From: Streptomyces sp. NRRL F-2664
GTDB lineage: Bacteria > Actinomycetota > Actinomycetes > Streptomycetales > Streptomycetaceae
Assembly: GCF_000719345.1 (NCBI RefSeq)
Contig: NZ_JOFX01000030.1
Span: forward strand, 1-64,000
Length of the DNA stretch: 64,000 bases
Direction of reading: 5' to 3'
The translations under genes and the position numbers were made by a program. The notes under the pieces are model-generated. The model saw nothing but the letters and a program-made list of their open reading frames with translations, was not told the origin of the DNA and did no database searches. The first letter of the stretch is position 1. Every line of letters starts with the position of its first letter. Below are positions 1 through 64,000 of the stretch, one piece after another.

Positions 1-1
1 G

Positions 2-466
2 GTGACGGTGCCGGTCGTGAACGGCAAGGTCGACCTCCGCAACAACTCCGGATCGGTGGACCTGATCGCCGACGTCACCGGCTACTACGCGGCCACCGGC
101 TCCGCCTTCTCCGCGGCCGGCCCCGTGCGGCTCCTCGACACCCGCGACGGCACCGGCGCCCGCGCCGGAGCCGTGGGCCCGGGCGGCTTGGTGAGCCTCC
201 AGGTCGCCGGTGTCTCGGGGGTGCCCGCCGAGGGCGTGACCGCTGTCGTTCTGAACGTCACGGTCACCAACCCGAGCGAGGCGAGCCACCTGATCGTCCA
301 CCCGCACGGGACGGCACGGCCGGGCGTCTCCAACCTCAACTACACGCGCGGGCAGACCGTCGCCAACCTGGTCGTCGTCCCCGTGGTGGACGGCCGGGTG
401 ACCTTCTCCAACAACTCAGGCTCCACCGACGTGATCGCCGACCTGAACGGCTACTTCACCTCCTGA
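2..466 (+). CDS. C-terminal part of a secreted/surface repeat protein
   Basis: The gene enters from the left edge, so only its last 154 residues are visible and the true start is outside the window. The visible part holds a tandem module: the block NNSGSVDLIADVTGYY near residues 14-29 recurs as NNSGSTDVIADLNGYF at the C-terminus, and between them is the RLLDTRDGTGA motif. In actinobacteria this beta-rich module is found at the C-termini of secreted, cell-surface or peptidoglycan-active proteins. No catalytic domain is in view, so the activity of the full protein cannot be stated. A strong hairpin follows 16 bases after the stop. Confidence 0.7.
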   Translation: MTVPVVNGKVDLRNNSGSVDLIADVTGYYAATGSAFSAAGPVRLLDTRDGTGARAGAVGPGGLVSLQVAGVSGVPAEGVTAVVLNVTVTNPSEASHLIVHPHGTARPGVSNLNYTRGQTVANLVVVPVVDGRVTFSNNSGSTDVIADLNGYFTS

Positions 467-482
467 GGCCGCCGGAGAACGC

Positions 483-524
483 ACGAGGGCCCCGCCCGAT
501 CCTGCGATCGGGCGGGGCCCTCGT
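483..524 (+). terminator. Rho-independent-like hairpin
   Basis: A perfect 19-bp inverted repeat (483-501 pairs with 506-524, loop CTGC) lies right after the partial surface-protein gene. It is GC-rich and lacks a clear T tract, as is usual in Streptomyces. It can act on both strands and separates this gene from the convergent hydrolase. Confidence 0.75.
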
Positions 525-660
525 CGTCGTGGGCCGAACGGCAGGTCAGTCCGTCTCGTGGATGCCGTAGAAGTCATGGATCAGGTCGGCGTCCGCCCAG
601 CCCTGGTTCCGGGGGAGGACGTCCCGTGCCCGCCCTCACCGGCCGGTGATCGCGCACGGG

Positions 661-1539
661 TCACCAGGCCAGCTGGGCGATCTCCTCCGCGACCACGGCG
701 CAGGCATCCGCCGACGGGTCGATCAGGGGGAAGTGGCCGACCCCGTCCAGCAGGGTCAGGCCGACCATCTCGCCCGCCTTCGCGGCCGCCGCGACGTAGG
801 CCTCGGCCACCTGCTGCGGTACCACGATGTCGTCCCGGCCCTGGACCACCGCCGTGGCGATGCCCGTCGGCAGCAGCGACGCCGGGTCCGCCGAGGGCAG
901 CCGCTCGTCCCAGTGGTCCGGCCCGCCCAGCAGCTGCGCGCTCGCCCCGCCGCACACGCCCAGTTCCTCCGCCACCGCGAAGTCCGCGATCGGCGCGAGC
1001 GCCACCACCCCGCGCAGCATCGGCGCCTCGGGCAGCCGCCACGGGGAGTCGGGCGGGAGCACGTGCCGGGCCGCCGCCCACAGCGCGAGGTGGCCGCCGG
1101 CCGAGTGGCCGGTGACGACCACGCGCCGGAGGTCGGCCTGCGGCAGGGCCGCCGCGGCGAGGCCCGGCAGGGCGTCCATCGCGGCGGCGACGTCGTCGAA
1201 GGTGTCCGGCCAGCGGCCGGCGACCGGACCGTCGGCGTTCTGGTGGGGCAGGGAACTTCCGCGCCGGTACTCGACGTTGGCCACCGCGAAACCGCGCCGG
1301 GCCAGGAAGTCCGCGAACGGGGTGATGTGCTGCCGGTCGTACGGGGCCCGCCATGCACCGCCGTGCAGGACCACCACCAGCGGGACCGGGCCGCCGGGCT
1401 CGCCCCGGGGGGCGTAGAAGTCGACGACGTGGTCGGGGTGTTGCCCGTACGCGGCCGTCGCGTCCGGCGCGACCACCGGATGGGCGAAGGCCGAGGCGGC
1501 CTCGGCGGCGTCCCGTTCCACGGCGGCGGGGTCCGTCAT
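661..1539 (-). CDS. alpha/beta hydrolase, probable kynurenine formamidase
   Basis: A 292-residue alpha/beta hydrolase of the esterase/lipase type. The oxyanion motif HGGAW is near residue 60 and the nucleophile motif GHSAGG near 140; the C-terminal GVGHF supplies the likely catalytic His. KynB-like and eukaryotic-type arylformamidases share this HGGxW/GHSAGG layout. The gene sits directly downstream of kynureninase and tryptophan 2,3-dioxygenase on the same strand, so hydrolysis of N-formylkynurenine is the natural assignment; this is an inference from context. The 170-bp gap and a hairpin before it suggest its own promoter. A general carboxylesterase is the alternative. Confidence 0.7.
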   Translation of the reverse strand: MTDPAAVERDAAEAASAFAHPVVAPDATAAYGQHPDHVVDFYAPRGEPGGPVPLVVVLHGGAWRAPYDRQHITPFADFLARRGFAVANVEYRRGSSLPHQNADGPVAGRWPDTFDDVAAAMDALPGLAAAALPQADLRRVVVTGHSAGGHLALWAAARHVLPPDSPWRLPEAPMLRGVVALAPIADFAVAEELGVCGGASAQLLGGPDHWDERLPSADPASLLPTGIATAVVQGRDDIVVPQQVAEAYVAAAAKAGEMVGLTLLDGVGHFPLIDPSADACAVVAEEIAQLAW

Positions 1540-1653
1540 CGGCTCAACCTCTCGGTAACGCGTGGGACAGCGGGGACAGATGTTCCGGTGCTCCGGCAGA
1601 GCGGGACCGTATCAGTCTGGAACAGCCGGTTCCGTGCGGGGGCCGGAATACGA

Positions 1654-1687
1654 CGGGGCGGGCGGAGCCATGGCCCCGCCCGCCCCG
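1654..1687 (-). terminator. Hairpin downstream of kynureninase
   Basis: A 12-bp GC-rich stem (1654-1665 pairs with 1676-1687) lies between the kynureninase stop and the hydrolase start. It is probably the terminator of the tryptophan dioxygenase-kynureninase operon. Confidence 0.55.
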
Positions 1688-1710
1688 CGATGTGACGTTT
1701 CCCTACGGGG

Positions 1711-2943
1711 TCACCCGAAAATGTGACCCAGCGTGCGCGCCGCGCGCTCCGCGTCGGCGAAACCGACGTAGAGCGGGGTGAAGCCGAAGCGCAGGACGTC
1801 GGGCGCGCGGAAGTCGCCGATGACGCCGCGGGAGATGAGTTCCCCCATGACCTCGCGGGCGTTCTCGGTCCGCAGGGAGACCTGGCTGCCGCGGCGCTCG
1901 TGCTCGGCCGGGGTCACCGACTCGACCCGGCCCTGCGGGACGTAGGCCGCCACGCATTCGAGGAAGAAGTCGGTCAGGGCGAGGGATTTCGCGCGCACCG
2001 CCTCGATGCCGACGCCGTCCCAGGCGTCGAGCGCCGCCTCCAGTGCCAGCATGGACAGGATGTCCGGGGTGCCGACGCGGCCTCGGGTCGCGCCCGGCGC
2101 CGCCTCGTAGGCCGGGGTCATCGCGAAGGGGTCCGCGTGGCCGTTCCAGCCGGGGAGGGGGGAGTCGAAGGCGTCCTGGTGTCGGGCGGCTATGTACAGG
2201 TACGCGGGAGCGCCGGGGCCCCCGTTGAGGTACTTGTACGTGCAGCCGACCGCGAGGTCGACGCCGTGCTCGTCGAGGCCCACGGGCAGGGCGCCCGCGG
2301 AGTGGCACAGGTCCCACACCACGACCGCACCGGCGGCGCGGGCCGCCGCGGTGAGGGCCGGCAGGTCGTGCAGCCGGCCGCTGCGGTAGTCGACGTGGTT
2401 GAGCAGCACCACGGCGGTGTCCGCGTCCATCTCCTCCGCCGCCCGCGCGGGGTCGACCGGGACGACGGTCAGGCCCGACAACCGGGCGGCCGACTGGGCG
2501 ATGTAGCCGTCGGTGGGGAAGGTGGCGGAGTCGACCAGCAGCCTGGTCCGGCCGGGAGCCGCGAGGCGGGCGCCGCCGACCAGGGCCTTGAACAGGTTGA
2601 CGCTGGTGGAGTCGCCCACGACCACCTGGCCGGCGGCCGCGCCGACCAGCGGGGCGATCCGGTCGCCTATGCGCTCGGGCGCGGTCCACCAGCCGCTCTC
2701 GTCCCACGAGCGGATGAGCAGCTCGCCCCACTGCCGGGCGACGACGTCCGCGGTGGTGGCGGCGACACCGGCCGGGAGGGCGCCGAGGGAGTTGCCGTCC
2801 AGGTAGACGACGCCGTCGGGCAGGGTGAAGCGCTCCCGCAGCTTCGCGAGCTCGTCGGCGGCGTCCAGCGCGGCCGCGCGGTCGCGCAGTTCGGCGGCGC
2901 GGTCCGGGGAGGTCCGGGTGGTGGCCGGGGAGGTCTCAGACAT
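1711..2943 (-). CDS. kynU: kynureninase
   Basis: A PLP enzyme of about 410 residues that cleaves L-kynurenine to anthranilate and alanine (or the 3-hydroxy analogue). The N-terminus carries VYLDGNSLG, typical of kynureninases. The PLP lysine is in the motif CTYKYLNGGPG, where the YKYLNGGPG signature is diagnostic. The start is ATG at 2943, overlapping the stop of the upstream dioxygenase by 8 bases. A longer reading frame extends upstream but has the composition of an antisense shadow of the dioxygenase gene. The overlap indicates translational coupling, so the two form the tryptophan-to-anthranilate branch. Anthranilate in Streptomyces can be degraded or fed to secondary metabolites. Confidence 0.93.
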   Translation of the reverse strand: MSETSPATTRTSPDRAAELRDRAAALDAADELAKLRERFTLPDGVVYLDGNSLGALPAGVAATTADVVARQWGELLIRSWDESGWWTAPERIGDRIAPLVGAAAGQVVVGDSTSVNLFKALVGGARLAAPGRTRLLVDSATFPTDGYIAQSAARLSGLTVVPVDPARAAEEMDADTAVVLLNHVDYRSGRLHDLPALTAAARAAGAVVVWDLCHSAGALPVGLDEHGVDLAVGCTYKYLNGGPGAPAYLYIAARHQDAFDSPLPGWNGHADPFAMTPAYEAAPGATRGRVGTPDILSMLALEAALDAWDGVGIEAVRAKSLALTDFFLECVAAYVPQGRVESVTPAEHERRGSQVSLRTENAREVMGELISRGVIGDFRAPDVLRFGFTPLYVGFADAERAARTLGHIFG

Positions 2944-3781
2944 GGCTGCGCGCCGTCCAGAGCTCGGGGAAGACGTTCTTCGTCGCACGCTTCTCCAGCC
3001 AGGCCACGCCGGCGGAGCCGCCCGTACCGGTCTTCGCGCCCATCGCCCGGCGGGTGGCGACCAGGTGGTCGTTGCGCCAGCGCCAGACCAGTTCGGCGAC
3101 ATCGGTGAGCACCTCGCCGAGGCGGTGGAGGTCCTGGTTCTCCTCGGGGGCGGCGTACAGGCCGGTCCAGACGGCTTCGACCTCGGGCGAGGCCTCGTAG
3201 CGCTGCGACAGGTCGCGCTCCAGGACGGACGCGGGGACCGGCAGCCCGCGGCGGGCCAGGAGGCGCAGCACCTCGTCGTAGAGGCTGGGCTCCTGGAGGG
3301 CCTTCTCCAGCTCCGCGTGGACGCGCGGGGCGCCGCGGTGCGGGACGAGCATGGAGGCGGACTTCTCGCCGAGCAGGAACTCCATCCGGCGGTACATCGC
3401 CGACTGGAAACCGGAACCCTCGCCGAGGGCACCGCGGTAGGAGTTGAACTGCGCCGGGGTGAGCTGGGCGAGCGGGCGCCAGGAGGAGTTGAGGGCCTCC
3501 AGCTCACGAAGGGAACGTTTCAGCGCGTCCATCGCGACCGGGATGCGGTCCTCGCGCAGGGCCTTCGCGGCGGTTTCCCACTCGTGGACGATGACCGTGA
3601 ACCACAGCTCCATGACCTGGGTCGTGACCAGGAAGACCATCTCGCCCGGGTCGTCCGAGCGGAGCTGCTGGAGGTGGGTGAGGACGTCCGCCTGGACGTA
3701 GTCCTCGTACGGGGTCGTGCCGTCGAAGTCGAGGTTCGGGGTGTCCCCGCCGACTCCGGAGGCATCAAGGGTGTTCGACAT
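2936..3781 (-). CDS. kynA: tryptophan 2,3-dioxygenase
   Basis: A 281-residue haem enzyme that opens the indole ring of L-tryptophan to give N-formylkynurenine. Family hallmarks are the N-terminal TPYEDYVQ-DVLTHLQ block, the HEWETAAKAL helix and the substrate-pocket segment GSGFQSAMYRRMEFLLG. The start at 3781 is preceded by GAGGAGA at a good distance; further in-frame upstream codons give a low-quality extension. It is the first gene of a two-gene operon with kynureninase (8-base overlap). The length matches bacterial members of the family. Confidence 0.95.
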   Translation of the reverse strand: MSNTLDASGVGGDTPNLDFDGTTPYEDYVQADVLTHLQQLRSDDPGEMVFLVTTQVMELWFTVIVHEWETAAKALREDRIPVAMDALKRSLRELEALNSSWRPLAQLTPAQFNSYRGALGEGSGFQSAMYRRMEFLLGEKSASMLVPHRGAPRVHAELEKALQEPSLYDEVLRLLARRGLPVPASVLERDLSQRYEASPEVEAVWTGLYAAPEENQDLHRLGEVLTDVAELVWRWRNDHLVATRRAMGAKTGTGGSAGVAWLEKRATKNVFPELWTARSHV

Positions 3782-3947
3782 CGCTGTCTCCTCGACACGT
3801 GCTTCCGGGTAGCGGTCCGCTCCTTCCGTGAGGTGAGTGGAGCCCCGGTCCCCTGCCCGCATCATAGGACGCCGCCGTGGCGTCGCTCCAGCGGGGAGTG
3901 ACACAGACCACACGATATGTCCGCGTATCACTCCCCGCCGTACGGCC

Positions 3948-4361
3948 TCAGGCGCTCAGCGTGTCCGCGGCCGTCGGGGAGGAGTCGCGCAGGAAGGTGG
4001 TGCAGCGTTCGTACTCCTCCTTCTCGCCGATCGCCTCGGCCGCGCGGGCCAAGGCGTGCAGGGCGCGCAGGAAGCCGCGGTTCGGCTCGTGCTCCCACGG
4101 GACCGGGCCGTGGCCCTTCCACCCGGCGCGGCGCAGGGCGTCGAGGCCGCGGTGGTAGCCCGTGCGGGCGTAGGCGTACGACTCGACCGTGCTGCCGGCG
4201 GCGAACGCCTCGTCGGCGAGGACCGCCCAGGCGAGGGAGGAGGTGGGGTGCGCGGCGGCCACCTCGACGGCCGGGGTGCCGGCGGCGATGGCCTCGCGGC
4301 CGGGCTCGTCGGGCAGGTGGGTGGGGGCGGGGCCCCCGAGCAGGTTCTGGTGAATGGACAT
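3948..4361 (-). CDS. DUF3151 family protein
   Basis: A 137-residue soluble helical protein, starting MSIHQNLLGG and rich in Ala and Glu. It matches the actinobacterial DUF3151 pattern, with AWAVLADEAFA, SYAYARTGYHRGLDALRRAGW and the ending EAIGEKEEYERCTTFL; the shape is TPR-like. Proteins of this family are commonly encoded just downstream of class II fructose-bisphosphate aldolase, as here, but a hairpin and about 440 bases separate the two, so they are probably transcribed separately. No enzymatic residues are recognisable and the function is unknown. Confidence 0.8.
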   Translation of the reverse strand: MSIHQNLLGGPAPTHLPDEPGREAIAAGTPAVEVAAAHPTSSLAWAVLADEAFAAGSTVESYAYARTGYHRGLDALRRAGWKGHGPVPWEHEPNRGFLRALHALARAAEAIGEKEEYERCTTFLRDSSPTAADTLSA

Positions 4362-4730
4362 GCCCCCAGTCTGCCGGGTGCGGTGATCCGCAAAACCCCA
4401 CCGTGCCTCGGGGCACGGCCCGCCCGCCCGCGCCCCGTGCCCTGCGGCCTCGCCGCCGGCGTGCGCCGGTCCGCGCCGACCGTGCCTGCGGCACGGCCCA
4501 GGCGTGGGCGGCGGGACGCGCCGTCCGGCGATCGGGCGCGAGTGCTGCCTGCGGCAGGGTCCGCAGGGAAACGGGCCTCGGTGTCTTCCGCGAGGTCGCG
4601 CGGCGGCTGGGGTGGGCCGGACAGGCCCTGGGCGTTCGGGGCGCCGGCCGGCGATCTTGCAGTGACCCTGCGGCGCCGGTCGGTCCGGGCGGGTGGGCCC
4701 GAGGGAGCAGAGACCGGGTGGTGACGGCGC
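4362..4730. other. gene-free GC-rich stretch
   Basis: About 370 bases between the DUF3151 start and the aldolase terminator. Reading frames here are open on several strands only because of high GC content; none has a ribosome binding site or a recognisable protein. It should contain the DUF3151 promoter, but no clear -35/-10 pair was found. Confidence 0.5.
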
Positions 4731-4768
4731 AGGGCCCGGGCCCCGTCCTGGGACGGGGCCCGGGCCCT
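4731..4768 (-). terminator. Terminator of fba
   Basis: A perfect 18-bp stem (4731-4748 with 4751-4768; the real loop is larger, centred on CCTGGG) 36 bases downstream of the aldolase stop. Confidence 0.75.
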
Positions 4769-4803
4769 CCTGTGCGTCCGGTGCCGCGACCGCGGCAGGA
4801 CGG

Positions 4804-5826
4804 TTACTTCAGCTTGGTGCCGCTGGAGCGCAGGTTCGCGCACGCCTCGGCGACGCGCGCGGCCATACCCGCCTCGGCGGCCTTGCCCCAGGTGCGCGGG
4901 TCGTACTTCGACTTGGTGCCCACCTCGCCGTCGACCTTCAGGACGCCGGCGTAGTTGGTGAACATGTGGTCGACGACCGGGCGGGTGAAGGCGTACTGGG
5001 TGTCGGTGTCCAGGTTCATCTTCACGACGCCGTTCTCCAGCGCGGTGGCGATCTCCTCGGCCGTGGAGCCCGAACCGCCGTGGAAGACGAAGTCGAACGG
5101 CGAGGCCTTGCCGAACTTCTCCGCCACACCGGCCTGGAGGTCCTTGAGCAGCTCGGGGCGCAGGACGACGTTGCCCGGCTTGTAGACGCCGTGGACGTTG
5201 CCGAAGGAGGCGGCCAGCAGGTAACGGCCCTTCTCCCCCAGGCCCAGGGCCTCGGCGGTACGGATCGCGTCCTCGACCGTGGTGTACAGCTCGTCGTTGA
5301 TCTCGTGGCTGACACCGTCCTCCTCGCCGCCGGTCGGGGTGATCTCGACCTCAAGGATGATCTTCGCCGCGACGGCCTTGGCGAGCAGCTCCTGGCCGAT
5401 GGCCAGGTTGTCGGCCAGGGTCTCGGCGGAGCCGTCCCACATGTGCGACTGGAAGAGCGGGTTCAGACCGCGGGAGACGCGCTCGGCGGAGATGTCCAGG
5501 AGCGGACGTACGTAGCCGTCCAGCTTGTCCTTGGGGCAGTGGTCCGTGTGGAGGGCGACGGTGATGTCGTACTTGGCGGCGACGATGTGCGCGAACTCGG
5601 CCAGGGCGACGGCGCCGGTGACCATGTCCTTGTTGTGCTGGCCACCCAGGAACTCCGCACCACCGGTGGAGATCTGGATGATGCCGTCGCTCTCGGCCTC
5701 CGCGAAGCCCCGCAGCGCGGCGTGCAGGGTCTGGGACGAGGTCACATTGATGGCCGGGTAGGCGAACTTGCCTGCCTTCGCCCGGTCGAGCATCTCGTTG
5801 TAGACCTCGGGGGTTGCGATGGGCAT
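4804..5826 (-). CDS. fba: class II fructose-bisphosphate aldolase
   Basis: A 340-residue zinc enzyme that cleaves fructose-1,6-bisphosphate to dihydroxyacetone phosphate and glyceraldehyde-3-phosphate in glycolysis, and runs in reverse in gluconeogenesis. Metal-ligand and family motifs are visible: ALHTDHCPKDKLDGY, FQSHMWDGSA, ASFGNVHGVYKPGN, VFHGGSGSTAEEI and KMNLDTDTQYAFTR. The start MPIATPEVYNEML at 5826 has AAGGAG 8 bases upstream; the in-frame extension to 5922 is unlikely. The upstream region carries a parS palindrome, so promoter and ParB-binding region are adjacent. A strong terminator follows. Confidence 0.96.
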   Translation of the reverse strand: MPIATPEVYNEMLDRAKAGKFAYPAINVTSSQTLHAALRGFAEAESDGIIQISTGGAEFLGGQHNKDMVTGAVALAEFAHIVAAKYDITVALHTDHCPKDKLDGYVRPLLDISAERVSRGLNPLFQSHMWDGSAETLADNLAIGQELLAKAVAAKIILEVEITPTGGEEDGVSHEINDELYTTVEDAIRTAEALGLGEKGRYLLAASFGNVHGVYKPGNVVLRPELLKDLQAGVAEKFGKASPFDFVFHGGSGSTAEEIATALENGVVKMNLDTDTQYAFTRPVVDHMFTNYAGVLKVDGEVGTKSKYDPRTWGKAAEAGMAARVAEACANLRSSGTKLK

Positions 5827-5940
5827 CTGTCCGCTCCTTGGATGTGCGGGGAGTGTGCTTATTGCGGGCCCTGACCTGGGGGCGACGTCATCGTCGCGCC
5901 TATCTTTCCAGACTCCGCGCAAGGGTCCAGCCCGCCGGTC

Positions 5941-5948
5941 TCACGTGA
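5941..5948. other. TCACGTGA half-conserved parS-like core
   Basis: The 8-bp palindrome TCACGTGA is identical to the core of the parS site 26 bases away, but its flanks do not match. It may be a weak second ParB contact or chance. Confidence 0.25.
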
Positions 5949-5956
5949 TGGGCGAA

Positions 5957-5992
5957 CGGCCCGGGATGTTTCACGTGAAACATCCCGGGCCG
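5957..5992. other. parS: parS chromosome-partition site inside a 36-bp palindrome
   Basis: Bases 5967-5982 read TGTTTCACGTGAAACA, the consensus parS recognised by chromosomal ParB proteins. Symmetry continues outward to a perfect 36-bp palindrome (5957-5992), far beyond the 16-bp site. In Streptomyces parS copies cluster around oriC, so this suggests that the window lies in the origin-proximal core. The site is between fba and pyrE, both on the minus strand, so it could also act as a pyrE terminator. Confidence 0.92.
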
Positions 5993-6064
5993 CAGGGAAA
6001 CACCAGGTCAGGCCTGCCTCAGGGGCGGTCCGGGACCTTTGTCCCCAACCGACGCAGTGGCCGG

Positions 6065-6628
6065 TCAGGACAGGCCGAGGTCCTCAAGGCGGTAGCCGGT
6101 GAGGTAGGGCAGACCCGCCTCGGCGATGGCGTCGGCCGCGCCGCGGTCGACGATCGTGGCGACCGCGACGACCTCGCCGCCGGCCTCGCGGACGGCCTCG
6201 ACGGCGGTCAGCGGGGACCCGCCGGTGGTCGAGGTGTCCTCGACGACGAGGCAGCGCTTGCCCTGCACGTCGGTGCCCTCGATGCGGCGCTGCATCCCGT
6301 GCGCCTTCTGCGCCTTGCGGACGACGAAGGCGTCCAGGCGCTGCCCGCGCGCGGCGGAGGCGTGCAGCATCGAGGTGGCGACCGGGTCGGCGCCGAGGGT
6401 CAGGCCGCCGACGCAGTCGAAGTCGAGCTCTGCGGTGAGGTCGAGCATGACCTGGCCGACCAGCGGGGCCGCCTCGCCGTCGAGGGTGATCCGACGGAGG
6501 TCGATGTAGTAGTCGGCCTCCCGACCGGAGGAGAGGGTCACCTTGCCGTGCACGACGGCCTTGTCCTTGATCTGCTGCAGAAGCGCATCGCGCGTGCCCG
6601 ACGGCATGACTTCGTTGACGTCACTCAT
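6065..6628 (-). CDS. pyrE: orotate phosphoribosyltransferase
   Basis: A 187-residue type I phosphoribosyltransferase that joins orotate to PRPP to form orotidine 5'-phosphate in pyrimidine synthesis. The PRPP loop is CLVVEDTSTTGGSPLTAV, and the N-terminal TLSSGREADYYIDLRRITLD is the characteristic orotate-binding start of PyrE. The length is typical. The gene stands alone between parS and an aldose epimerase-like gene whose stop is only 21 bases upstream, so the two may share a transcript. Confidence 0.95.
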   Translation of the reverse strand: MSDVNEVMPSGTRDALLQQIKDKAVVHGKVTLSSGREADYYIDLRRITLDGEAAPLVGQVMLDLTAELDFDCVGGLTLGADPVATSMLHASAARGQRLDAFVVRKAQKAHGMQRRIEGTDVQGKRCLVVEDTSTTGGSPLTAVEAVREAGGEVVAVATIVDRGAADAIAEAGLPYLTGYRLEDLGLS

Positions 6629-6649
6629 GCCGACGAGCTTAATTGCGGG

Positions 6650-7432
6650 CTAGCCGAGCCGACGCCACGACCAGGTCGTCGAGACCTCCAGCGGGTCGAC
6701 GGGGGTGACCAGGCGCGGAGCGGTGTTGATCCCGTTCGGCGGGCCCGACTGCGGTTCGACGCAGACTGCCTCGGCCTGCTCGTCGTAGAGGACCACCCAT
6801 TCGGACCGGCTGGTGACGCGCAGCTCCAGGGCGCCGGGCCAGGTGAGGGTGACGTCCACCCCGCCGGGCATGCCGAAGCAGTCGTCCCAGGGGCCCGGCC
6901 GCGGGTCGATGCGCCGGCCGGTGGGGAGGTGGTCGGCGCCGCGCTCCTCCTGCCAGGCGGGGTCGAAGGAGATCTGCATGTCCTGACCGCCGAGGTTGCG
7001 CAGGAACCAGGGGTGCCAGCCGGCCTGGGCCGGGAAGGAGTTGCCGTAGGTCTCGACGCCCAGGGTGAGGGTCAGCGAGTCCTCGGCGAGCGTGACGACC
7101 TGGGTGACCCGACCGGGGCTCGGCCAGGGCTCGGCGAGGTCGTACGTGAAGGCGGCCTCGGTGGCGGTGGCGCCGGCCGGCCGCCACGCCGCATCGCGGC
7201 CGAAGCCGTGGAGGGCGTGCGGCGGATGGTCCAGGGGCATCTGGTGCACGTTCGCACCGTCGTAGAACCGGCCGTCCTTCATGCGGCCGCACCACGGGAC
7301 CATCGGGAAGGATCCGTACCGCGGGCCCTGGCGCAGCACCTCGGTCCCGTCGATGCGCAGACTGCTGATCCGGCAGCCGTTCTCCTGGTCGACAGTCACC
7401 TCGGTGCCGCCGACGCTCAGTTGCGTACTCAT
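6650..7432 (-). CDS. aldose 1-epimerase family protein
   Basis: About 260 residues with the galactose mutarotase-like beta-sandwich pattern: the N-terminal MVPWCGRMKDGRF motif, HALHGFGRDAAW (the HGxxR/W sugar-pocket segment), AGWHPWFLRNL and a C-terminal YDEQAEAVCVEPQSGPPN. It probably interconverts anomers of a hexose or a hexose phosphate; the substrate cannot be told from sequence. The start MSTQLSVGG was chosen because the upstream in-frame extension is low-complexity and unlike the family. Its neighbour pyrE follows 21 bases downstream. Confidence 0.85.
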   Translation of the reverse strand: MSTQLSVGGTEVTVDQENGCRISSLRIDGTEVLRQGPRYGSFPMVPWCGRMKDGRFYDGANVHQMPLDHPPHALHGFGRDAAWRPAGATATEAAFTYDLAEPWPSPGRVTQVVTLAEDSLTLTLGVETYGNSFPAQAGWHPWFLRNLGGQDMQISFDPAWQEERGADHLPTGRRIDPRPGPWDDCFGMPGGVDVTLTWPGALELRVTSRSEWVVLYDEQAEAVCVEPQSGPPNGINTAPRLVTPVDPLEVSTTWSWRRLG

Positions 7433-7481
7433 GCAGTCGACCCTAGGGGTTCCGCCGTGGCCCACGCGGTGGAGGGCCAGG

Positions 7482-8351
7482 TCAGCGGCGGCGGCGCAGG
7501 GCCCGGCCGATGACGACGGCCGAGGCGAGTGCGAGCGCCGCCGCCGGGGCGATCCAGCGCAGGCTGTCGCCGGTAGCGGTGGCGGTCGGTGCGGGGACGG
7601 GGGCGTACCGGCCGCGCGGGGGCGCGTGGTCCACCTCCTCGGCACTGCGGCCGATCATGGTGCGGCGGGCGTGGGCGGCCTCGGCCGGAGGCCGCACGGC
7701 ACCGGCCGCGTCGAGGTCCTCGAAGCCGCCCGCCAGGAAGGGGTCCGAAGAAGGGTCCGAGGAGGGGTCCAGGGACGGCGGCGGCACCTCGGCGTCGAAG
7801 ACGGACGCACTGACCCCGGGGACATCGCCGCCGGACGCCTCCGGACCGTCGGCGACCCCGTCCTCGTCCCCCGCCTCGGCCTCGGCCTCCGCGACGGGGT
7901 CGCCGAGCACGGACCCGCCGGCCGGCTGCCCGGCGGCCAGTTGCCCGGCCGCCCGGTCGAGCAGCCGGCGCAGGGCCGTGGCCGCGGCGTCGGGGGCGAA
8001 GGAGGCGGCGCGTCCGTCGGCGGTGGCACGGGCGGCGACGTCCAGCCAGGTCCCGTCCGGGGCCGGGGTCAGCCTCAGGTCGAGGGAGAACTTCACGGTG
8101 CCACTGCCCCGGACCTCCGTGCCCTCGCCCTCGACGGTGAAGTGGCCGGGATCCTGCTCGGTGACGGCTGCGGACCCCCGGTAGGTCACGGTGCTCCCGC
8201 CGACCCGCACCTTGAGCCGTCCGCAGAGCGGCCCGACGCCGGTGTCGGCGTCCTGCTGGAGGCCCGGTACGCACCGGGCCACCCGGGCGGGGTCGCGCAG
8301 CACGGCGCGGAGGTCGTCTGCCGGTACCGGGACGAACACCTGATGCTCCAT
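7482..8351 (-). CDS. SRPBCC/CoxG-like protein with C-terminal membrane anchor
   Basis: A 289-residue protein in three parts. Residues 1-145 form an SRPBCC (CoxG, DUF1857-like) lipid- or ligand-binding domain: it starts MEHQVFVPVPADDLRAVLRD and contains VARCVPGLQ, KVRVG and a long amphipathic C-terminal helix. Residues 150-255 are an acidic, Asp/Glu/Ser/Pro-rich linker with short DPSSDPSSDP repeats. Residues 263-284 are a single hydrophobic helix (IAPAAALALASAVVIG) followed by Arg residues, giving a tail anchor with the globular part in the cytoplasm. The start at 8351 follows the SRPBCC family. It lies 32 bases downstream of the spermidine synthase-like gene, probably in the same operon. The ligand is unknown. 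Confidence 0.8.
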   Translation of the reverse strand: MEHQVFVPVPADDLRAVLRDPARVARCVPGLQQDADTGVGPLCGRLKVRVGGSTVTYRGSAAVTEQDPGHFTVEGEGTEVRGSGTVKFSLDLRLTPAPDGTWLDVAARATADGRAASFAPDAAATALRRLLDRAAGQLAAGQPAGGSVLGDPVAEAEAEAGDEDGVADGPEASGGDVPGVSASVFDAEVPPPSLDPSSDPSSDPFLAGGFEDLDAAGAVRPPAEAAHARRTMIGRSAEEVDHAPPRGRYAPVPAPTATATGDSLRWIAPAAALALASAVVIGRALRRRR

Positions 8352-8383
8352 GCGGTCGAGCCTACGGCCTGGACCGCACCGGG

Positions 8384-10027
8384 TCACGAATACCGCGGGT
8401 GCGGCAGCGTCGACGGCGGAAGTCCGCTCACACGGGTGCGTTCGGCGTCGCGGGCCCCGTCCTGGAGGGAACCGGCCGACAGCGAGCGCAGTACGGGCGT
8501 CTGATGGTCCACGTGCAGTCGGGGCTCCTGGTCGCGGGCGGCCAGCACGAACCCCCAGTCCTGCGGCGGCGCGCCGGTGCCCCCGAGCGGGGTGCGGTCG
8601 GGTCCGGCGGCGAAGCCGGTGAGGCGGCCGCCCGCGCTGTAGGGGGCGGTGCGCAGCCCGGCCGCGCGCAGCGTGGAGTCGACGGTCCAGTAGGTGCGCG
8701 GGCGCGTGGTCGGCGGTCCGGCGTGCACGGCCATCCGGCCGCCGGGGGCCAGGGCCCGCGCGGCCAGTCCGTAGAACTCCTGCGAGTACAGCTTCGTGCT
8801 GGGGGTGATGCCCGGATCGGGGAGGTCGGAGACGATCACGTCGAAGCGGTCGTTCGCGGCGGGTCCGCGCAGCCAGTGGAAGGCGTCCTGCGTGACGACC
8901 GCCAGGCGCGGATCGGCGTACACGCCGGCGTTGAGCGCCGAGAGCATCGGATCGGTGCGGGCGAGGCGGACCACGCCCGGGTCGAGTTCGACGACGGTGA
9001 CGGAGGCGACGTCCGGATAGCGCAGGACTTCGCGGGCGGCGAGCCCGTCGCCGCCGCCGAGGACGAGGACGCGGGCGTGCGGGCCGGTCATCGCGGGGTG
9101 GACGAGGGCCTCGTGGTAGCGGTACTCGTCGTAGCCGCTGACCCGCAGCCGTCCGTCGAGGTAGAGGTCGAGGGAGCGCGGGGAGCCGGTCGCGGGGCCG
9201 GTGAGGACCAGCTCCTGCACCCCGGTCTGGACGGCGACCCGCACCTCGGAGCCGTAGACGGCCCGCCGGGCGACGCGCTCGAAGTCGTCCGCGAGGACGG
9301 TCGCCGAGGCCAGCACCACGAGGACGGCCAGGTTCGCGCCGACGAGGAGCCAGCGGCAGCGCCGGCTGAGGTCGTGGCGGAACAGCCACAGGACGAGGCC
9401 GCCGCCGACGACGGCGTTGACGGTGCCGGTGAACATGGCGCCGGTGAGCTGGCCGAGCATCGGCAGCAGCAGGAAGGGAAAGGCGAGGCCGCCGACGAGG
9501 GCGCCCACGTAATCGGCGGCGAACAGGTCCGCGACGGCGCCGCCCGCGTCCTGTCGGCGGATGCGCTGGATGAGGACCATCAGCAGCGGGATCTCCGCGC
9601 CGATGAGCATGCCGATGGCGAAGGAGAACGCGACCAGTGCGGGCCGGGACTCCCCCAGCCAGGCGAAGCTCGCGTAGAGGGCCATGGCGGAGAGGCCGCC
9701 GAGGAGGGCGAGCCCGGCCTCGATGACGCCGAAGCCGAGCGCGGGCCGGTGACGGAGGTGTTTGGCGAGCAGGGAGCCGACGCCCATGGCGAAGACCATG
9801 ACGGACAGCACGACCGACGCCTGGGTGACGGAGTCGCCGATGAGGTAGGTGCCCAGGGCGAGGAGCTCCAGCTCGTACACGAGCCCGCAGGCGGCGCAGA
9901 CGAACACGGTGGCCAGGACCAGGAGTCGGCCGGTCCGGGGCCGTACGGGCAGGGCCGCCGCGACGGTCTCGGCGCCTCCCGGCTCCGGAGCCGGGAGGAC
10001 CCGGCGCGGGACGGAACGGTCGATCAT
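8384..10027 (-). CDS. speE: membrane-fused polyamine aminopropyltransferase (spermidine synthase-like)
   Basis: A 547-residue two-part protein. Residues 30-235 contain about seven hydrophobic helices. Residues 260-480 form a spermidine-synthase fold: [12 protein letters not shown], the SAM-binding [16 protein letters not shown], the acidic VVELDPGV, and the active-site region [11 protein letters not shown]. Similar membrane-SpeE fusions are widespread in actinobacteria. The substrate (putrescine, agmatine or other amine) is not determined by sequence, and the C-terminal 60 residues are not conserved in appearance. A tail-anchored SRPBCC gene follows closely. Confidence 0.85.
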
Positions 10028-10161
10028 GCAGCGAACCGTACGTCACCACCCACCCGCACCCGGTCACCCACATGGGTGCAAGTGGCGCACCCAATCGCCC
10101 AGTTGGCGCAACCGGACAGCGCATCACCCGGCGGCCGTGGCAGCCCCCTCGCCCGGACGGC

Positions 10162-10707
10162 CTAGAGCAGCGCGGGCGATGGCACGGGCGGCGCCGGGGC
10201 GCCCGTCCGCACCCCGATCCGCGTCCGGGTGGCGACCAACTGCCCCTCCTGCGGGTACGCGTGCCAGGTGCGCCACCGCACCTGCCCCTCGTAGCGCTGC
10301 GCGAGCATGGCGGTGAAGGCGTGCGGGCTTCCGGGAAACGTACCCGCTAGCCCGTTCGGGTGGTCCGCCACCAGTGCCAGCAACTCCTGCGCGCGCCCTG
10401 CGAAGGACCCGCGCGACAGGGTCTCGACGCGCGCGGCGAACTCGTACTCCCAGTCGCCCACCCGCTTCGCCACGCCGAGCGGCAGCGGCGTACTGCTGCC
10501 GGGCATGCAGGCGACCGTCTCCGAGCAGAGCACGTCCTTCTCCTCCAGCAGCACCTGGTGGGAGGCCCCGAGCAGGCGCAACTCGACCTTCGCCCCGGAG
10601 AGTTCGAGGTTCAGCACGGCCAGGGCGGGCAGCCGGTCCCGTCCCAGGGCCCAGGCGAGATCGGCGGCACGCGTGTCGGTGTATGAGGTCTGGAGGGTCG
10701 TGAGCAT
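10162..10707 (-). CDS. DUF2617 family protein
   Basis: About 181 residues, starting MLTTLQTSYTDTRAADLAWALG with a GGAG ribosome binding site 7 bases upstream (an upstream GTG is less likely). The length and motifs VLNLELSGAKVELRLLGASHQV, PLPLGVAKRVGDWEYEF and FTAMLAQRYEGQVRWRTWHAYPQEGQLV fit DUF2617, an actinobacterial family of unknown role encoded beside membrane SpeE-like genes. That neighbourhood is retained here, which suggests a link to the aminopropyltransferase. No signal peptide or membrane helix is present. Confidence 0.8.
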   Translation of the reverse strand: MLTTLQTSYTDTRAADLAWALGRDRLPALAVLNLELSGAKVELRLLGASHQVLLEEKDVLCSETVACMPGSSTPLPLGVAKRVGDWEYEFAARVETLSRGSFAGRAQELLALVADHPNGLAGTFPGSPHAFTAMLAQRYEGQVRWRTWHAYPQEGQLVATRTRIGVRTGAPAPPVPSPALL

Positions 10708-11030
10708 GAGTCGGCTCCGCAAACGCGCGAGGGAGATGGGCCGGAACCCGCCAGCGGTAGCAAGCACGGGTGGGGGGACACCGGCACGGGTCCACAGGAA
10801 GTCCAGGGAGGTCCGAGGACTGGTCTACTCAACCGAGGGAATCATGAAAGGCACGGCACTCACAGCGTTTTTACCCAACTTGAAGGGGTTTACATCCCCC
10901 CGGGGGCTCGGCAGTTCACGTGTTCAACCGGTTGCGTCCCGCGCGTCGGCATGCATGGACAACGCGCAGGGCGCCCGACGGGAAACGCACCCTCGGACGC
11001 CCGCGTCGGGACGGCGCCGCCCGCCCCCCG

Positions 11031-11267
11031 TCAGCTGCCGCCGCACCCCCCGCCCCCGCAGGACGATGACGAGCCGCAGGAGGACGACGCACCGCACGAG
11101 GACGACGAGCCCGAGCCCCCCGAGCTGCCGTTGCCCGCCCACCAGCTGCCCTTGCGACGGCGCTGCCGGCGCGTGCGCGCAGCGGGCACGGCCCTGGGAC
11201 GGACGAGCCGGCTCCACAGGAAGGCGATCCCCAGACACAGCACGAGCACTACCAAGACGAACTCCAT
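11031..11267 (-). CDS. small membrane protein with Ser/Gly/Cys-rich tail
   Basis: A 78-residue protein: residues 2-19 form one hydrophobic helix (EFVLVVLVLCLGIAFLW), followed by a strongly basic stretch (residues 20-39, with RTRRQRRRKG) and then a C-terminal tail made almost entirely of Ser, Gly and Cys, with four Cys spaced 5-7 residues apart (CGASSSCGSSSSCGGGGCGG). The composition is not random, and the ATG has GAGAGAGGGGCG upstream. The tail could bind metal or form disulfides, or be a low-complexity anchor. No known family is recognised with confidence. Confidence 0.6.
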   Translation of the reverse strand: MEFVLVVLVLCLGIAFLWSRLVRPRAVPAARTRRQRRRKGSWWAGNGSSGGSGSSSSCGASSSCGSSSSCGGGGCGGS

Positions 11268-11402
11268 GTCCGCCCCTCTCTCACGCCCCGGATCTCCCGG
11301 GGAGCGGGATCCCCGCGTCCCGCGTGCAGGAAGGATCCCCTCGGCCCGCACGGCCCAAAGCGCACTTGAGCAAGTCCAGAGGTTGCCCGCAGGATGACGC
11401 CC

Positions 11403-12590
11403 ATGAGCGCACCCGTGAGCAGCGACCGCCCCTTCCTCAACCGCCGCCTGGCACCCTTCGGCACGACGATCTTCGCGGAGATGTCGGCGCTGGCCGCGCG
11501 CACCGGGTCGATCAATCTCGGCCAGGGCTTCCCCGACACCGACGGCCCGGCGCAGATCGCCGAGGCGGCCTCCCGCGCGGTCCTCACGGGGCTCGGCAAC
11601 CAGTACCCGCCCGGTCCCGGCGTCCCGGAGCTGCGCACCGCGATCGTCTCCCACCAGCAGCGCTTCTACGGCCTGCGCCACGACCCCGACACCGAGGTCC
11701 TGGTCACCGCGGGTGCCACCGAGGCGATCGCCGCCTCCCTCCTCGCCCTCCTGGAGCCGGGCGACGAGGTCGTCGCACTGGAGCCGTTCTACGACTCCTA
11801 CGCGGCCTGCATCGCGATGGCCGGTGCCACACGCGTCCCCGTCACCCTCCGCCCGCACGCCGGGGCCTTCGTCCTCGACCTGGACGAGCTGCGTGCCGCG
11901 GTCACCCCCCGCACCCGGCTGCTCCTGCTGAACACCCCGCACAACCCGACCGGCACCGTACTCGGCCCGGACGAGCTCGCGGCGATCGCCGAGCTGGCGG
12001 TCGAGCGGAACCTGCTGGTCGTCACGGACGAGGTGTACGAGCACCTGGTCTTCGAGGGCTCCCACACCCCGCTGGCGGGGTTCCCCGGCATGCGGGAGCG
12101 GACGGTCACCATCAGCAGCGCGGGAAAGACGTTCTCCTTCACCGGTTGGAAGGTCGGCTGGCTCACCGCCGCGCCGGAGCTCGTCGCCGCGGTCCGCTCG
12201 GTGAAGCAGTACCTCACCTACGTCGCCTCGGGCCCCTTCCAGTACGCCGTCGCCGAGGCCCTGGACCTGCCGGACTCCTTCTACGAGTCGTTCCGCGCCG
12301 ACCTCGCCGCCAAGCGCGACCTCCTCGCCGACGGCCTCGCGTCCGCCGGCTTCGAGGTGTTCCGCCCGCAGGGCACCTACTTCGTCACCACCGACATCAC
12401 TCCCCTCGGCGAGAAGGACGGCCTGGCCTTCTGCCGGGCCCTGCCCGAGCGCTGCGGGGTCGTGGCCATCCCCAACCAGGTCTTCTACGACGACAAGGCA
12501 GCGGGGGCCGCGCAGGTCCGCTGGGCGTTCTGCAAGCGGACGGCTGTGTTGCAGGAGGCCGTTGAGCGCCTCGGTCGGCTGGCCCGCTGA
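11403..12590 (+). CDS. pyridoxal phosphate-dependent aminotransferase (class I/II)
   Basis: About 395 residues of fold-type I aminotransferase. The PLP lysine is in SSAGKTFSFTGWKVGW; other family signatures are INLGQGFPD, the NTPHNPTG segment, VTDEVYEHLVFEG and RWAFCKR. These are typical of the kynurenine/glutamine transaminase (KAT, YbdL/DapC-like) group, using aromatic or sulfur amino acids or N-succinyl-diaminopimelate; the substrate cannot be fixed. The ATG at 11403 has AGGA 8 bases before it, while the ATG at 11394 has a poorer site. With the kynurenine genes only 8 kb away a kynurenine aminotransferase role is possible but not linked by operon. Confidence 0.88.
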   Translation: MSAPVSSDRPFLNRRLAPFGTTIFAEMSALAARTGSINLGQGFPDTDGPAQIAEAASRAVLTGLGNQYPPGPGVPELRTAIVSHQQRFYGLRHDPDTEVLVTAGATEAIAASLLALLEPGDEVVALEPFYDSYAACIAMAGATRVPVTLRPHAGAFVLDLDELRAAVTPRTRLLLLNTPHNPTGTVLGPDELAAIAELAVERNLLVVTDEVYEHLVFEGSHTPLAGFPGMRERTVTISSAGKTFSFTGWKVGWLTAAPELVAAVRSVKQYLTYVASGPFQYAVAEALDLPDSFYESFRADLAAKRDLLADGLASAGFEVFRPQGTYFVTTDITPLGEKDGLAFCRALPERCGVVAIPNQVFYDDKAAGAAQVRWAFCKRTAVLQEAVERLGRLAR

Positions 12591-12808
12591 GGGCGAGCCG
12601 GATGGAGGTGGGGGCATAGGGCAGGCCGTGGACCGGCTGCGCAGGCTCCGAACCGGCGCTGCCCGCCGCACCGCCTGCCGCCGGGGTGCGCGATGTCACC
12701 GGAGGTTCCGGGCCATTCCCGCCCGGTGGGCCGCGGGGGCGCTTAGGGTGCCCGAGGCTCCTCCGGGTCCGGATGGGCGTCCTCACGCAGCGCAGGAAGT
12801 CGGGGTAG

Positions 12809-13957
12809 ATGACGGCGACGGGCAGTACGTCTGTTTTCGTGCGGCCGCGGGACGTCAGGGCCGTCGTCGTGCCCACGGCCGCACTCGCGCTCGGCGTCTT
12901 CGCCGCCGTCCGCGTGGCCGGAGCGGCCGTGCTGGCCCTCGCCGCGTGGTGGGCCGGGCGCAGCCCCGTACGGGTGCTGGGCCACTCCTGGGACTCCGTC
13001 TGGTACCTCGCCATCGCCCGGCACGGCTACGGCCGCACGCAGATATGGCCCGCCACCGGGCTGGTGCAGAGCGACCACGCCTTCTTCCCGCTGTACCCGG
13101 TGCTGGTGCGCCTGGCCGGCGGCGCCGAGTGGGGTGCGCTGCTGGTGTCCTGGACCGCGGCGGCGGTGGCGGCCGTCGGCGTGTACCGGGTGGGGGAGCT
13201 GGTGGCGGGGCGGCGCGTCGCACTGCTGCTCGTCGCGCTGTGGGCGGTGGCCCCGCACGCGGTGGTGCTCACCCTGGCCTACACCGAGCCGCTGCTGGTG
13301 GCCCTCTCCGCCTGGTCGCTGTACGCGCTGCTGCGCGAGCGCTGGCTGCTCGCCGGCTCGCTGGCCCTCTTCGCGGGGCTGAGCCGGCCGACCGGGATCG
13401 CCGTCGCCGCGGCCGTGTCCGTGACGGCCCTGCACGCGCTGCTCGTCCGAAGATCCCGCGCGCCCGCGGTGTGGGCGGCCGGGCTGCTGGCGCCCGCGGG
13501 CTGGCTGGCGTACGTGGCGGCCGTCGGGGTGCGCCGCCACGACCCGGCCGGGTACTTCACCGTGCAGCGGCAGTGGGGCTCGCGCTTCGACGGCGGCGGC
13601 TATGCGCTGTCCGCGGTATGGCGGGTGCTGAGCGGCGGCCCCGTGGCTCTGGCGACCGCCGTCACCGCCGTCCTCCTGGGCGCGGCCCTGCTGCTGGCGG
13701 TGCTGCTGCTGGTGCGCCGGCCGCCGCTGCCGCTGCTCGTCTACACCGCGGTCCTGCTGGTGATCTCGGTGGGCGGAGCCGGCTACTTCGAGTCGAAGCC
13801 GCGGTTCCTGCTGCCGGCGTTCCCGCTGCTGCTGCCGTTGGCCGCCCTGATGGCACGAGCCCGGCCGCGCTCCGCGGTCGTGGTGACCGCGGGGCTGGCC
13901 GGGCTAAGTTGCGCCTACGGGGTCTACCTCCTGGTGTTCGCCACCATGCCCCTGTGA
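12809..13957 (+). CDS. polytopic membrane protein, GT-C mannosyltransferase-like
   Basis: A 382-residue integral membrane protein with roughly nine hydrophobic helices. After the first helix comes a loop with HSWDSVWYLAIARHGYG, and then QSDHAFFPLYPVLVRL. The WDSxWYLxIAxxGY plus FFPLYP pattern is that of PIG-V/GT-C type mannosyltransferases, which use polyprenyl-phosphate sugars at the outer face of the membrane; the Asp in WDS is the candidate catalytic acid. Actinobacteria often have several such genes of unknown acceptor. An AGGAAG site precedes the ATG. It is flanked by convergent YbjN and an aminotransferase, with no sugar-pathway neighbours. Confidence 0.75.
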   Translation: MTATGSTSVFVRPRDVRAVVVPTAALALGVFAAVRVAGAAVLALAAWWAGRSPVRVLGHSWDSVWYLAIARHGYGRTQIWPATGLVQSDHAFFPLYPVLVRLAGGAEWGALLVSWTAAAVAAVGVYRVGELVAGRRVALLLVALWAVAPHAVVLTLAYTEPLLVALSAWSLYALLRERWLLAGSLALFAGLSRPTGIAVAAAVSVTALHALLVRRSRAPAVWAAGLLAPAGWLAYVAAVGVRRHDPAGYFTVQRQWGSRFDGGGYALSAVWRVLSGGPVALATAVTAVLLGAALLLAVLLLVRRPPLPLLVYTAVLLVISVGGAGYFESKPRFLLPAFPLLLPLAALMARARPRSAVVVTAGLAGLSCAYGVYLLVFATMPL

Positions 13958-13979
13958 CGCGGAGACGGGGGTCGGGGGG

Positions 13980-14519
13980 TCAGTTCTCCCCGCCGTCCTC
14001 GCCCTCGCCGTCGGCGGAGTCGATGTCCTTCTCCAGTCCGAGCTGCTCCGTGAGCCACTTGTCGAACTCGATGGAGGCGCGGACCCAGCTGACCGTGGAG
14101 GACACGAAGTGCTCCAGGTTGACGCCGGTGCCGATCAGCATCTGCGCCTCGCCGATCAGCCGGACGGAGCCGTCGTCGTGCGTGTGGCTGTAGACCTTGG
14201 GCCACAGGGTGCGACGGTTCCAGTCGTCGATCGACTCGAGGAGCTGCGGCTTCTCGTCGATCTTGTGCGGACGGTCGTAGAAGGTCCGCACCGAGAAGAC
14301 CTGCTGCTCCGCTTCGCCGCGGAACATGAAGTACGTGCGGAACTCCTCCCACGGCGCCGCGAGGTCGCCCTCGTCGTCGACGACGTACTTGAGCTCCATC
14401 TGCTCCAGCAGCTGCTTGACCAGATCCTGGTCGGGGACGACGGGGCCCGCCGGTCCTGTGGCCTGCGGATCGGGCTGCTGCCCTCCGAAGTTCGGAATCG
14501 AGGCCGGGTCGATGCTCAC
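13980..14519 (-). CDS. YbjN-domain protein
   Basis: A 179-residue acidic cytoplasmic protein. The central part (residues 30-160) has the type III secretion chaperone-like YbjN fold pattern: LEQMELKYVVDDEGDL, YFMFRGEAEQQVFSVRTFY, LLESIDDWNRRTLWPKVYSHTHDDG and a long terminal helix. The C-terminus is an acidic tail. It lies next to clpB on the same strand but upstream hairpin sequence and 146 bases separate them. Its role is unknown; YbjN proteins have been linked to stress and motility in other bacteria. Confidence 0.85.
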   Translation of the reverse strand: MSIDPASIPNFGGQQPDPQATGPAGPVVPDQDLVKQLLEQMELKYVVDDEGDLAAPWEEFRTYFMFRGEAEQQVFSVRTFYDRPHKIDEKPQLLESIDDWNRRTLWPKVYSHTHDDGSVRLIGEAQMLIGTGVNLEHFVSSTVSWVRASIEFDKWLTEQLGLEKDIDSADGEGEDGGEN

Positions 14520-14617
14520 CGTGTACTTCCCTTCGTGCGGATACTTGCATCCTCCCCCATCCCGCCCACCCCATGTCCAGCCCGACGGTCACGGATCCGC
14601 TGCGGGCGGACAGGAGT

Positions 14618-14649
14618 GCACCCCGCGTACGGTCCCGTGCGCGGGGTGC
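14618..14649 (-). terminator. Terminator of clpB
   Basis: A 10-bp perfect stem (14618-14627 with 14640-14649, GCACCCCGCG arms) 17 bases after the clpB stop. Confidence 0.6.
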
Positions 14650-14665
14650 TGTGCGGACGCGCCGG

Positions 14666-17266
14666 TCAGAGGGCCTTGCCCACCAGCAGTTCCTCGCCCG
14701 CCACGTCGACGCGCACGGTGTCGCCGTCGCGCACCCCGCCGGAGAGGATCTCCTTGGCCAGGCGGTCGCCGATCGCCGTCTGGATCAGGCGGCGCAGCGG
14801 CCGGGCGCCGTAGGCCGGGTCGTTGCCCTTGTCCGCCACCCAGGCCAGCGCCTCGGGGGTGACGTCGAGGGTGAGCCGCCGCTCGGCCAGGCGCCGGGCG
14901 AGGCGGCCGATCTGCAGCTCGGCGATGTGCGCCAGCTCCTCCCGGCTCAGCGCGGAGAAGACCACCAGGTCGTCCAGGCGGTTGAGGAACTCCGGCTTGA
15001 AGCTCGCCCGGACCACGTCGAGGACCTGCTGCTTCTTCTGGTCGGCGGGGGTGGCCCGGTCCATCAGGAACTGGCTGCCCAGGTTGGAGGTCAGGATCAG
15101 GATGGTGTTGCGGAAGTCGACCGTGCGGCCCTGGCCGTCCGTGAGCCGGCCGTCGTCGAGGACCTGGAGCAGGATGTCGAAGACCTCGGGGTGGGCCTTC
15201 TCCACCTCGTCGAGGAGCACCACGCTGTACGGGCGGCGGCGGACGGCCTCGGTGAGCTGGCCGCCCTCCTCGTAGCCGACGTAGCCGGGCGGGGCTCCGA
15301 CGAGCCGGGCCACGCTGTGCTTCTCGGAGTACTCCGACATGTCGATGCGGACCATGGCGCGCTCGTCGTCGAAGAGGAAGTCGGCGAGCGCCTTGGCCAG
15401 CTCCGTCTTGCCGACACCCGTGGGGCCGAGGAAGAGGAAGGAGCCGGTCGGCCGGTCCGGGTCGGCGATGCCGGCCCGGGTGCGCCGCACCGCGTCGGAG
15501 ACGGCCCGCACGGCCTCGGTCTGGCCGATCAGGCGCCGGCCCAGCTCGTCCTCCATGCGCAGCAGCTTCTGGGTCTCGCCCTCCAGGAGGCGGCCGGCGG
15601 GGATGCCGGTCCAGGCACCCACCACGTCGGCGATGTCGTCCGGGCCGACCTCGTCCTTGACCATCGTGTTCTTCGACGCGCCGGCCTTGGAGGCCTCGGC
15701 CTCCTCCTCGGTGGCCTCCGCCAGCTCGCGCTCCAGGGCCGGGATCTCCCCGTAGAGCAGCTTGGAGGCGGCGTCGAAGTCGCCGTCTCGCTGGGCCCGC
15801 TCGGCCTGGCCGCGCAGGTCGTCCAGACGCTCCTTGAGCTCGCCGACCCGGTTGAGGGACTGCTTCTCCTTCTCCCATCGGGCGGTCAGGCCGCGCAGCT
15901 CCTCCTCGCGGTCCGCGAGGTCCTTGCGCAGCTTCTCCAGGCGCTCGCGCGAGGCCGGGTCGGACTCGTTGTTGAGCGCCAGCTCCTCCATCCGCAGGCG
16001 GTCCACGGAGCGCTGGAGCTCGTCGATCTCCACGGGGGAGGAGTCGATCTCCATGCGCAGCCGGGAGGCGGCCTCGTCGACGAGGTCGATGGCCTTGTCG
16101 GGCAGGAAGCGGGAGGTGATGTACCGGTCGGAGAGGGTAGCGGCGGCGACCAGCGCGCTGTCGTTGATGACCACCTTGTGGTGGGCCTCGTAGCGGCCCT
16201 TGAGCCCGCGCAGGATCGCGATGGTGTCCTCGACGGACGGCTCGGCGACCAGTACCTGCTGGAAGCGCCGCTCCAGTGCCGGGTCCTTCTCGATGCGCTC
16301 GCGGTACTCGTCGAGGGTGGTCGCGCCGACCATGCGGAGCTCGCCGCGGGCCAGCATGGGCTTGAGCATGTTGCCGGCGTCCATCGCGGAGTCGCCGCCG
16401 GCGCCCGCGCCGACGACCGTGTGCAGCTCGTCGATGAAGGTGATGATCTGGCCCTCGCTGGACTTGATCTCGGCGAGGACGGTCTTCAGCCGCTCCTCGA
16501 ACTCGCCGCGGTACTTGGCGCCGGCGACCATCGCGCCGAGGTCGAGGGAGACCAGCCGCTTGTTCTTGAGGGACTCGGGCACGTCGCCCTTGACGATGCG
16601 CTGGGCCAGGCCCTCGACGACGGCCGTCTTGCCGACGCCGGGCTCGCCGATGAGCACCGGGTTGTTCTTCGTGCGACGCGAGAGTACCTGCACGACGCGC
16701 CGGATCTCGTGGTCGCGGCCGATGACGGGGTCGAGCTTGCCGTCGCGGGCGGCCGCCGTGAAGTCGGTGCCGAACTTCTCCAGGGCCTTGTACTGGCCCT
16801 CGGGGTCGGGGGTGGTCACCCGCCGTGCTCCTCGTGCGTTCTGGAAGGCGTCGAGCAGCTTCTTCGCCGTCGCGCCCTGGGCGGAAAGGACCTCGCCGGC
16901 CGCGCCGCCCTTGGCGGCGATCGCGATGAGGAGGTGTTCGGTGGAGAGGTAGTCGTCGCCGAGCTTGCCGGCCTCGCCGTCGGCCTCGGCGAGCACGGCG
17001 AGCAGGTCGCGGGTGGGCTGCGGGGGCGCGACGGTGGAGCCGGTGACGCTGGGCAGCGCGGCGAGGAGCCGTTCGGCTCCGCCGCGCACGGCGGCCTGGT
17101 CGGCGTCCGTGGCGATCAGCAGGTCGATGACGTTCTCGTTGTCCTCGCCGGCGAGCAGCGCCAGCAGCAGGTGCGCGGGGGTCAGGTCCGCGTGCCCGTC
17201 CTTGACGGCCCTGCCGGTGGCCGCGTTCAGGGCGTCCCGGCTCTTGTTGGTCAGCTCGGCGTCCAC
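14666..17266 (-). CDS. clpB: ATP-dependent disaggregase ClpB
   Basis: An 866-residue Hsp100 chaperone that works with DnaK/DnaJ/GrpE to dissolve protein aggregates. Order: Clp N-domain (residues 1-145), AAA1 with Walker [10 protein letters not shown] near 205, the coiled-coil middle domain (about 400-520), AAA2 with Walker [15 protein letters not shown] near 610, and the small D2 domain. There is no IGF/IGL-type loop for ClpP, which supports ClpB rather than ClpA/C. The start is a GTG at 17266 with GAGGAGAAGG upstream. The divergent promoter region carries a HAIR operator, so repression by HspR is expected, as known for Streptomyces clpB. Confidence 0.97.
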
Positions 17267-17334
17267 TGCGCCTTCTCCTCTCCGAGGGATGCACCGGGTC
17301 TGCTTCCGGTTCTGACAGAGTCAGCGTATGCAAA

Positions 17335-17355
17335 GTTGAGTCTATTCCACTCAAG
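17335..17355. promoter_or_regulatory. HAIR operator (HspR) for clpB
   Basis: GTTGAGT, a 7-base spacer, ACTCAAG: one mismatch from the HspR inverted repeat CTTGAGT-N7-ACTCAAG. It lies 69 bases upstream of the clpB start and 37 bases from the divergent PPOX-family gene, so it may affect both. The repressor hspR is encoded at 19.8-20.2 kb. Confidence 0.88.
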
Positions 17356-17391
17356 GCAGCTGCGGGGACCGCTTGCCCGTACCCTCGGCCC

Positions 17392-17805
17392 ATGTCCCAT
17401 GACGTACTCAACCCGACGCCCGAGTACCTCGCCTTCTGGCGGGAGCGGCACGTCTGCACGCTGACCACGCCGCGCCCCGACGGGACCCCGCACGTGGTCC
17501 CGGTGGGCGTGACGTACGACCCGGAGGCCGGCCTGGCCCGGGTGATCAGCAACAGGCACAGCAGGAAGGTGCGCAACGTCCTGGCGGCCCAGGCCGGGCC
17601 CGGCGGCGGGGCGCGGGTGGCGGTCTGCCAGATGGAGGGGCGCCGCTGGGCCACGCTGGAGGGCCGTGCGGTGATCCGCACGGACGAGGCGTCGGTCGCC
17701 GACGCGGTGGCGCGCTACGCGGAGCGGTACGGGCGGACGCCGTCGCCGAACCCGGACCGCGTGGTCGTGGAGATCACCCTGGACCGGGCCATGGGGCGGG
17801 CATGA
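17392..17805 (+). CDS. PPOX-class (split-barrel FMN/F420) family protein
   Basis: A 137-residue pyridoxamine 5'-phosphate oxidase-like split barrel. Features are YLAFWRERHVCTLTTPRPDGTPHVVPVGVTYD (the N-terminal strand and loop), SRKVRNVLA and GRRWATLEGRAV, a layout typical of actinobacterial F420- or FMN-dependent reductases. Substrate unknown. It is divergent from clpB with a 125-bp shared region holding the HAIR site, so heat-shock control is conceivable but unproven. Confidence 0.82.
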   Translation: MSHDVLNPTPEYLAFWRERHVCTLTTPRPDGTPHVVPVGVTYDPEAGLARVISNRHSRKVRNVLAAQAGPGGGARVAVCQMEGRRWATLEGRAVIRTDEASVADAVARYAERYGRTPSPNPDRVVVEITLDRAMGRA

Positions 17806-17851
17806 GCCGTTGAGGCTTCATCTTGACCGGTTCCCGCATGGACGCGGGCAT

Positions 17852-17895
17852 CACAACGGCGCCATCGTGGTCAGGTCCACGACGGCGCCGTTGTG
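17852..17895. terminator. Bidirectional terminator hairpin
   Basis: A 19-bp stem with one mismatch (17852-17870 with 17877-17895, loop TCAGGT) between the convergent PPOX gene and the mini-Rieske gene. Confidence 0.75.
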
Positions 17896-17938
17896 TGGGG
17901 GTAGCACCTGAGCGATCTGGAACGACGGGGGAATCGCT

Positions 17939-18253
17939 TCAGGCACTGCGGGGGGTGGCGGTGGTGATGTCGGGTTCGAAGAGCTGGTGGTCCCGCTGGT
18001 CGAGATTGACGAAGACCATTCCGTAGCGCACCTCGCAGCGGACGGGCTGCGGCGCGCCGCGCGGGCGGCGCAGGCAGCGGTAGGCACGTACGTCCTCGTC
18101 CTCCTCGCGCACGATGACGATCGGTTGGCCGAACAGGGTGACCATCAACGAATCGCCGGGGTGGGGGATGGCCGTGGCGAGGTCGATGAACTGCCAGCCG
18201 GAGCGGTATGCGGACGCCATCTCGCGGCGGAAGCCGCGGTCGTCGGGGGTCAT
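17939..18253 (-). CDS. miniature Rieske-like protein lacking cluster ligands
   Basis: A 104-residue protein. Residues 15-65 (SGWQFIDLATAIPHPGDSLM, then VTLFGQPIVIVREEDEDVRAY) match the first half of the Rieske domain of ring-hydroxylating oxygenases, and the segment GMVFVNLD matches the strand after the cluster site. Between them, where a CxH...CxxH motif should bind [2Fe-2S], is only RCLRRPRGAPQPVRCEV: no His ligand remains. So a shortened barrel without cluster is predicted. Its ATG overlaps the stop of the DTGWT-repeat peptide gene (ATGA), so the two are translationally coupled. This argues for a joint function such as peptide binding or modification. A decayed gene is the alternative. Confidence 0.6.
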   Translation of the reverse strand: MTPDDRGFRREMASAYRSGWQFIDLATAIPHPGDSLMVTLFGQPIVIVREEDEDVRAYRCLRRPRGAPQPVRCEVRYGMVFVNLDQRDHQLFEPDITTATPRSA

Positions 18254-18507
18254 GCCGACACCGTCGCAGGAGCCACGGTCCAGCCCGTGTCGTCCTTGCC
18301 GCCGAGCTCGGCGGCGGTCCATCCGGTGTCCGCGTACTTGCCCACGGGCGCCGTGGTCCAACCGGTGTCGAACTCCGTGCTCGTCAGGCTCGTACCCTGA
18401 CCGTCCCTAGCGCTCCCCGCGTCACTTTCGACGGCGCTGACTGCCCCAAAAACCGCAACGGCGGAGAAACCTATGGCAAGCACCGAGCGAAGCATTCTCT
18501 TGTACAT
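18250..18507 (-). CDS. secreted small peptide with three DTGWT repeats
   Basis: An 85-residue peptide. Residues 1-27 make a Sec signal peptide (MYKRMLRSVLAIGFSAVAVF, then GAVSA as likely cleavage site). The mature part has three imperfect 13-14 residue repeats built on DTGWT: DTGWTTAPVGKYA, DTGWTAAELGGKD and DTGWTVAPATVSA. The ATG at 18507 has GAGGA at a rather long distance; an in-frame GTG at 18525 is an alternative. It is divergent from a LuxR-type regulator and overlaps the mini-Rieske gene by 4 bases. I do not recognise the family. A secreted signal, a substrate of a modifying system, or a structural peptide are possible. Confidence 0.65.
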   Translation of the reverse strand: MYKRMLRSVLAIGFSAVAVFGAVSAVESDAGSARDGQGTSLTSTEFDTGWTTAPVGKYADTGWTAAELGGKDDTGWTVAPATVSA

Positions 18508-18636
18508 GGTCGGCTTCGTCCTCACTTGATGGAATCCTCTCCCCCGCGTGTCAGACGATGGCTCATTCAGGCACGTCAATGCCACAGGGACGATGCATCA
18601 TGTTCTTGCATGTTCAGGACCCTGGGGGGTGGAGAT

Positions 18637-19683
18637 TTGACGCGAAACCAGACAAAGGCGACACATCCCCACCCCGTCACGTCCATGTGCGCCGAGGGAA
18701 CCCGGCTCTATGCGGCTGCCCTGAGCACCGGCCGGATCGCCCGGGGAGAGATCCAGAACGCCCCCTGCCTGCTGGAACTCGCCCTTCTGCAGCCCGACCC
18801 GGATGACGCGAACCAGCTCCGCCCGGTTCCCCCGGCCGTGGCGTTGGCGCAACGGCTCCACCCGATTGAACGCGAGATCCAGGATCGCCGACGCAGCGCT
18901 GTAGATCTCACCGACACTTTCGAGCCTTTCCTGGCCATCAGCGCACAGAGCCCGGCCAACACCCATGCCATCACGGTGCTGGAGGGTTTCGAACGGATCA
19001 ACGCCGCTTTGAACCTCGCGACGGCCGAATGCCACACCGAGGTGCTGACGGTCCAGCCGGGCGGAGCGCGGCCCTCCGAGGCCCTCACCCAGGCCCTGGA
19101 GCGCGACCAGCCGCTGATCGACCGCGGGGTCAGCATACGGACCCTCTACCAGCACACCGCACGGCACAGCCAGGGCACGCTCGCCTACGTGGACCGGATC
19201 TCCACCGGCAAGGTCGAGATCCGCACGCTCGAAGAGCTGATAGAGCGCCTCATCATCTTCGACCGCACCGTCGCCTTCATCCCGGTGAGCGACGACCGGC
19301 GGGTCGCGCTGGAACTGCGCCACCCCGGCCTCGTCGACTACCTCATCAAGGTCTTCGAGCAGCTGTGGCACCGCGCCGTGCCGCTCACCGAGGAGGTGAC
19401 GTACCGCAGCACGCCCGGCGGCGTCACCGGCGTGCAGCGCACCATCGCCCAGCTCCTGGTCGAGGGGCACGTGGACGAGGCCATCGCCCGCCGCCTCGGC
19501 ATGAACGTGCGCACCTGCCGCGCCCACATCGCCAAACTCGCCAGCACCCTCGGCAGCGGCAGCCGCGCCCAGCTCGGCTACCTCATCGCCCAGTCGGGCA
19601 TCCTGGGCCGCCCCACGGCCCCCCAGGACTGCGAACACGCCGGCGCGGGCCACGACCCCCATTTGGACGCGGAAGGGCTCTAG
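18637..19683 (+). CDS. LuxR-type HTH regulator, peptide cassette 1
   Basis: About 348 residues. A C-terminal LuxR/GerE HTH is clear at the end: TIAQLLVEGHVDEAIARRLG, then MNVRTCRAHIAKLASTLGSG and SRAQLGYLIAQSGIL. The upstream 200 residues contain LYQHTARHSQGTLAYVDRIS and FDRTVAFIPV, a sensing region shared with the regulator at 48.0-49.0 kb and reminiscent of TrmB-like effector domains. The start is uncertain: TTG at 18637 gives an N-terminus of the same length as the paralogue; ATG at 18685 is the conservative alternative but lacks a ribosome site. It is transcribed away from the DTGWT peptide, sharing a 129-bp region with two copies of CATGTTC. Confidence 0.8.
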   Translation: MTRNQTKATHPHPVTSMCAEGTRLYAAALSTGRIARGEIQNAPCLLELALLQPDPDDANQLRPVPPAVALAQRLHPIEREIQDRRRSAVDLTDTFEPFLAISAQSPANTHAITVLEGFERINAALNLATAECHTEVLTVQPGGARPSEALTQALERDQPLIDRGVSIRTLYQHTARHSQGTLAYVDRISTGKVEIRTLEELIERLIIFDRTVAFIPVSDDRRVALELRHPGLVDYLIKVFEQLWHRAVPLTEEVTYRSTPGGVTGVQRTIAQLLVEGHVDEAIARRLGMNVRTCRAHIAKLASTLGSGSRAQLGYLIAQSGILGRPTAPQDCEHAGAGHDPHLDAEGL

Positions 19684-19697
19684 AAGGACCGGAGAAA

Positions 19698-19736
19698 GCC
19701 CTCGGGCCCCGCCCGAGGGGGGCGGGGCCCGAGGGC
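19698..19736. terminator. Bidirectional terminator between LuxR gene and hspR
   Basis: A 16-bp perfect stem (19698-19713 with 19721-19736) in the gap between convergent genes. Confidence 0.8.
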
Positions 19737-19777
19737 CTGCGTGCGTCCGGGCGTCCCAGGACGGCGCGTCCGACCGG

Positions 19778-20248
19778 TCAGTCCTTGGGCCGCTTGGGGC
19801 TCGGGCGCCAGACGACCAGGGCGCTGCCCGGCTGCGGGGGCTGGTACGGGACCAGGTCGCGCCGGTACGAGGCGTGCACCTGGGCCTCGCGGGCCCGCAG
19901 CGTGGCGGCGGCGCCGTCCACCGCGGCCGAGAGCTCGGCGACGCGCTGCTGGAGCGCGGCCACCTGGTTCTCCAGTTCGATGATCCGCTTGATGCCCGCC
20001 AGATTGATGCCCTCGTCCTGGGACAGCGCCTGCACCGTGCGGAGCAGCTCGATGTCCCTGGCCGAATAACGCCGTCCGCGGCCGGCCGTGCGGTCCGGGG
20101 AAACCAGGCCCAGGCGGTCGTACTGGCGCAGGGTCTGCGGATGCAGGCCGGAGAGCTGGGCGGCCACCGAGATCACGTAGACCGGGGTCTCGTCGGTGAG
20201 CTGGTAGGCACCGCTTCCCGGACGGGGCTGTCGTCGGCGGCCGTCCAT
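19778..20248 (-). CDS. hspR: heat-shock repressor HspR (MerR family)
   Basis: A 156-residue MerR-type repressor: PVYVISVAAQLSGLHPQTLRQYDRLGLVSPDRTAGRGRRYSARDIELLRTVQ is the winged HTH, followed by a coiled coil (residues 75-105) and a basic tail. Known HspR binds HAIR repeats with DnaK as co-repressor. It is the last gene of dnaK-grpE-dnaJ-hspR with one base between dnaJ stop and its start. HAIR sites are found upstream of dnaK and clpB in this window, completing a local autoregulated circuit. Confidence 0.97.
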   Translation of the reverse strand: MDGRRRQPRPGSGAYQLTDETPVYVISVAAQLSGLHPQTLRQYDRLGLVSPDRTAGRGRRYSARDIELLRTVQALSQDEGINLAGIKRIIELENQVAALQQRVAELSAAVDGAAATLRAREAQVHASYRRDLVPYQPPQPGSALVVWRPSPKRPKD

Positions 20249-20249
20249 G

Positions 20250-21428
20250 TCATGCTCCCTTCGCGGACTCGAACAGCGCGGAGCGCGGGTCCTGCGACTC
20301 CGTCGCCTCGCGGTACATCTCCAGTGCCTCGCGTGCCTTGTCGGACAGCTCGGTCGGAACCGCGACCTCCACGGTGACCAGCAGGTCCCCGCGGGTGCCG
20401 TCCTTGCGGACCGCCCCCTTGCCGCGGGCCCGCATCGTACGCCCGTTCGGGGTGCCCGGGGGCAGTTTCAGCGTCACCGAAGGCCCGTTCAAGGTGGGGA
20501 CCTTGATCTCGGCGCCCAGCGCCGCCTCCGCGAACGTCACCGGGACGGTCACCGTCAGGTTGTCGTCCTTGCGGCCGAACACCGGGTGGGTCCCGACGTG
20601 CACGACCACGTAGAGGTCACCGGCGGGGCCGCCGCGCTCGCCCGGGGCGCCCTTGCCGCGCAGCCGGATCCGCTGGCCGTCCGAGACCCCCGCCGGGATC
20701 CTGACCTGCATGGTGCGGGAACTGCGGGCCCGACCGCTGCCCTTGCAGACCTCGCAGGGTGTCTCCGCGATCAGGCCGCGGCCCTTGCAGTCCGCGCAGG
20801 GGTCGGTCAGCGAGAAGCCGCCGCCGCTGCCCCGCGAGACCTGGCCGGTGCCGACGCAGGTCGGGCACACCCGGGGCGTGCCGTTCTTGTCGCCGGTTCC
20901 CGAGCAGGCCTTGCAGGGGGCCTGGGAGGACATCCGGAGCGGGACCGTGGCCCCGTCCACCGCCTCCGTGAAGGAGAGGGTCACCTCCGACTCCACGTCC
21001 TGGCCGCGGCGCGGCTGGGTGCGGCCTCCCGCACCCGGGCCGGTCCCGCGGTTGAAGAGCCCGCCGAAGACGTCGCCCAGGCCGCCGCCGAAGCCGCCGG
21101 CCTGACCGCCCTGCTGGGTGCCCCCGAAGAGGTCGCCCAGGTCGAAGTTGAACGATCCGCCGCCGCCCGGCCCCGGGCGGAAGCCGCCGTTGCCGAACAG
21201 CGCGCGCGCCTCGTCGTACTCCTTGCGCTTCTTGGCGTCGCCGAGGACGTCGTTCGCCTCGGAGATCTCCTTGAAGCGCGCCTCGGCGGAGGCGTCGCCC
21301 TTGTTGGCGTCCGGGTGGAACTCGCGCGCGAGCTTCCGGTACGCCTTCTTGATCTCGGCCTCGGTCGCGTCCTTCGGGACACCGAGAACCTTGTAGTAGT
21401 CCTTCTCGACGAAGTCCTTCGTGCTCAT
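20250..21428 (-). CDS. dnaJ: chaperone DnaJ
   Basis: A 392-residue type I J-protein. The J domain (residues 8-75) carries HPD in AREFHPDANKG; a Gly/Phe-rich region follows (about 90-145); then four zinc motifs CKACSGTG, CPTCVGTG, CADCKGRG and CEVCKGSG, and the C-terminal substrate-binding domains. It stimulates DnaK ATPase and delivers substrates. It is third gene of the dnaK operon, 39 bases after grpE. Confidence 0.97.
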   Translation of the reverse strand: MSTKDFVEKDYYKVLGVPKDATEAEIKKAYRKLAREFHPDANKGDASAEARFKEISEANDVLGDAKKRKEYDEARALFGNGGFRPGPGGGGSFNFDLGDLFGGTQQGGQAGGFGGGLGDVFGGLFNRGTGPGAGGRTQPRRGQDVESEVTLSFTEAVDGATVPLRMSSQAPCKACSGTGDKNGTPRVCPTCVGTGQVSRGSGGGFSLTDPCADCKGRGLIAETPCEVCKGSGRARSSRTMQVRIPAGVSDGQRIRLRGKGAPGERGGPAGDLYVVVHVGTHPVFGRKDDNLTVTVPVTFAEAALGAEIKVPTLNGPSVTLKLPPGTPNGRTMRARGKGAVRKDGTRGDLLVTVEVAVPTELSDKAREALEMYREATESQDPRSALFESAKGA

Positions 21429-21467
21429 CCCCGGTGTCCCTCCTCCCGTGCCTCTACGTGTACTGCG

Positions 21468-22127
21468 TCAGCCCTGGTCGGCTGCATCCGCGTCCTCGCC
21501 GGACGGCTTGTCGCCCTCCGCGGACTCGGACTTGGGGGCCGCGCCCGGCTGGGGCTCGGCCACCGCGACCCGTGCGGGACGGATCGTACGCTCGCCGATC
21601 CGGTACCCGGGCTGCAGGATCGCCACGCAGGTCGTCTCCGTGACGTCCGGCGCGTACGAGTGCATCAGGGCCTCGTGGACCGTCGGGTCGAAGGGCTCGC
21701 CCTCCTTGCCGAACTGCTGCAGGCCCATCTTGGCGGCGACCGTCTCCAGCGATTCGGCCACCGACTTGAAGCCGCCGACCAGCTCACCGTGCTCGCGCGC
21801 CCGGCCGATGTCGTCGAGCGTCGGCAGGAGCTCCGTCAGAAGGGACGCGACCGCGATCTCCTTGACGGTGACCCGGTCCCGCTCCACCCGGCGGCGGTAG
21901 TTCTGGTACTCCGCCTGGAGCCGCTGGAGGTCCGCGGTGCGCTCGCCGAGCGCGGTACGGGCCTGGTCCAGCTGCGCCAGCAGGGCCACATCCTGTGCGC
22001 TGTCCCCGGCCGGGGCCGCCCCCTCCGCCGTGTCGGCGGAGTCGGCGGCCTTCGGCTCGGCGTCGTCCTGAGCGGCGTCGGCGGGGACTTCGGGCTTCTC
22101 GTCGAAGCCCGGGGTCTCCTCCGACAT
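21468..22127 (-). CDS. grpE: nucleotide exchange factor GrpE
   Basis: A 219-residue GrpE. An acidic Ala-rich N-terminus leads to a long helix (about residues 50-110, with TADLQRLQAEYQNYRRRVERDR) and the C-terminal beta domain ending in VTETTCVAILQPGYRIGERTIRPARVAVAEP. It exchanges ADP on DnaK. Its ATG overlaps the dnaK stop by one base (TGATG). The Asp/Gly-rich tail after residue 190 is usual in actinobacteria. Confidence 0.96.
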   Translation of the reverse strand: MSEETPGFDEKPEVPADAAQDDAEPKAADSADTAEGAAPAGDSAQDVALLAQLDQARTALGERTADLQRLQAEYQNYRRRVERDRVTVKEIAVASLLTELLPTLDDIGRAREHGELVGGFKSVAESLETVAAKMGLQQFGKEGEPFDPTVHEALMHSYAPDVTETTCVAILQPGYRIGERTIRPARVAVAEPQPGAAPKSESAEGDKPSGEDADAADQG

Positions 22128-23974
22128 CAGGCAGCGCCACCCTTCGGCTTCTCGTCGTCGACGATCTCGGCGTCGACGACGTCGTCGTCGGCCTTGGCCT
22201 GGCCCGCGTCACCGGCGGCACCGGCGGCGCCCTGCGCGGCCTGCGCGTCGGCGTAGATCGCCTGGCCGAGCTTCTGGCTGACCGCGGCGAGCTTCTCGGT
22301 CGCGGTGCGGATCTCGCCGGTGTCCTCGCCCTTGAGCTTCTCCTTCAGCTCGGCGACGGCGGCCTCGACCTCGGTCTTGACCTCGGCCGGGACCTTGTCC
22401 TCGTTGTCCTTGACGAACTTCTCCGTCTGGTAGACGAGCTGCTCGCCCTGGTTGCGGGACTCGGCGGCCTCCTTGCGGCGCAGGTCCTCCTCCGCGTACT
22501 GCTCCGCCTCCTGGCGCATGCGGTCGACCTCGTCCTTGCCGAGCGAGGAGCCGCCGGTGACGGTCATCTTCTGCTCCTTGCCCGTGCCGAGGTCCTTCGC
22601 GGTCACGTGCATGATGCCGTTCGCGTCGATGTCGAAGGAGACCTCGATCTGCGGGACGCCACGCGGGGCCGGCGGCAGGCCGGTCAGCTCGAACATGCCG
22701 AGCTTCTTGTTGTACGCCGCGATCTCGCGCTCGCCCTGGTAGACCTGGATCTGCACCGACGGCTGGTTGTCCTCGGCCGTCGTGAAGATCTCGGACCGCT
22801 TGGTCGGGATCGTGGTGTTGCGCTCGATGAGCTTGGTCATGATGCCGCCCTTGGTCTCGATGCCGAGGGACAGCGGGGTCACGTCGAGGAGCAGGACGTC
22901 CTTGACCTCACCCTTGAGGACACCGGCCTGGAGGGTGGCGCCGATGGCGACGACCTCGTCCGGGTTGACGCCCTTGTTGGCGTCCTGACCGCCGGTGAGC
23001 TCCTTGACGAGCTCGGCGACGGCCGGCATGCGGGTGGAGCCGCCGACCAGGACCACGTGGTCGATCTCGGACAGCTGGATGCCGGCGTCCTTGATCACGT
23101 TGTGGAACGGGGTCTTGCAGCGGTCGAGCAGGTCCGCGGTGAGCTGCTGGAACTGCGAGCGCGTGAGCTTCTCGTCCAGGTGCAGCGGGCCCTCGGCGGA
23201 CGCCGTGATGTACGGCAGGTTGATCGTGGTCTCCGTGGAGGAGGACAGCTCGATCTTCGCCTTCTCGGCGGCCTCGCGCAGGCGCTGGAGCGCCATCTTG
23301 TCCTTGGACAGGTCGACGCCGTGGCCGTTCTGGAACTGCTTCACCAGGTAGTCGACGACGCGCTGGTCCCAGTCGTCACCACCGAGGTGGTTGTCACCGT
23401 TGGTGGCCTTGACCTCGACGACGCCGTCGCCGATCTCCAGGAGCGACACGTCGAAGGTGCCGCCACCGAGGTCGAAGACGAGAATGGTCTGGTCGTCCTT
23501 GTCGAGACCGTAGGCCAGGGCGGCGGCGGTCGGCTCGTTGACGATGCGCAGGACGTTCAGGCCGGCGATCTCGCCCGCCTCCTTCGTCGCCTGGCGCTCG
23601 GAGTCGTTGAAGTAGGCCGGGACGGTGATGACCGCGTCCGTGACCTTCTCACCCAGGTAGGCCTCGGCGTCGCGCTTCAGCTTCTGCAGGATGAAGGCGC
23701 TCATCTGCTGCGGGTTGAAGTCCTTGCCATCCAGGTTGATCTTCCAGTCAGTGCCCATGTGGCGCTTGACGGAGCGGATGGTCCGGTCCACGTTCGTGAC
23801 CGCCTGGCGCTTGGCGACCTCGCCGACGAGGACCTCGCCGTTCTTGGCGAAGGCGACGACGGACGGCGTGGTCCTGGCGCCCTCGGCGTTGGTGATGACG
23901 GTGGGCTCGCCGCCTTCCAGAACGCTGACGACGGAGTTAGTGGTGCCCAGGTCGATGCCGACCGCACGTGCCAT
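22127..23974 (-). CDS. dnaK: chaperone DnaK (Hsp70)
   Basis: A 615-residue Hsp70. The ATPase domain begins [18 protein letters not shown] and has [26 protein letters not shown] and GGSTRMPAV; the substrate domain has [14 protein letters not shown]. The lid is followed by an Ala/Gly and Asp-rich tail. The start at 23974 has GGAGGAATCGAA in front of it; the in-frame extension to 24064 crosses the operator and is rejected. It leads the operon dnaK-grpE-dnaJ-hspR. HAIR repeats lie 19 bases upstream and further out. Confidence 0.98.
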
Positions 23975-23992
23975 TTCGATTCCTCCAGCTGA

Positions 23993-24013
23993 CTTGAGTG
24001 GAACAGACTCAAC
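23993..24013. promoter_or_regulatory. HAIR operator 1 of dnaK operon
   Basis: CTTGAGT, spacer GGAACAG, ACTCAAC: one base from the HspR consensus CTTGAGT-N7-ACTCAAG, centred about 29 bases upstream of the dnaK start. Confidence 0.9.
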
Positions 24014-24044
24014 CATGCCGCATCGGTGCGCGCGCGTCAACAGA

Positions 24045-24065
24045 ACTGAGCCGGGTCGACTCAAC
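24045..24065. promoter_or_regulatory. Degenerate HAIR operator 2 of dnaK operon
   Basis: ACTGAGC, 7-base spacer, ACTCAAC: one good and one degraded half-site, 52 bases further out in the same phase. Multiple HAIR repeats are normal in Streptomyces dnaK promoters. Confidence 0.6.
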
Positions 24066-24252
24066 CTTTAGGTGGGTCTTACGCGCAACCCATAGGCCCT
24101 CGCCCCGGCGCGGCATCGGGGCGGAGTGCCTGACGGCGCTCCTGAGGGCATGCCGCGCGGGGCGTCCTCCGAGGGCGGCCCCGACGGCCGAACGGGGCAC
24201 CCGGGCCGCGCGCCACCGCACCGCCGCCGGAGCGATGCGGCAGCGTGCTGGC

Positions 24253-24789
24253 ATGCCCCTCACGCTCACCGCCCCCCGCCTGCGGGTCCGGGTGCCGGCC
24301 GCCCCACCGGCGAAGCGGGTGCTGGACCTCGTCGGGGCAGCCCTCCTGCTCGCAGCCCTCACCCTGCCCCTCGCGGCCGCCGCCGCCCTGCTGTTCGCGG
24401 CCACCCGCCGGCGCCCCTTCGTACGGGCGGCCGCGACGGGCCTGGCCGGGCGGCCGTTTCGGACCTGGCGCTTCGACACCGCCGCGGCGGGGCGGGCGGG
24501 GGCCCTCGTGGAGCGGTGCGCCCTCGACGCGCTCCCCCAGCTGCTGAACGTGGTCCGCGGCGAGATGTCGCTGGTCGGCCCGCGCCCGGAGGCCGGTACG
24601 GACCGCCCCGACCGGCTCCTCGTACGTCCCGGAATGACGGGTTTGTGGCAGGTGAGTGCTCGCTCCGACCTACCCTGGGAGGAGATGGGGTTGCTCGACC
24701 GGCATTATGTGGAGAACCACTGGCTGGGGATGGACCTGGCGATCCTGGCGCGGACCCCGCGGGCGGCCTACCGACAAAGGCTCGCCTGA
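24253..24789 (+). CDS. short bacterial sugar transferase (WcaJ-type domain)
   Basis: A 178-residue protein with the C-terminal phosphoglycosyltransferase pattern: one membrane helix (residues 26-46), a short variable region, then PQLLNVVRGEMSLVGPRPE, RLLVRPGMTGLWQVSARSDLPWEEM and LDRHYVENHWLGMDLAIL. The N-terminal KRVLDL start of the domain is present but the basic KRxFD segment of full enzymes is compressed (the stretch after the helix is short). Such enzymes pass a sugar phosphate to undecaprenyl phosphate in exopolysaccharide synthesis. No glycan genes are nearby, so it acts alone. The start is uncertain (ATG 24235 or 24253). Confidence 0.75.
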   Translation: MPLTLTAPRLRVRVPAAPPAKRVLDLVGAALLLAALTLPLAAAAALLFAATRRRPFVRAAATGLAGRPFRTWRFDTAAAGRAGALVERCALDALPQLLNVVRGEMSLVGPRPEAGTDRPDRLLVRPGMTGLWQVSARSDLPWEEMGLLDRHYVENHWLGMDLAILARTPRAAYRQRLA

Positions 24790-24850
24790 GCGACACAGAT
24801 CACCGCACGCTCCGCTACATTGCGGCGTCGGGAATGGGTAACCTCAAGCC

Positions 24851-24877
24851 TTGACTTCATAAGTTACCGCTTAGTAA
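24851..24877 (+). promoter_or_regulatory. Possible promoter of the Fe-S reductase gene
   Basis: TTGACT at 24851-24856 and TAGTAA at 24872-24877, spaced by 15 bases, in an unusually AT-rich spot 25 bases before the gene. The spacer is shorter than ideal. Confidence 0.3.
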
Positions 24878-24899
24878 GTGCCGCCCGAGGAGCCCTCCC

Positions 24900-27572
24900 A
24901 TGCAACTCGCCGCGATCATCGTGTCGCTGGTCCTGACCGTGGTCGGCGTCGCGCTGCTCGCACGAGCCGTGGCGCAGATCTACCGCTTCGTGAAGATCGG
25001 TCAGCCCGTGCCGGCAGGCAGCCGCACGGACGACCCGAAGGCCCGGACGATCACTCTCGTCCGGGAGTTCCTCGGCCACAGCCGCATGAACCGCTGGGGC
25101 ATCGTCGGCTTCGCCCACTGGTTCGTCGCGATCGGCTTCCTGACGCTCCCGCCGACCCTCGCGCAGGCCTACGGCCAGCTCTTCCAGGCCGACTGGACGC
25201 TGCCGGTGCTGGGCGGCTTCCTGCCGTTCGAGCTCTACATCGAGTTCATCGGCCTGATGACGGTCGTCGGCATCCTCATCCTGATCGCGATCCGCCTGCT
25301 CAGCCTGCCCTCCCGGGCCGGCCGCAAGTCGCGCTTCGCCGGCTCCAAGGCCTGGCAGGCGTACTTCGTCGAATACATCATCCTCACCATCGGCCTCGCG
25401 ATCCTGTGCCTGCGCGGCCTTGAGGGCGCCATCCACCACGTGGACAGCTGGGAGCCGGCGTACGCCATCTCGTACCCCCTGGTCACGGTCTTCGACGGGC
25501 TGTCGGCGAGCGCCCTGCAGAACGCCATCTACTTCACCGCGATGATCAAGATCGGCACCTCGCTGATCTGGATGATCGTGGTCTCCCTGAACACCAACAT
25601 GGGTGTCGCCTGGCACCGCTTCCTGGGCTTCCCGAACATCTGGTTCAAGCGGAACGCCGACGGCGCGTCCGCGCTGGGCGCGCTCCAGCCGATGACCAGC
25701 GGCGGCAAGGAGATCGACTTCGAGGACCCGGGCGAGGACGACAACTTCGGCGTCTCGCAGGTCGAGCAGTTCTCCTGGAAGGGCATCCTCGACTTCTCCA
25801 CGTGCACCGAGTGCGGCCGCTGCCAGTCGCAGTGCCCCGCCTGGAACACGGGCAAGCCGCTGTCCCCGAAGCTCCTGATCATGTCGCTGCGCGACCACGC
25901 GCACGCCAAGGCCCCGTACCTGCTGGCCGGCGGCGGCAAGACGATGGAGGGCGAGGAGAAGGCGTCGGCCGAGCAGCTCGCCGGCGTGCCGGCGGCCGCG
26001 CTCGCCGAGGCCGAGCGCCCGCTGATCGGCACGGTCGAGGAGAACGGCGTCATCGACCCGGACGTGCTGTGGTCCTGCACCACCTGCGGTGCGTGCGTGG
26101 AGCAGTGCCCGGTCGACATCGAGCACATCGACCACATCGTCGACATGCGCCGCTACCAGGTGATGATCGAGTCCGCGTTCCCGTCCGAGGCGGGCACGAT
26201 GCTCAAGAACCTGGAGAAGAAGGGCAACCCCTGGGGCCTGGCGAAGAAGCAGCGCGTCGAGTGGACGAAGGAGGTGGACTTCGAGGTCCCGATCATCGGC
26301 AAGGACGCGGAGGACCTCTCCGAGTTCGACTACCTCTACTGGGTCGGCTGCGCCGGCGCGCTGGAGGATCGGGCCAAGAAGACCACGAAGGCCTTCGCGG
26401 AGCTGCTGAACATCGCGGGCGTCAAGTTCGCGATCATGGGCGGCGACGAGAAGTGCACCGGTGACTCGCCGCGCCGCCTGGGCAACGAGCCGCTGTTCCA
26501 GCAGCTGGGCCAGGAGAACGTGGCCATGCTGAACATGGCGTTCGGCGAGGACGACGACGACCCGTCGACGAAGAAGCCGAAGTCGGCGAAGCGGATCGTC
26601 TCGACCTGCCCGCACTGCTTCAACACCATCGCGAACGAGTACCCGCAGCTGGGCGGCGAGTACGAGGTCATCCACCACACGCAGCTGCTCCAGCACCTGA
26701 TCGACGAGGGCCGGCTGACGCCGGTGACGCCGGTCGACGGCCTGATCACGTACCACGACCCGTGCTACCTGGGCCGGCACAACAAGGTCTACACGCCGCC
26801 GCGCGAGATCATGTCCGCCGTGCCGGGGCTGCGGCAGCAGGAGATGCACCGCCACAAGGAGCGGGGCTTCTGCTGTGGCGCCGGTGGCGCGCGGATGTGG
26901 ATGGAGGAGCGGATCGGCAAGCGCATCAACAACGAGCGCGTCGACGAGGCCCTGTCCCTGAACCCCGACATCGTCTCGACCGCGTGCCCGTTCTGCCTGG
27001 TCATGCTGACCGACTCGGTCAACGGCAAGAAGAACGAGGGCCAGGCGAAGGAGTCCGTGCAGGTCGTGGACGTGGCCCAGCTGCTGCTGGAGTCGGTCAA
27101 GGCCCCGGGCCCGACGGAGGCCGAGCTGGCCGCGCTGGCGGCTGAGGCGGAAGCCGAAGCGGCGGCCGCGGCCGCGGCCAAGGCGGCCGAGGAAGCGAAG
27201 GCGAAGGCCGAGGCGGAAGCGGCGGCTGCGGCGAAGGCGGAGGCTGAGGCGAAGGCAAAGGCCCAGGCGGACGCTGAGGCAAAGGCCGAGGCCGAGGCGG
27301 AGGCCGAGACGGCGGCGAAGACCGACGGCGAGGCGAAGGCAGCCACCGACTCCGAGGTCGAGGCCGCCGCGGAGGCGAAGACCGAAGCCGAAGCCGCCCC
27401 TGCGGCGAAGGCGGACGCCGAAACCAAGGGCGAGCCCGAGACCGGGGCGGCAAGCGCGCCCGCGGCGGAGTCGGAGTCGGCGGTCGACGCCGAGCAGGAG
27501 TCCGAGCCCGCGGCGGAGGCCCCGGCTGACGCCGACGCCGAGCCGAAGGCGAAGGCCGAGGACGCCAAGTAG
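24900..27572 (+). CDS. membrane Fe-S/CCG-domain reductase (HdrD/NarI-like fusion)
   Basis: An 890-residue protein. Residues 1-250 have about six hydrophobic helices similar to nitrate reductase gamma. Near 300 is a [4Fe-4S] motif CTECGRCQSQCP and near 392 CTTCGACVEQCP. Two CCG domains follow, with GCAGALEDR, CPHCFNTIANEY, HDPCYLGRHN, CCGAGGARMWMEE and CPFCLVML. This is the layout of heterodisulfide-reductase-like electron carriers that accept electrons from dehydrogenases into the quinone pool. The last 150 or so residues are a low-complexity tail of Ala, Glu and Lys, likely a charged helix or disordered. A ribosome site GGAG precedes the ATG. It is a single-gene transcript with terminator. 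Confidence 0.88.
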   Translation: MQLAAIIVSLVLTVVGVALLARAVAQIYRFVKIGQPVPAGSRTDDPKARTITLVREFLGHSRMNRWGIVGFAHWFVAIGFLTLPPTLAQAYGQLFQADWTLPVLGGFLPFELYIEFIGLMTVVGILILIAIRLLSLPSRAGRKSRFAGSKAWQAYFVEYIILTIGLAILCLRGLEGAIHHVDSWEPAYAISYPLVTVFDGLSASALQNAIYFTAMIKIGTSLIWMIVVSLNTNMGVAWHRFLGFPNIWFKRNADGASALGALQPMTSGGKEIDFEDPGEDDNFGVSQVEQFSWKGILDFSTCTECGRCQSQCPAWNTGKPLSPKLLIMSLRDHAHAKAPYLLAGGGKTMEGEEKASAEQLAGVPAAALAEAERPLIGTVEENGVIDPDVLWSCTTCGACVEQCPVDIEHIDHIVDMRRYQVMIESAFPSEAGTMLKNLEKKGNPWGLAKKQRVEWTKEVDFEVPIIGKDAEDLSEFDYLYWVGCAGALEDRAKKTTKAFAELLNIAGVKFAIMGGDEKCTGDSPRRLGNEPLFQQLGQENVAMLNMAFGEDDDDPSTKKPKSAKRIVSTCPHCFNTIANEYPQLGGEYEVIHHTQLLQHLIDEGRLTPVTPVDGLITYHDPCYLGRHNKVYTPPREIMSAVPGLRQQEMHRHKERGFCCGAGGARMWMEERIGKRINNERVDEALSLNPDIVSTACPFCLVMLTDSVNGKKNEGQAKESVQVVDVAQLLLESVKAPGPTEAELAALAAEAEAEAAAAAAAKAAEEAKAKAEAEAAAAAKAEAEAKAKAQADAEAKAEAEAEAETAAKTDGEAKAATDSEVEAAAEAKTEAEAAPAAKADAETKGEPETGAASAPAAESESAVDAEQESEPAAEAPADADAEPKAKAEDAK

Positions 27573-27578
27573 CACATA

Positions 27579-27618
27579 CCGGAACGGCCGGTCCCCACTC
27601 GGGGGCCGGCCGTTCCGG
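27579..27618 (+). terminator. Terminator of the Fe-S reductase gene
   Basis: A stem of about 18 bp with one T-G pair (27579-27596 with 27601-27618) 7 bases after the stop. Confidence 0.75.
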
Positions 27619-27871
27619 CGTTTCCCGTCGGCCCGGGCCTTGCCCGGAGGGCGGGGGCCACAGGCCCGACCTGGGCGCATTCTGTCGACAAAGCGATAAA
27701 AAACCACAGAAGGCCACGGAACTGTGCAGAACGGTCGTCCGTCCCTGCCGTCCCGTGAGGTGGGGACAACCCCCCGGGGATCCCCTAAGGGATGTCACAG
27801 GTCAGCCGCAAACACCGCCTCTTCCGGCTGCCCGGCCACCGGAGCCCGCCGGACCAGGTACGTTCGATCAC

Positions 27872-28795
27872 GTGGCTGGATTCAGGATCGGACGCGGCCG
27901 GGACGACAACCGCGCTCCGCAACAACCCCCGCAGCAGCAGCAGTCGTACGGTCAGCAGCAACCGCCGCCGTACGGCGGTCCGCCGTACCCGCCCGTCGGC
28001 GGTCCGCCACCGCAGCAGCAGTGGCCGCAGCCGAACGCCGGCGGCCACGGCGAACCGGAGTACTTCGACCCGTACGGTCAGCAGCACCCGCACGCGCAGC
28101 AGCCCCCGTACGGCCACGGGGACGGCGGCAACTACGGCGGCGGCAACTACAACAACGACAACCCCGGCCACACGCAGGTCTTCGCCGTCGGCGAGGACCC
28201 GTACAGCCAGGGCGCGACCTACCACGCGGGCGCTGCCGCGGCGGCCCCGGCCGGTCCGCGGCTGCCGTGGAAGGAGCTCCTCCGCGGCATCGTGACGCGG
28301 CCGGGGCAGACCTTCCTGCAGATGCGCGACTACCCCGTCTGGGGTCCGGCGCTGATCGTGACCTTCCTCTACGGCCTCCTCGCGGTCTTCGGGCTCGACG
28401 ACGCCCGCCAGGACGTGATCAACGCGACCCTGTCGCAGGCCGTCCCGATCGTGCTGTCCGCCGGTGTGGCCTTCGTCATCTGCGGCCTGCTCCTCGGCGC
28501 GGTCACCCACACCCTGGCCCGCCAGATGGGCGGCGACGGCAGCTGGCAGCCCACCGTGGGCCTGTCGATGCTGGTCATGTCCGTCACGGACGCCCCGCGC
28601 CTGCTCTTCGCCGTGTTCCTCGGCGGCGACAACATGGTCGTGCAGGTGCTCGGCTGGGCCACCTGGGTCGCCGCGGGCGCGCTTTTCACCTCGCTGGTCA
28701 GCAAGTCGCACGACCTGCCGTGGCCGAAGGCGCTGGGCGCCTCGGCGATCCAGCTGATCGCACTGCTGTCGATCATCAAGCTGGGCACCATCTGA
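27872..28795 (+). CDS. YIP1-family membrane protein
   Basis: About 307 residues from a GTG start at 27872 (VAGFRIGRGRDDN, the usual actinobacterial start). Residues 12-125 are a Gln/Pro/Gly/Tyr-rich disordered region (QQPPQQQQSYGQQQPPPYGG). From residue 135 comes the YIP1 domain: LPWKELLRGIVTRPGQTFLQMRDYPVW, then five hydrophobic helices. The protein is likely in the cytoplasmic membrane; its function is unknown. Two terminators isolate it as a single-gene transcript. Confidence 0.82.
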   Translation: MAGFRIGRGRDDNRAPQQPPQQQQSYGQQQPPPYGGPPYPPVGGPPPQQQWPQPNAGGHGEPEYFDPYGQQHPHAQQPPYGHGDGGNYGGGNYNNDNPGHTQVFAVGEDPYSQGATYHAGAAAAAPAGPRLPWKELLRGIVTRPGQTFLQMRDYPVWGPALIVTFLYGLLAVFGLDDARQDVINATLSQAVPIVLSAGVAFVICGLLLGAVTHTLARQMGGDGSWQPTVGLSMLVMSVTDAPRLLFAVFLGGDNMVVQVLGWATWVAAGALFTSLVSKSHDLPWPKALGASAIQLIALLSIIKLGTI

Positions 28796-28822
28796 CGCAC
28801 CTGCGCGGACCTGCACGCACAT

Positions 28823-28862
28823 GCGGAAGGGGCCCCCGGCTGTCGCCGGGGGCCCCTTCCGC
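28823..28862. terminator. Bidirectional terminator
   Basis: A perfect 18-bp stem (28823-28840 with 28845-28862, loop TGTC) between the convergent YIP1 and phosphoribosyltransferase genes. Confidence 0.85.
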
Positions 28863-28883
28863 GTCACGACGTGAACGCGCCGG

Positions 28884-29384
28884 TCAGGCGTCGAGGACCT
28901 GGCCCTCGCGCTGGACGACGGGCGGCTCGACCGACCACGGGAAGTTGATCCACTCGTCGGTCTTCTTCCACACGTACTCGCACTTCACGAGGGAGTGGGA
29001 CTTCTCGTAGATGACGGCGGAGCGCACTTCGGCGACGTGGCCGAGGCAGAAGTCGTGCACCAGCTTCAGCGTCTTGCCGGTGTCGGCGACGTCGTCGGCG
29101 ATGAGGACCTTCTTGTCGGTGAAGTCGATCGCCTCGGGCACGGGCGCCAGCATGACCGGCATCTCCAGCGTGGTGCCGACGCCGGTGTAGAACTCCACGT
29201 TCACCAGGTGGATGTTCTTGCAGTCCAGCGCGTAGGCCAGGCCGCCGGCGACGAACACACCGCCGCGGGCGATGCTCAGGATGATGTCGGGCTCGTAGCC
29301 GTCGTCGGCGATGGTCTGCGCCAGCTCGCGCACGGCGGCTCCGAAGCCGTCGTAGGTCAGGTTCTCGCGTACTGCGTCGCTCAT
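28884..29384 (-). CDS. phosphoribosyltransferase (hypoxanthine/xanthine type)
   Basis: A 166-residue type I phosphoribosyltransferase. The PRPP-binding loop is [18 protein letters not shown], preceded by the [16 protein letters not shown] loop. It is probably a purine salvage enzyme (hypoxanthine, xanthine or guanine), though the base specificity is not visible. Its ATG overlaps the dcd stop by 4 bases (ATGA), so it is the second gene of a dcd-prt operon, linking pyrimidine dNTP supply with salvage. Confidence 0.87.
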
Positions 29385-29968
29385 GCCTCGTGCCTCACCT
29401 GGGTGCGGTGGAAGTTCTGGAAGGAGCGCGAGGCGGTCGGCCCGCGCTGGCCCTGGTACCTGGAGCCGTACCGTTCACTGCCGTACGGGAACTCCGCGGG
29501 CGAGCTGAGCCGGAACATGCACAGCTGCCCGATCTTCATGCCCGGCCAGAGCTTGATCGGCAGCGTGGCCAGGTTCGACAGCTCAAGGGTCACGTGCCCC
29601 GAGAAACCGGGGTCGATGAACCCGGCGGTCGAGTGCGTCACGAGACCCAGACGGCCCAGGCTCGACTTGCCCTCCAGACGGGAGGCGATGTCGTCGGGCA
29701 GCGTGATGACCTCGTAGGTCGACGCGAGGACGAACTCACCGGGGTGCAGGATGAACGCCTCGTCCCCCTCGGGCTCGACCATCCGGGTCAGGTCGGGCTG
29801 CTCGACGGCGGGGTCGATGTGGGCGTAGCGGTGATTCTCGAACACCCGGAAGAAGCGGTCGAGACGCACATCGATGCTGGAGGGCTGCACCATCGCCTCG
29901 TCGAACGGGTCGATGCGCACCCGTCCGCTGTCGATCTCGGCCCGGATGTCTTTGTCAGAGAGAAGCAC
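29381..29968 (-). CDS. dcd: dCTP deaminase
   Basis: About 195 residues, GTG start. Deaminates dCTP to dUTP (or, in bifunctional forms, to dUMP) for thymidylate supply. Hallmarks: [33 protein letters not shown], the catalytic region [20 protein letters not shown] with His and Glu in HVTLELSN, and the C-terminal [14 protein letters not shown]. First gene of a two-gene operon. Confidence 0.95.
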
Positions 29969-30096
29969 GTCCCGAGGATACGCAGAGCGCGCGGGCCACC
30001 CCCAATCGAGAGGGGCACGCCCGCGCGCCCGGCCGTACGTGCGGCGATCAGCGCTCGGCGCCCATCGCCCGGCGGCCATCCGTCAGCGGTCGGCGG

Positions 30097-30264
30097 TCAG
30101 CGCTTGGGCGCTCCGCCGACAGGCACGGCCTGCCGCAGCCGCGCGCACCGCGGACACCGCAGGAGCCGTCCTGGCCCGATCCGGCCGGCACCGAGGTGCT
30201 GCAGCGGGAAGGAGGCGGTACTGAAAACGTGCCCTTCGGCACAACGGACGACGGTGTGCTCCAT
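30097..30264 (-). CDS. small zinc-ribbon-like protein
   Basis: A 55-residue protein: MEHTVVRCAEGHVFSTASFPLQHLG then a RLLRCPRCARLRQAVPV end. Cys at residue 8 and the later CPRC make a likely two-knuckle zinc ribbon. A GGGA ribosome site lies upstream and the length equals common actinobacterial hypothetical proteins. It probably binds metal, but no interaction partner is suggested by context. Confidence 0.7.
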   Translation of the reverse strand: MEHTVVRCAEGHVFSTASFPLQHLGAGRIGPGRLLRCPRCARLRQAVPVGGAPKR

Positions 30265-30487
30265 CGAGTCCCTTTCCCCAACGAGCCGTACTGCGATGAA
30301 TCGCCACATTAGGGGATGATCCGCACCCGCTCCAGCCGCCGCGCTCCGCACCCACGGTACGCCCAACTCCCGCCCTCTCATGCCCCGGTGTACGCGAAAG
30401 ACACCGACGACCCCGCGGCTCGTACACCGGGGGTCGATCATGAGGTAGAGTGTGCAACGGTAGGGATCCAGGCAACTGGCCCTCTGC

Positions 30488-30561
30488 GCGGATGTAGTTT
30501 AATGGTAGAACATGAGCTTCCCAAGCTTATAGCGCGGGTTCGATTCCCGTCATCCGCTCCA
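30488..30561 (+). tRNA. tRNA-Gly (anticodon CCC), CCA encoded
   Basis: A 71-nt cloverleaf plus encoded CCA. The acceptor arms GCGGATG and CATCCGC pair perfectly, the T arm is GCGGGTTCGATTCCCGT, and the anticodon stem TGAGC/GCTTA encloses the loop TTCCCAA, so the anticodon is CCC, reading GGG. A small terminator hairpin follows 6 bases after CCA. The downstream side is the start of the accessory region. Confidence 0.95.
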
Positions 30562-30566
30562 CAGCA

Positions 30567-30593
30567 AAGCCCCAGGTCAGCGACCTGGGGCTT
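30567..30593 (+). terminator. Terminator after tRNA-Gly
   Basis: A 12-bp perfect stem (30567-30578 with 30582-30593), followed by TTGTT. Confidence 0.75.
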
Positions 30594-30899
30594 GTTCGTT
30601 GTCCAGACCTCTCAGCCTGCGCCATGCCCTCCGGGTGCTCCACCTCGTGAAACGTCCTGCACGAAGGGTCTCGGCGCGCCCTCATGCGACCGGTCGCAAC
30701 GTTGAACGCACTCCCAACTTTCCCGGCTAGCCGGCCGGTGTGGCGGGAGTGAAACGCTCCTCCTGCACCTCCCGAGGCCCCGACGGCGCTCCCTACCGAA
30801 GCGCAGGCGAGCTCGCCCGGAGTTTCCGGGTAGGCGGCACTCGGGCCAAAGGCCACGTCCGGCTCCCTGCCGGGGGCCGGAGCAGGCTCAGGGGTGAGC

Positions 30900-31275
30900 C
30901 CCCGCCCACCCGCGAAGAGACGCAGGCGCACCAGCACATCGCGGCGCCGAAGGCCACCGGCTCGGAGGAGCTGTGGCGTGCCGCGGGCGCGCTGTGGCTG
31001 CGGCGACGCCAGGAGACCACCCGAGGGGGCCAGGTCCGGGCCCAGGGCCTGCGCTACGCCGTCGAATACCTCGACAGTCTCCACCACAACGACTTCGAGT
31101 TCGCCGTACGGGACCTCGGGCCGGCCGGCAAGGGTCTGCGGTCGGCACCCCTGACCTCCAGGTCCTCAACGGCACCGGCCGCCAGGTACACGGCGGCGAC
31201 GTCCTGGTCATGCTCACCAACGGCCGCTTCTCCCGGCCCGCCCTCGACTTCCACGTCCGCCATCCTGTGCCGTGA
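30900..31275 (+). pseudogene. decayed Mrr-like restriction endonuclease
   Basis: Two pieces of an actinobacterial Mrr-type restriction enzyme lie in different frames. The first (frame of 30740, about 31000-31130) has ETTRGGQVRAQGLRYAVEYL and DSLHHNDFEFAVRDL; the second (frame of 30973, about 31139-31275) has VGTPDLQVLNGTGRQVHGGD and VLVMLTNGRFSRPALDF. The part between them, which in intact genes carries the catalytic D...QxK core, is missing, so both a frameshift and a deletion are present. This assignment rests on remembered family text and is an inference. The remains follow the tRNA-Gly within 350 bases, and they suggest that an integrated or resident defence gene was lost. Confidence 0.55.
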
Positions 31276-31307
31276 CCACCAGCCGGCTCGGCGCGCGATC
31301 CGGCTCG

Positions 31308-32225
31308 TCATCGCGACCGCGATCGCGGAAGGCATGCTGCCTGCTCTTCAGGCGTCGCCGGGAATTCCGTGCCGACATATGCCTTTACGGTTTCGGCGAT
31401 GAACTGCCGGCTACTGTCCGGACTCAACGCCTGGGCCTGCAAATGCGCATACAGGTCGCCGTAGAGCCGCACATCGGATCGTTTCTCCAGATAGAGGTCG
31501 CTGGTGAACCTCTCCAGATACACCACACTCACATCGGTCGCGTCGGGGAATTCGAGCAGGGAGAACTGTCCGGAGACGCCCGGGTGCGCCCCCACCTCGT
31601 AAGGGAGAACCTGCACGGTGATGTGCGGCTGGGCACCGAGGCTGTTCAGATGCTCCAGCTGTTCACGCATGATCTCGCGGCTGCCCACGACGCGCCACAG
31701 CGCCGCTTCGTCCAGTACGGCCCATAAGCGCAGCGGGTTGTCGGGGGCAGCCAGCCGTTCCTGACGTCGCAGCCGTACCTTGAGGCGTGTGGCGACCTGG
31801 TCGCCGGCGGCGTGAGGGATCGTTCCTGCGATGACCGCCCGGGCGTAGGCGGGGGTCTGCAGCAGGCCCGGGATCACCAGGGGCTCGTAGGTGCGGCTCG
31901 CGCAAGCCCCGGCCTCCAGACCGATGTAGGCGCCGTACGGGATGTCCCCGTAGGTGTTCCACCAGCCGAGTCGGCCCGATTCCCGGGCCAGCCGCATCAG
32001 GTCGTCGACGAGCTGCTGATCACGGACTCCGTACAGCAGGCAGAGGTCGCGCACGTCGCGGGGCTTGATGAGACGGCGGCCGTTCTCGAGGAGGCTGATC
32101 TTGGGCTGCGAGATCAGGAGCCGTTCCGCCACCTGCTGCGTCGTCATACCGCCGGCCTCCCGGAGCCGGCGTAGCTCCGCCCCCAACCTGCGCCTGCTGA
32201 TGGTGGGATTGATGTCGACGCCCAC
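31308..32225 (-). CDS. XRE-family regulator with DUF5753 domain
   Basis: A 305-residue regulator. The HTH is at residues 8-65 (RRRLGAELRRLREAGGMTTQ, then QVAERLLISQPKISLLENGR), and the C-terminal DUF5753 domain has EPLVIPGLLQTPAYARAV and GQFSLLEFPDATDVSVVYLE. The GTG at 32225 is preceded by GGAGGAGCGCACCCC. In Streptomyces these usually pair with a small DUF397 gene immediately downstream; none is present here, so the pair is incomplete. It is divergent from the ice-binding protein gene and may control it. Confidence 0.88.
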   Translation of the reverse strand: MGVDINPTISRRRLGAELRRLREAGGMTTQQVAERLLISQPKISLLENGRRLIKPRDVRDLCLLYGVRDQQLVDDLMRLARESGRLGWWNTYGDIPYGAYIGLEAGACASRTYEPLVIPGLLQTPAYARAVIAGTIPHAAGDQVATRLKVRLRRQERLAAPDNPLRLWAVLDEAALWRVVGSREIMREQLEHLNSLGAQPHITVQVLPYEVGAHPGVSGQFSLLEFPDATDVSVVYLERFTSDLYLEKRSDVRLYGDLYAHLQAQALSPDSSRQFIAETVKAYVGTEFPATPEEQAACLPRSRSR

Positions 32226-32590
32226 GGGGTGCGCTCCTCCGCTCCGAGAACCTTGTTCCGCACGGCAGACTGCCATGCCCCAGGGGGAGTTGGATCCGTC
32301 TTGGGCCGTGTCGCGCCCTGCCTTCGACCCGGTTCGGTTCCGCCACCGCCTCATGGATTCTCGCGACCCGGACCGAGGATGCACAGAAATATCCACTTCC
32401 CCCACAAGGCCGATTAAGTCATTCACTATTTGTATTACCGGCCGCGTCGCAAATGGCCCGCGACACGGAAATGGCAAGCAAATCCCAGCCCCTTGCAGGT
32501 TTCTGCGTAATATGCCAGCGACAGCGAGGCGATCCTGTGCGGCCGAGGCCGTCAAATACGCCACCATCCACTCACGGGAGTTTGCCCTTG
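32226..32590. promoter_or_regulatory. Divergent intergenic region, AT-richer than surroundings
   Basis: A 365-base gap between divergent XRE regulator and ice-binding protein genes. The segment 32380-32510 is clearly AT-richer than the rest of the window (e.g. TCATTCACTATTTGTATTA), as expected of promoters. No definite -35/-10 pair could be assigned. Confidence 0.4.
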
Positions 32591-33844
32591 ATGACGCTGA
32601 AGATCTCCGGCTCTGCGCCAAGACGCACGACACCGGCCTGGATCGCGACGGCACTCGCCGCGGTGATTGCCTCTGCCGTTGTTGCGGTGACGCCGACCCG
32701 GGCACATGCCATTGCAACACCCGTACCTCTGGGCACAGCCGCCAGCTTTGCCGTGCTGGCCGGCTCGGAGATCACCAATACCGGCCCCACGGTCATCACC
32801 GGCGACCTCGGAGTGAGTCCGGGAACGGCCATCAGCGGATTCCCGCCCGGCATCGTGAACGGCACCATTCATTCCGGCCCGGTCGACCCTGTGGGACTCC
32901 AGGCCAAGAACGACCTGGTCGTGGCGTACAACAACGCCGCTGGACAGTCCACGGACGCGATTCTTCCCCCGGACGCCGGAGGCCTGACGCTCGTTCCGGG
33001 TGTGTACACCGCCCCGTCCACTCTCGGACTCACCGGCACCCTCACGCTGGACGCCCAGGGTGATCCCAACGCCGTGTGGGTGTTCCAGGTCGGTTCGAGT
33101 CTGACGACGGCGAGCTCCAGCAGCGTGTCCCTCATCAACGGGGGATCGCCCTGCAACGTGTTCTGGCAGATCGGCAGTTCGGCCACGCTCGGCACCGAGA
33201 CGGACTTCATCGGCACCATCATGGCCCTGACCTCCATCTCTCTGACCACGGGCGCGGACATCGACGGACGGGCACTGGCGCGCAACGGCGCGGTGACGAT
33301 GGACACCAACGTGATCAACCGTGGATCGTGTGCCGCCGGCACCACCGGTGGAACCACGGGCGGTCTGGTCACGGGCGGCGTCATCGCCGGCACCACCACG
33401 GGCGGCGCCACCACGGGTAGCCCCACGACGGGCGGCACCACCACGGGCGGCCTCCTCGGCGGCGTACTCGGCGGGGCGACGACGGGCGGCGCCAATGGCG
33501 GCCTGCTCGGCGGCGTGCTCGGCGGAGTGACGACGGGCGGCGGCCTCATTGCGGGTACCACCACAAGTGGCGTAACGGGCGCGACGACCGGCGGGATCAA
33601 CGGTGGCGCGACCGGCGGGATCAACGGTGGCGCGACCGGCGGCATTCCCAAGCCGCCCGACCTTCCCAAGCCGCCCGGCAAGCCCGGCCACGGGGATCAC
33701 GGCGGGCCCGACGACGGGCACCCAGAGGGTCCTGACCACGGGAACCACGAAGGACCCGGTCACGGGAATCACGAAGGACCCGGCCACGGTCAGCCCGAGC
33801 CCGGCCACGGGGACGGCGATCAGTCCGACGGCTGGAACGGGTGA
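32591..33844 (+). CDS. ice-binding (DUF3494) family secreted protein with repeat tail
   Basis: A 417-residue secreted protein. A signal peptide covers residues 1-40 (TPAWIATALAAVIASAVVAV then THAHA-like TRAHAIA cleavage). Residues 45-245 make the DUF3494 beta-helix: LGTAASFAVLAGSEITNTGPTV, GDLGVSPG, VFQVGSSLTT and GTIMALTSISLTTGADIDGRALARNGAV. From 250 to 350 comes a Thr/Gly repeat region (TTGG, GLLGGVLGG and GGATGGIN units), then a His/Gly/Pro/Asp tail with HGNHEGPGHGNHEGPGHG repeats. No transmembrane anchor is seen. The fold occurs in ice-adhesins and in surface proteins of unrelated roles. It is divergent from the XRE regulator. Confidence 0.85.
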   Translation: MTLKISGSAPRRTTPAWIATALAAVIASAVVAVTPTRAHAIATPVPLGTAASFAVLAGSEITNTGPTVITGDLGVSPGTAISGFPPGIVNGTIHSGPVDPVGLQAKNDLVVAYNNAAGQSTDAILPPDAGGLTLVPGVYTAPSTLGLTGTLTLDAQGDPNAVWVFQVGSSLTTASSSSVSLINGGSPCNVFWQIGSSATLGTETDFIGTIMALTSISLTTGADIDGRALARNGAVTMDTNVINRGSCAAGTTGGTTGGLVTGGVIAGTTTGGATTGSPTTGGTTTGGLLGGVLGGATTGGANGGLLGGVLGGVTTGGGLIAGTTTSGVTGATTGGINGGATGGINGGATGGIPKPPDLPKPPGKPGHGDHGGPDDGHPEGPDHGNHEGPGHGNHEGPGHGQPEPGHGDGDQSDGWNG

Positions 33845-34022
33845 CACCGCTCCGCACGCGGGGTGGAGGGAGAACGGTGGGTCGCGCGTAACTCCGGCAG
33901 TCTGAATGCCCAGGCAGTCACGCACGGCGCACGAGGAGCACGGGCGGCGCGCGGCGGATCGTCCTCGGTCCGGCGCGCGCCGCTGGCGCAAGCCAGAAGG
34001 AGCGGGCACATGAGCAGTCGGG

Positions 34023-34766
34023 ATGGGAAGGCCGGGTGGGGTCGTGCAGCCGGGTGGCGTCACGTCAGCGGACGTGCAGGAAACGGAGTACGCAGGGGCC
34101 GGGCCGGCGACGGGGGGCTCCGACGGCGCTCCGGAGTCGCACTCGGGTGATTCCGGGCCGCGCCGCCCGCTGGGAGTGGGAGCAGGAGCCTTCATCGTCC
34201 TGTGTCTGGCGACGACGCTGATCCACATTCTCGTGGTCTTCCTGCACGTGGCGCCGGCGAACGCCGTCTCACAGCTGTACAGCGGGCCGATCAACGCATG
34301 GGTCTATCCGTTCTTCGAGCAGAACTGGCGCCTCTTCGCCCCGGATCCGGAGTCGGTGAACCGGCAGATTTCGGTGAGGACCAGCCGCACCGCCCCTGAC
34401 GGCAGCGTGCGGGTGAGCGGCTGGTTCGACCTGAGCGCCGTGGACGCCTCCGCCGTCGAGCACCACCCCTTCCCCAGCCACACGGCGCAGAACACGCTGC
34501 GTCGGGCCTGGAGTTCCTACCTCGAAGCGTTCGGCGGTGACGACGAGCCGCATTCGGAGCGGGCCGTGATGATGCAGGCGTACCTGCGCAACATCGCGGC
34601 GGGCCGCGTCGCCGCTCATCGGCGCGATTCCTTCGACTCCATCCAGCTGCGGGTGATCACGCTCCCCGTCGCTGCTCCGGAGGCATCGGGCGCCATCCGC
34701 CCCACCGCTCCCATCGACACCCGTTACCTGCCCTGGTGGAAGGTGGCCCCCCATGGAACAGACTGA
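34023..34766 (+). CDS. DUF5819 family protein, SdpA-like
   Basis: A 247-residue protein with a short Gly/Ser N-terminus, one membrane helix (about residues 54-76: GAFIVLCLATTLIHILVVFL), then an outer domain with QLYSGPINAWVYPFFEQNWRLFAPDP, the signature of DUF5819. The following segment has a beta-rich SGWFDLSAVD. It overlaps the HTTM gene by 14 bases, a pairing common in Streptomyces and similar to SdpA/SdpB of Bacillus, in which the pair processes a toxin peptide. The substrate here is not known. An alternative GTG start exists at 34044. Confidence 0.75.
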   Translation: MGRPGGVVQPGGVTSADVQETEYAGAGPATGGSDGAPESHSGDSGPRRPLGVGAGAFIVLCLATTLIHILVVFLHVAPANAVSQLYSGPINAWVYPFFEQNWRLFAPDPESVNRQISVRTSRTAPDGSVRVSGWFDLSAVDASAVEHHPFPSHTAQNTLRRAWSSYLEAFGGDDEPHSERAVMMQAYLRNIAAGRVAAHRRDSFDSIQLRVITLPVAAPEASGAIRPTAPIDTRYLPWWKVAPHGTD

Positions 34767-35919
34767 GCCGGCACCGGCAGCAGCCGTGCCCGCCCGACCG
34801 GCGGGGCGGCGCCGGTTCGATCGCATGGGCAGGCTCCTTGCCCTGCTGGTCGAACGGCCGGTCTCCCTGTACGCCGCGGCGGTCCTGCGCATCGGATACG
34901 GGCTGCTCTACCTCGTCTTCCTGCTGCGCGAGTTTCCGCATCGCGACGAGATCTGGGGTCCGGGCTCGCCGTGGACGCCCGCGCTGGCGCGGCAGCTGTT
35001 CGACCAGACCGAGTGGTTCAGCATCCTCACCCTGTCAGACAGCCGGACGTACTTCGAGGCCTGCTACGCGTCGGCTGTCGTGACGTCCGCACTGTTCATG
35101 CTGGGTTGGCGGACCAGAGTGATGTCCGTGCTGTTCGCGATCATCGTGGCGTCGTTCCACGCCCGAGCGGTCTTCATGACGGACGGAGGCGACAACCTCT
35201 TCCTCCTCATGGCCGTGTACCTCGTCTTCACCGCCTGCGGCCGCCGCTGGTCCCTGGACGCACGCAGGAAGGCGAGAGCGGCGGGGGACGGCAGCCGGCG
35301 CCGGTTCCGCGAGTTCCGCGAGTTCCGCGAGACCGCGAGCACCGTGCTGCACAACTGCGGCATGCTCGTCATCGCCGCCCAGGTCTGTTTCCTCTACGGA
35401 TCCGCGGGCCTGTACAAGGTGCAGGGCGGCTCCTGGGGGAACGGGACCGCCCTCCACTACGTGCTGAACCTCGACCTCTTCCGACCATGGCCCGCGCTGT
35501 CCCTCTTGCTGGACGAACACCCGGTCGCGGTCGCCATCGCCGGCTACCTGACGGTGCTGCTGCAGGTCGCGTTCCCGTTCGTCCTGTTCGGCAGGCTCAA
35601 ATACCCGGTCCTGATCATGCTGGTGAGCCTGCACCTCGGAATCGCAGTCCTCTTGGGGCTTCCGGTCTTCTCCGGAGTGATGGTCGTCGCGGATGCCGTG
35701 TTCCTTCCGGACCGCTTCTACCGGTCCCTGAGGTGTCTGTTTTCGCGGACCTCCCGGCCGCCGGGCTCAGGAAGGACGCGGGCTCCGGTACGGGGAGAAC
35801 CCGCACTCGTGCCCGCTCAGTCCGGGCCGTCCGGGCCGGACAGCCCGACCGGGAAGCACCCGCCCACATCCCGACGGCCGGTGGGGCCGGGTGGGGACTG
35901 CGTCCCTCCCCGGCACTGA
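34753..35919 (+). CDS. HTTM-domain membrane protein, SdpB-like
   Basis: A 388-residue polytopic protein with about seven hydrophobic helices. HTTM motifs are LYAAAVLRIGYGLLYLVFLL, FYFRAVF-like FHARAVFMTDGGDNLFLLMAVYL, and LYGSAGLYKVQGGSWGNGTALHYVLN. The fold is the vitamin K-dependent gamma-carboxylase membrane domain, also found in SdpB. Residues in the loop contain the triplet repeat FREFREFRE. The last 70 residues are a Pro/Arg/Gly-rich tail. It overlaps the DUF5819 gene, so a complex with it is expected. Confidence 0.8.
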   Translation: MEQTEPAPAAAVPARPAGRRRFDRMGRLLALLVERPVSLYAAAVLRIGYGLLYLVFLLREFPHRDEIWGPGSPWTPALARQLFDQTEWFSILTLSDSRTYFEACYASAVVTSALFMLGWRTRVMSVLFAIIVASFHARAVFMTDGGDNLFLLMAVYLVFTACGRRWSLDARRKARAAGDGSRRRFREFREFRETASTVLHNCGMLVIAAQVCFLYGSAGLYKVQGGSWGNGTALHYVLNLDLFRPWPALSLLLDEHPVAVAIAGYLTVLLQVAFPFVLFGRLKYPVLIMLVSLHLGIAVLLGLPVFSGVMVVADAVFLPDRFYRSLRCLFSRTSRPPGSGRTRAPVRGEPALVPAQSGPSGPDSPTGKHPPTSRRPVGPGGDCVPPRH

Positions 35920-36067
35920 AGGGACGGCCGCCTCGGACGCTGCCACGCTGGGGAGGAGCGTCATGCGCGTGCCCCGCTTCGCGTTCGACATGATGCGGAC
36001 CGTCGCAGTGCGTGTCAGCGTGATCCGAGAGGAATCCGTACCCCACGCATGAAGAGGAGTCACCGTC

Positions 36068-36268
36068 ATGGATGGTAGGCAGGACAAGCGTCAGCAGCCG
36101 GGCAAGGGCCGTGAAGCGCAGGAACACCATCGACCGGGAGACCCCGCGCAGCCCCAGCCGGGCAGGTCGTCCCGCGAGAAGGGACACAAGCCCGGCCCCG
36201 AGGAGACCTCGCGCCGCCGCAAGGACGACCTGCTGCGCGAGGAGGACTTGCACGACGAGGGGCTCTGA
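36068..36268 (+). CDS. small basic/hydrophilic hypothetical protein
   Basis: A 66-residue protein without hydrophobic segments, rich in Gln, Arg, Glu, Gly and Pro (MDGRQDKRQQPGKGREAQEH; ends RRRKDDLLREEDLHDEGL). A GAAGAGGAG ribosome site stands 8 bases before ATG. It is probably disordered. Similar small hydrophilic proteins are common in Streptomyces and are thought to be stress related, but no function is assigned. Confidence 0.55.
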   Translation: MDGRQDKRQQPGKGREAQEHHRPGDPAQPQPGRSSREKGHKPGPEETSRRRKDDLLREEDLHDEGL

Positions 36269-36664
36269 CCGGCGCACCACTGGCCCACACGGTTGGCCTG
36301 CCGGCGACACCCGCCTCCACCTCACTGTGGACACGGCACCACCCGCCGGCCCCGCCCACGTGCGGCTGGCCGCCGGCCTGTCCCCCTTCGGCGCCGGCGC
36401 CCACTCCGACGAGACCTGAGCGCCGGGGCTCGGAGATCTTCGGGGAGGAACTGCTCGGGGTGTTCCTCGACCGGGCGCCCGAGCCGGCGCGGCACCGCGC
36501 CCGCCGGCATGCGGCAGGCGGCTCGGACGGAGTCCGGCGCGGCGACCGGATGAAGGACCCGTCGGCCTTCCGTAACCTCGTTGGCCCGACCACCCGAGCC
36601 AGCCGTCGTCCCCCTCGGTGGAATACCCACCGTGCGGGTGGGTGACGGGCTACGCCATCGCCGG
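36269..36664. other. gene-free stretch
   Basis: About 400 bases between convergent genes with no supported coding region. Several open frames exist on both strands, but none has a ribosome binding site, domain or natural composition. It may hold remnants of a lost gene. Confidence 0.4.
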
Positions 36665-37141
36665 TCAGGCGTGCTCGTCCGGCGGCTGCTGGGCGGGCTG
36701 GACCGACCAGCTGGCCGGCTCGTCGCCGCCCGAGTCCTCGTCGCGCTCCGCGTCGGCGGCTGTCGCATGGATCTTGCCCGGGGCGTGGTGGACCGGCGCG
36801 TACACGGCGTAGAGCTGCAGCGGCTCGTCACCGATGTTGGTCACGTTGTGCCAGGTGCCGGCCGGTACGAAGACGGCCCAGCCGTCCTCGACCTCCCGGT
36901 CGAAGTCGAGCCGGTCCTTCTCCCGGCCCATCTGGACGCGGCCCCGGCCTGCGTCGAGACGGAGGAACTGGTCGGTCTCCGGGTGCGCCTCCAAGCCGAT
37001 GTCCTCACCCACCGGGATGGACATGAGGGTCAGCTGGAGGTACTTCCCGGACCAGGCGACCGCGCGGTAGTCCGTGTTCTCGAGCGTCGCCTTCTCCAGA
37101 TCGAAGCTCTGCGGGTCCGGCCCGACGTCCTTGATGGTCAT
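36665..37141 (-). CDS. cupin domain protein
   Basis: A 158-residue cupin. The conserved metal-site core is IGLEAHPETDQFLRLDAGRG (motif 1, HxE/D-type) and DGWAVFVPAGTWHNVTNIGD (motif 2, ending in the ligand His). A Mn- or Fe-binding single barrel is expected. The last 30 residues are an acidic tail. It is transcribed in the same direction as the biosynthetic operon, but 200 bases downstream of the exporter gene, so membership is uncertain. Confidence 0.82.
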   Translation of the reverse strand: MTIKDVGPDPQSFDLEKATLENTDYRAVAWSGKYLQLTLMSIPVGEDIGLEAHPETDQFLRLDAGRGRVQMGREKDRLDFDREVEDGWAVFVPAGTWHNVTNIGDEPLQLYAVYAPVHHAPGKIHATAADAERDEDSGGDEPASWSVQPAQQPPDEHA

Positions 37142-37341
37142 CCGTCTCTCCCGGTCGACTGCGGCGGTACGGCGGCGAATCTGCGCCGGCCCGTGTCAGC
37201 CTTCCCAGTCGCCGGCCGTTCTGACCGCCATGGCACGAGCCGCTACCGCATACGAGTGACGCCGGGACGCGGACGGACGCCGCGACTGCCCAGGTCGGCG
37301 ACCCGGGCCGGTCGGTACGGCGGGCCGGTACGGCGCAGGGG

Positions 37342-38619
37342 TCAGGCTGCCGCGGCCTCGGCCGAGGGTCTGGCCTCCGCCCGTACGGCTCCCGCCCCCG
37401 TCCCGGGAGTCGTCCGCGGCCGGTGGTGGCGCGCCACCACGGAGCCGCCCAGCGCGAAGAGCGTCATGGTCGCCGCCACGCTCCAGAACCCGGCGCCGAG
37501 CGAGGCAGCGGCGAAGTGGCCCACGACCGGCATGAGGACCGCCGTGCCCAGGCCGATGGCGAGCAGCCGCAGGGACGCCATCTTGGCCTTGTCGCCCTCG
37601 GCCGCGTACTGCTGGAGCGAGGTCAGCAGCCAGGTGAGGCTGTTGAGATTGGCGAAGCCCGCCAGGAAGAAGGCGGCGAAGTGCACCGCGCCCGTCCCGC
37701 TCAGCGCCAGCAGGGCAGCCGCCGCGGCCTGGCCGAGCAGCCACACCGGCAGCAGGCGCTGCGAGACCAGGTACCGGGTCAGGAACGAGGCGCTGATCAT
37801 TCCGGCCGCGAACGTGGCCTCCAGCGCCGCCACGTACCAGCCCCGGCCCCCGTGGAACTCGGCGGTCAGGGGGATGACGAGGGTGCTCAGGCCCTGGGCG
37901 AAGACGAAGTCACCACCGCACAGGACGATCACGAGGAAGACGGTCCGGTCGCCGCGGTAGCGGACCAGCATCCCCCGCCACTCGCCCACCGTCCCCGCCA
38001 CGGCCCGGGACAGCAGGCGCGCCGACAGGGGCGGATTGCCCTCGTCCACCGTCAGGCGGATCCGACTCACCGCCACGGCGCAGCACAGTGACATCAGGAT
38101 GTCGATCACCAGGGCGTGTTCGGCGGTGCCCCAGGTCAGGATCAGCCCGAGGAGAGCCATCCCGGTCAGCGCTCCGGCCTGGAAGGCCACACCGATCATG
38201 CTGTTGAAGCGGGTGGCGTGGGCCCGGTCCACATGGTGCGCGGTCAGCTTGAACAGTGCCGACCGCTCGACGTTGTCGAAGACGGCCAGCAGCGCGGACG
38301 CCGCCACGATCCAGGGCACCGCGGCGGTGCCCGGTATCAGGGCCGCGACGCCCACGATCAGCAGGACGGTGCCGGCCCGGCCCAGCCCGCACAGCGCGTA
38401 CACCAGCTTGGAGTTGAGGGCGTCGACCAGCGGTCCGCACACCGGCAGGACGCACAGGGCCGCCACGCCCTGGAGGGTCAGTACGAACGCGAAGGCGGCC
38501 GGGCTGCCGGTACGGTCGTAGAGCAACTGCCCCATGGCCAGCGTGTGGATGCCGACGCCGATGCTGGAGAGGGTGATCGCACCCAGCATGGTGCGCGCGA
38601 CCCGGTCGTTCCTGAGCAT
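37342..38619 (-). CDS. MFS transporter
   Basis: A 425-residue transporter with 12 predicted helices, beginning MLRNDRVARTMLGAITLSSIGVGIHTLAMG. The pattern (RTGSPAAFAFVLTLQGVAALCVLPV in TM2-3, VDRAHATRFNSMIGVAFQAG in TM5) fits the MFS drug-efflux group that includes macrolide/MFS_3 exporters. Its ATG overlaps the stop of the adenylating enzyme gene by one base (TGATG), so it is the last gene of the biosynthetic operon, and the likely product exporter or self-resistance protein. Ends in an Ala/Glu-rich tail. Confidence 0.85.
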   Translation of the reverse strand: MLRNDRVARTMLGAITLSSIGVGIHTLAMGQLLYDRTGSPAAFAFVLTLQGVAALCVLPVCGPLVDALNSKLVYALCGLGRAGTVLLIVGVAALIPGTAAVPWIVAASALLAVFDNVERSALFKLTAHHVDRAHATRFNSMIGVAFQAGALTGMALLGLILTWGTAEHALVIDILMSLCCAVAVSRIRLTVDEGNPPLSARLLSRAVAGTVGEWRGMLVRYRGDRTVFLVIVLCGGDFVFAQGLSTLVIPLTAEFHGGRGWYVAALEATFAAGMISASFLTRYLVSQRLLPVWLLGQAAAAALLALSGTGAVHFAAFFLAGFANLNSLTWLLTSLQQYAAEGDKAKMASLRLLAIGLGTAVLMPVVGHFAAASLGAGFWSVAATMTLFALGGSVVARHHRPRTTPGTGAGAVRAEARPSAEAAAA

Positions 38620-40445
38620 CAGAGCGCCACCCCGTCCAAGCGGCGGTCGATGACGTTCTTGACCTTGCCGCTGACGGAGTTGCGCGGCAGCTCGCCCTCT
38701 GCCGTGCAGACGATCCTGAGCTCGTACGCGTCCAGCGCCGCATCGAAGTCCTGGAAACCGCCCAGCACCGGGAACTCCTTGACGAGCAGCTCGCGTACGG
38801 CCTCGGCCTCCGGCGGGCAGGGGGCTTCGGTGCGGATGGTCAGGATCTCCCGGCTGCCCTCGGTGGCCACCTCGATCTGGAGCTGCGAGACCTCGAAGGC
38901 GGCGAGCGCGTCGAGGACCTCGCCATAGAGAACCGTTTCACCCTTGAAGCGGACCAGTCCGTCGGAACGGCCCAGGTACTCCAGCACCCGTCCCGACACC
39001 CCGCAGGCGCAGTGGTGCTCGTAGGTGCGCCCCATGTCGCCGATGCGGTAGCGGATCAGGGGGCCCTCGAACTTCTGCAGGCCCGTGACGAGAAGGTGAC
39101 CCGTGACGCCGTCCACGACCGGTCGGCCGGCCTCGTCCACGACCTCGATGAGGTTGTAGTCGTCGTTGACGTGGTGCACGGTGCCGCCGAGGAAGCCGCA
39201 CTGGTACCCGAGCTGCGCGCCGTCGTTCGCGGCGAGGATGCTGGACACCACACGGGCCCCCAGCTCCTGGCGCAGCCAGGTCTTGTCGGTCTCGGTCATC
39301 GGGGTGCCGCCGTAGATCACCTTCTCGACGCGCAGCCCGGGGCGGCGCTTCTTGGCGTCGCGCAGCAGCGGCAGGATGAGGGCGGGCATGCCGAGGATCA
39401 CATTGGCGTCGAAGCGCCCGGTGAGCATCAGCAGGTCGTCCACGGTCACGAACTGCGCGGTCGAGTACGACTCGACGGGCATCCGGGACAGCTCGCTGAA
39501 GGTCGTGGTCAGCCCGCCGTACATGCCGCCGCCGAACAGCGTGTTGATGACGCGGTCGCCCGGCGCGAGCCCGAGCGCGTACAGCATGGGGATGGCCTCA
39601 CGGACCATGTTCTCCCAGTCGGAGCGCGAGTAGACGATGTAGCGCGGCTCGCCGCTGGTCGCGCCGGAGCGCAGCACCTCCCCGGTGGCCGGATCCCCAC
39701 TGCTCAGGTCGCGGCTCGCGGGCAGCGAGTGTGCCTCCAGCTCGGACTTCTCCAGTATGGGGAGCCCGGCGAGACCGGCGTCCTCGGTGATGTCGGGCAG
39801 GTCCCCGTAGTACGGGGTGCGCCGGGCGCGGGCCACGAGGTACCGCAGGCGCGCCGCGAGCCGCCCGCTCCGCCGGTCGCCGTCCTCGCTGCGGATGCGG
39901 GCCAGGGACACGCCCGCCAGGTGCCGGCGCTGGAAGAGCCCGTACGCCCAGCCCGCCCCGCAGTCGACGGCGAGGTCCGCGTCGGCCGGCAGCGCGGGGA
40001 CCTCCAACGGCTGCCCGGGCGCGTCCGCGCCGGGCCCGGTCACCTGCCCCGTCGGCAGCGGTACCCCGGCCTCCCGCAGCGCCGACATCACCTCTTCCCA
40101 CAGCTGGGGCCGTGCCGACCGTACGGTGACCCGGTTGCCCAGGGCCCATGCGAGCAGCAGACCGCGCAGGGTCGCCTCGGCCAGCCGGTCGTCGAGGACG
40201 ACGGTGCCCACCGGGGACAGCTCCAGGACGTCGTCGCTGTCGGCCAGCGGCTGCCAGGGGTACTGGCTGACGCCGCCGAGGAGCCGGTCCAGCCCTTCGA
40301 AGAGCCGCCGGCTGTCGAACCGGCGCAGCGGATCCGCCACGCCGGCCTGTCGCAAGGCCGCGTCGAGCGGGGCGAGGGCGCCGGAGGTGAGGGCGCGCTC
40401 GACGTGTTCGACGGCCAGCAGGAGGTCGGTGGGGTAGTGCCTCAT
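38619..40445 (-). CDS. PaaK/LuxE-like adenylating enzyme with LuxC-like N-terminal region
   Basis: A 608-residue protein. Residues 225-600 make a phenylacetate-CoA ligase/LuxE-type adenylation fold: RSGATSGEPRYIVYSRSDWEN, INTLFGGGMYGGLTT, ILGMPALILPLL, KVIYGGTPMTET, GEVLDA and the C-terminal VSGKVKNVIDRR. Residues 65-150 (VLELSPVGTVVLDDRLAEAT, LRGLLLAWALGNRVTVRSARP) resemble the nucleotide-binding region of LuxC acyl-CoA reductases but no catalytic Cys is seen. So a LuxC remnant fused to an acyl-activating domain is inferred. It probably activates a carboxylic acid for the KASIII or ATP-grasp partner. The gene starts 58 bases after the aminotransferase stop and overlaps the MFS gene by one base. 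Confidence 0.72.
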   Translation of the reverse strand: MRHYPTDLLLAVEHVERALTSGALAPLDAALRQAGVADPLRRFDSRRLFEGLDRLLGGVSQYPWQPLADSDDVLELSPVGTVVLDDRLAEATLRGLLLAWALGNRVTVRSARPQLWEEVMSALREAGVPLPTGQVTGPGADAPGQPLEVPALPADADLAVDCGAGWAYGLFQRRHLAGVSLARIRSEDGDRRSGRLAARLRYLVARARRTPYYGDLPDITEDAGLAGLPILEKSELEAHSLPASRDLSSGDPATGEVLRSGATSGEPRYIVYSRSDWENMVREAIPMLYALGLAPGDRVINTLFGGGMYGGLTTTFSELSRMPVESYSTAQFVTVDDLLMLTGRFDANVILGMPALILPLLRDAKKRRPGLRVEKVIYGGTPMTETDKTWLRQELGARVVSSILAANDGAQLGYQCGFLGGTVHHVNDDYNLIEVVDEAGRPVVDGVTGHLLVTGLQKFEGPLIRYRIGDMGRTYEHHCACGVSGRVLEYLGRSDGLVRFKGETVLYGEVLDALAAFEVSQLQIEVATEGSREILTIRTEAPCPPEAEAVRELLVKEFPVLGGFQDFDAALDAYELRIVCTAEGELPRNSVSGKVKNVIDRRLDGVAL

Positions 40446-40503
40446 GAGATGTCCTCGTCATAGGGGTGGGTGACTGCCGTACCGCTCGGCGCGGTCGCGT
40501 CCT

Positions 40504-41799
40504 TCACAGCTGTGCGGCGATCACCGCGGCCAGCCGGCGTACGCCTTCGTCGATCAGCTCCGCCGACGGGTACGAGAAGGACAGCCGCAGGTGCCGGGTG
40601 CCGCGGCCGTCCGTGTAGAAGCCGGTGCCCGGGACGAACGCGACGCCCGCCGCCAGCGCGTGGGGCAGCAGTTCGCGGGAGTCCAGGCCCTCGGGGAGCG
40701 TCACCCAGACGAAGAACCCGCCGTCCGGGACGGTCCACGACACCCCGGCGGGCATCGAGAGGGAGAGTGCGCGGAGCATGGCGTCCCGCCGGGTGCGGTA
40801 GCCCGCGCGGAACCCGCCGAGACGTTCCTGCCACGGCTCGGTGCGCAGGTAGCGGTCCACGGTGAGCTGGGCGAGTGCCGAGTGGGAGAGCATGGCGCTC
40901 TCCGCGGCGAGCACGAGCTTGGCGGTCAGGGCGGCCGGTGCGTGCACCCAGCCCACCCGCAGGCCCGGTGCCAGTGTCTTGGAGAAGGATCCGAGGTAGA
41001 CCACCCGGTCGGGGTCGTCGGCGCACAGGGCCCGGGTGGGAGCGGCGTCGTAGTGCAGCAGGCCGTACGGGTTGTCCTCCACCACGAGGACCCCGGCCCT
41101 GCGGCAGACCTCCAGGATGTGGGCGCGGCGGCCCGCCGGGACGGTGGCGCCGGTGGGGTTCTGGAAGGTGGGGACGGTGTAGAAGAACTTCGCGGGCCGC
41201 CCCTCGGCCGTCAACCGGTGGAAGGCCGCCGCCAGTTCGTCCGGGATCACCCCGGCGCGGTCCATGGCGACCTGCACGACCCGGGCGCCGGCCGCCTTGA
41301 AGGTACCGAGGGCGGTGACGTACGTGGGGCCCTCGGTCACCACCGTGTCCCCCGGGTCGAGCAGGACCCGGGCCAGCAGGTCCAGGGCCTGCTGGGAGCC
41401 CACGGTGACCATGACGTCCTCCGGGCGGGCGGAGATCCCCTCGGCCGCCATCACGGAGCAGATGCTGTCCCGCAGTCCGGGGTCGCCCTGCGCCGACCCG
41501 TACTGGAGTGCCGTCGGGCCGTGCTCGCGCACCACATCGGCGAGGATCCCGGCCATGGTCTCCGGCGGGAGGGCGGAGACGTCCGGCATGCCGCCCGCCA
41601 GCGAGACGATGCCGGGGAGGGCGGCCACGGAGAAGAGGGAGCGGACCTCGGAGGGCACCATGGCGTGGGCACTGCGGGAGAAGTAGCGCTCCCACGCGAC
41701 CGGACCGGGGCAGCGACCCCGCGTCCCCGGCTCCGCCGCCCGGGTCGGCGGGTCCGCCGGCGCGGTCGGTGCCGGTTCGAGTTCCATGGGCAGGCGCAT
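40504..41799 (-). CDS. PLP-dependent aminotransferase (class I/II, MocR-C domain-like)
   Basis: A 431-residue fold-type I aminotransferase of the 2-aminoadipate/valine-pyruvate type: ALQYGSAQGDPGLRD, VTVGSQQALDLLARVLLDPGD, YTVPTFQNPTGATVPAGRRA, VVEDNPYGLLHYD and the PLP lysine in YLGSFSKTLAPGLRVGWVHA. AGGAG precedes the ATG at 41799, which overlaps the stop of the preceding gene by one base. In the operon it likely makes or removes an amino group of a precursor alpha-keto acid; the substrate is unknown. Confidence 0.88.
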   Translation of the reverse strand: MRLPMELEPAPTAPADPPTRAAEPGTRGRCPGPVAWERYFSRSAHAMVPSEVRSLFSVAALPGIVSLAGGMPDVSALPPETMAGILADVVREHGPTALQYGSAQGDPGLRDSICSVMAAEGISARPEDVMVTVGSQQALDLLARVLLDPGDTVVTEGPTYVTALGTFKAAGARVVQVAMDRAGVIPDELAAAFHRLTAEGRPAKFFYTVPTFQNPTGATVPAGRRAHILEVCRRAGVLVVEDNPYGLLHYDAAPTRALCADDPDRVVYLGSFSKTLAPGLRVGWVHAPAALTAKLVLAAESAMLSHSALAQLTVDRYLRTEPWQERLGGFRAGYRTRRDAMLRALSLSMPAGVSWTVPDGGFFVWVTLPEGLDSRELLPHALAAGVAFVPGTGFYTDGRGTRHLRLSFSYPSAELIDEGVRRLAAVIAAQL

Positions 41800-42377
41800 C
41801 AGGGTCTCCTGGGGTGGGAAGGGCGGGCGGTCTCGGTGGCGTCGGTGGCCCCGGCCGACGCCAGCAGCCCCACCGTGTAGTCGCGCAGGACCGTGTCCTG
41901 CCGTGCGTGCAGCAGCGTGACGTCCTTGTGCGGACCGTTCGGGCCCCGGGTGATCAGGCACGCCGCCTGCTGCCGCAGCGTGTACGGCTGCGCGGCCGTG
42001 GCGTGGAAGGCCGCCGGGTCGGCCCGGGCCAGCTCGGCCCATTCCCGCTGGTCCTCGCCGAGTGCCGTACGGGCCAGGTTCAGCAGATCGGAGGCGCACA
42101 GCCCGGTCCGCAGCCCCTCCGCCTCGATGCCGCCGGCCGTGGTGGTGAGGTTCACGCAGACGGGACCGTCTGCGGGGCACTGCTCAAGGACCGCCGCCAG
42201 TGCCGTCTCGACGGCCCAGTCCTGCTCCGCCCCTTTCCGCGGCAGCAGCAGGGCTCCCGGGAACTCGCACGCATGTTCCTCGGCGGCGGTCCCCCGTACG
42301 CTCCAGATGGCGCAGACCCGTTGGGCGGAACCGAGCGTCACGATGCTGATGTGCAGTCCGGTGCGGACGTGTGCCAT
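41799..42377 (-). CDS. hypothetical protein, RNase H-like/actin-like fold suspected
   Basis: A 192-residue soluble protein of no family I recognise. It begins MAHVRTGLHISIVTLGSAQR, and contains the stretches EFPGALLLPRKGAEQDWAVE and PADGPVCVNLTTTAGGIEAEG. Two Cys-containing strands (VCAIWSV, ACLITRGP) are visible, without metal motifs. Being embedded in the operon by a one-base overlap with the aminotransferase and 15 bases from the MDR gene, it should act in the same pathway, as an enzyme or accessory protein. The fold suggestion is weak. Confidence 0.55.
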   Translation of the reverse strand: MAHVRTGLHISIVTLGSAQRVCAIWSVRGTAAEEHACEFPGALLLPRKGAEQDWAVETALAAVLEQCPADGPVCVNLTTTAGGIEAEGLRTGLCASDLLNLARTALGEDQREWAELARADPAAFHATAAQPYTLRQQAACLITRGPNGPHKDVTLLHARQDTVLRDYTVGLLASAGATDATETARPSHPRRP

Positions 42378-42392
42378 GGAACCCTCGCTCGC

Positions 42393-43433
42393 TCAGGGGG
42401 TGTGGTCGGGAGCCGGCTCCGGGTCGGCCGGGCCCAGCCGTACGACCGCCTTGCCGGTGTTCTCGCCGCGCAGCATCCCGAGGAAGGCGTCGACGGTCCG
42501 CTCGAAGCCTTCGGTCACGCTGAGCCGGTCGGTGATCCGACCCGAACGCAGGTGCGGGACCAGGAAGTCCTCCAGCTCTGCTTGCGCGTCGCGGTGACGG
42601 GAGACGAGGAAGCCCTCCAGCCGGATGCTCTTCTCCACGAGGTCGAAGAGATTGCGCGGGGCCGCCGGGGCGCATCCCGTGTTGTACTGCGCGATGGCTC
42701 CGCACCAGGCGATCCGCCCGTCCTCGCGCATCGCCCCGATCGCCGCCTCCAGGTGGTCGCCGCCCACGTTGTCGAGGTAGACGTCGATGCCGTCGGGCGC
42801 CACCCGGGCCAGCTGCTCGGACAGGGAAGGTCCGGCGCGGTGGTCGAAGGCCGCGTCGTAGCCGAGTTCCTCGGTGAGCAGCCGGACCTTCGCCGGGGAA
42901 CCGGCGCTGCCGACGATCCGGCCGGCCCCCAGCAGCTTGGCCAGCCGGCCGGCCGCCGTCCCGACGCCGCCGGCGGCTGCCGAGACGTACACCGTCTCAC
43001 CGGCCCGCAACCGGGCGACACGGGTCAGCGCGACATACGCTGTCAGGCCCGTACCACCGAGCAGCCCGAGGAAGGACTCGGTGGCGACGCCCTCGTACCG
43101 GGGCAGGACGCGCGCCTCGGCTTCGGACACCACGGCGTGGGTCCGCCAGCCCTCCCGGTGGAACACCACGGCCCCGACGGGCAGTCCGGCGCTGCGCGAC
43201 TCCACGACCCGGCCGATCGAACGGCCCTCCAGCGGAGCGCCGAGCTCCCACTCCGCGTCCATGGCCTCACGCATGTACGGATCCACGGAGAGCCACAGGT
43301 TCTCCACCACCGCCTGGCCCTCGGCCGGCGCCGCCAGGGGCAGCTCCGCCTCGGCGAAGTCCTCGGGTACGGGCATGCCCCGGGGCCGGCGACGCTGCGT
43401 GATCAGCCGTGTGGTGCGGACCGGGGCGCTCAT
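42393..43433 (-). CDS. zinc-independent MDR oxidoreductase (CurA/LTB4DH family)
   Basis: A 346-residue medium-chain dehydrogenase/reductase. NADPH-binding Rossmann motif is VSAAAGGVGTAAGRLAKLLG; family motifs are NLWLSVDPYMREAM, DVYLDNVGGDHLEAAIGAM and IRLEGFLVSRHRD. No zinc-ligand Cys cluster is seen, and this group reduces C=C bonds of enones or 2-alkenals. ATGA overlap with the ATP-grasp gene. In the operon it is a candidate for reducing an enone or enoyl intermediate. Confidence 0.87.
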   Translation of the reverse strand: MSAPVRTTRLITQRRRPRGMPVPEDFAEAELPLAAPAEGQAVVENLWLSVDPYMREAMDAEWELGAPLEGRSIGRVVESRSAGLPVGAVVFHREGWRTHAVVSEAEARVLPRYEGVATESFLGLLGGTGLTAYVALTRVARLRAGETVYVSAAAGGVGTAAGRLAKLLGAGRIVGSAGSPAKVRLLTEELGYDAAFDHRAGPSLSEQLARVAPDGIDVYLDNVGGDHLEAAIGAMREDGRIAWCGAIAQYNTGCAPAAPRNLFDLVEKSIRLEGFLVSRHRDAQAELEDFLVPHLRSGRITDRLSVTEGFERTVDAFLGMLRGENTGKAVVRLGPADPEPAPDHTP

Positions 43434-44629
43434 GCCGCCACCTGCCGGGCCGGGGCGGTGCGGACCGAGACCGCGCGGGTGCACTCCTCCAGGAACCGGC
43501 GCAGCTCGTCCGCGTCGGTGTGCGATGCCTCGATGAACACCGGAACCTCCCACTCCTGGTAGGTGATGTGGCGCGGGGTCTCCTGGTCCGGCGCGAGGAC
43601 GTGGAGGACGTCCAGGCACGGATGGGTCCTGATCCACTCGGGTACGTCGACCGCCCGCACCTCGTCGGCCGCCAGGTGGTGGCCGGGGAAGGCGAGCCAG
43701 CCGTGGTGACGGCCGCTGGGCGGGCCGGCCGGCGGCCGGTCCAGGCCGAGCCGGACGGCGATCTCGTGCGAGGGCAGGTGCACCCCGGTGTGCAGCTCGT
43801 GCGTGGAGACCACGGCCGCGCCGCCCATCCGGTTGGCCACCTCCAGGAAGACCAGTTCGCCGGTGGCCGTCTCGAAGAACTCCAGGTGGATGCAGCCCTC
43901 CTCGATGCCGAGGACCTTCACCACCTGCTCGGCGAGGGTGCGCTGGGCGGGCGTGCACGGCTCCTGGTGCGAGCCGAGCGGGGTTCCGTGCGCGTACTCG
44001 ACCGGCTTGTTGACGTACCGGCTGACCGCGAGCTCGACCAGCCGGCCGCCGTCCACCAGCCCGTCGGCGTGCAGGATGTCGCCGTCGATGTGCTCCTCCA
44101 GCTGGAACTCCCCGGGGTCGGTCAGCCGCCCGTGGGCGTCGAGCGCCTCACGGGCGGTCGCGTGGACCGTGACGTCCTCGCTGGACGCGCCCTGGCGCGG
44201 CTTGAGGACCGTGCGCCCGGTCCACGGCAGGGTGCCGTCCGGCGCGGGCCCGGCGGCGAACCGGGGGTGGCGCAGCCCCGAGCCCGCCAGCGCTTCCTTC
44301 ATCCGCACCTTGTCCCGCACCCGCTCGACGGCGGCGAGGTCCGGGCCCTCGATGCCGAGGTGGCGGCGTACGTGGCAGGCTTCGACGATGCCGAACTCCG
44401 AGAGCGAGAGCACCTTCTCGTAGCCGTCGGCGGGCGAGGTGCGGGCGAGGATCCCGGCGACCAGGTCCTCGTCCGGGTCGAGGGTGATCCGCCGCGCGGG
44501 CAGGCCGTCGGGGAGGTCTGCCATCCGGTGCGGGTGCCCGATGTAGGTCACCTCGTGGCGGTCGTGGTCCAGGCCGCGGTCGTAGCCGATCTTCCGGTAC
44601 GGAACCTGGTGAATGACGAGGATCTTCAT
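43430..44629 (-). CDS. ATP-grasp ligase
   Basis: A 399-residue ATP-grasp enzyme of the amino acid ligase type. The N-terminus MKILVIHQVPYRKIGYDRGL is a Rossmann start, then the ATP-grasp core: VRDKVRMKEALAGSGLRHPRF, VLKPRQGASSEDVTV, ILHADGLVDGGRLVELAVSRYV and the Mg/ATP site IHLEFFETATGELVFLEVANRMGG. Activates a carboxylate as acyl phosphate and joins it to an amine, giving an amide or dipeptide. Overlaps the KASIII gene by 4 bases (ATGA) upstream and the MDR gene downstream. Substrates unknown; in a pathway with 5-aminolevulinate synthase it is a natural amide-forming step. Confidence 0.88.
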   Translation of the reverse strand: MKILVIHQVPYRKIGYDRGLDHDRHEVTYIGHPHRMADLPDGLPARRITLDPDEDLVAGILARTSPADGYEKVLSLSEFGIVEACHVRRHLGIEGPDLAAVERVRDKVRMKEALAGSGLRHPRFAAGPAPDGTLPWTGRTVLKPRQGASSEDVTVHATAREALDAHGRLTDPGEFQLEEHIDGDILHADGLVDGGRLVELAVSRYVNKPVEYAHGTPLGSHQEPCTPAQRTLAEQVVKVLGIEEGCIHLEFFETATGELVFLEVANRMGGAAVVSTHELHTGVHLPSHEIAVRLGLDRPPAGPPSGRHHGWLAFPGHHLAADEVRAVDVPEWIRTHPCLDVLHVLAPDQETPRHITYQEWEVPVFIEASHTDADELRRFLEECTRAVSVRTAPARQVAA

Positions 44630-45585
44630 CCGAGATACTCCAAGGTCGTAATGCCCCAGCTGAAGCCCATCGCGCTGGTGGCGAGCATGATGAGGTCGCC
44701 GTGCCGCAGCCGGTCCCCGCGTTCGAGGTCTTTCAGCGCGATGAGGGTGTCCGCTCCGCCCATGTGGGCCAGCCGGTCGTAGTTGAAGACGCTCCGGCCG
44801 GCCGGGATGCCCAGGCGGGCCAACAGCCGCTGGTGCATGTCACGGTCGCCGTGGTTGATCAGGAAGTGGGCGATGTCCCCCGGCGTGATGCCGAGTGCGG
44901 CCACCGTCTCGTCCACCAGGGCGGTGAAGTGCCGTACGTAGGCGTCTGCGAGGCCCCTGCGGTGCTCGGCGCGCCGGATCAGCACGCGTCCGTCCGTCAG
45001 CTCACCGGCGTAGTAGTCGGCCCAGCTGCCATCGGTGCGCATCGCCGAGTGGACGACACGGAAACGGCTCGGACCGCCGCCCAGCAGCACCGCCGCAGCC
45101 GCATCACCGAGGTTGAACAGAGCCTTGGAATCGGGGTCACGGTAGTCAACCATCCGGCTCAGCCGGTCCCCGACGAGGACCAGCGCGTACGTGTTCTCGT
45201 CCAGGGCTCCCGCGGTGGACAGGAGCCGGATGGCGGTCATGCCCGCGTTGCAGAAGTTGGCCACCTCGAAGCAGTGGGCGTCCTCGATGCCGAGGGCGTG
45301 CGCCACCTTCGCCGCGGGCGACCAGAAGGGCCGGTCCCAGGCGCCGGACCCGGCGTAGACCACCTGCCGGATCCGGTCGGGGGCCACCGCACTGCGGTCC
45401 AGGACCGTCCGGGCGGCGGCGAGGGCGAGCTCCCAGGCGTTCTCGCCCTCCGCGAGCACCGGGAAGGTTGCGCAGTGGGTGATCCGCGCCAGGTCCGCGA
45501 GGGGGACGCCCGAGGCCGCGGACATGGCCCGGATGTCGGCCCTCGCGGAGGGGAAGGCCACGTCGAAGTCGGCTATGCCGCCCAC
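44626..45585 (-). CDS. KASIII-like (FabH family) enzyme
   Basis: A 319-residue thiolase-fold protein of the KASIII type. The active-site Cys lies in EVANFCNAGM (residue 112, where E. coli FabH also has Cys112), and the His in FLINHGDRDM (residue 245). The third canonical residue, Asn in a GN motif, is replaced by G-G-A at HMGGADT. It starts at a GTG (45585), overlapping the dioxygenase stop. FabH relatives of this type act as acyltransferases, C-O/C-N bond formers or starter condensing enzymes. Its partner is likely the ALAS product or an acyl unit from the adenylating enzyme. Confidence 0.8.
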   Translation of the reverse strand: MGGIADFDVAFPSARADIRAMSAASGVPLADLARITHCATFPVLAEGENAWELALAAARTVLDRSAVAPDRIRQVVYAGSGAWDRPFWSPAAKVAHALGIEDAHCFEVANFCNAGMTAIRLLSTAGALDENTYALVLVGDRLSRMVDYRDPDSKALFNLGDAAAAVLLGGGPSRFRVVHSAMRTDGSWADYYAGELTDGRVLIRRAEHRRGLADAYVRHFTALVDETVAALGITPGDIAHFLINHGDRDMHQRLLARLGIPAGRSVFNYDRLAHMGGADTLIALKDLERGDRLRHGDLIMLATSAMGFSWGITTLEYLG

Positions 45586-46427
45586 TTCTCGCCCTCTTCG
45601 ATGCTCACCCGGTGCACGGTCCGCGTGGCACCGGGGTCGACCGCGGTGGCCGCGTGGTAGGTCGTCGCCGTCTTCCACACCACCAGGTCGTTCGTCGTCC
45701 AGCGGTGGGTGTAGACGTGCTCGGGGTCCTGGATGAGCCGGTCGATGAGGGCGAAGAACTCCGCGTTCTCGTTGGCGTCGAAGCCCACGACGGAGTCCAT
45801 GTACTCGGGGGCGCCGTAGAGGTACGGACGGCCGGTGGCCGGGTCGTGCTTGACCAGCGGGTGCTCGGTCGGCGGGTACTCCATCTCGACCAGCGCCTTC
45901 AGCTCGGCGATGGAGAGCCCGACGTGCTCGGGGGAGATCCGCTGGCGCTTGCTGACGGTGTGCAGGGCGGTGCGGCCGGCGATCTTGTCCTTCCACTCCT
46001 GCGGCAGCCGGTCGTAGACGTCGAGGGCGCTGGCGTAGAGCGTGTGGCCGCTGGTGGCGGGTACGTCGACGCCGTGCAGCATCGTGTAGGGCGCCGGATC
46101 CTTCATGTACGAGGAGTCCTGGTGCCAGAAGTTGCCGACCCGGGCGACACCGACGGGACGGTTCGCCTTCATGGCGTTGGAGGAGATCATGATCTCCGGG
46201 TGCTCGGGGTGCCGGTACTTGGCCATGAGGAACGGCACGGGCCGGCCGATTCGGGAGGCCAGCTCGATCTGCTGCTCGGGGGTGATGTCCAGGCCCCGGA
46301 CGACGGCCAGTTCGCGGCGCTGCACGATGTCGACGAGCTGGGCGAAGACCTCGGGGTCCTGGAGTTCCTCGTAGCCGACACCGGTCAGCTCCGAGCCGAT
46401 GAACGGGGTGATTTCCTTGATCTGCAC
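45573..46427 (-). CDS. TauD/TfdA-type Fe(II)/2-oxoglutarate dioxygenase
   Basis: A 284-residue dioxygenase. Facial triad: His102 and Asp104 in FWHQDSSYM and the distal His in TTYHAAT (about 258); the arginine for 2-oxoglutarate is in RTVHRVSI near the C-terminus. TauD-like features include QRRELAVVRGLDIT and SGHTLYASAL. Likely hydroxylates or desaturates a pathway intermediate or drives ring or isonitrile formation. The gene sits 40 bases after the ALAS gene and overlaps the KASIII start. Confidence 0.9.
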   Translation of the reverse strand: MQIKEITPFIGSELTGVGYEELQDPEVFAQLVDIVQRRELAVVRGLDITPEQQIELASRIGRPVPFLMAKYRHPEHPEIMISSNAMKANRPVGVARVGNFWHQDSSYMKDPAPYTMLHGVDVPATSGHTLYASALDVYDRLPQEWKDKIAGRTALHTVSKRQRISPEHVGLSIAELKALVEMEYPPTEHPLVKHDPATGRPYLYGAPEYMDSVVGFDANENAEFFALIDRLIQDPEHVYTHRWTTNDLVVWKTATTYHAATAVDPGATRTVHRVSIEEGEKWAA

Positions 46428-46466
46428 GAGCGGATCTCCTTGATTCGGTGAAGTGGTGGGGCTGCG

Positions 46467-47684
46467 CTATCGGATGTCGTCGAGGCAGGCGCGCAGGGCC
46501 CGGACGAATCCCTCGATCTCCGTACGGGTACGGAACGGCGCGACCGTGACCCGGAAGCGCTCGCCCCCCTTCGCCACGGACGGGAAGTTGATGGGCTGGA
46601 CGTAGACGCCGTACTCGTCCAGGAGGCGGCGCGAGATCTTCTTGACCCGCTCACCGCCCGGGACCAGCACCGGGACCAGGTGGGTGGGGGCGTCGATGAA
46701 GTCGATGCGCGCCTCGCGCAGGAGACTGCGCATCAGCGCCGCGTTCTCCCGCAGTTTCAGGCGCAGTTCGGCGCCGGCCGGGCCCTGGATGACGTCAAGG
46801 CTGCGCTGGGTGGCGTCGAGGCTCGAACGGGGGATGGTGGTGGTGAAGATGAATCCGGGCGCGTGGGAGCGGACGTAGTCCAGGGCGGTCTCGGGGCCGG
46901 CGACGTAGCCGCCGGTGGTACCGACCGCTTTTCCGAACACGCCCTGGACGAAGGTCGGACGGTGTTCTCCGATCTCCTCGCATATACCGGCGCCGGTGGG
47001 TCCGTTCACGCCGATCGCGTGCGTCTCGTCCAGATACGTCAGAGCATGGTGGCGTTCGGCCAGATCACAGATTTCGGTGATCGGCGCGATGTCCCCGTCC
47101 ATCGAGTACACGGATTCGAAGACGATCAACTTCGGCTGCTCCGCCGGATATTGGCCGAGCATTTCGTCCAGCGCTTCGACATCGTTGTGCGGGAATATGT
47201 GTCTCCGGTTCTTGGAGGTACGGATTCCCTCGATCAATGAGCGGTGGTTGAGCGAGTCCGAGAAGACCACCATGTCCGGTACGGCCGCGAGCAGGGTGCT
47301 CAGCGTTTCGACATTGGCGACATATCCGCTGGTGAACACCAGGGCACGGTCCTTGCCGTGCCAGGCCGCCAGCCGGGTCTCCAGCGCCACATGGGCCTCG
47401 CTGGTGCCCGCGATGTTGCGGGAGCCGCCGTTGCCGGTGCCGTGCCGCAGCGTCGAGGCGATCTGCGCATCCATGACCTGCGCGTTCTGGCTCATGCCCA
47501 GGTAGTCGTTGGTGCACCAGACCTGGATGCGGCGCCCCTGGTGCATCGCGTGCCCGGGCTGGTCCGCCAGGTACGAGCAGGGGGTGAATTCTCGGTACAG
47601 ACCCGAGCTCTTCAGGTCTTCCAGCCTCTCCTGGAGCCCGTCGAGGACGGGCAGCGGCCGGGCGGAAACGGGAAGGGCGGACAT
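46467..47684 (-). CDS. 5-aminolevulinate synthase-like alpha-oxoamine synthase
   Basis: A 405-residue PLP alpha-oxoamine synthase close to 5-aminolevulinate synthase: HQGRRIQVWCTNDYLGMSQN, GGSRNIAGTSEAHVALE, VFTSGYVANVETLSTLL, YLDETHAIGVNG, and the PLP lysine in QGVFGKAVGTTGGYVAG. It would condense glycine with succinyl-CoA, or a related pair. Streptomyces make their haem 5-aminolevulinate by the glutamyl-tRNA route, so a standalone ALAS gene marks secondary metabolism (e.g. the C5N cyclopentenone or other ALA-derived units). AGGAGAGAC precedes ATG. It is the first enzyme gene of the operon, 56 bases after the small peptide gene. Confidence 0.9.
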   Translation of the reverse strand: MSALPVSARPLPVLDGLQERLEDLKSSGLYREFTPCSYLADQPGHAMHQGRRIQVWCTNDYLGMSQNAQVMDAQIASTLRHGTGNGGSRNIAGTSEAHVALETRLAAWHGKDRALVFTSGYVANVETLSTLLAAVPDMVVFSDSLNHRSLIEGIRTSKNRRHIFPHNDVEALDEMLGQYPAEQPKLIVFESVYSMDGDIAPITEICDLAERHHALTYLDETHAIGVNGPTGAGICEEIGEHRPTFVQGVFGKAVGTTGGYVAGPETALDYVRSHAPGFIFTTTIPRSSLDATQRSLDVIQGPAGAELRLKLRENAALMRSLLREARIDFIDAPTHLVPVLVPGGERVKKISRRLLDEYGVYVQPINFPSVAKGGERFRVTVAPFRTRTEIEGFVRALRACLDDIR

Positions 47685-47740
47685 GTCTCTCCTGTAACTA
47701 GAATTTCGCAATCCGGGGAGGGGGCGGGGAGCCTGCCCGG

Positions 47741-47884
47741 TCAGCCCCACTGCGAGTCGCTCTTGAGGGCGATGACGACGACCTCTTCCCGCTCCGCGGA
47801 TTCGTTGCCCGCGATGACGCCGAGCGTCGCGAGAACGGTCACGGCGAGTGCGCCGAAGAGCTGCCGAAGAGTCGTCTTGAACAT
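47741..47884 (-). CDS. 47-residue secreted peptide ending SDSQWG
   Basis: A very small gene with a strong ribosome site (AGGGGGAACCA, ATG). The peptide has a hydrophobic signal sequence (residues 1-25, FGALAVTVLATLGVIA) then NESAEREEVVVIALK and the end SDSQWG. It is the first gene of the biosynthetic strand, only 56 bases before the ALAS gene, and divergent from a LuxR-type regulator. The C-terminal Trp-Gly next to acidic and Ser/Thr residues recalls the DTGWT repeats of the peptide at 18.25-18.5 kb. It may be a secreted signal, a leader/attenuator-like peptide, or a scaffold whose C-terminus is modified. No known family is recognised. Confidence 0.6.
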   Translation of the reverse strand: MFKTTLRQLFGALAVTVLATLGVIAGNESAEREEVVVIALKSDSQWG

Positions 47885-48019
47885 TGGTTCCCCCTGATCG
47901 AGTTCTGCCCGGGCCAGGTTTCTGTGGCCCGTGACAGGAATCATGTGCCGGTCTTCTCGCCGGGAACAGGGAAATCCGGGAGCATGATCACGCAATGCAG
48001 AGACTTGAAGGATGGCCAA
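47885..48019. promoter_or_regulatory. Divergent promoter region of biosynthetic operon and LuxR regulator
   Basis: A 135-base region between the two start codons. It contains the inverted repeat CGGGCCA-N8-TGGCCCG around 47909-47930, a candidate regulator site. No consensus promoter could be identified by eye. Confidence 0.4.
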
Positions 48020-49027
48020 ATGTGCACGAAAACAGACAGAGGGGTACGTGTTCCACCCGTCGAGCTCTGCGACGAGGGGCTGTCCTTCTACGAGGCAGCC
48101 GTCCGGGGTGACCTCCCGGGGCGGGAATGCCCGCCCTGCCTGCTTGACCTGGGTCTCCTGCGGGAACTGCCCGACGGCCATCTGGTGCCCCTGCCCCCGG
48201 GTCTCGCGGCCAACGCCGTGATGCGCCCGCTGGAGACGGACATCGAGGAGAGGCAGCGGGCCCTGGCGGCGGCCCGTGTCGCCATGCACCGGGCGGACGA
48301 GGTCTACCGCGCCCACGCGGGCGGCGGCAGCGGCAGCGGCATCCGCGCGATCAGCGGCGCGGACTCCATCAGCGCCACGCTGGCCTCGGTCGTGCAGTCC
48401 TGTGAGGAGGAGCTCCTGACCGCCCAGCCCGGCGGCGGCAGGCCGGCGCAACTGCTGGAGAAGGCGCTCGCCAGCGACGTGGCCGCCCTGGAGCGCGGCA
48501 TCCGACAGCGGACCATCTACCAGCACACCGTCCGCTCCCACGCCCCGACGCTCGCCTACGTCGAGGGCGTCTCCGTCGCGGGTGCCGAAGTACGCACCCT
48601 GGACGAGGTGTTCGACCGGCTGATCGTCTGCGACCGGAAGGTCGCCTTCGTGCCCGACCCCGACGCGGAGCGCCAGCAGCTCGCCCTGGTCGTCGAGCAC
48701 CCCGGAATGATCCGCTACCTCGTCGGCATCTTCGACAAGTCGTGGGAGCGCGCCGCGCCCCTGCGGCACACGCCGACCGAGCACCGGCCGCCCCTGCTCA
48801 CCGACGAGACCCGCCGGGCCGTCCTGCACCTCATGGTGAACGGCTACACCGACGAGACCATCGCCGGTCGCCTCGGCATGAGCGCCCGTACGGTGGCCAC
48901 CCACGTCCGCAAGGCCTCGGAGCAACTGGGCAGCCGCAGCCGCGCACAGCTGGCGTACCTCATCGCGAGGAGCGGTCTCCTGGACGAGGACCTGCACACA
49001 CCCGCCACCGAGCCCCGGCGACCCTGA
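48020..49027 (+). CDS. LuxR-type HTH regulator, peptide cassette 2
   Basis: A 335-residue regulator with a C-terminal LuxR/GerE HTH: RRAVLHLMVNGYTDETIAGR, LGMSARTVATHVRKASEQLG, then SRSRAQLAYLIARSGLLDED. It aligns over its length with the regulator at 18.6-19.7 kb, including IYQHTVRSHAPTLAYVEGVS against LYQHTARHSQGTLAYVDRIS and the shared early CLL(D/E)L segment. Early Cys in MCTKT and CPPCLL are a feature. AAGGATGGCCAA precedes ATG. Divergent from the peptide and operon, so it is the probable pathway regulator. Confidence 0.85.
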   Translation: MCTKTDRGVRVPPVELCDEGLSFYEAAVRGDLPGRECPPCLLDLGLLRELPDGHLVPLPPGLAANAVMRPLETDIEERQRALAAARVAMHRADEVYRAHAGGGSGSGIRAISGADSISATLASVVQSCEEELLTAQPGGGRPAQLLEKALASDVAALERGIRQRTIYQHTVRSHAPTLAYVEGVSVAGAEVRTLDEVFDRLIVCDRKVAFVPDPDAERQQLALVVEHPGMIRYLVGIFDKSWERAAPLRHTPTEHRPPLLTDETRRAVLHLMVNGYTDETIAGRLGMSARTVATHVRKASEQLGSRSRAQLAYLIARSGLLDEDLHTPATEPRRP

Positions 49028-49123
49028 ACGGGGCATGGGCGTCGGCGGCGGGGCGGCCGGAGCAGGGTCACCCGGATGCCCCTGCCGACTGCGGGCCGCC
49101 CGTGCCACGTCGATCCTGAGGGC

Positions 49124-50620
49124 ATGACGTCCAGCGGACCGCAGGTCATCGTGCACCCGCCCGACAGCCGCGGGCTGCGCCAGGTCAGCGTCGGAGGGGA
49201 GGACGTGGGCCGGGCCTGGTCACCGCGGGACCTCCGCAGGGTGCTGCGGCGGGCCGGGGTGCCCGAAGACACGGATCTCGGCAATCCGGGGCAGGTCCGC
49301 TGGCGCGCCGACCCCGCCCTGTGGCCCGACCGACCCTGGTGGAGGCGCGCCCAGGCCGGTCTGATGACGCTCGGCCTCCTGGTGTCCGCCGCTGTGCTCT
49401 TCCGCGTGGGGCTGACGGACACCCTCAGGGCCCTGACCTTCGGCGGGCGCGTCATGGGCGTGGTGTTCCTGGCTGCCGCGCTGGTGGAGACGGTCGCGGC
49501 GGCGGCGGTCTTCGACTACTGGGGCAAGCGGGCCACCCGGTACGCGGGGCAGTGCGTGCTGCTGGGAGTCGTCATCGTGGCCGTGACCAGCCTGATGTTC
49601 CTGATCCTGCAGTGGGAGGGCGGTTATCGCGCCGGGCTGTTCTCGCTCTGGGTGGCCCTGGTGGCGTGGTCCGTCTGGGCCCTGTGGGAAGTGAGCCGGC
49701 ACAAGGTCTGGCGGGGGGTTCCGCATCCGAAGAGTTTCGCGACCGGAGTCGCCCTGTCGGCTCTCATCGGTTCCGCCAGCGTGGCGTACTCGTCCATGTA
49801 CACCCCGTACGTGGCCCCGCCCAAGGTCCCCTTCATGGTGTCCTTCGGGAAACCGACCCTGAACGCCGCCCGCACCAGCCTGTACGTCCCGGCGCACCTC
49901 ACGTTCCGCAACGAGGGGGCCATCAGCATCTTCGTCGTCGGAACCCAGTGGTCCGCCACGATCTGGCCGAGCACCTTCCGTGCGGAGGGCACCGGGCCGG
50001 CACGATGGCGGGACGAACTGGGCGACGGCTGGGACACCAACCGCCACGAGGACTTCAATGCTCCGGCCCGCCTGCTCGCGGCAGGACAGATCACCTCCGC
50101 GGGGAGCCGCCTCGACCCCGGCGACGACTTCTCGAAGCAGGCCGTCATCGAAGTGCCGCTGAAGGACGCCGGTCAGGGACGCGTCCAGCTGGCCGCGACG
50201 ATCTCGTTCATCCGGGCCGACCGCTGCAAGCTCGCCAACAGCTACCCGCAGTCGATCGAGTACTCGTGGGACAGGGACTCGGCAGATCGCAAGCACCTTT
50301 GGGACGCCCCTCCGTGGCTCGCGCACCCGGGCGACGACTTCTTCCGCTACCGGTCGAGGATCTATCGCAGCAGCGCGGTCATGAACATGACCCAGGCACC
50401 CGACTGGGCAGCCATGTGGTGGGTGATGCCGAAGTGGCGCGAGGGACAGCTGTTCGCGCCCGGAGACACCATCCCCTCCATGCAGGTCCACATCGCCCGC
50501 GACCCCGACAGCCAGGAAGTCCTCAGCGAGGACGAGCAGGAACCGTACGGGATGAAGACCAGGTCGACGGCGGTCGACCAGCCGGTCGCCCTGCTCCGCC
50601 AGGCCGCCGAGAAACCGTAG
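49124..50620 (+). CDS. large membrane-anchored hypothetical protein
   Basis: A 498-residue protein. A cytoplasmic N-terminal domain (residues 1-75, TSSGPQVIVHPPDSRGLRQV) is followed by five hydrophobic helices (about 85-235), then an extracytoplasmic domain of about 230 residues with a beta-rich look (FMVSFGKPTLNAARTSLYVP, GQVQLAATISFIR-like, and YRSSAVMNMTQ). No family is recognised. GAGGGC is upstream of the ATG. It follows the LuxR gene by 96 bases and might be in its transcript. Confidence 0.65.
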   Translation: MTSSGPQVIVHPPDSRGLRQVSVGGEDVGRAWSPRDLRRVLRRAGVPEDTDLGNPGQVRWRADPALWPDRPWWRRAQAGLMTLGLLVSAAVLFRVGLTDTLRALTFGGRVMGVVFLAAALVETVAAAAVFDYWGKRATRYAGQCVLLGVVIVAVTSLMFLILQWEGGYRAGLFSLWVALVAWSVWALWEVSRHKVWRGVPHPKSFATGVALSALIGSASVAYSSMYTPYVAPPKVPFMVSFGKPTLNAARTSLYVPAHLTFRNEGAISIFVVGTQWSATIWPSTFRAEGTGPARWRDELGDGWDTNRHEDFNAPARLLAAGQITSAGSRLDPGDDFSKQAVIEVPLKDAGQGRVQLAATISFIRADRCKLANSYPQSIEYSWDRDSADRKHLWDAPPWLAHPGDDFFRYRSRIYRSSAVMNMTQAPDWAAMWWVMPKWREGQLFAPGDTIPSMQVHIARDPDSQEVLSEDEQEPYGMKTRSTAVDQPVALLRQAAEKP

Positions 50621-51182
50621 GCGGATGCAGCTGGAGAGCTGCCGCGCCGGATGTCCCACGGGGCTGGGCGTCCGTGGCAGAAGGCAGGCCGGCCGCGACC
50701 GCGGCGTCGGTTCACCCCGCCCCGACGCTCCGCGCACGAACCGCACGGAATAAACGTATCTCCGGATTCGCATGGGCAAACATGTCCCACAGGGAGGGTC
50801 CGGATGCTCCTTTTCCACCACCAAGACGGTCGCAGCGCCAGTCGTCAGTGGCGCCAGGGGCTGCACAGATATTTTTTTCTGCGGTGCAGGCAGTGGCGGC
50901 GAAACAGCCCATGAGCAGGACCCGCGCAGTGGCCTGGGTGAAAAAGATCAGTGCCCTGCATGCGCCCGGCGAAAAGAGACGCCCCCGCAATCCGCTGCAG
51001 CGTGCTACTGTCGTTTCCAGGTTGCAGTTTTGGCACCCAAAAACTTCGAGCTCCCAGCGGCCTCATCGCCACATTCGAACGCTCGTTGTCTCCGGGTCGT
51101 TTTCCCGGCGGGGCATCATCACGGCGACACGGTGTCCGTGACGCACGGATTCCGGTGTACGGCCCCGAAGAGGAGACACCAC
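50621..51182 (+). other. long gene-free upstream region of the cold-shock gene
   Basis: About 560 bases with no supported gene. It has a run of seven T near 50868-50875, unusual for this genome, and moderately AT-rich patches at 50740-50800 and 51000-51060. This probably holds the promoter and long 5' leader expected of cold-shock genes. Structure was not determined. Confidence 0.45.
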
Positions 51183-51386
51183 ATGGCATCCGGCATCGTG
51201 AAATGGTTCAACGCGGCCAAGGGATTCGGCTTCATCGAGCAGGACGGCGGTGGAGACGACGTCTTCGCCCACTTCTCGAACATCGCCTCCCCCGGCTTCC
51301 GCGAGTTGCGGGAAGGCCAGAAGGTCACTTTCGACATCGCGCGGGGCCAGAAGGGCCCGACGGCCGAGAACATCGTTCTCGCCTGA
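51183..51386 (+). CDS. cold-shock protein (CspA family)
   Basis: A 67-residue single CSD protein. RNP1 KGFGFIEQD and RNP2 VFAHFS motifs are intact: [34 protein letters not shown], then the C-terminal [21 protein letters not shown]. It is an RNA chaperone/transcription antiterminator. The next gene is a DEAD-box helicase, a functionally linked pair in RNA structure control. A terminator lies 20 bases after. Confidence 0.95.
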
Positions 51387-51404
51387 CTCCGACGCGCATT
51401 GCGT

Positions 51405-51442
51405 AGCTGGGGCCCGCATCCCTCGGGGTGCGGGCCCCAGCT
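51405..51442 (+). terminator. Terminator of csp
   Basis: A stem of about 17 bp (51405-51421 with 51426-51442) with GC-rich arms; the sequence just downstream contains a TTTTTT run at 51481-51487. Confidence 0.75.
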
Positions 51443-51699
51443 GCACGCGTTTCCCGGTGTGACGGCGCCGGCGTGACCAATTTTTTCAGGGCCGCAGTCC
51501 GCCGGTCCTCCACCCCATCGATTTCGTGATCAGCGCCTGCATGGCGCCGCCCCCTCGCGGCACATGCGCCCGCACGGCATATCCGCGGGCCGGAGTCGCT
51601 TTTCGCATTCCATTCGGCCTGTTCTCGTAATTCCCTGCACCGCGTTTTCATCCGGGAATTCCTTGATATGTGCCGCATCCGCATCAAGGAAGGTTCTGC

Positions 51700-53208
51700 A
51701 TGAACCGCACACGTACGAACGCCCGCTCTTCCCGCAGCCGGACCGGCGGCCCCGCCTTCGGGACCGCCGCCGGTCCGGAGGGGGGCAGCCGTTTCGGCTC
51801 GTCGGCCCCCGGCCGTTCCACAGGTCCGCGACGCCACTCGGGCGGCCATGGCCTCCGACCCGCCTCAGCGCAGGGCGAGTTCGCCCCGCCGGAGACCACC
51901 ACACCCGCGCTGCCCGCCGTCGAGTCCTTCGCCGACCTCGCCATGCCGGTCGAGCTGCTCGCTGCCCTCGGTGCGGAGGGACTGAGCGTGCCGTTCCCGA
52001 TCCAGGGAGCCACCCTGCCCAACACCCTTGCGGGCCGAGACGTCCTCGGCCGCGGCCGAACCGGCTCCGGCAAGACCCTGGCCTTCGGCCTCGCCCTGCT
52101 GGCCCGCACCGCCGGACAGCGCGCCGAGCCGCGTCGGCCACTGGCCCTGGTCCTCGTCCCCACCCGCGAGCTGGCCCAACAGGTGACCGACGCCCTCACC
52201 CCCTATGCCCGCGCCGTGCAGCTGCGTCTGACCTCGGTCGTCGGCGGCATGCCGATCGGCAGGCAGGCCGGCGCCCTGCGCGCAGGCGTGGAGGTCGTCG
52301 TGGCCACACCGGGCCGGTTGCAGGACCTCGTCGACCGCGGCGACTGCCGGTTGGACCAGGTCGCGATCACCGTTCTGGACGAAGCGGACCAGATGGCCGA
52401 CATGGGCTTCATGCCGCAGGTCACCGCCCTCCTGGACCAGGTGCGTCCCGAAGGGCAGCGGATGCTGTTCTCCGCCACCCTGGACCGCAACGTCGACCTG
52501 CTGGTGCACCGTTACCTGGCCGACCCGGTCGTGCACTCGGTGGACCCCTCGGCCGGTGCGGTGACGACGATGGATCACCACGTACTGCACGTCCACGGCG
52601 CCGACAAGCACCGGACGACGACGGAGATCGCGGCGCGCGAGGGCCGGGTGATGATGTTCCTGGACACCAAGCACGCCGTCGACCGGCTGACCCAGGACCT
52701 GCTGGACAGCGGCGTCCGGGCCGCCGCCCTGCACGGCGGGAAGTCGCAGCCCCAGCGCACCCGCACCCTCGCCCGGTTCAGGACCGGGCACGTGACCGTG
52801 CTGGTCGCGACGAACGTGGCGGCACGCGGCATCCACGTCGACAGCCTCGACCTCGTCGTGAACGTGGACCCGCCGACGGACCCCAAGGACTACCTGCACC
52901 GGGGCGGCCGGACCGCCCGCGCCGGCGAGTCCGGCAGCGTGGTCACCCTCGTCACCCCGAACCAGCGCCGCGGGATGACGCGTCTCATGCAGGCCGCCGG
53001 CATCACACCGCGGACGACCCAGGTCCGCTCCGGCGACGAGGCGCTGAAGCGGATCACCGGCGCCCAGGCCCCCTCCGGCGTCCCGGTCGTCATCACCGCC
53101 CCCGTCGCCGAACGCCCCCGGCGCAGCTCGCGCCCCCAGGGCGGGCGCCGGCCGGCTCCTAGGACCCCCCGCACCAGCGGGCGACAGGGCTCCGACACGG
53201 CGGCCTGA
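51700..53208 (+). CDS. DEAD-box RNA helicase
   Basis: A 502-residue helicase. Motif Q (FPIQ), Walker A GRTGSGKTLAFGL, Ia PTRELAQQ, Ib TPGRL, DEAD box II LDEADQMADMGF, III SATL and VI HRGGRTARAGESG are all present. The N-terminus (1-60) and C-terminus (465-502) are Arg/Gly/Ser-rich, typical RNA-binding tails. Unwinds structured RNA, commonly in cold adaptation and ribosome assembly. The start at 51700 has AAGG upstream; an earlier in-frame ATG is unlikely. It follows csp after a terminator. Confidence 0.92.
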   Translation: MNRTRTNARSSRSRTGGPAFGTAAGPEGGSRFGSSAPGRSTGPRRHSGGHGLRPASAQGEFAPPETTTPALPAVESFADLAMPVELLAALGAEGLSVPFPIQGATLPNTLAGRDVLGRGRTGSGKTLAFGLALLARTAGQRAEPRRPLALVLVPTRELAQQVTDALTPYARAVQLRLTSVVGGMPIGRQAGALRAGVEVVVATPGRLQDLVDRGDCRLDQVAITVLDEADQMADMGFMPQVTALLDQVRPEGQRMLFSATLDRNVDLLVHRYLADPVVHSVDPSAGAVTTMDHHVLHVHGADKHRTTTEIAAREGRVMMFLDTKHAVDRLTQDLLDSGVRAAALHGGKSQPQRTRTLARFRTGHVTVLVATNVAARGIHVDSLDLVVNVDPPTDPKDYLHRGGRTARAGESGSVVTLVTPNQRRGMTRLMQAAGITPRTTQVRSGDEALKRITGAQAPSGVPVVITAPVAERPRRSSRPQGGRRPAPRTPRTSGRQGSDTAA

Positions 53209-53214
53209 GAACGC

Positions 53215-53658
53215 GTGTTCGCCGAAACCGACCCTTCTCCCCAGGTGGCACTCTTGACGATGATCACGATCCAGCCCCGCTCGGTGAACGCCGACCCTGT
53301 GCACCGGACGGTGGGCGACGCGATGGAGGCGGCCGGTCCGCAGCTCGGTGACGACATGACGATCGAGGTGGCCCTGGCCGTGATGGCCGGCGCCCGCGCG
53401 GGTCATCTGCTCGTCCGCGACGAGGACGGCCTGTGCACCGGGCTGATCACCCAGGGCCGGCTCGCCGCCGTCCGGGACAGCGCGGCGTACACGGACCGGG
53501 TCCGTCTGCGCGACGTACTCGGCGAGCGCGGGCCGGTCACCTCGCCCGTGACCACGATCGCCGAAGCCGAACATGCCATGCGCTACCGCAGGCTCGCTGC
53601 CGTGCCGGTTGTCGACGAACAGGGCAGCGCTCTGGGCGTCCTCGCGCTGACGCGCTGA
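53215..53658 (+). CDS. CBS-domain protein
   Basis: A 147-residue protein with two CBS motifs: VGDAMEAAGPQLGDDMTIEVALAVMAGARAGHLLVRD and RLAAVPVVDEQGSALGVLALTR. The pair forms one Bateman module that may bind adenine nucleotides. It starts (GTG 53215) 6 bases after the helicase stop, so it belongs to the same transcript. An alternative start ATG is at 53260. The target is unknown. Confidence 0.8.
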   Translation: MFAETDPSPQVALLTMITIQPRSVNADPVHRTVGDAMEAAGPQLGDDMTIEVALAVMAGARAGHLLVRDEDGLCTGLITQGRLAAVRDSAAYTDRVRLRDVLGERGPVTSPVTTIAEAEHAMRYRRLAAVPVVDEQGSALGVLALTR

Positions 53659-53702
53659 ACCACCTGCAGGGGCTCGGCCGGGCGTCGCGCCCGAGCCGGC
53701 AC

Positions 53703-53736
53703 GAGGGCCCGACCGGCACGCGCCGGTCGGGCCCTC
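53703..53736 (+). terminator. Terminator of helicase-CBS operon
   Basis: A perfect 15-bp stem (53703-53717 with 53722-53736) 45 bases after the CBS stop. Confidence 0.8.
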
Positions 53737-53835
53737 CCGCGTACCCGGCCTGCGATGGAGGGCGCTCCGCGGATCCGAGCCCACCGCGGCGGATGGGTTC
53801 TGGTCGGCGACGGAGAAAATCTATGGCGGCCGTAG

Positions 53836-53864
53836 TAGACATCAGGACGTGGCGTGGGTATGGT
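53836..53864 (+). promoter_or_regulatory. Promoter of the MerR-like gene leader
   Basis: TAGACA at 53836-53841, 17-base spacer, TATGGT at 53859-53864: a good vegetative-type match. Transcription would start near 53871, giving a leader of about 468 bases before the next start codon at 54338. Confidence 0.55.
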
Positions 53865-53870
53865 TTTTCT

Positions 53871-54337
53871 CGTAACCGAGAGAGACCGTAGGGTCCGGCA
53901 GAGACGAACTGCCGGGCAGTAACAACCGCAGTTGTAGTAGGCAGAACGGTGCGGTGGTGGAGTCCCGAAGCCAGGTTGTGAAGGAAGGCGACGGGGCTGA
54001 CGACCGGACCGGGCGGCCCGAAGTGATCAGGGGCCGCCGCGAGCAGTACGCAGTACCAGCAGTGAGCAGTTGATCACCGAGGGAAGAACGGAGGAGCCGA
54101 GCGCCATCAGGATCGCCCGGGCGTAAGCCTTGAGCCCGGGTACCGCAGGACATCGATAGTGAGGTGGTCTCCGGTCAAGCAACCGCGATCCCCGCACTCC
54201 CGGCAGCATCTCGGCCGGGTCGGCGGAAAGACGAGGTCGGCGCAGTATCAGGGCCGACAGATGGTGTAGTAGTTCCTTCGGGGCCCTGGTGCCGTACGGC
54301 ATCAGGGCCCCTCCATGCGTTCCGCGAGAGAGGTGCA
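53871..54337 (+). ncRNA. long 5' leader, candidate structured RNA
   Basis: A 467-base region with no supported protein. Its last part has a near-perfect 32-base hairpin (54280-54295 pairs with 54296-54311) 15-26 bases before the ribosome site GAGAGG of the next gene. That position is suited to control of translation or termination. The rest includes several G/C-rich inverted repeats. Identity with a known riboswitch is not claimed. Confidence 0.45.
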
Positions 54338-54673
54338 ATGACAGCAGACGACTCGTTCGGCCGTCTCGACGACGACGACTACCCCGCCTACACCATGGGC
54401 CGGGCAGCAGACACGATCGGTACCACCCAGGGCTTCCTCCGCGCCCTCGGAGAGGCCCGCCTGATCACCCCGCTCCGCTCCGAGGGCGGCCACCGCCGCT
54501 ACTCCCGCTACCAGTTGCGCCTCGCCGCCCGCGCTCGGGAGCTCGTGGACCAGGGCACCCCCATCGAGGCCGCCTGTCGCATCATCATCCTTGAGGACCA
54601 GCTCGAAGAAGCACAGCGCATCAACGCCGAGTACCGCCGCGCCGCCGAGTCGTCCGCGCCGCCCTCGGCCTGA
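54338..54673 (+). CDS. MerR-like helix-turn-helix protein
   Basis: A 111-residue protein: DDYPAYTMGRAADTIGTTQG, FLRALGEARLITPLRSEGGHRRYSRYQLRLAARARELVDQG is the winged HTH of MerR-type, followed by a coiled coil. It lacks an effector domain, so it is a short DNA-binding protein (BldC-like or MerR-like). The start ATG at 54338 follows GAGAGGTGCA. Its ~470-base leader is a special feature. Confidence 0.8.
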   Translation: MTADDSFGRLDDDDYPAYTMGRAADTIGTTQGFLRALGEARLITPLRSEGGHRRYSRYQLRLAARARELVDQGTPIEAACRIIILEDQLEEAQRINAEYRRAAESSAPPSA

Positions 54674-54733
54674 ATCGAGTGCGCCCGTCCCCGGGCCATG
54701 GGCGCCGGGGAGTGCGGCGCCTAGGATCGCGGC

Positions 54734-55678
54734 ATGGCGCTGCTCATGGGGGACGTGGACCGGTTCGAGGCCGCCAGGCCTCGGTTGGAGGCCATCGCGT
54801 ACCGGCTGCTCGGGTCGGCGGGCGATGCGGAGGACGCGGTGCAGGAGACGTTCCTGCGCTGGCAGGCGGCGGACGGCGGGCACATCGAGGTGCCCGAGGC
54901 CTGGTGGACGAAGGTGTTGACCAACCACTGCCTCAACCAGCTGACTTCGGCCCGTGCCCGGCGGGAGACGTACGTGGGGCGCTGGCTTCCCGAGCCGCTG
55001 CTCGAAGGCGATCCGATGCTCGGGCCGGCCGACACGGCCGCCCAGCGCGAGTCGGTGTCGTACGCCGTCCTCGTCCTGCTGGAGCGCCTGACGCCCAACG
55101 AGCGTGCCGTGTACGTCCTGCGGGAGGCCTTCGACTACCCGCACCGGGAGATCGCCGAGATCCTGGACGTCAGCGAGGCCGCCAGCCAGCAGATCCACCA
55201 CCGGGCCAAGAAGCACGTCGCGGACGGCCGGGTGCGCACCGAGATCGACAGGGGCGCGGCCCGGCGGATCGTCGAGGAGTTCCTGGCCGCCGCGACCAGC
55301 GGCCGTACCGAACCCCTCGTCCGGCTGCTCACCCAGGACGCCGTCGCGGTGGGCGACGGCGGCGGCAAGGTCCCGGCCCGCGCGAAGGCGTTCGAGGGCG
55401 CCCTCGCGGTCGCCACGTTCCTGCGCGGCCTGTTCAAGCCCGGCAAGGCCAAGCGGGCCATCGTCGGCGGCACGCCCGAGATCTACGCCACGACCGCCAA
55501 CGGCGGCCCCGCCATCGCCGCGGTCGTCGACGGCCGGCTCGTCGGGATCACCTGCCTGGACGTCACCGCGGACGGCATCGTGGCGGTCACCAGCCAGGTC
55601 AACCCCGACAAGCTCGTGCGCGCGACCCAACGGTGGGCTGCCGCGGACCACGGGGAGGGCCCGCTCCACACCCTGTGA
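54734..55678 (+). CDS. ECF sigma factor, SigJ/ECF41 type with SnoaL-like C-terminus
   Basis: A 314-residue sigma factor. Sigma2: YRLLGSAGDAEDAVQETFLRW; sigma4: LERLTPNERAVYVLREAFDY, PHREIAEILDVSEAASQQIHHRAKKHV. After these, residues 185-300 form a SnoaL/NTF2-like domain (VEEFLAAATSGRTEPLVRLL; ITCLDVTADGIVAVTSQVNPDK), as in ECF41 factors, where the extension modulates activity and no classical anti-sigma is needed. The usual partner genes of ECF41 are COE oxidoreductases. A hairpin separates it from the flavoprotein gene downstream. Confidence 0.93.
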   Translation: MALLMGDVDRFEAARPRLEAIAYRLLGSAGDAEDAVQETFLRWQAADGGHIEVPEAWWTKVLTNHCLNQLTSARARRETYVGRWLPEPLLEGDPMLGPADTAAQRESVSYAVLVLLERLTPNERAVYVLREAFDYPHREIAEILDVSEAASQQIHHRAKKHVADGRVRTEIDRGAARRIVEEFLAAATSGRTEPLVRLLTQDAVAVGDGGGKVPARAKAFEGALAVATFLRGLFKPGKAKRAIVGGTPEIYATTANGGPAIAAVVDGRLVGITCLDVTADGIVAVTSQVNPDKLVRATQRWAAADHGEGPLHTL

Positions 55679-55684
55679 GGCCCG

Positions 55685-55714
55685 GCGTCACGCCGCGACG
55701 CGCCGGCGTGACGC
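55685..55714 (+). terminator. Hairpin after the ECF41 sigma gene
   Basis: A perfect 11-bp stem (55685-55695 with 55704-55714) 7 bases after the stop. Confidence 0.6.
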
Positions 55715-55813
55715 AGGTCACACACGGAGCCTGTCAGGAATCGCGGGGCTGCCCGGTTCAAGGTGCGACACCACGCCGGCCCACGGCGGACCCGCCCAGA
55801 CAGGAGCACGGAC

Positions 55814-57025
55814 ATGGAGCACCGCATCGTCGTCCTCGGAGCCGGATACACCGGTGCCGTAGCCGCCGGCCGTCTCGCCAGGCGGCTGCACCGCGAGGAC
55901 GTCCGGATCACCCTCGTCAACCCCGAGCCCGACTTCGTCGAGCGCGTCCGGCTGCACCAGCTGGCCGCCGGCCAGGAACTCCGGCCCCGGCCGTTGGACG
56001 CGATGTTCGCGGGGACGGGGGTGGCGGTGAAGCTCGCGAAGGTGACCGCCGTGGACGTGGACCGCAGGACGGTGTCGGTCTCCGCCACAGGCGCAGCGGA
56101 CGCCGCCGAGCCGGAGGAACTGGAGTACGACACGCTGGTCTACGCCCTCGGCAGCGGCCGGCACGACGGGGGCGTCCCCGGTGCCGCCGAACACGCCCAC
56201 GAGGTCTCCAGCCGCCCGGGCGCCCTCCGCCTGCGCGACCGCCTCGCCGCCCTGGGACCCGGCCGGCCCGTGGTCGTGGTCGGCGGCGGCCTGACAGGGC
56301 TGGAGGCCGCGACGGAGATCGCCGAGGCCCGCCCGGACCTCGACGTCTCCCTGGCCGCGGGCGGCGGCCTCGGCGACTGGCTGTCGGAGAAGGGCCGCGC
56401 CCACGTGCGCAGGACGGTGGACGGGCTCGGCGTCACGGTCCACGAGCACGCCGTGGTCGACGCGGTGGAGGCCGACCGCGTCACGACCGCCGACGGCCGG
56501 ACCGTCCCCGCCGACGTCACCGTCTGGACCACCGGGTTCGCCGTCCACCCCATCGCCCTGGCCACCGCACTGGAAGTCACCGACGGCGGCCGGATCGTGG
56601 TCGACGCGACGATGCGCTCGGTCTCGCACCCGGACGTGTACGCCGTGGGTGACGCGGCGACGGCGACGGGCCCCGGCGGCAAGCCGCTGCGCATGTCCTG
56701 CGCCTCGGGCGTCCCGATGGCCTGGCAGGCCGCCGACGCGATCGCCGCGCGGCTCGCCGGCACCAAGGTCCCGCGCGTCCCCATCCGCTACTTCCAGCAG
56801 TGCATCTCCCTGGGGCGCAAGGGGGGCCTGATCCAGTTCGTCACCGCCGACGACCGGGCCGTCGACAGGGTCCTGACCGGCCGCGCGGCCGGCTTCTACA
56901 AGGAGCTGATCTGCAAGGGCGCGACCTGGGGCGTGGCCCATCCGACCGCGGGCCTGCCCACCCGGCGCCGCCGGGTCGCGCAGCAGCGGGCCGGGAGCCC
57001 CGCCCGGGCCCGGGCCGCGGCCTGA
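55814..57025 (+). CDS. NDH-2-like FAD/NAD oxidoreductase
   Basis: A 403-residue flavoprotein. N-terminal FAD-binding GAGYTGAVAAGRLA, NAD site VVVVGGGLTGLEAATEIAEAR, and the second FAD motif HPDVYAVGDAATAT. It resembles type II NADH dehydrogenases but lacks an obvious membrane segment near the C-terminus. GGAG precedes ATG at 55814. ECF41 sigma factors commonly control a neighbouring oxidoreductase, so this is the likely target. Confidence 0.87.
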   Translation: MEHRIVVLGAGYTGAVAAGRLARRLHREDVRITLVNPEPDFVERVRLHQLAAGQELRPRPLDAMFAGTGVAVKLAKVTAVDVDRRTVSVSATGAADAAEPEELEYDTLVYALGSGRHDGGVPGAAEHAHEVSSRPGALRLRDRLAALGPGRPVVVVGGGLTGLEAATEIAEARPDLDVSLAAGGGLGDWLSEKGRAHVRRTVDGLGVTVHEHAVVDAVEADRVTTADGRTVPADVTVWTTGFAVHPIALATALEVTDGGRIVVDATMRSVSHPDVYAVGDAATATGPGGKPLRMSCASGVPMAWQAADAIAARLAGTKVPRVPIRYFQQCISLGRKGGLIQFVTADDRAVDRVLTGRAAGFYKELICKGATWGVAHPTAGLPTRRRRVAQQRAGSPARARAAA

Positions 57026-57298
57026 CCCCGCCGAGTCCACCCGCCACCGCCCACCCTCCGCGGCCTGCCTACCCCGTCCCGGCAGGGCCGCAGGCCCGGG
57101 TGGGCGGGGTGGGGCCGGCCGATGCGCCTCCGCCGCGGGCCGCCGCCGATACGTTCCGCCGGGTGGGGCCACGACCGCCGTGTCGGCGTGGGTGGGGGCG
57201 GCAGCGCCAGGAGGATGTTGGCCGACGCTGCCCGGGAGCTCCCGCGAGTACCGTGGGAAGGGCATCCGGGGCCGCACCGGCGGATGGGGATGACAGGC

Positions 57299-58096
57299 GT
57301 GTCGACATCGAGTCACGAAACGTTCGGCGCACCCTGCTGGGTGAGCCTCATGGCCCACGACGTCGGCGCGGCCCAGGCCTTCTACAGTGCGGTCCTCGGC
57401 TGGCGGTTCGGCAACGACCGGCTCGGCGGGGGCTTCGCCGTCGGCTTCAGCGACGGGATCCCGGTGGCCGGCCTGGGTTCCATGCCCGCCGGCGTCACGG
57501 TCCCGGTCGCCTGGACGCCGTACTTCGCCGTGGACGACGCCGACGTCACCGCCGCGCGCATTCTGGAGCGCAGCGGGACCGTCGCCGTCGGGCCGCTGGC
57601 CTTCGGTACGGGACGGGCGGCGCTCGCCGCCGACCTGGACGGTGCGGTCTTCGGGATCTGGCAGGGCGACGCCATCCCCGACTGGGGCATGGGCGGCGAG
57701 GCCGCCCCCGCCTGGCTCGAACTGCGCACGCGCAACGCCTTCGACGCCGCCATCTTCTACGGCGAGGTCCTGGAATGGGCCTGCGCGCAGGCCGGCTGCT
57801 GCGAGGTCGCCTACATGGAGGAGGACAACCGCATCCTGCTGCGCCACGCAGACCGTACGGTGGCCCGCCTGCACGGCGGGACGCTCGCCCAGGCCCCGGA
57901 CCCGGACCTGCGGCCGCGCTGGCAGGTGCACTTCCGGGTGCCCGACCTCGAAACCGCGGTGAAGGCCGCGACCGGGCTCGGCGGCACCACCGTCTCCGTG
58001 ACGGACAGTGGCGCGGACCCGTACGAGGTCACCCTGCGGGATCCCGAGGGCGCGCTGTTCGGGATCGTCGGACCGGCCGCTTCCGTTCCCTTCTGA
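57299..58096 (+). CDS. VOC (glyoxalase-fold) protein with two modules
   Basis: A 265-residue protein with duplicated VOC modules: ETFGAPCWVSLMAHDVGAAQ, FYSAVLGWRF, and PAWLELRTRNAFDAAIFYGEVLEWAC. Such proteins bind metals or drugs, or catalyse isomerisation or extradiol cleavage; the substrate is unknown. GTG at 57299 matches the usual start; the in-frame ATGs 15 and 9 bases earlier are alternatives. A spacer of about 270 bases precedes it. Confidence 0.8.
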   Translation: MSTSSHETFGAPCWVSLMAHDVGAAQAFYSAVLGWRFGNDRLGGGFAVGFSDGIPVAGLGSMPAGVTVPVAWTPYFAVDDADVTAARILERSGTVAVGPLAFGTGRAALAADLDGAVFGIWQGDAIPDWGMGGEAAPAWLELRTRNAFDAAIFYGEVLEWACAQAGCCEVAYMEEDNRILLRHADRTVARLHGGTLAQAPDPDLRPRWQVHFRVPDLETAVKAATGLGGTTVSVTDSGADPYEVTLRDPEGALFGIVGPAASVPF

Positions 58097-58311
58097 CCCC
58101 TCCCCCGCGCGCTCCCTCCCCCTCCGGACCACCCCTCCCCTGCCGGTCCCCCCTCCGCCCCGTCCTGGCGGACGGCTGGCACGGCGTCACCTGGAGGGCC
58201 CAGCCCAACGGGCGCGACCGGTGACGGCCTGTGTCCAATGGCAGGGCATGGCTTTCCTGCCGCGCCCTGCACCTGCTCCGTCCTTGCCCGTCGTCCCCGG
58301 GAGTGCTTTCC

Positions 58312-59658
58312 ATGAGCGAGCCGTCCCCGTCACCCGGCGACCAGCCCGCCGCGGCGCCGGCTGCCCGCCCGCCCGCCGAGCGCGACGGGTCCCGCGGGGG
58401 GCGGATCGCGAAGAGCGCCGTCTCGGCGGTGCTGATCACGCTGACGTGCCTGCTCGTCCCGCTCTCGCTGCTCACCGTCTGGGTCCACGACATCGTCCTG
58501 GACACCGACCGGTACGTCTCGACGGTCCAGCCGCTCGCGTCGAACCCGGCGATCGAGGAGGCCGCCGTGGGCCGCATCACCAAGGCGGCCGACGTCCGCG
58601 TGGACGGCTCCCGGGTCACGGCCGACCTGGCGAAGTGGCTGGAGTCCCAGGGGCTGCCGCCGCGCGTGGGCGCCGCCGTCAAGGCGCTGGGTCCGCAACT
58701 GGACGCGGCGGCCGACCAGGTCGTCTCCAAGGTGGCGACCCGGTTCGTGGAGAGCGACCGCTTCGAGAACGTCTGGACGGCGGCCAACCGGGCCGCCCAC
58801 AACGCCGTCGTGCACGCGCTCACCGGCAAGGGCCGCGGCGCGGTCGGCGTCGACGGAGGCACCGTCACCCTGGACGTCGGCGAGGCCGTCGACAAGGTGA
58901 AGGAGGAACTCGTGGCCGCCGGAGTCTCCCCGGCGTCCAAGATCCCTGAAGTCGACAAGCAGATGGTGCTGTTCCAGAACGACAAGCTGGGGCAGATCAG
59001 GGGTGCGGTGCGGTTGCTCGACGTCCTCGGCAACTGGCTTCCCGTGCTCACCGTCGTGCTCGGCGCGGCCGGCGTCCTGCTGGCGCGGCGCCGCCGCCGG
59101 GCCCTGGTGACCACCGCCCTGTGCTCGGCCCTGGCCTGTCTGCTGGTCGCCGTCGTCCTGGCCGTGGGCCGCCGCTACTACCTCGACCACCTGCCCCCGG
59201 AGGTCCAGTCCCCGGCCGCGGCGGCGGCCGTCTTCGACACGCTGGTGCGGTTCCTGCGGGTCAGCCTGCGGACCGCCATCGTCCTCGGGGTCGTGGTGGC
59301 GCTCGGCGCCTACCTGTCCGGAGCGGGACGGCTGCCGCGCGGGGTGCGCGGGCGGGCCGACCGTACGGCCGACTCGGCGGCCCGGTGGGGCGCCGGGCAC
59401 GGGCTGCGCACCGGGGGCGCGGGCCGGTGGGTGGAGGCCCACCGCCACGCACTCACCCTGGGCGTGCTGCTCGTCATCGCGCTCGTGTTCGCGCTGTGGA
59501 ACCACCCGACGGTGCTGACGGTGCTCCTGCTGGTGCTGATCCTGCTCGTGGTCCTCGCCGTACTGGCCCTGCTGGCGGCCGGCGGCCGCATCGCCGACGT
59601 GCCGGGCGCACCGGCGGGCCGCCCGGACCGCGGCCCGGGCGGCCCGGACCGCGGCTGA
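58312..59658 (+). CDS. multi-helix membrane protein
   Basis: A 448-residue protein. It starts with a Pro/Ser-rich cytoplasmic tail, then a helix at about 36-60 (AVLITLTCLLVPLSLLTVWV), a long outer domain (65-235; helical, with VKEELVAAGVSPASKIPEVD), and four more helices (about 240-260, 268-288, 315-335 and 385-430). The last residues are Gly/Pro/Arg-rich. I recognise it only as a widespread actinobacterial hypothetical protein family; no catalytic motif is seen. Confidence 0.72.
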   Translation: MSEPSPSPGDQPAAAPAARPPAERDGSRGGRIAKSAVSAVLITLTCLLVPLSLLTVWVHDIVLDTDRYVSTVQPLASNPAIEEAAVGRITKAADVRVDGSRVTADLAKWLESQGLPPRVGAAVKALGPQLDAAADQVVSKVATRFVESDRFENVWTAANRAAHNAVVHALTGKGRGAVGVDGGTVTLDVGEAVDKVKEELVAAGVSPASKIPEVDKQMVLFQNDKLGQIRGAVRLLDVLGNWLPVLTVVLGAAGVLLARRRRRALVTTALCSALACLLVAVVLAVGRRYYLDHLPPEVQSPAAAAAVFDTLVRFLRVSLRTAIVLGVVVALGAYLSGAGRLPRGVRGRADRTADSAARWGAGHGLRTGGAGRWVEAHRHALTLGVLLVIALVFALWNHPTVLTVLLLVLILLVVLAVLALLAAGGRIADVPGAPAGRPDRGPGGPDRG

Positions 59659-59684
59659 ACCGGCGGAGGGGCCGGGAAGTGAGC

Positions 59685-60080
59685 TCAGGCCAGGATCCTG
59701 GCCTTGGCCCGGTCGAACTCCTCCTGGCTGATGTCGCCCTTGTCCTTGAGCGCGGCGAGTTTGCCCAACTCGTCCGCGGAACCGCCGCCACCCCTGCTTC
59801 CGGCGGCCTGCTGGACGTAGGAGCGGAAAGCCGCCTCGCTCTCCCTGATCTGCTTGGCGTCCCGTTCGTGCATGCTGCGGCCGCGCGCGATGACGTAGAC
59901 GAACACGCCGATGAAGGGCACCAGCAGCACGAGGACCAGCCATCCCGCCTTCCCCCAGCCGTGCAGGCCGTGGTCACGGAAAATGTCCGTGATGATTTTG
60001 AAGAGCAGGAAGAACCACATGACCCACAGGAAGAACCACAGCATCGTCCAGAAGAGGTTGAGAAGTGGATAGTCGTCCAT
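59685..60080 (-). CDS. PLDc_N/SHOCT-domain small membrane protein
   Basis: A 131-residue protein with two helices (about 6-30 and 43-66, in LFWTMLWFFLWVMWFFLLF and AGWLVLVLLVPFIGVFVYVI), and a C-terminal SHOCT domain: ADELGKLAALKDKGDISQEEFDRAKARIL. Typical of small membrane oligomerising proteins. It is convergent with the membrane protein gene to its left and divergent from the GAP-family gene. Confidence 0.85.
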   Translation of the reverse strand: MDDYPLLNLFWTMLWFFLWVMWFFLLFKIITDIFRDHGLHGWGKAGWLVLVLLVPFIGVFVYVIARGRSMHERDAKQIRESEAAFRSYVQQAAGSRGGGGSADELGKLAALKDKGDISQEEFDRAKARILA

Positions 60081-60252
60081 GCCCGACTCCGATCATGCAC
60101 GTGGTATTCCATTGATACAGGCGGGTCCGCGGCTCCGCATGTGGAGCGAATGGCGCATCTTTTGCACCCGTGAGCGGGACGGGGCCACGATGGACGCATG
60201 AGATCGCCCCCTCGTTCGCGAGGGGGCTCGTTCCGCCGACGGGGAACAGCCG

Positions 60253-60936
60253 ATGGTGCTTGACCTGATCGTCATCGGACTGATGATCGCCCTCAATCCG
60301 CTGCCCATCATGGCCTTCGTGCTGGTGGTGTCCGCACCAGGGGGCGTGTGGAAGGGTCTCGCCTTCATCCTCGCCTGGCTGGGCTGCCTCGTCGTCGTGA
60401 TCGCCCTGGTCCTGCTCGTCACCGGCGGCCAGCCTCCGCCGCCGCGCTCCCCGCCGTCCACCGCCGGCCTCGCGGTCCGACTGGCCATCGGCATCGGGCT
60501 GGTGGCGTACGCCGAGCACCGGCGCCGGCGGCGCCCCGTGGCGGACGCCCCCCGGAAGCCGGCAGCGGCCCCGTCCGGCTCCCCCGAGGAGCCGGGCGCC
60601 CTCTCCCGGATGGACCAGACGTCCGCGTGGTCCGCGGCCGGGCTCGGGGTGCTCCTCCAGCCGTGGGGCATGGTCGGTGCGGCCGCCGCGACGGTCCTCC
60701 AGGCGGACCTGTCGGACAGCGCCACGTACGTGGCCCTGTTCGGCTTCTGCCTCCTCGCCACCTCCACCCTGCTGGCGATGGAGCTGTACATGGTGTTCGC
60801 CCCGGAGCGGGCCGCGCGGGTGCTGACGGGCATGAGGGCGTGGCTGTCGGACCACAAGGATCCGGCGATCGTGCTCGGCTGCCTCTTCCTCGGCGTGTGG
60901 CTGGTGGCCAGGAGCCTGTACGAGCTCACCCGCTGA
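60253..60936 (+). CDS. GAP-family membrane protein (Sap-like)
   Basis: A 227-residue polytopic protein with about six hydrophobic segments: VLDLIVIGLMIALNPLPIMAFVLVV, GLAFILAWLGCLVVVIALVLLV, and the C-terminal ALFGFCLLATSTLLAMELYMVFAP. Matches the GAP/Sap family of mycobacteria and Streptomyces (sulfolipid-addressing protein-like transporters of glycolipids). Substrate unknown. Confidence 0.78.
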   Translation: MVLDLIVIGLMIALNPLPIMAFVLVVSAPGGVWKGLAFILAWLGCLVVVIALVLLVTGGQPPPPRSPPSTAGLAVRLAIGIGLVAYAEHRRRRRPVADAPRKPAAAPSGSPEEPGALSRMDQTSAWSAAGLGVLLQPWGMVGAAAATVLQADLSDSATYVALFGFCLLATSTLLAMELYMVFAPERAARVLTGMRAWLSDHKDPAIVLGCLFLGVWLVARSLYELTR

Positions 60937-60999
60937 CGGCGGCGCCGGTGCGGCGCAGCTCCGGTGGCCGGATGCGGCCGGTGCCGTTCTCCTGAAGGC

Positions 61000-61560
61000 A
61001 TGGAACGCAACGCCGTCCGCCGCCGCCGACGCGTCCTGCTGGGCCACTGCCTGCGCGCGACCGGCTCGGTGGTCCTGCTCACGGCCCTGTACTACCTGGC
61101 GCCCCTGGAGGGCGGGTTCGGCGTCCTGACCGTCCTCACGCTCGTGCTGGGACTGCTCGCCTTCACCGTGCTGACGATCTGGCAGGTGCACGCCATCACC
61201 CGTGCGGAGTATCCGAGACTGAGTGCCCTTGAGGCGATGGCCACCGCCGTTCCGCTCTTCCTGGTGGTCTTCTCGGCCACGTACTTCATGCTCTCGGAGA
61301 GCATCCCGGCGACCTTCACGGAGCCCCTGAACCGCACGGACGCCCTCTACTTCACGGTCACGGTCTTCGCCACCGTGGGCTTCGGCGACATCGCCGCCAC
61401 GACCGGCACCGGACGGGCGCTGGTCACCGTGCAGATGATCGCCGACCTGATCGTGGTGGGCGTGATCGCCAAGGCGCTGTTCGGCGCGATGAAGATCGGC
61501 ATGCGCAGGCGGGGCGGTGCGGGACACCGGCCCCCGTTCGTGGACGACGGGGAGCTGTGA
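61000..61560 (+). CDS. two-TM potassium channel protein
   Basis: A 186-residue protein. After two N-terminal hydrophobic helices comes the classical selectivity filter TVGFGD within YFTVTVFATVGFGDIAATTG, followed by the last helix TVQMIADLIVVGVIAKALFG. This is the ion-channel (Ion_trans_2) fold, a K+ channel subunit. No RCK domain is present. The ATG at 61000 has GAAGG 4 bases upstream. Ends near a terminator with the convergent lipoprotein. Confidence 0.92.
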   Translation: MERNAVRRRRRVLLGHCLRATGSVVLLTALYYLAPLEGGFGVLTVLTLVLGLLAFTVLTIWQVHAITRAEYPRLSALEAMATAVPLFLVVFSATYFMLSESIPATFTEPLNRTDALYFTVTVFATVGFGDIAATTGTGRALVTVQMIADLIVVGVIAKALFGAMKIGMRRRGGAGHRPPFVDDGEL

Positions 61561-61588
61561 CCGCCCGCCGGCCGGCCGCGGACGCCGA

Positions 61589-61618
61589 AAGGCCCCGCCC
61601 TGGACCGGGCGGGGCCTT
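61589..61618. terminator. Bidirectional terminator
   Basis: A perfect 12-bp stem (61589-61600 with 61607-61618) between the convergent channel and lipoprotein genes. Confidence 0.8.
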
Positions 61619-61636
61619 GGGGCGTGGACGGGCCGG

Positions 61637-62071
61637 TCAGGACGGGCACTTCAGCCCGGAGGAGGCGGCGGTCGTGGCCTGGTCCAGTTGCTGGATCTGG
61701 GGCTGGAGCTGGGTGAGGGCGTCCTTGCCGGTGGTGTCGCCCGGCAGGTCCTGGTAGCCCTTCTTGAGGTTCTCGGCCGCCGACTGGACCGCCTGGCGCT
61801 CCGCGTCCCTCATCTTGTTCGCGTTCTCCTTGACGTCCTCCCAGTCCTCCTGGACGGCGTCGTAGGCGTCCTTGAGCTGGTCCTTGGTCGCGACGGCGGG
61901 ATTGAGGGCCTTCAGCTTGGCGTTGTCGGCCTTCAGCGCGTTCAGGTCGGTGCACAGGTCGGCCGCGGCCTCGGTGGCCTCCTCGGCAGGGGAGGAACTG
62001 TCGTCGGAGCACGCGCTCAGGCCGAACACCGCGCTCAGGCAGAGGACACCGATCACCGGGAAACGCTTCAT
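61637..62071 (-). CDS. small lipoprotein
   Basis: A 144-residue lipoprotein. Signal peptide MKRFPVIGVLCLSAVFGLSAC with lipobox LSAC (Cys at residue 21), so it should be anchored to the outer face of the membrane. The mature part is an acidic helical bundle (ADLCTDLNALKADNAKLKAL; EDWEDVKENANKMRDAERQAV). Two further Cys (near residue 39 and at the C-terminus) could form a disulfide. No family function known. Confidence 0.8.
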   Translation of the reverse strand: MKRFPVIGVLCLSAVFGLSACSDDSSSPAEEATEAAADLCTDLNALKADNAKLKALNPAVATKDQLKDAYDAVQEDWEDVKENANKMRDAERQAVQSAAENLKKGYQDLPGDTTGKDALTQLQPQIQQLDQATTAASSGLKCPS

Positions 62072-62202
62072 GGAGGGGCCTTCCTCGATCAGGGCAAAGC
62101 AGGCGTAGGGGACCATCCGGTCCTACGACAAGCTATGCATATCCGGATACGGTACGCATCCGCACCGATCCGCACCGCACCCGGCATACGGTCCCGGTGG
62201 CG

Positions 62203-63585
62203 CTAGGCAGCGGGCTGGATGTTCTGGTTCAGGTGGAAGAGGTTGTCCGGGTCGTACGTCCGCTTGACCTCGGCCAGCCGGTCGTAGTTCCCCTTGTAGT
62301 TGGCCCTGATCCGGCCCTGGTCGTCCTCGGCCATGAAGTTGATGTAGCCGCCCTCCTCGGAGTGCGGGGCGGTGGCCTCGTAGTAGTCGCGGACCCAGGC
62401 GATGTTCGCGTCGTTGTCCGCCGGGTCCGGCCACATGCCGGCGATGACGGTGGCGAAGGACGCGTCGCGGTAGGCGAAGGCCGTCTCGTCGGGTCCGACG
62501 CGGTGGCAGGCCCCGTTGATCGGGTAGATGTGGACCGTCGAGTTCACCGCCGGCAGCTTCGGGCCGTGCGCCAGGTGCGCCTCGATCGCGGAGTCGCTGA
62601 GCCCGGTCACGAAATTGGCCTTCCAGTAGTGCTGGAGACCGGGCGGTACGAGTGCGTCGAAGGCGCTGTTGAGCGCCGGGTACGGCATCGGGCCGACATG
62701 CTCGGCGATCACCGGGGCGAAGTCGTGGAAGGGCTGGAGCGCCTTCTCGCCCTCGTCCGTCGGCCCGGCCCAGCACGCCACGATCAGGGCGAACGGTTCG
62801 CCGTGGCGGTCCGCCGGGATGAAGGGCAGCGGCGGGGCGATCTGGAAGGCCGGGAAGCCGCCGAGCTGCTCGGGGGCGTCGGCGATGTACTCGGCGAAGG
62901 ACCGCAGCACGGTGGCCGCGTCGTCCAGCTCGAAGAGCATCGGCCCGCCGTAGACGTCCTTGACGGGACTGAGCCGGTACACGAAGGAGGTCACCGCACC
63001 GAAGTTCCCGCCGCCGCCGCGCAGCGCCCAGAAGAGGTCCGGATGCTCCTCCTCGCTCGCCACGAGCAGTCGGCCGTCCGCCGTCACCACGTCCGCCGAG
63101 ACCAGGTTGTCGCAGCTCAGGCCCAGCCCCCGGCACAGGTAGCCGATGCCGCCGCCGAGGGTGAGCCCGCCGATGCCGGTGGTGGAGATGATGCCGCCGG
63201 TGGTCGCGAGCCCGAAGGCGTGCGTGGCCGCGTTGAGGTCGCCCCAGGTCGCGCCGCCCTCCGCCCGCGCGATGCGGCGCGCCGGGTCGACGTGCACCCC
63301 GCGCATCCCGGAGAGGTCGGCGACCACGCCGTCGTCGCAGGTGCCGAAACCGGGCACGCTGTGGCCGCCGCCGCGGACGGCGAGGTCCAGCGCGTTCTCC
63401 CGGGCGAATTCGACCGCGGCCATGACGTCACCGGCGTTGGCGCACCGTACGACGACCGCCGGCCGCCGGTCGATCATGGCGTTGTTGACCGCACGCGCCT
63501 GCGCGTAACCGTCGTCGTCGGGGGTGACGACCGCCCCGCGCACCCGTTCCCGCAGCCGGTCGATCGCGAGCTTGCCCATGACCAT
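62203..63585 (-). CDS. FAD-binding oxidoreductase (BBE/6-hydroxynicotine oxidase type)
   Basis: A 460-residue flavoprotein with the PCMH fold: ALDLAVRGGGHSVPGFGTCD (His for 8alpha-histidyl FAD attachment in GGGHS), GGITGIGGLTLGGGIGYLCR-type motif GLTLGGGIGYLCRGLGLSCD (Cys for bicovalent FAD), and the C-terminal BBE domain YKGNYDRLAEVKRTYDPDNLFHLNQNI. It oxidises alcohols, sugars or amines. GAGGAGCG precedes ATG at 63585. It follows a small ABM-like gene 68 bases upstream, possibly as an operon. Confidence 0.9.
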   Translation of the reverse strand: MVMGKLAIDRLRERVRGAVVTPDDDGYAQARAVNNAMIDRRPAVVVRCANAGDVMAAVEFARENALDLAVRGGGHSVPGFGTCDDGVVADLSGMRGVHVDPARRIARAEGGATWGDLNAATHAFGLATTGGIISTTGIGGLTLGGGIGYLCRGLGLSCDNLVSADVVTADGRLLVASEEEHPDLFWALRGGGGNFGAVTSFVYRLSPVKDVYGGPMLFELDDAATVLRSFAEYIADAPEQLGGFPAFQIAPPLPFIPADRHGEPFALIVACWAGPTDEGEKALQPFHDFAPVIAEHVGPMPYPALNSAFDALVPPGLQHYWKANFVTGLSDSAIEAHLAHGPKLPAVNSTVHIYPINGACHRVGPDETAFAYRDASFATVIAGMWPDPADNDANIAWVRDYYEATAPHSEEGGYINFMAEDDQGRIRANYKGNYDRLAEVKRTYDPDNLFHLNQNIQPAA

Positions 63586-63653
63586 CGCTCCTCGTCCTCG
63601 TACCTCGCTCCGGCGCACGCGCCGCGGCGCGGCGCGTGCGCCGGGTGCTGCCC

Positions 63654-63953
63654 CTAGGGCCCCAGGTGGCTGAAGCCCACCTCGAAGTGCTCGACGGCCA
63701 CGACCTGCTGGCCTTCCCGCCGGGCGGTCTCCTCGCGGATCCGGTCGGCGAGTTCCTCGCTGTCGCGCATGCTCCGCTCGTCCTCCCACAGCGTCAGCGA
63801 CCTGGCCTCCCCGGTGGCGCGGTCGACCAGGTAGTAGACGCCCCGGAATCCCGGTGCGTCCTGGACGCGGCGGACGATCTCCTCCGACAGCGCACCCAGG
63901 TCGCCCTCCGCGGGGACGGGTGATCCCTGGTAGGTGCTCAGCCTCGCGAACAT
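63654..63953 (-). CDS. small alpha-beta barrel (ABM-like) hypothetical protein
   Basis: A 99-residue protein: MFARLSTYQGSPVPAEGDLG, GFRGVYYLVDRATGEARSLTLWEDERSMRDSEE, ending VAVEHFEVGFSH. The two-strand-helix pattern with WEDERSM resembles the antibiotic biosynthesis monooxygenase/EthD-like dimeric fold. Substrate unknown. An AAGGA lies 10 bases upstream. It precedes the FAD oxidoreductase gene and may share its transcript. The remaining 47 bases to the window edge show no further gene. Confidence 0.7.
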   Translation of the reverse strand: MFARLSTYQGSPVPAEGDLGALSEEIVRRVQDAPGFRGVYYLVDRATGEARSLTLWEDERSMRDSEELADRIREETARREGQQVVAVEHFEVGFSHLGP

Positions 63954-64000
63954 CAACGGCAGTCCTTCCTGGCCCGGCCGCCGTCGGGGGACAGGCAGCT

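Follow-up and report, generated by a model that had tools for sequence, protein, structure and literature searches.

Overall organization of the operon

On its minus strand, the window, the whole 64,000-nucleotide stretch of DNA analyzed here, carries nine genes for proteins together with an ORF of 47 codons. They form a one-strand operon, as the first-pass annotation had proposed, and its ends at 37342 and 47884 are exact. The genes had also been described as mostly joined by overlaps of 1–4 bases. This holds for four of the nine junctions, whereas one overlap is 13 bases long and four junctions are gaps of 15–58 bases (lengths taken by hand from the gene coordinates, with GTG 45585 as the start of the KAS gene).

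The enzyme families named earlier are borne out at the fold level by Pfam and NCBIfam profiles and by solved relatives. Matches to TauD, ACP_syn_III N and C, ADH_N_2, ADH_zinc_N, Aminotran_1_2, and MFS_1 are above the Pfam cut-off. The ATP-grasp and AMP-binding matches are sub-threshold only and are backed by solved L-amino-acid ligases and PaaK enzymes. Pfam detects no NRPS or PKS domain in the nine operon proteins or in the neighboring LuxR-type regulator, in agreement with the previous description of a compact secondary-metabolic operon lacking such enzymes. The operon has the look of an assembly line that dispenses with the usual giant synthetases and would yield a small aminoketone compound.

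ALAS, TauD, and the KASIII-like enzyme

The 5-aminolevulinate synthase (ALAS)-type α-oxoamine synthase (46467–47684, minus strand) belongs to the core of the operon and exceeds the TIGR01821 cut-off (445.5 bits; cut-off, 338.6). The PLP Lys, the Asp, and the stacking His are invariant in 20/20 sequences (the window and 19 loci; L032 is frame-shifted and excluded from residue counts), as is the Arg of YRxF; we take all four to have catalytic roles. The enzyme carries a family-specific NHRS motif. The Arg of this motif is present in 20/20 ALAS sequences and at 4/4 further ALAS–TauD–KAS loci, including that of Burkholderia, whereas 28/28 other α-oxoamine synthases compared have NHAS. The family-wide Arg hints at an altered active site. 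The residue at what we presume to be the glycine-specificity position is Ser. Ser and GGSR are also found in the three other Streptomyces ALAS enzymes above the cut-off (3/3), and the Thr-to-Ser change was therefore rejected as proof of a non-glycine substrate.

The TauD/TfdA Fe(II)/2-oxoglutarate oxygenase (45573–46427, minus strand), likewise a core protein, matches PF02668 with 187.4 bits. Its WHQD motif, distal His, and C-terminal TRTVHR are kept in alignments; these presumably provide the HxD...H metal site and the 2OG-binding Arg. The nearest solved relatives are the isonitrile-forming enzymes ScoE and 6l86 (SfaA, we assume), which share the metal HxD and the C-terminal Arg with the operon TauD. 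However, two of the three active-site tyrosines are replaced in the alignment, and the score with the ScoE isonitrile synthase model NF049937 is 152.2 bits, below the cut-off of 400. Isonitrile-forming TauD enzymes work with a glycine-adding partner, and none is seen in the operon.

The third protein, also of the core, is a KASIII-like enzyme (KAS; 44626–45585, minus strand) with PF08545 and PF08541 matches above the cut-off. It lacks the Cys-His-Asn triad of canonical KASIII/FabH enzymes and has Cys-Asn-His in its place. With a single canonical FabH-type protein, that of L142, as the alignment reference, the Cys is present in 120/120 relatives, Asn occupies the His site in 120/120, and His occupies the Asn site in 120/120. 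An ungapped match to solved KASIII agrees with the exchange. Canonical KASIII Claisen chemistry is therefore doubtful.

ATP-grasp ligase, PaaK-like enzyme, and accessory proteins

The core ATP-grasp protein (43430–44629, minus strand) is a predicted amino-acid ligase. It has a sub-threshold PF13535 match, resembles the L-amino acid ligase 4wd3 (E 2e-8), and keeps a LEVANR..GG-type motif in the alignment. Among the L-amino acid ligases BacD, 3vot (B. licheniformis), and RizA, RizA is a sequence relative of this protein, with low identity. The gene at 41799–42377 (minus strand), listed as unknown in the first-pass annotation, encodes the C-terminal half of an ATP-grasp ligase as a stand-alone protein. 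Its fold is like that of BacD/3vot/RizA-type ligases, and it is probably non-catalytic. At L025, L026, and L030, the half protein is replaced by a second ATP-grasp of the GSP or a circularly permuted type, which matches weakly; since its type differs, the number of amide bonds may vary by lineage.

The PaaK-like adenylating enzyme (PaaK; 38619–40445, minus strand) completes the core. It has the ANL fold, the glycine-rich loop, and the C-terminal Lys (L016, which is cut, is excluded from the PaaK alignment), and is extended by ~180 N-terminal residues. By eye, this region seemed to be LuxC-like, but six pieces of it gave no Pfam match beyond one weak chance one.

Three further proteins are less constant. 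The medium-chain reductase (MDR; 42393–43433, minus strand) is of the curcumin/alkenal double-bond reductase type, with matches to PF16884, PF00107, and, under the cut-off of 440, NF058644 (252 bits). The fold-type I aminotransferase (40504–41799, minus strand; PF00155, 121.6 bits) is MocR/MppQ-like, under the cut-offs of those models. The MFS exporter (37342–38619, minus strand) matches PF07690 with 67.2 bits; the MFS type varies between loci.

Recurrence of the operon and its blocks

Genomes were scanned with six short patterns from the ATP-grasp protein of the window, a search that catches close relatives and is biased to loci with an ATP-grasp gene. ALAS, TauD, the KASIII-like enzyme, and ATP-grasp are common to 20/26 loci, and the rest of the set varies. 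Among the 20 loci sharing the core, ATP-grasp is present at 20 by construction, being the scan query, PaaK at 18, MDR at 16, MFS at 13, the half ATP-grasp at 10, and the aminotransferase at 6. The earlier view of the ten genes as a single unit is thus not supported; the core is five genes, and the aminotransferase and half ATP-grasp are optional. Three flanking genes tested recur at 0/20 loci. Pairwise protein distances for the core genes and MDR correlate with r = 0.85–0.97, which partly mirrors species history. Taken together, the recurrence of the core, the correlated distances, and the absence of the flanking genes indicate that the grouping is not due to chance. In Burkholderia stagnalis, the core gene order is identical.

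Two blocks, ALAS–TauD–KAS and ATP-grasp–PaaK–MFS, move separately. The former is found on its own with a SAM methyltransferase at L138 and L143. On two plasmids, both of which lack KAS (searched within the same plasmid), the latter lies behind genes for glutamate mutase, aspartokinase, and semialdehyde dehydrogenase. KAS accompanies ALAS and TauD with no PaaK nearby at L023, L134, L138, and L143. These arrangements do not support the earlier proposal that PaaK activates an acid for KASIII. Of the earlier interpretation as a whole, the NRPS/PKS-free operon and the non-heme ALAS are supported, whereas the ten-gene unit and the supply of an activated acid by PaaK to KASIII are not.

One locus is from Streptomyces olivoreticuli ATCC 31159, a strain that we believe to be associated with bestatin; the genes seem not to fit such a link.

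Small ORF and LuxR-type regulator

The 47-codon ORF (47741–47884, minus strand) encodes a peptide with a hydrophobic N-terminal segment and a C-terminal SDSQWG, a candidate precursor of a secreted signal peptide. Paired with it is a divergent LuxR-type gene (47924–49027, plus strand), which lies outside the interval 37342–47884 covered by the first-pass annotation and has relatives at 11/20 loci. Its product matches PF00196 with 36.9 bits and has a weakly TrmB-like region (TrmB and DUF7436 matches below their cut-offs). The start of the gene is uncertain (GTG 47924 or ATG about 48020). A conserved near-palindrome, TTGCGTGATCATGC (47982–47995), is located in the interval that separates the peptide ORF from the LuxR coding region; it is a candidate operator, and several of its columns are invariant when the DNA of 12 loci is aligned. 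At L013, a LuxR relative is located downstream of the MFS gene, and the upstream region holds a short fragment only.

The peptide ORF is present at 12/12 LuxR-bearing loci, and all 12 peptides, that of the window included, end with DSxW[G/D], in which D, S, and W only are invariant. At 8/8 assessable LuxR-less loci, no such ORF is present within 450 bp upstream of ALAS, and the ALAS–TauD–KAS–ATP-grasp core is complete there; L021, with an upstream sequence too short to judge, is outside this count.

ORFs with a similar W motif also occur near LuxR relatives elsewhere. They were identified by a rule combining a regular expression with a hydrophobicity test, and are found at 25/36 LuxR loci vs. 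0/34 control loci, the rule having been shaped by eye on the same loci that were later counted. The 36 loci are those of 39 collected, without L079–L081 (the weakest from the genome itself), and include the window's own pair; 4/7 from the same genome and 21/29 from other Streptomyces have a W-motif ORF, and 11/36 failed the rule. The controls are ATP-grasp and oxoamine-synthase loci, a non-random set from which one locus was dropped as too short. Applied to the window and 44 longer loci, the rule gives 15 matches within LuxR zones (66,060 bp in total) vs. 11 outside them (879,314 bp). Among the latter 11, the match at L013 belongs to the operon family, that at L038 is a real-looking W-motif ORF by eye, and the others are chance-like. 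Conversely, the rule misses the L019 peptide, one of the 12 operon-family peptides. A second site in the window has DTGWT three times. Comparison of 10 peptides with NCBIfam and of 10 with Pfam gave no match that reached the cut-off of a model.

Judged by co-occurrence and motif conservation, the peptide and LuxR may form a signaling pair. This pair may represent a type of secreted peptide switch that has so far gone unrecorded and that is found again in other Streptomyces.

Discussion

What is observed directly is which genes are present, how they are conserved, that the blocks can occur apart, and which residue patterns they show; from this we infer the chemical steps and substrates given below, the control by LuxR, and the export, maturation, and sensing of the peptide. 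The order of the steps is a guess. Our best guess for the product is a capped, ALA-derived aminoketone. In the reading that we favor, tentatively and at slightly less than an even chance, the operon makes and exports a small, capped, pseudopeptide-like α-aminoketone in two stages, under the control of the peptide and LuxR. In stage 1, ALAS would condense succinyl-CoA with a small amino acid, glycine or another, to give a 5-aminolevulinate-type acid, TauD would oxidize this acid, and the KASIII-like enzyme would add or close an acyl unit by acyl transfer, not by an ordinary malonyl Claisen reaction. In stage 2, the ATP-grasp ligase would join the amine to an amino acid, a carboxylate activated by PaaK would enter a second amide or an ester, and the MFS pump would export the product. 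No PaaK was detected around the cluster at L023 or L134, so stage 2 is not always complete. MDR, the aminotransferase, and the half ATP-grasp would be lineage-specific additions. The divergent LuxR would control expression, probably by sensing a short DSQWG-type peptide cut from the exported small-ORF product. A peptide-like end product fits the occurrence of SBP_bac_5 (oligopeptide-type) proteins inside or close to the cluster at L023, L025, L028, and L030.

Other products can be envisaged from the same genes. An ALAS that uses serine or alanine could lead to an enone, as are alaremycin and primocarcin; TauD and MDR would then adjust the double bond, and the amine would be acylated by the KAS-like enzyme. 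The NHRS Arg, with its hint of a changed active site, and the enone-reductase-type gene at 16/20 loci would suit this pathway, but the Ser at the specificity position is common to other ALAS enzymes and none of the nine operon proteins is recognized by Pfam as a GNAT N-acetyltransferase. We consider this pathway rather unlikely. Distinctly unlikely, in our view, is a C5N-type pathway, in which ALAS makes ALA, PaaK carries out the activation, ALAS or KAS closes the ring to 2-amino-3-hydroxycyclopentenone, and ATP-grasp links this amine to an acid. An adenylating enzyme and ALAS do share one operon, and GGSR is common to this ALAS and the three other above-cut-off Streptomyces enzymes. However, the four loci with ALAS–TauD–KAS and no nearby PaaK indicate that PaaK and ALAS are no obligate pair, PaaK and ATP-grasp also stand beside other building-block genes on the two plasmids, and no TauD or KAS match lies within the 20 kb of sequence surrounding each of the other three ALAS genes (L144–L146). 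The C5N route consists of ALAS, an acyl-CoA ligase, and an amide synthetase (the latter two both ANL enzymes), is attached to polyketide clusters, and has no known role for TauD or KAS. The variant put forward in the first-pass annotation, with ATP-grasp as the amide synthetase, lacks the second ANL enzyme of this route; the operon has one AMP-binding-type protein, itself a sub-threshold match.

The small ORF could also be read as a RiPP precursor modified by ATP-grasp, in an operon making a ribosomal peptide. It is short, has a conserved C-terminus, and lies on one strand with the ATP-grasp gene, and the W-motif ORF at L105 is weakly like a RiPP model, below the cut-off. We rejected this reading as very improbable, since at the 8/8 assessable LuxR-less loci the core is complete with no such ORF within 450 bp upstream of ALAS, and W-motif ORFs elsewhere adjoin LuxR genes. 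It is hardly conceivable, finally, that ALAS supplies heme or vitamin B12 beside unrelated neighbors. The enzyme is canonical enough to exceed the TIGR01821 cut-off, but the genome also encodes glutamyl-tRNA reductase, so that ALAS is not required for heme, and heme supply was rejected. Moreover, ALAS is linked to TauD and KAS at 20/20 loci of the biased scan and also at L134, L138, and L143, and above-cut-off ALAS is rare (5/100 genomes, its own included). The first-pass annotation had taken ALAS as a sign of secondary metabolism, and these observations agree with it.

The pathway and the peptide switch may be joined in one proposal, which we put forward as conceivable and just short of probable. 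An uncatalogued, widespread class of Streptomyces signaling systems, with exported precursors bearing one to nine D-x-x-W-x-type pentamers and neighboring TrmB-like LuxR receptors, would control a modular NRPS-free pathway with a non-Claisen, permuted-triad "KASIII". The five-gene pathway is searchable, occurs in two phyla, and is easily overlooked because it lacks NRPS and PKS. With exchangeable blocks, differences between the products of strains could be matched to genes, and the KASIII-like subfamily, in which His and Asn have traded places, poses a clear question for enzymology. Streptomyces is known mainly for butyrolactone signals. If the W-motif peptides are signals, they would add a peptide-based one and offer a direct handle to switch on silent Streptomyces clusters.

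No characterized cluster with this gene set was found in the portions of the literature searched. The C5N cassettes are similar in having a stand-alone ALAS in Streptomyces secondary metabolism and differ in their ANL acyl-CoA ligase, ANL amide synthetase, and attachment to polyketides. Ketomemicin is made by an α-oxoamine synthase and a peptide ligase, which yield a carbonylmethylene pseudopeptide, with an aldolase and an amidinotransferase; it is not known to involve TauD, KAS, or PaaK. The operon has an α-oxoamine synthase and a predicted ligase as counterparts; aldolase and amidinotransferase are absent among the nine operon proteins scanned. Gram-positive peptide pheromone systems have short precursors beside regulator genes. 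The small ORF resembles them in its short precursor, hydrophobic N-terminus, conserved C-terminal pentamer, and adjoining regulator gene, whereas the regulator here is of the LuxR type with a weakly TrmB-like region and some relatives have multi-copy D-x-x-W-x. The ketomemicin pathway is named in the available parts of PMC11906848 and PMC11943689, and the C5N cassettes of asukamycin, ECO-02301, and similar compounds are named in that of PMC9239090. According to the same part of PMC9239090, the dynaplanin cluster dynVWXYZ is small, NRPS-/PKS-free, and missed by the usual genome-mining tools. Like the operon here, it is built round a stand-alone PLP α-oxoamine synthase, but it uses arginine, phenylacetyl-CoA, and a GNAT acyltransferase, with no TauD, KAS, ATP-grasp, or PaaK named in that part of the source, whereas no GNAT is present among the nine operon proteins scanned.

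Organization of the operon

The operon is composed of ten genes on the minus strand. In the order of transcription, a 47-codon ORF (47741–47884) is followed by the genes for ALAS (46467–47684), TauD (45573–46427), a KASIII-like protein (KAS; 44626–45585), an ATP-grasp protein (43430–44629), a medium-chain reductase (MDR; 42393–43433), an "unknown" protein (41799–42377), an aminotransferase (40504–41799), a PaaK-like protein (38619–40445), and an MFS protein (37342–38619). ALAS, TauD, KAS, MDR, the aminotransferase, and MFS are supported by Pfam/NCBIfam; the ATP-grasp match and the AMP-binding match of PaaK are below cut-off. Computed by hand from the coordinates, the nine junctions consist of four overlaps of 1–4 bases, one overlap of 13 bases, and four gaps of 15–58 bases. 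A LuxR-type gene with weak, sub-threshold similarity to TrmB diverges from the operon, starting at or after 47924.

Conservation of the gene set

An ATP-grasp scan of genome contigs yielded 26 loci. ALAS, TauD, KAS, and ATP-grasp occur together in 20 of them (L013–L032, the core loci), which belong to Streptomyces, Kitasatospora, Frankia, and Streptosporangium; in the other six, only ATP-grasp relatives were found, except that L035 matches TauD weakly and L038 has matches to LuxR. Of the remaining genes, PaaK is present in 18 core loci, MDR in 16, MFS in 13, LuxR in 11, the "unknown" gene in 10, and the aminotransferase in 6. The contigs of three core loci (L016, L021, and L024) are short, and L023 shows no PaaK match over 21 kb of sequence, roughly 10 kb of it downstream. 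None of the three flanking genes tested is found in any core locus. Pairwise protein distances of ALAS, TauD, KAS, ATP-grasp, PaaK, and MDR are correlated (r = 0.85–0.97), to which species history also contributes. Among 392 Streptomyces genomes, NRRL F-2664 included, the PaaK gene is rare (6 genomes) and the KAS gene is found in 15.

A Burkholderia stagnalis plasmid (NZ_CP156687) carries a single-strand set of MDR (55%), ALAS (50%), TauD (53%), KAS (44%), ATP-grasp (42%), and a PaaK relative (40%), in which MDR precedes ALAS. The set also has a gene annotated as MFS, with no blastp match to the MFS of the window.

Two separable blocks

Ten of the Streptomyces KAS places were examined in longer stretches, two of which (L136 and L143) are truncated where the contig ends. 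KAS has no ALAS match at seven places. L134 contains ALAS–TauD–KAS–ATP-grasp–MFS together with SBP and MDR matches and lacks PaaK. L138 and L143 contain ALAS–TauD–KAS with a SAM methyltransferase and lack ATP-grasp and PaaK; the methyltransferase of L143 and its additional SAM synthetase were identified by eye. These compact sets, adjoined by an MFS gene (Pfam in L138, by eye in L143), may represent the pathway in its simplest form.

On the linear plasmids of Streptomyces NBC_01006 (L112) and NBC_01343 (L114), ATP-grasp (60–61%), PaaK (47–49%), and an MFS gene (54% in NBC_01006) form a block. It adjoins genes for an oxygenase, methylaspartate (glutamate) mutase, aspartate kinase, and aspartate-semialdehyde dehydrogenase, and the whole probably encodes a sister pathway that uses a unit derived from 3-methylaspartate. 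In the plasmid collection KAS is found in Burkholderia only, so KAS is absent from these two plasmids. Since ALAS–TauD–KAS occurs without PaaK nearby and the plasmid ATP-grasp–PaaK–MFS block without KAS on the same plasmid, the building-block and the assembly/export genes are exchangeable modules. The first-pass annotation proposed that PaaK activates an acid and that KAS and ATP-grasp join units; the separate occurrence of the two blocks argues against PaaK supplying KAS.

The KAS-like subfamily also serves other uncharacterized clusters. A KAS-like gene is located beside a luciferase-like monooxygenase gene in L135 (Pfam), L136, and L140 (both by eye), and beside an adenylation gene in L135 (Pfam) and L136 (by eye). 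By eye, an FkbH-like gene is nearby in L136 and L140, and a SAM synthetase gene in L136.

The small ORF and the LuxR-type gene

In the window and the 11 LuxR-bearing loci, all 12 peptides encoded by the ORF upstream of ALAS have a DSxW[G/D] C-terminus. Only D, S, and W are invariant, and the terminal residue is G in 11. No such ORF is found within 450 bp upstream of ALAS in the eight assessable core loci without LuxR (L021 is too short to judge). A near-palindrome is kept between LuxR and the small ORF.

LuxR relatives were sought in NRRL F-2664 and 60 other genomes, and 36 loci were examined, the pair of the window among them. The criterion was a nearby ORF that combines a hydrophobic N-terminal segment with at least one [DEN]xxW[x]-type motif, a rule shaped on these same loci. 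Such an ORF is found in 25 of the 36 (4/7 in NRRL F-2664, counting the pair of the window; 21/29 in other Streptomyces), with two or more motif copies in 18 of the 25. The rule matches none of 34 control loci (ATP-grasp/oxoamine-synthase loci). Over the window and 44 longer loci, it gives 15 matches in 66,060 bp of LuxR zones, compared with 11 in 879,314 bp outside, of which at least one (L013) is a true member; the L019 peptide escapes the rule. NBC_01006 and NBC_01343 also have such an ORF, with the C-terminal end DDMGWG. Pfam and NCBIfam, each searched with ten peptides (that of the window included in the latter), gave no model at its cut-off. Judged from sequence, the small ORF is a candidate gene for a peptide signal, and the LuxR-type gene a candidate for the corresponding regulator. 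Titles and abstract openings of the literature searched describe no such pair, and the retrieved part of a review on actinobacterial quorum sensing (PMC4748050) does not mention one.

The window contains a second LuxR-type gene (18616–19608, plus strand), from which a 91-codon ORF with three DTGWT motifs (18250–18525, minus strand) diverges. In L105, a precursor with nine DSTWx copies by eye (2618–2992) adjoins a LuxR-type gene; the peptide matches a thiovarsolin RiPP model weakly, below cut-off. In L022, a locus of the S. griseus type, another small ORF (17609–17800), which has no W motif, adjoins a TPR-containing SARP-type regulator gene (17812–20874).

Proposed pathway and comparison with known systems

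In the best scheme, the first block would make and then oxidize an ALA-type aminoketone, the second block would cap it by adding an amino acid and by a further acyl activation, and export of the capped product would be the final step. A Pfam scan of the operon proteins found none of the partner genes tested as defining for dynaplanin and ketomemicin. In the retrieved parts of the publications, the nearest logic is that of small clusters around stand-alone alpha-oxoamine synthases: the dynaplanin cluster (PMC9239090) is likewise small and built around such an enzyme, and ketomemicin, a further example, is named in PMC11906848.
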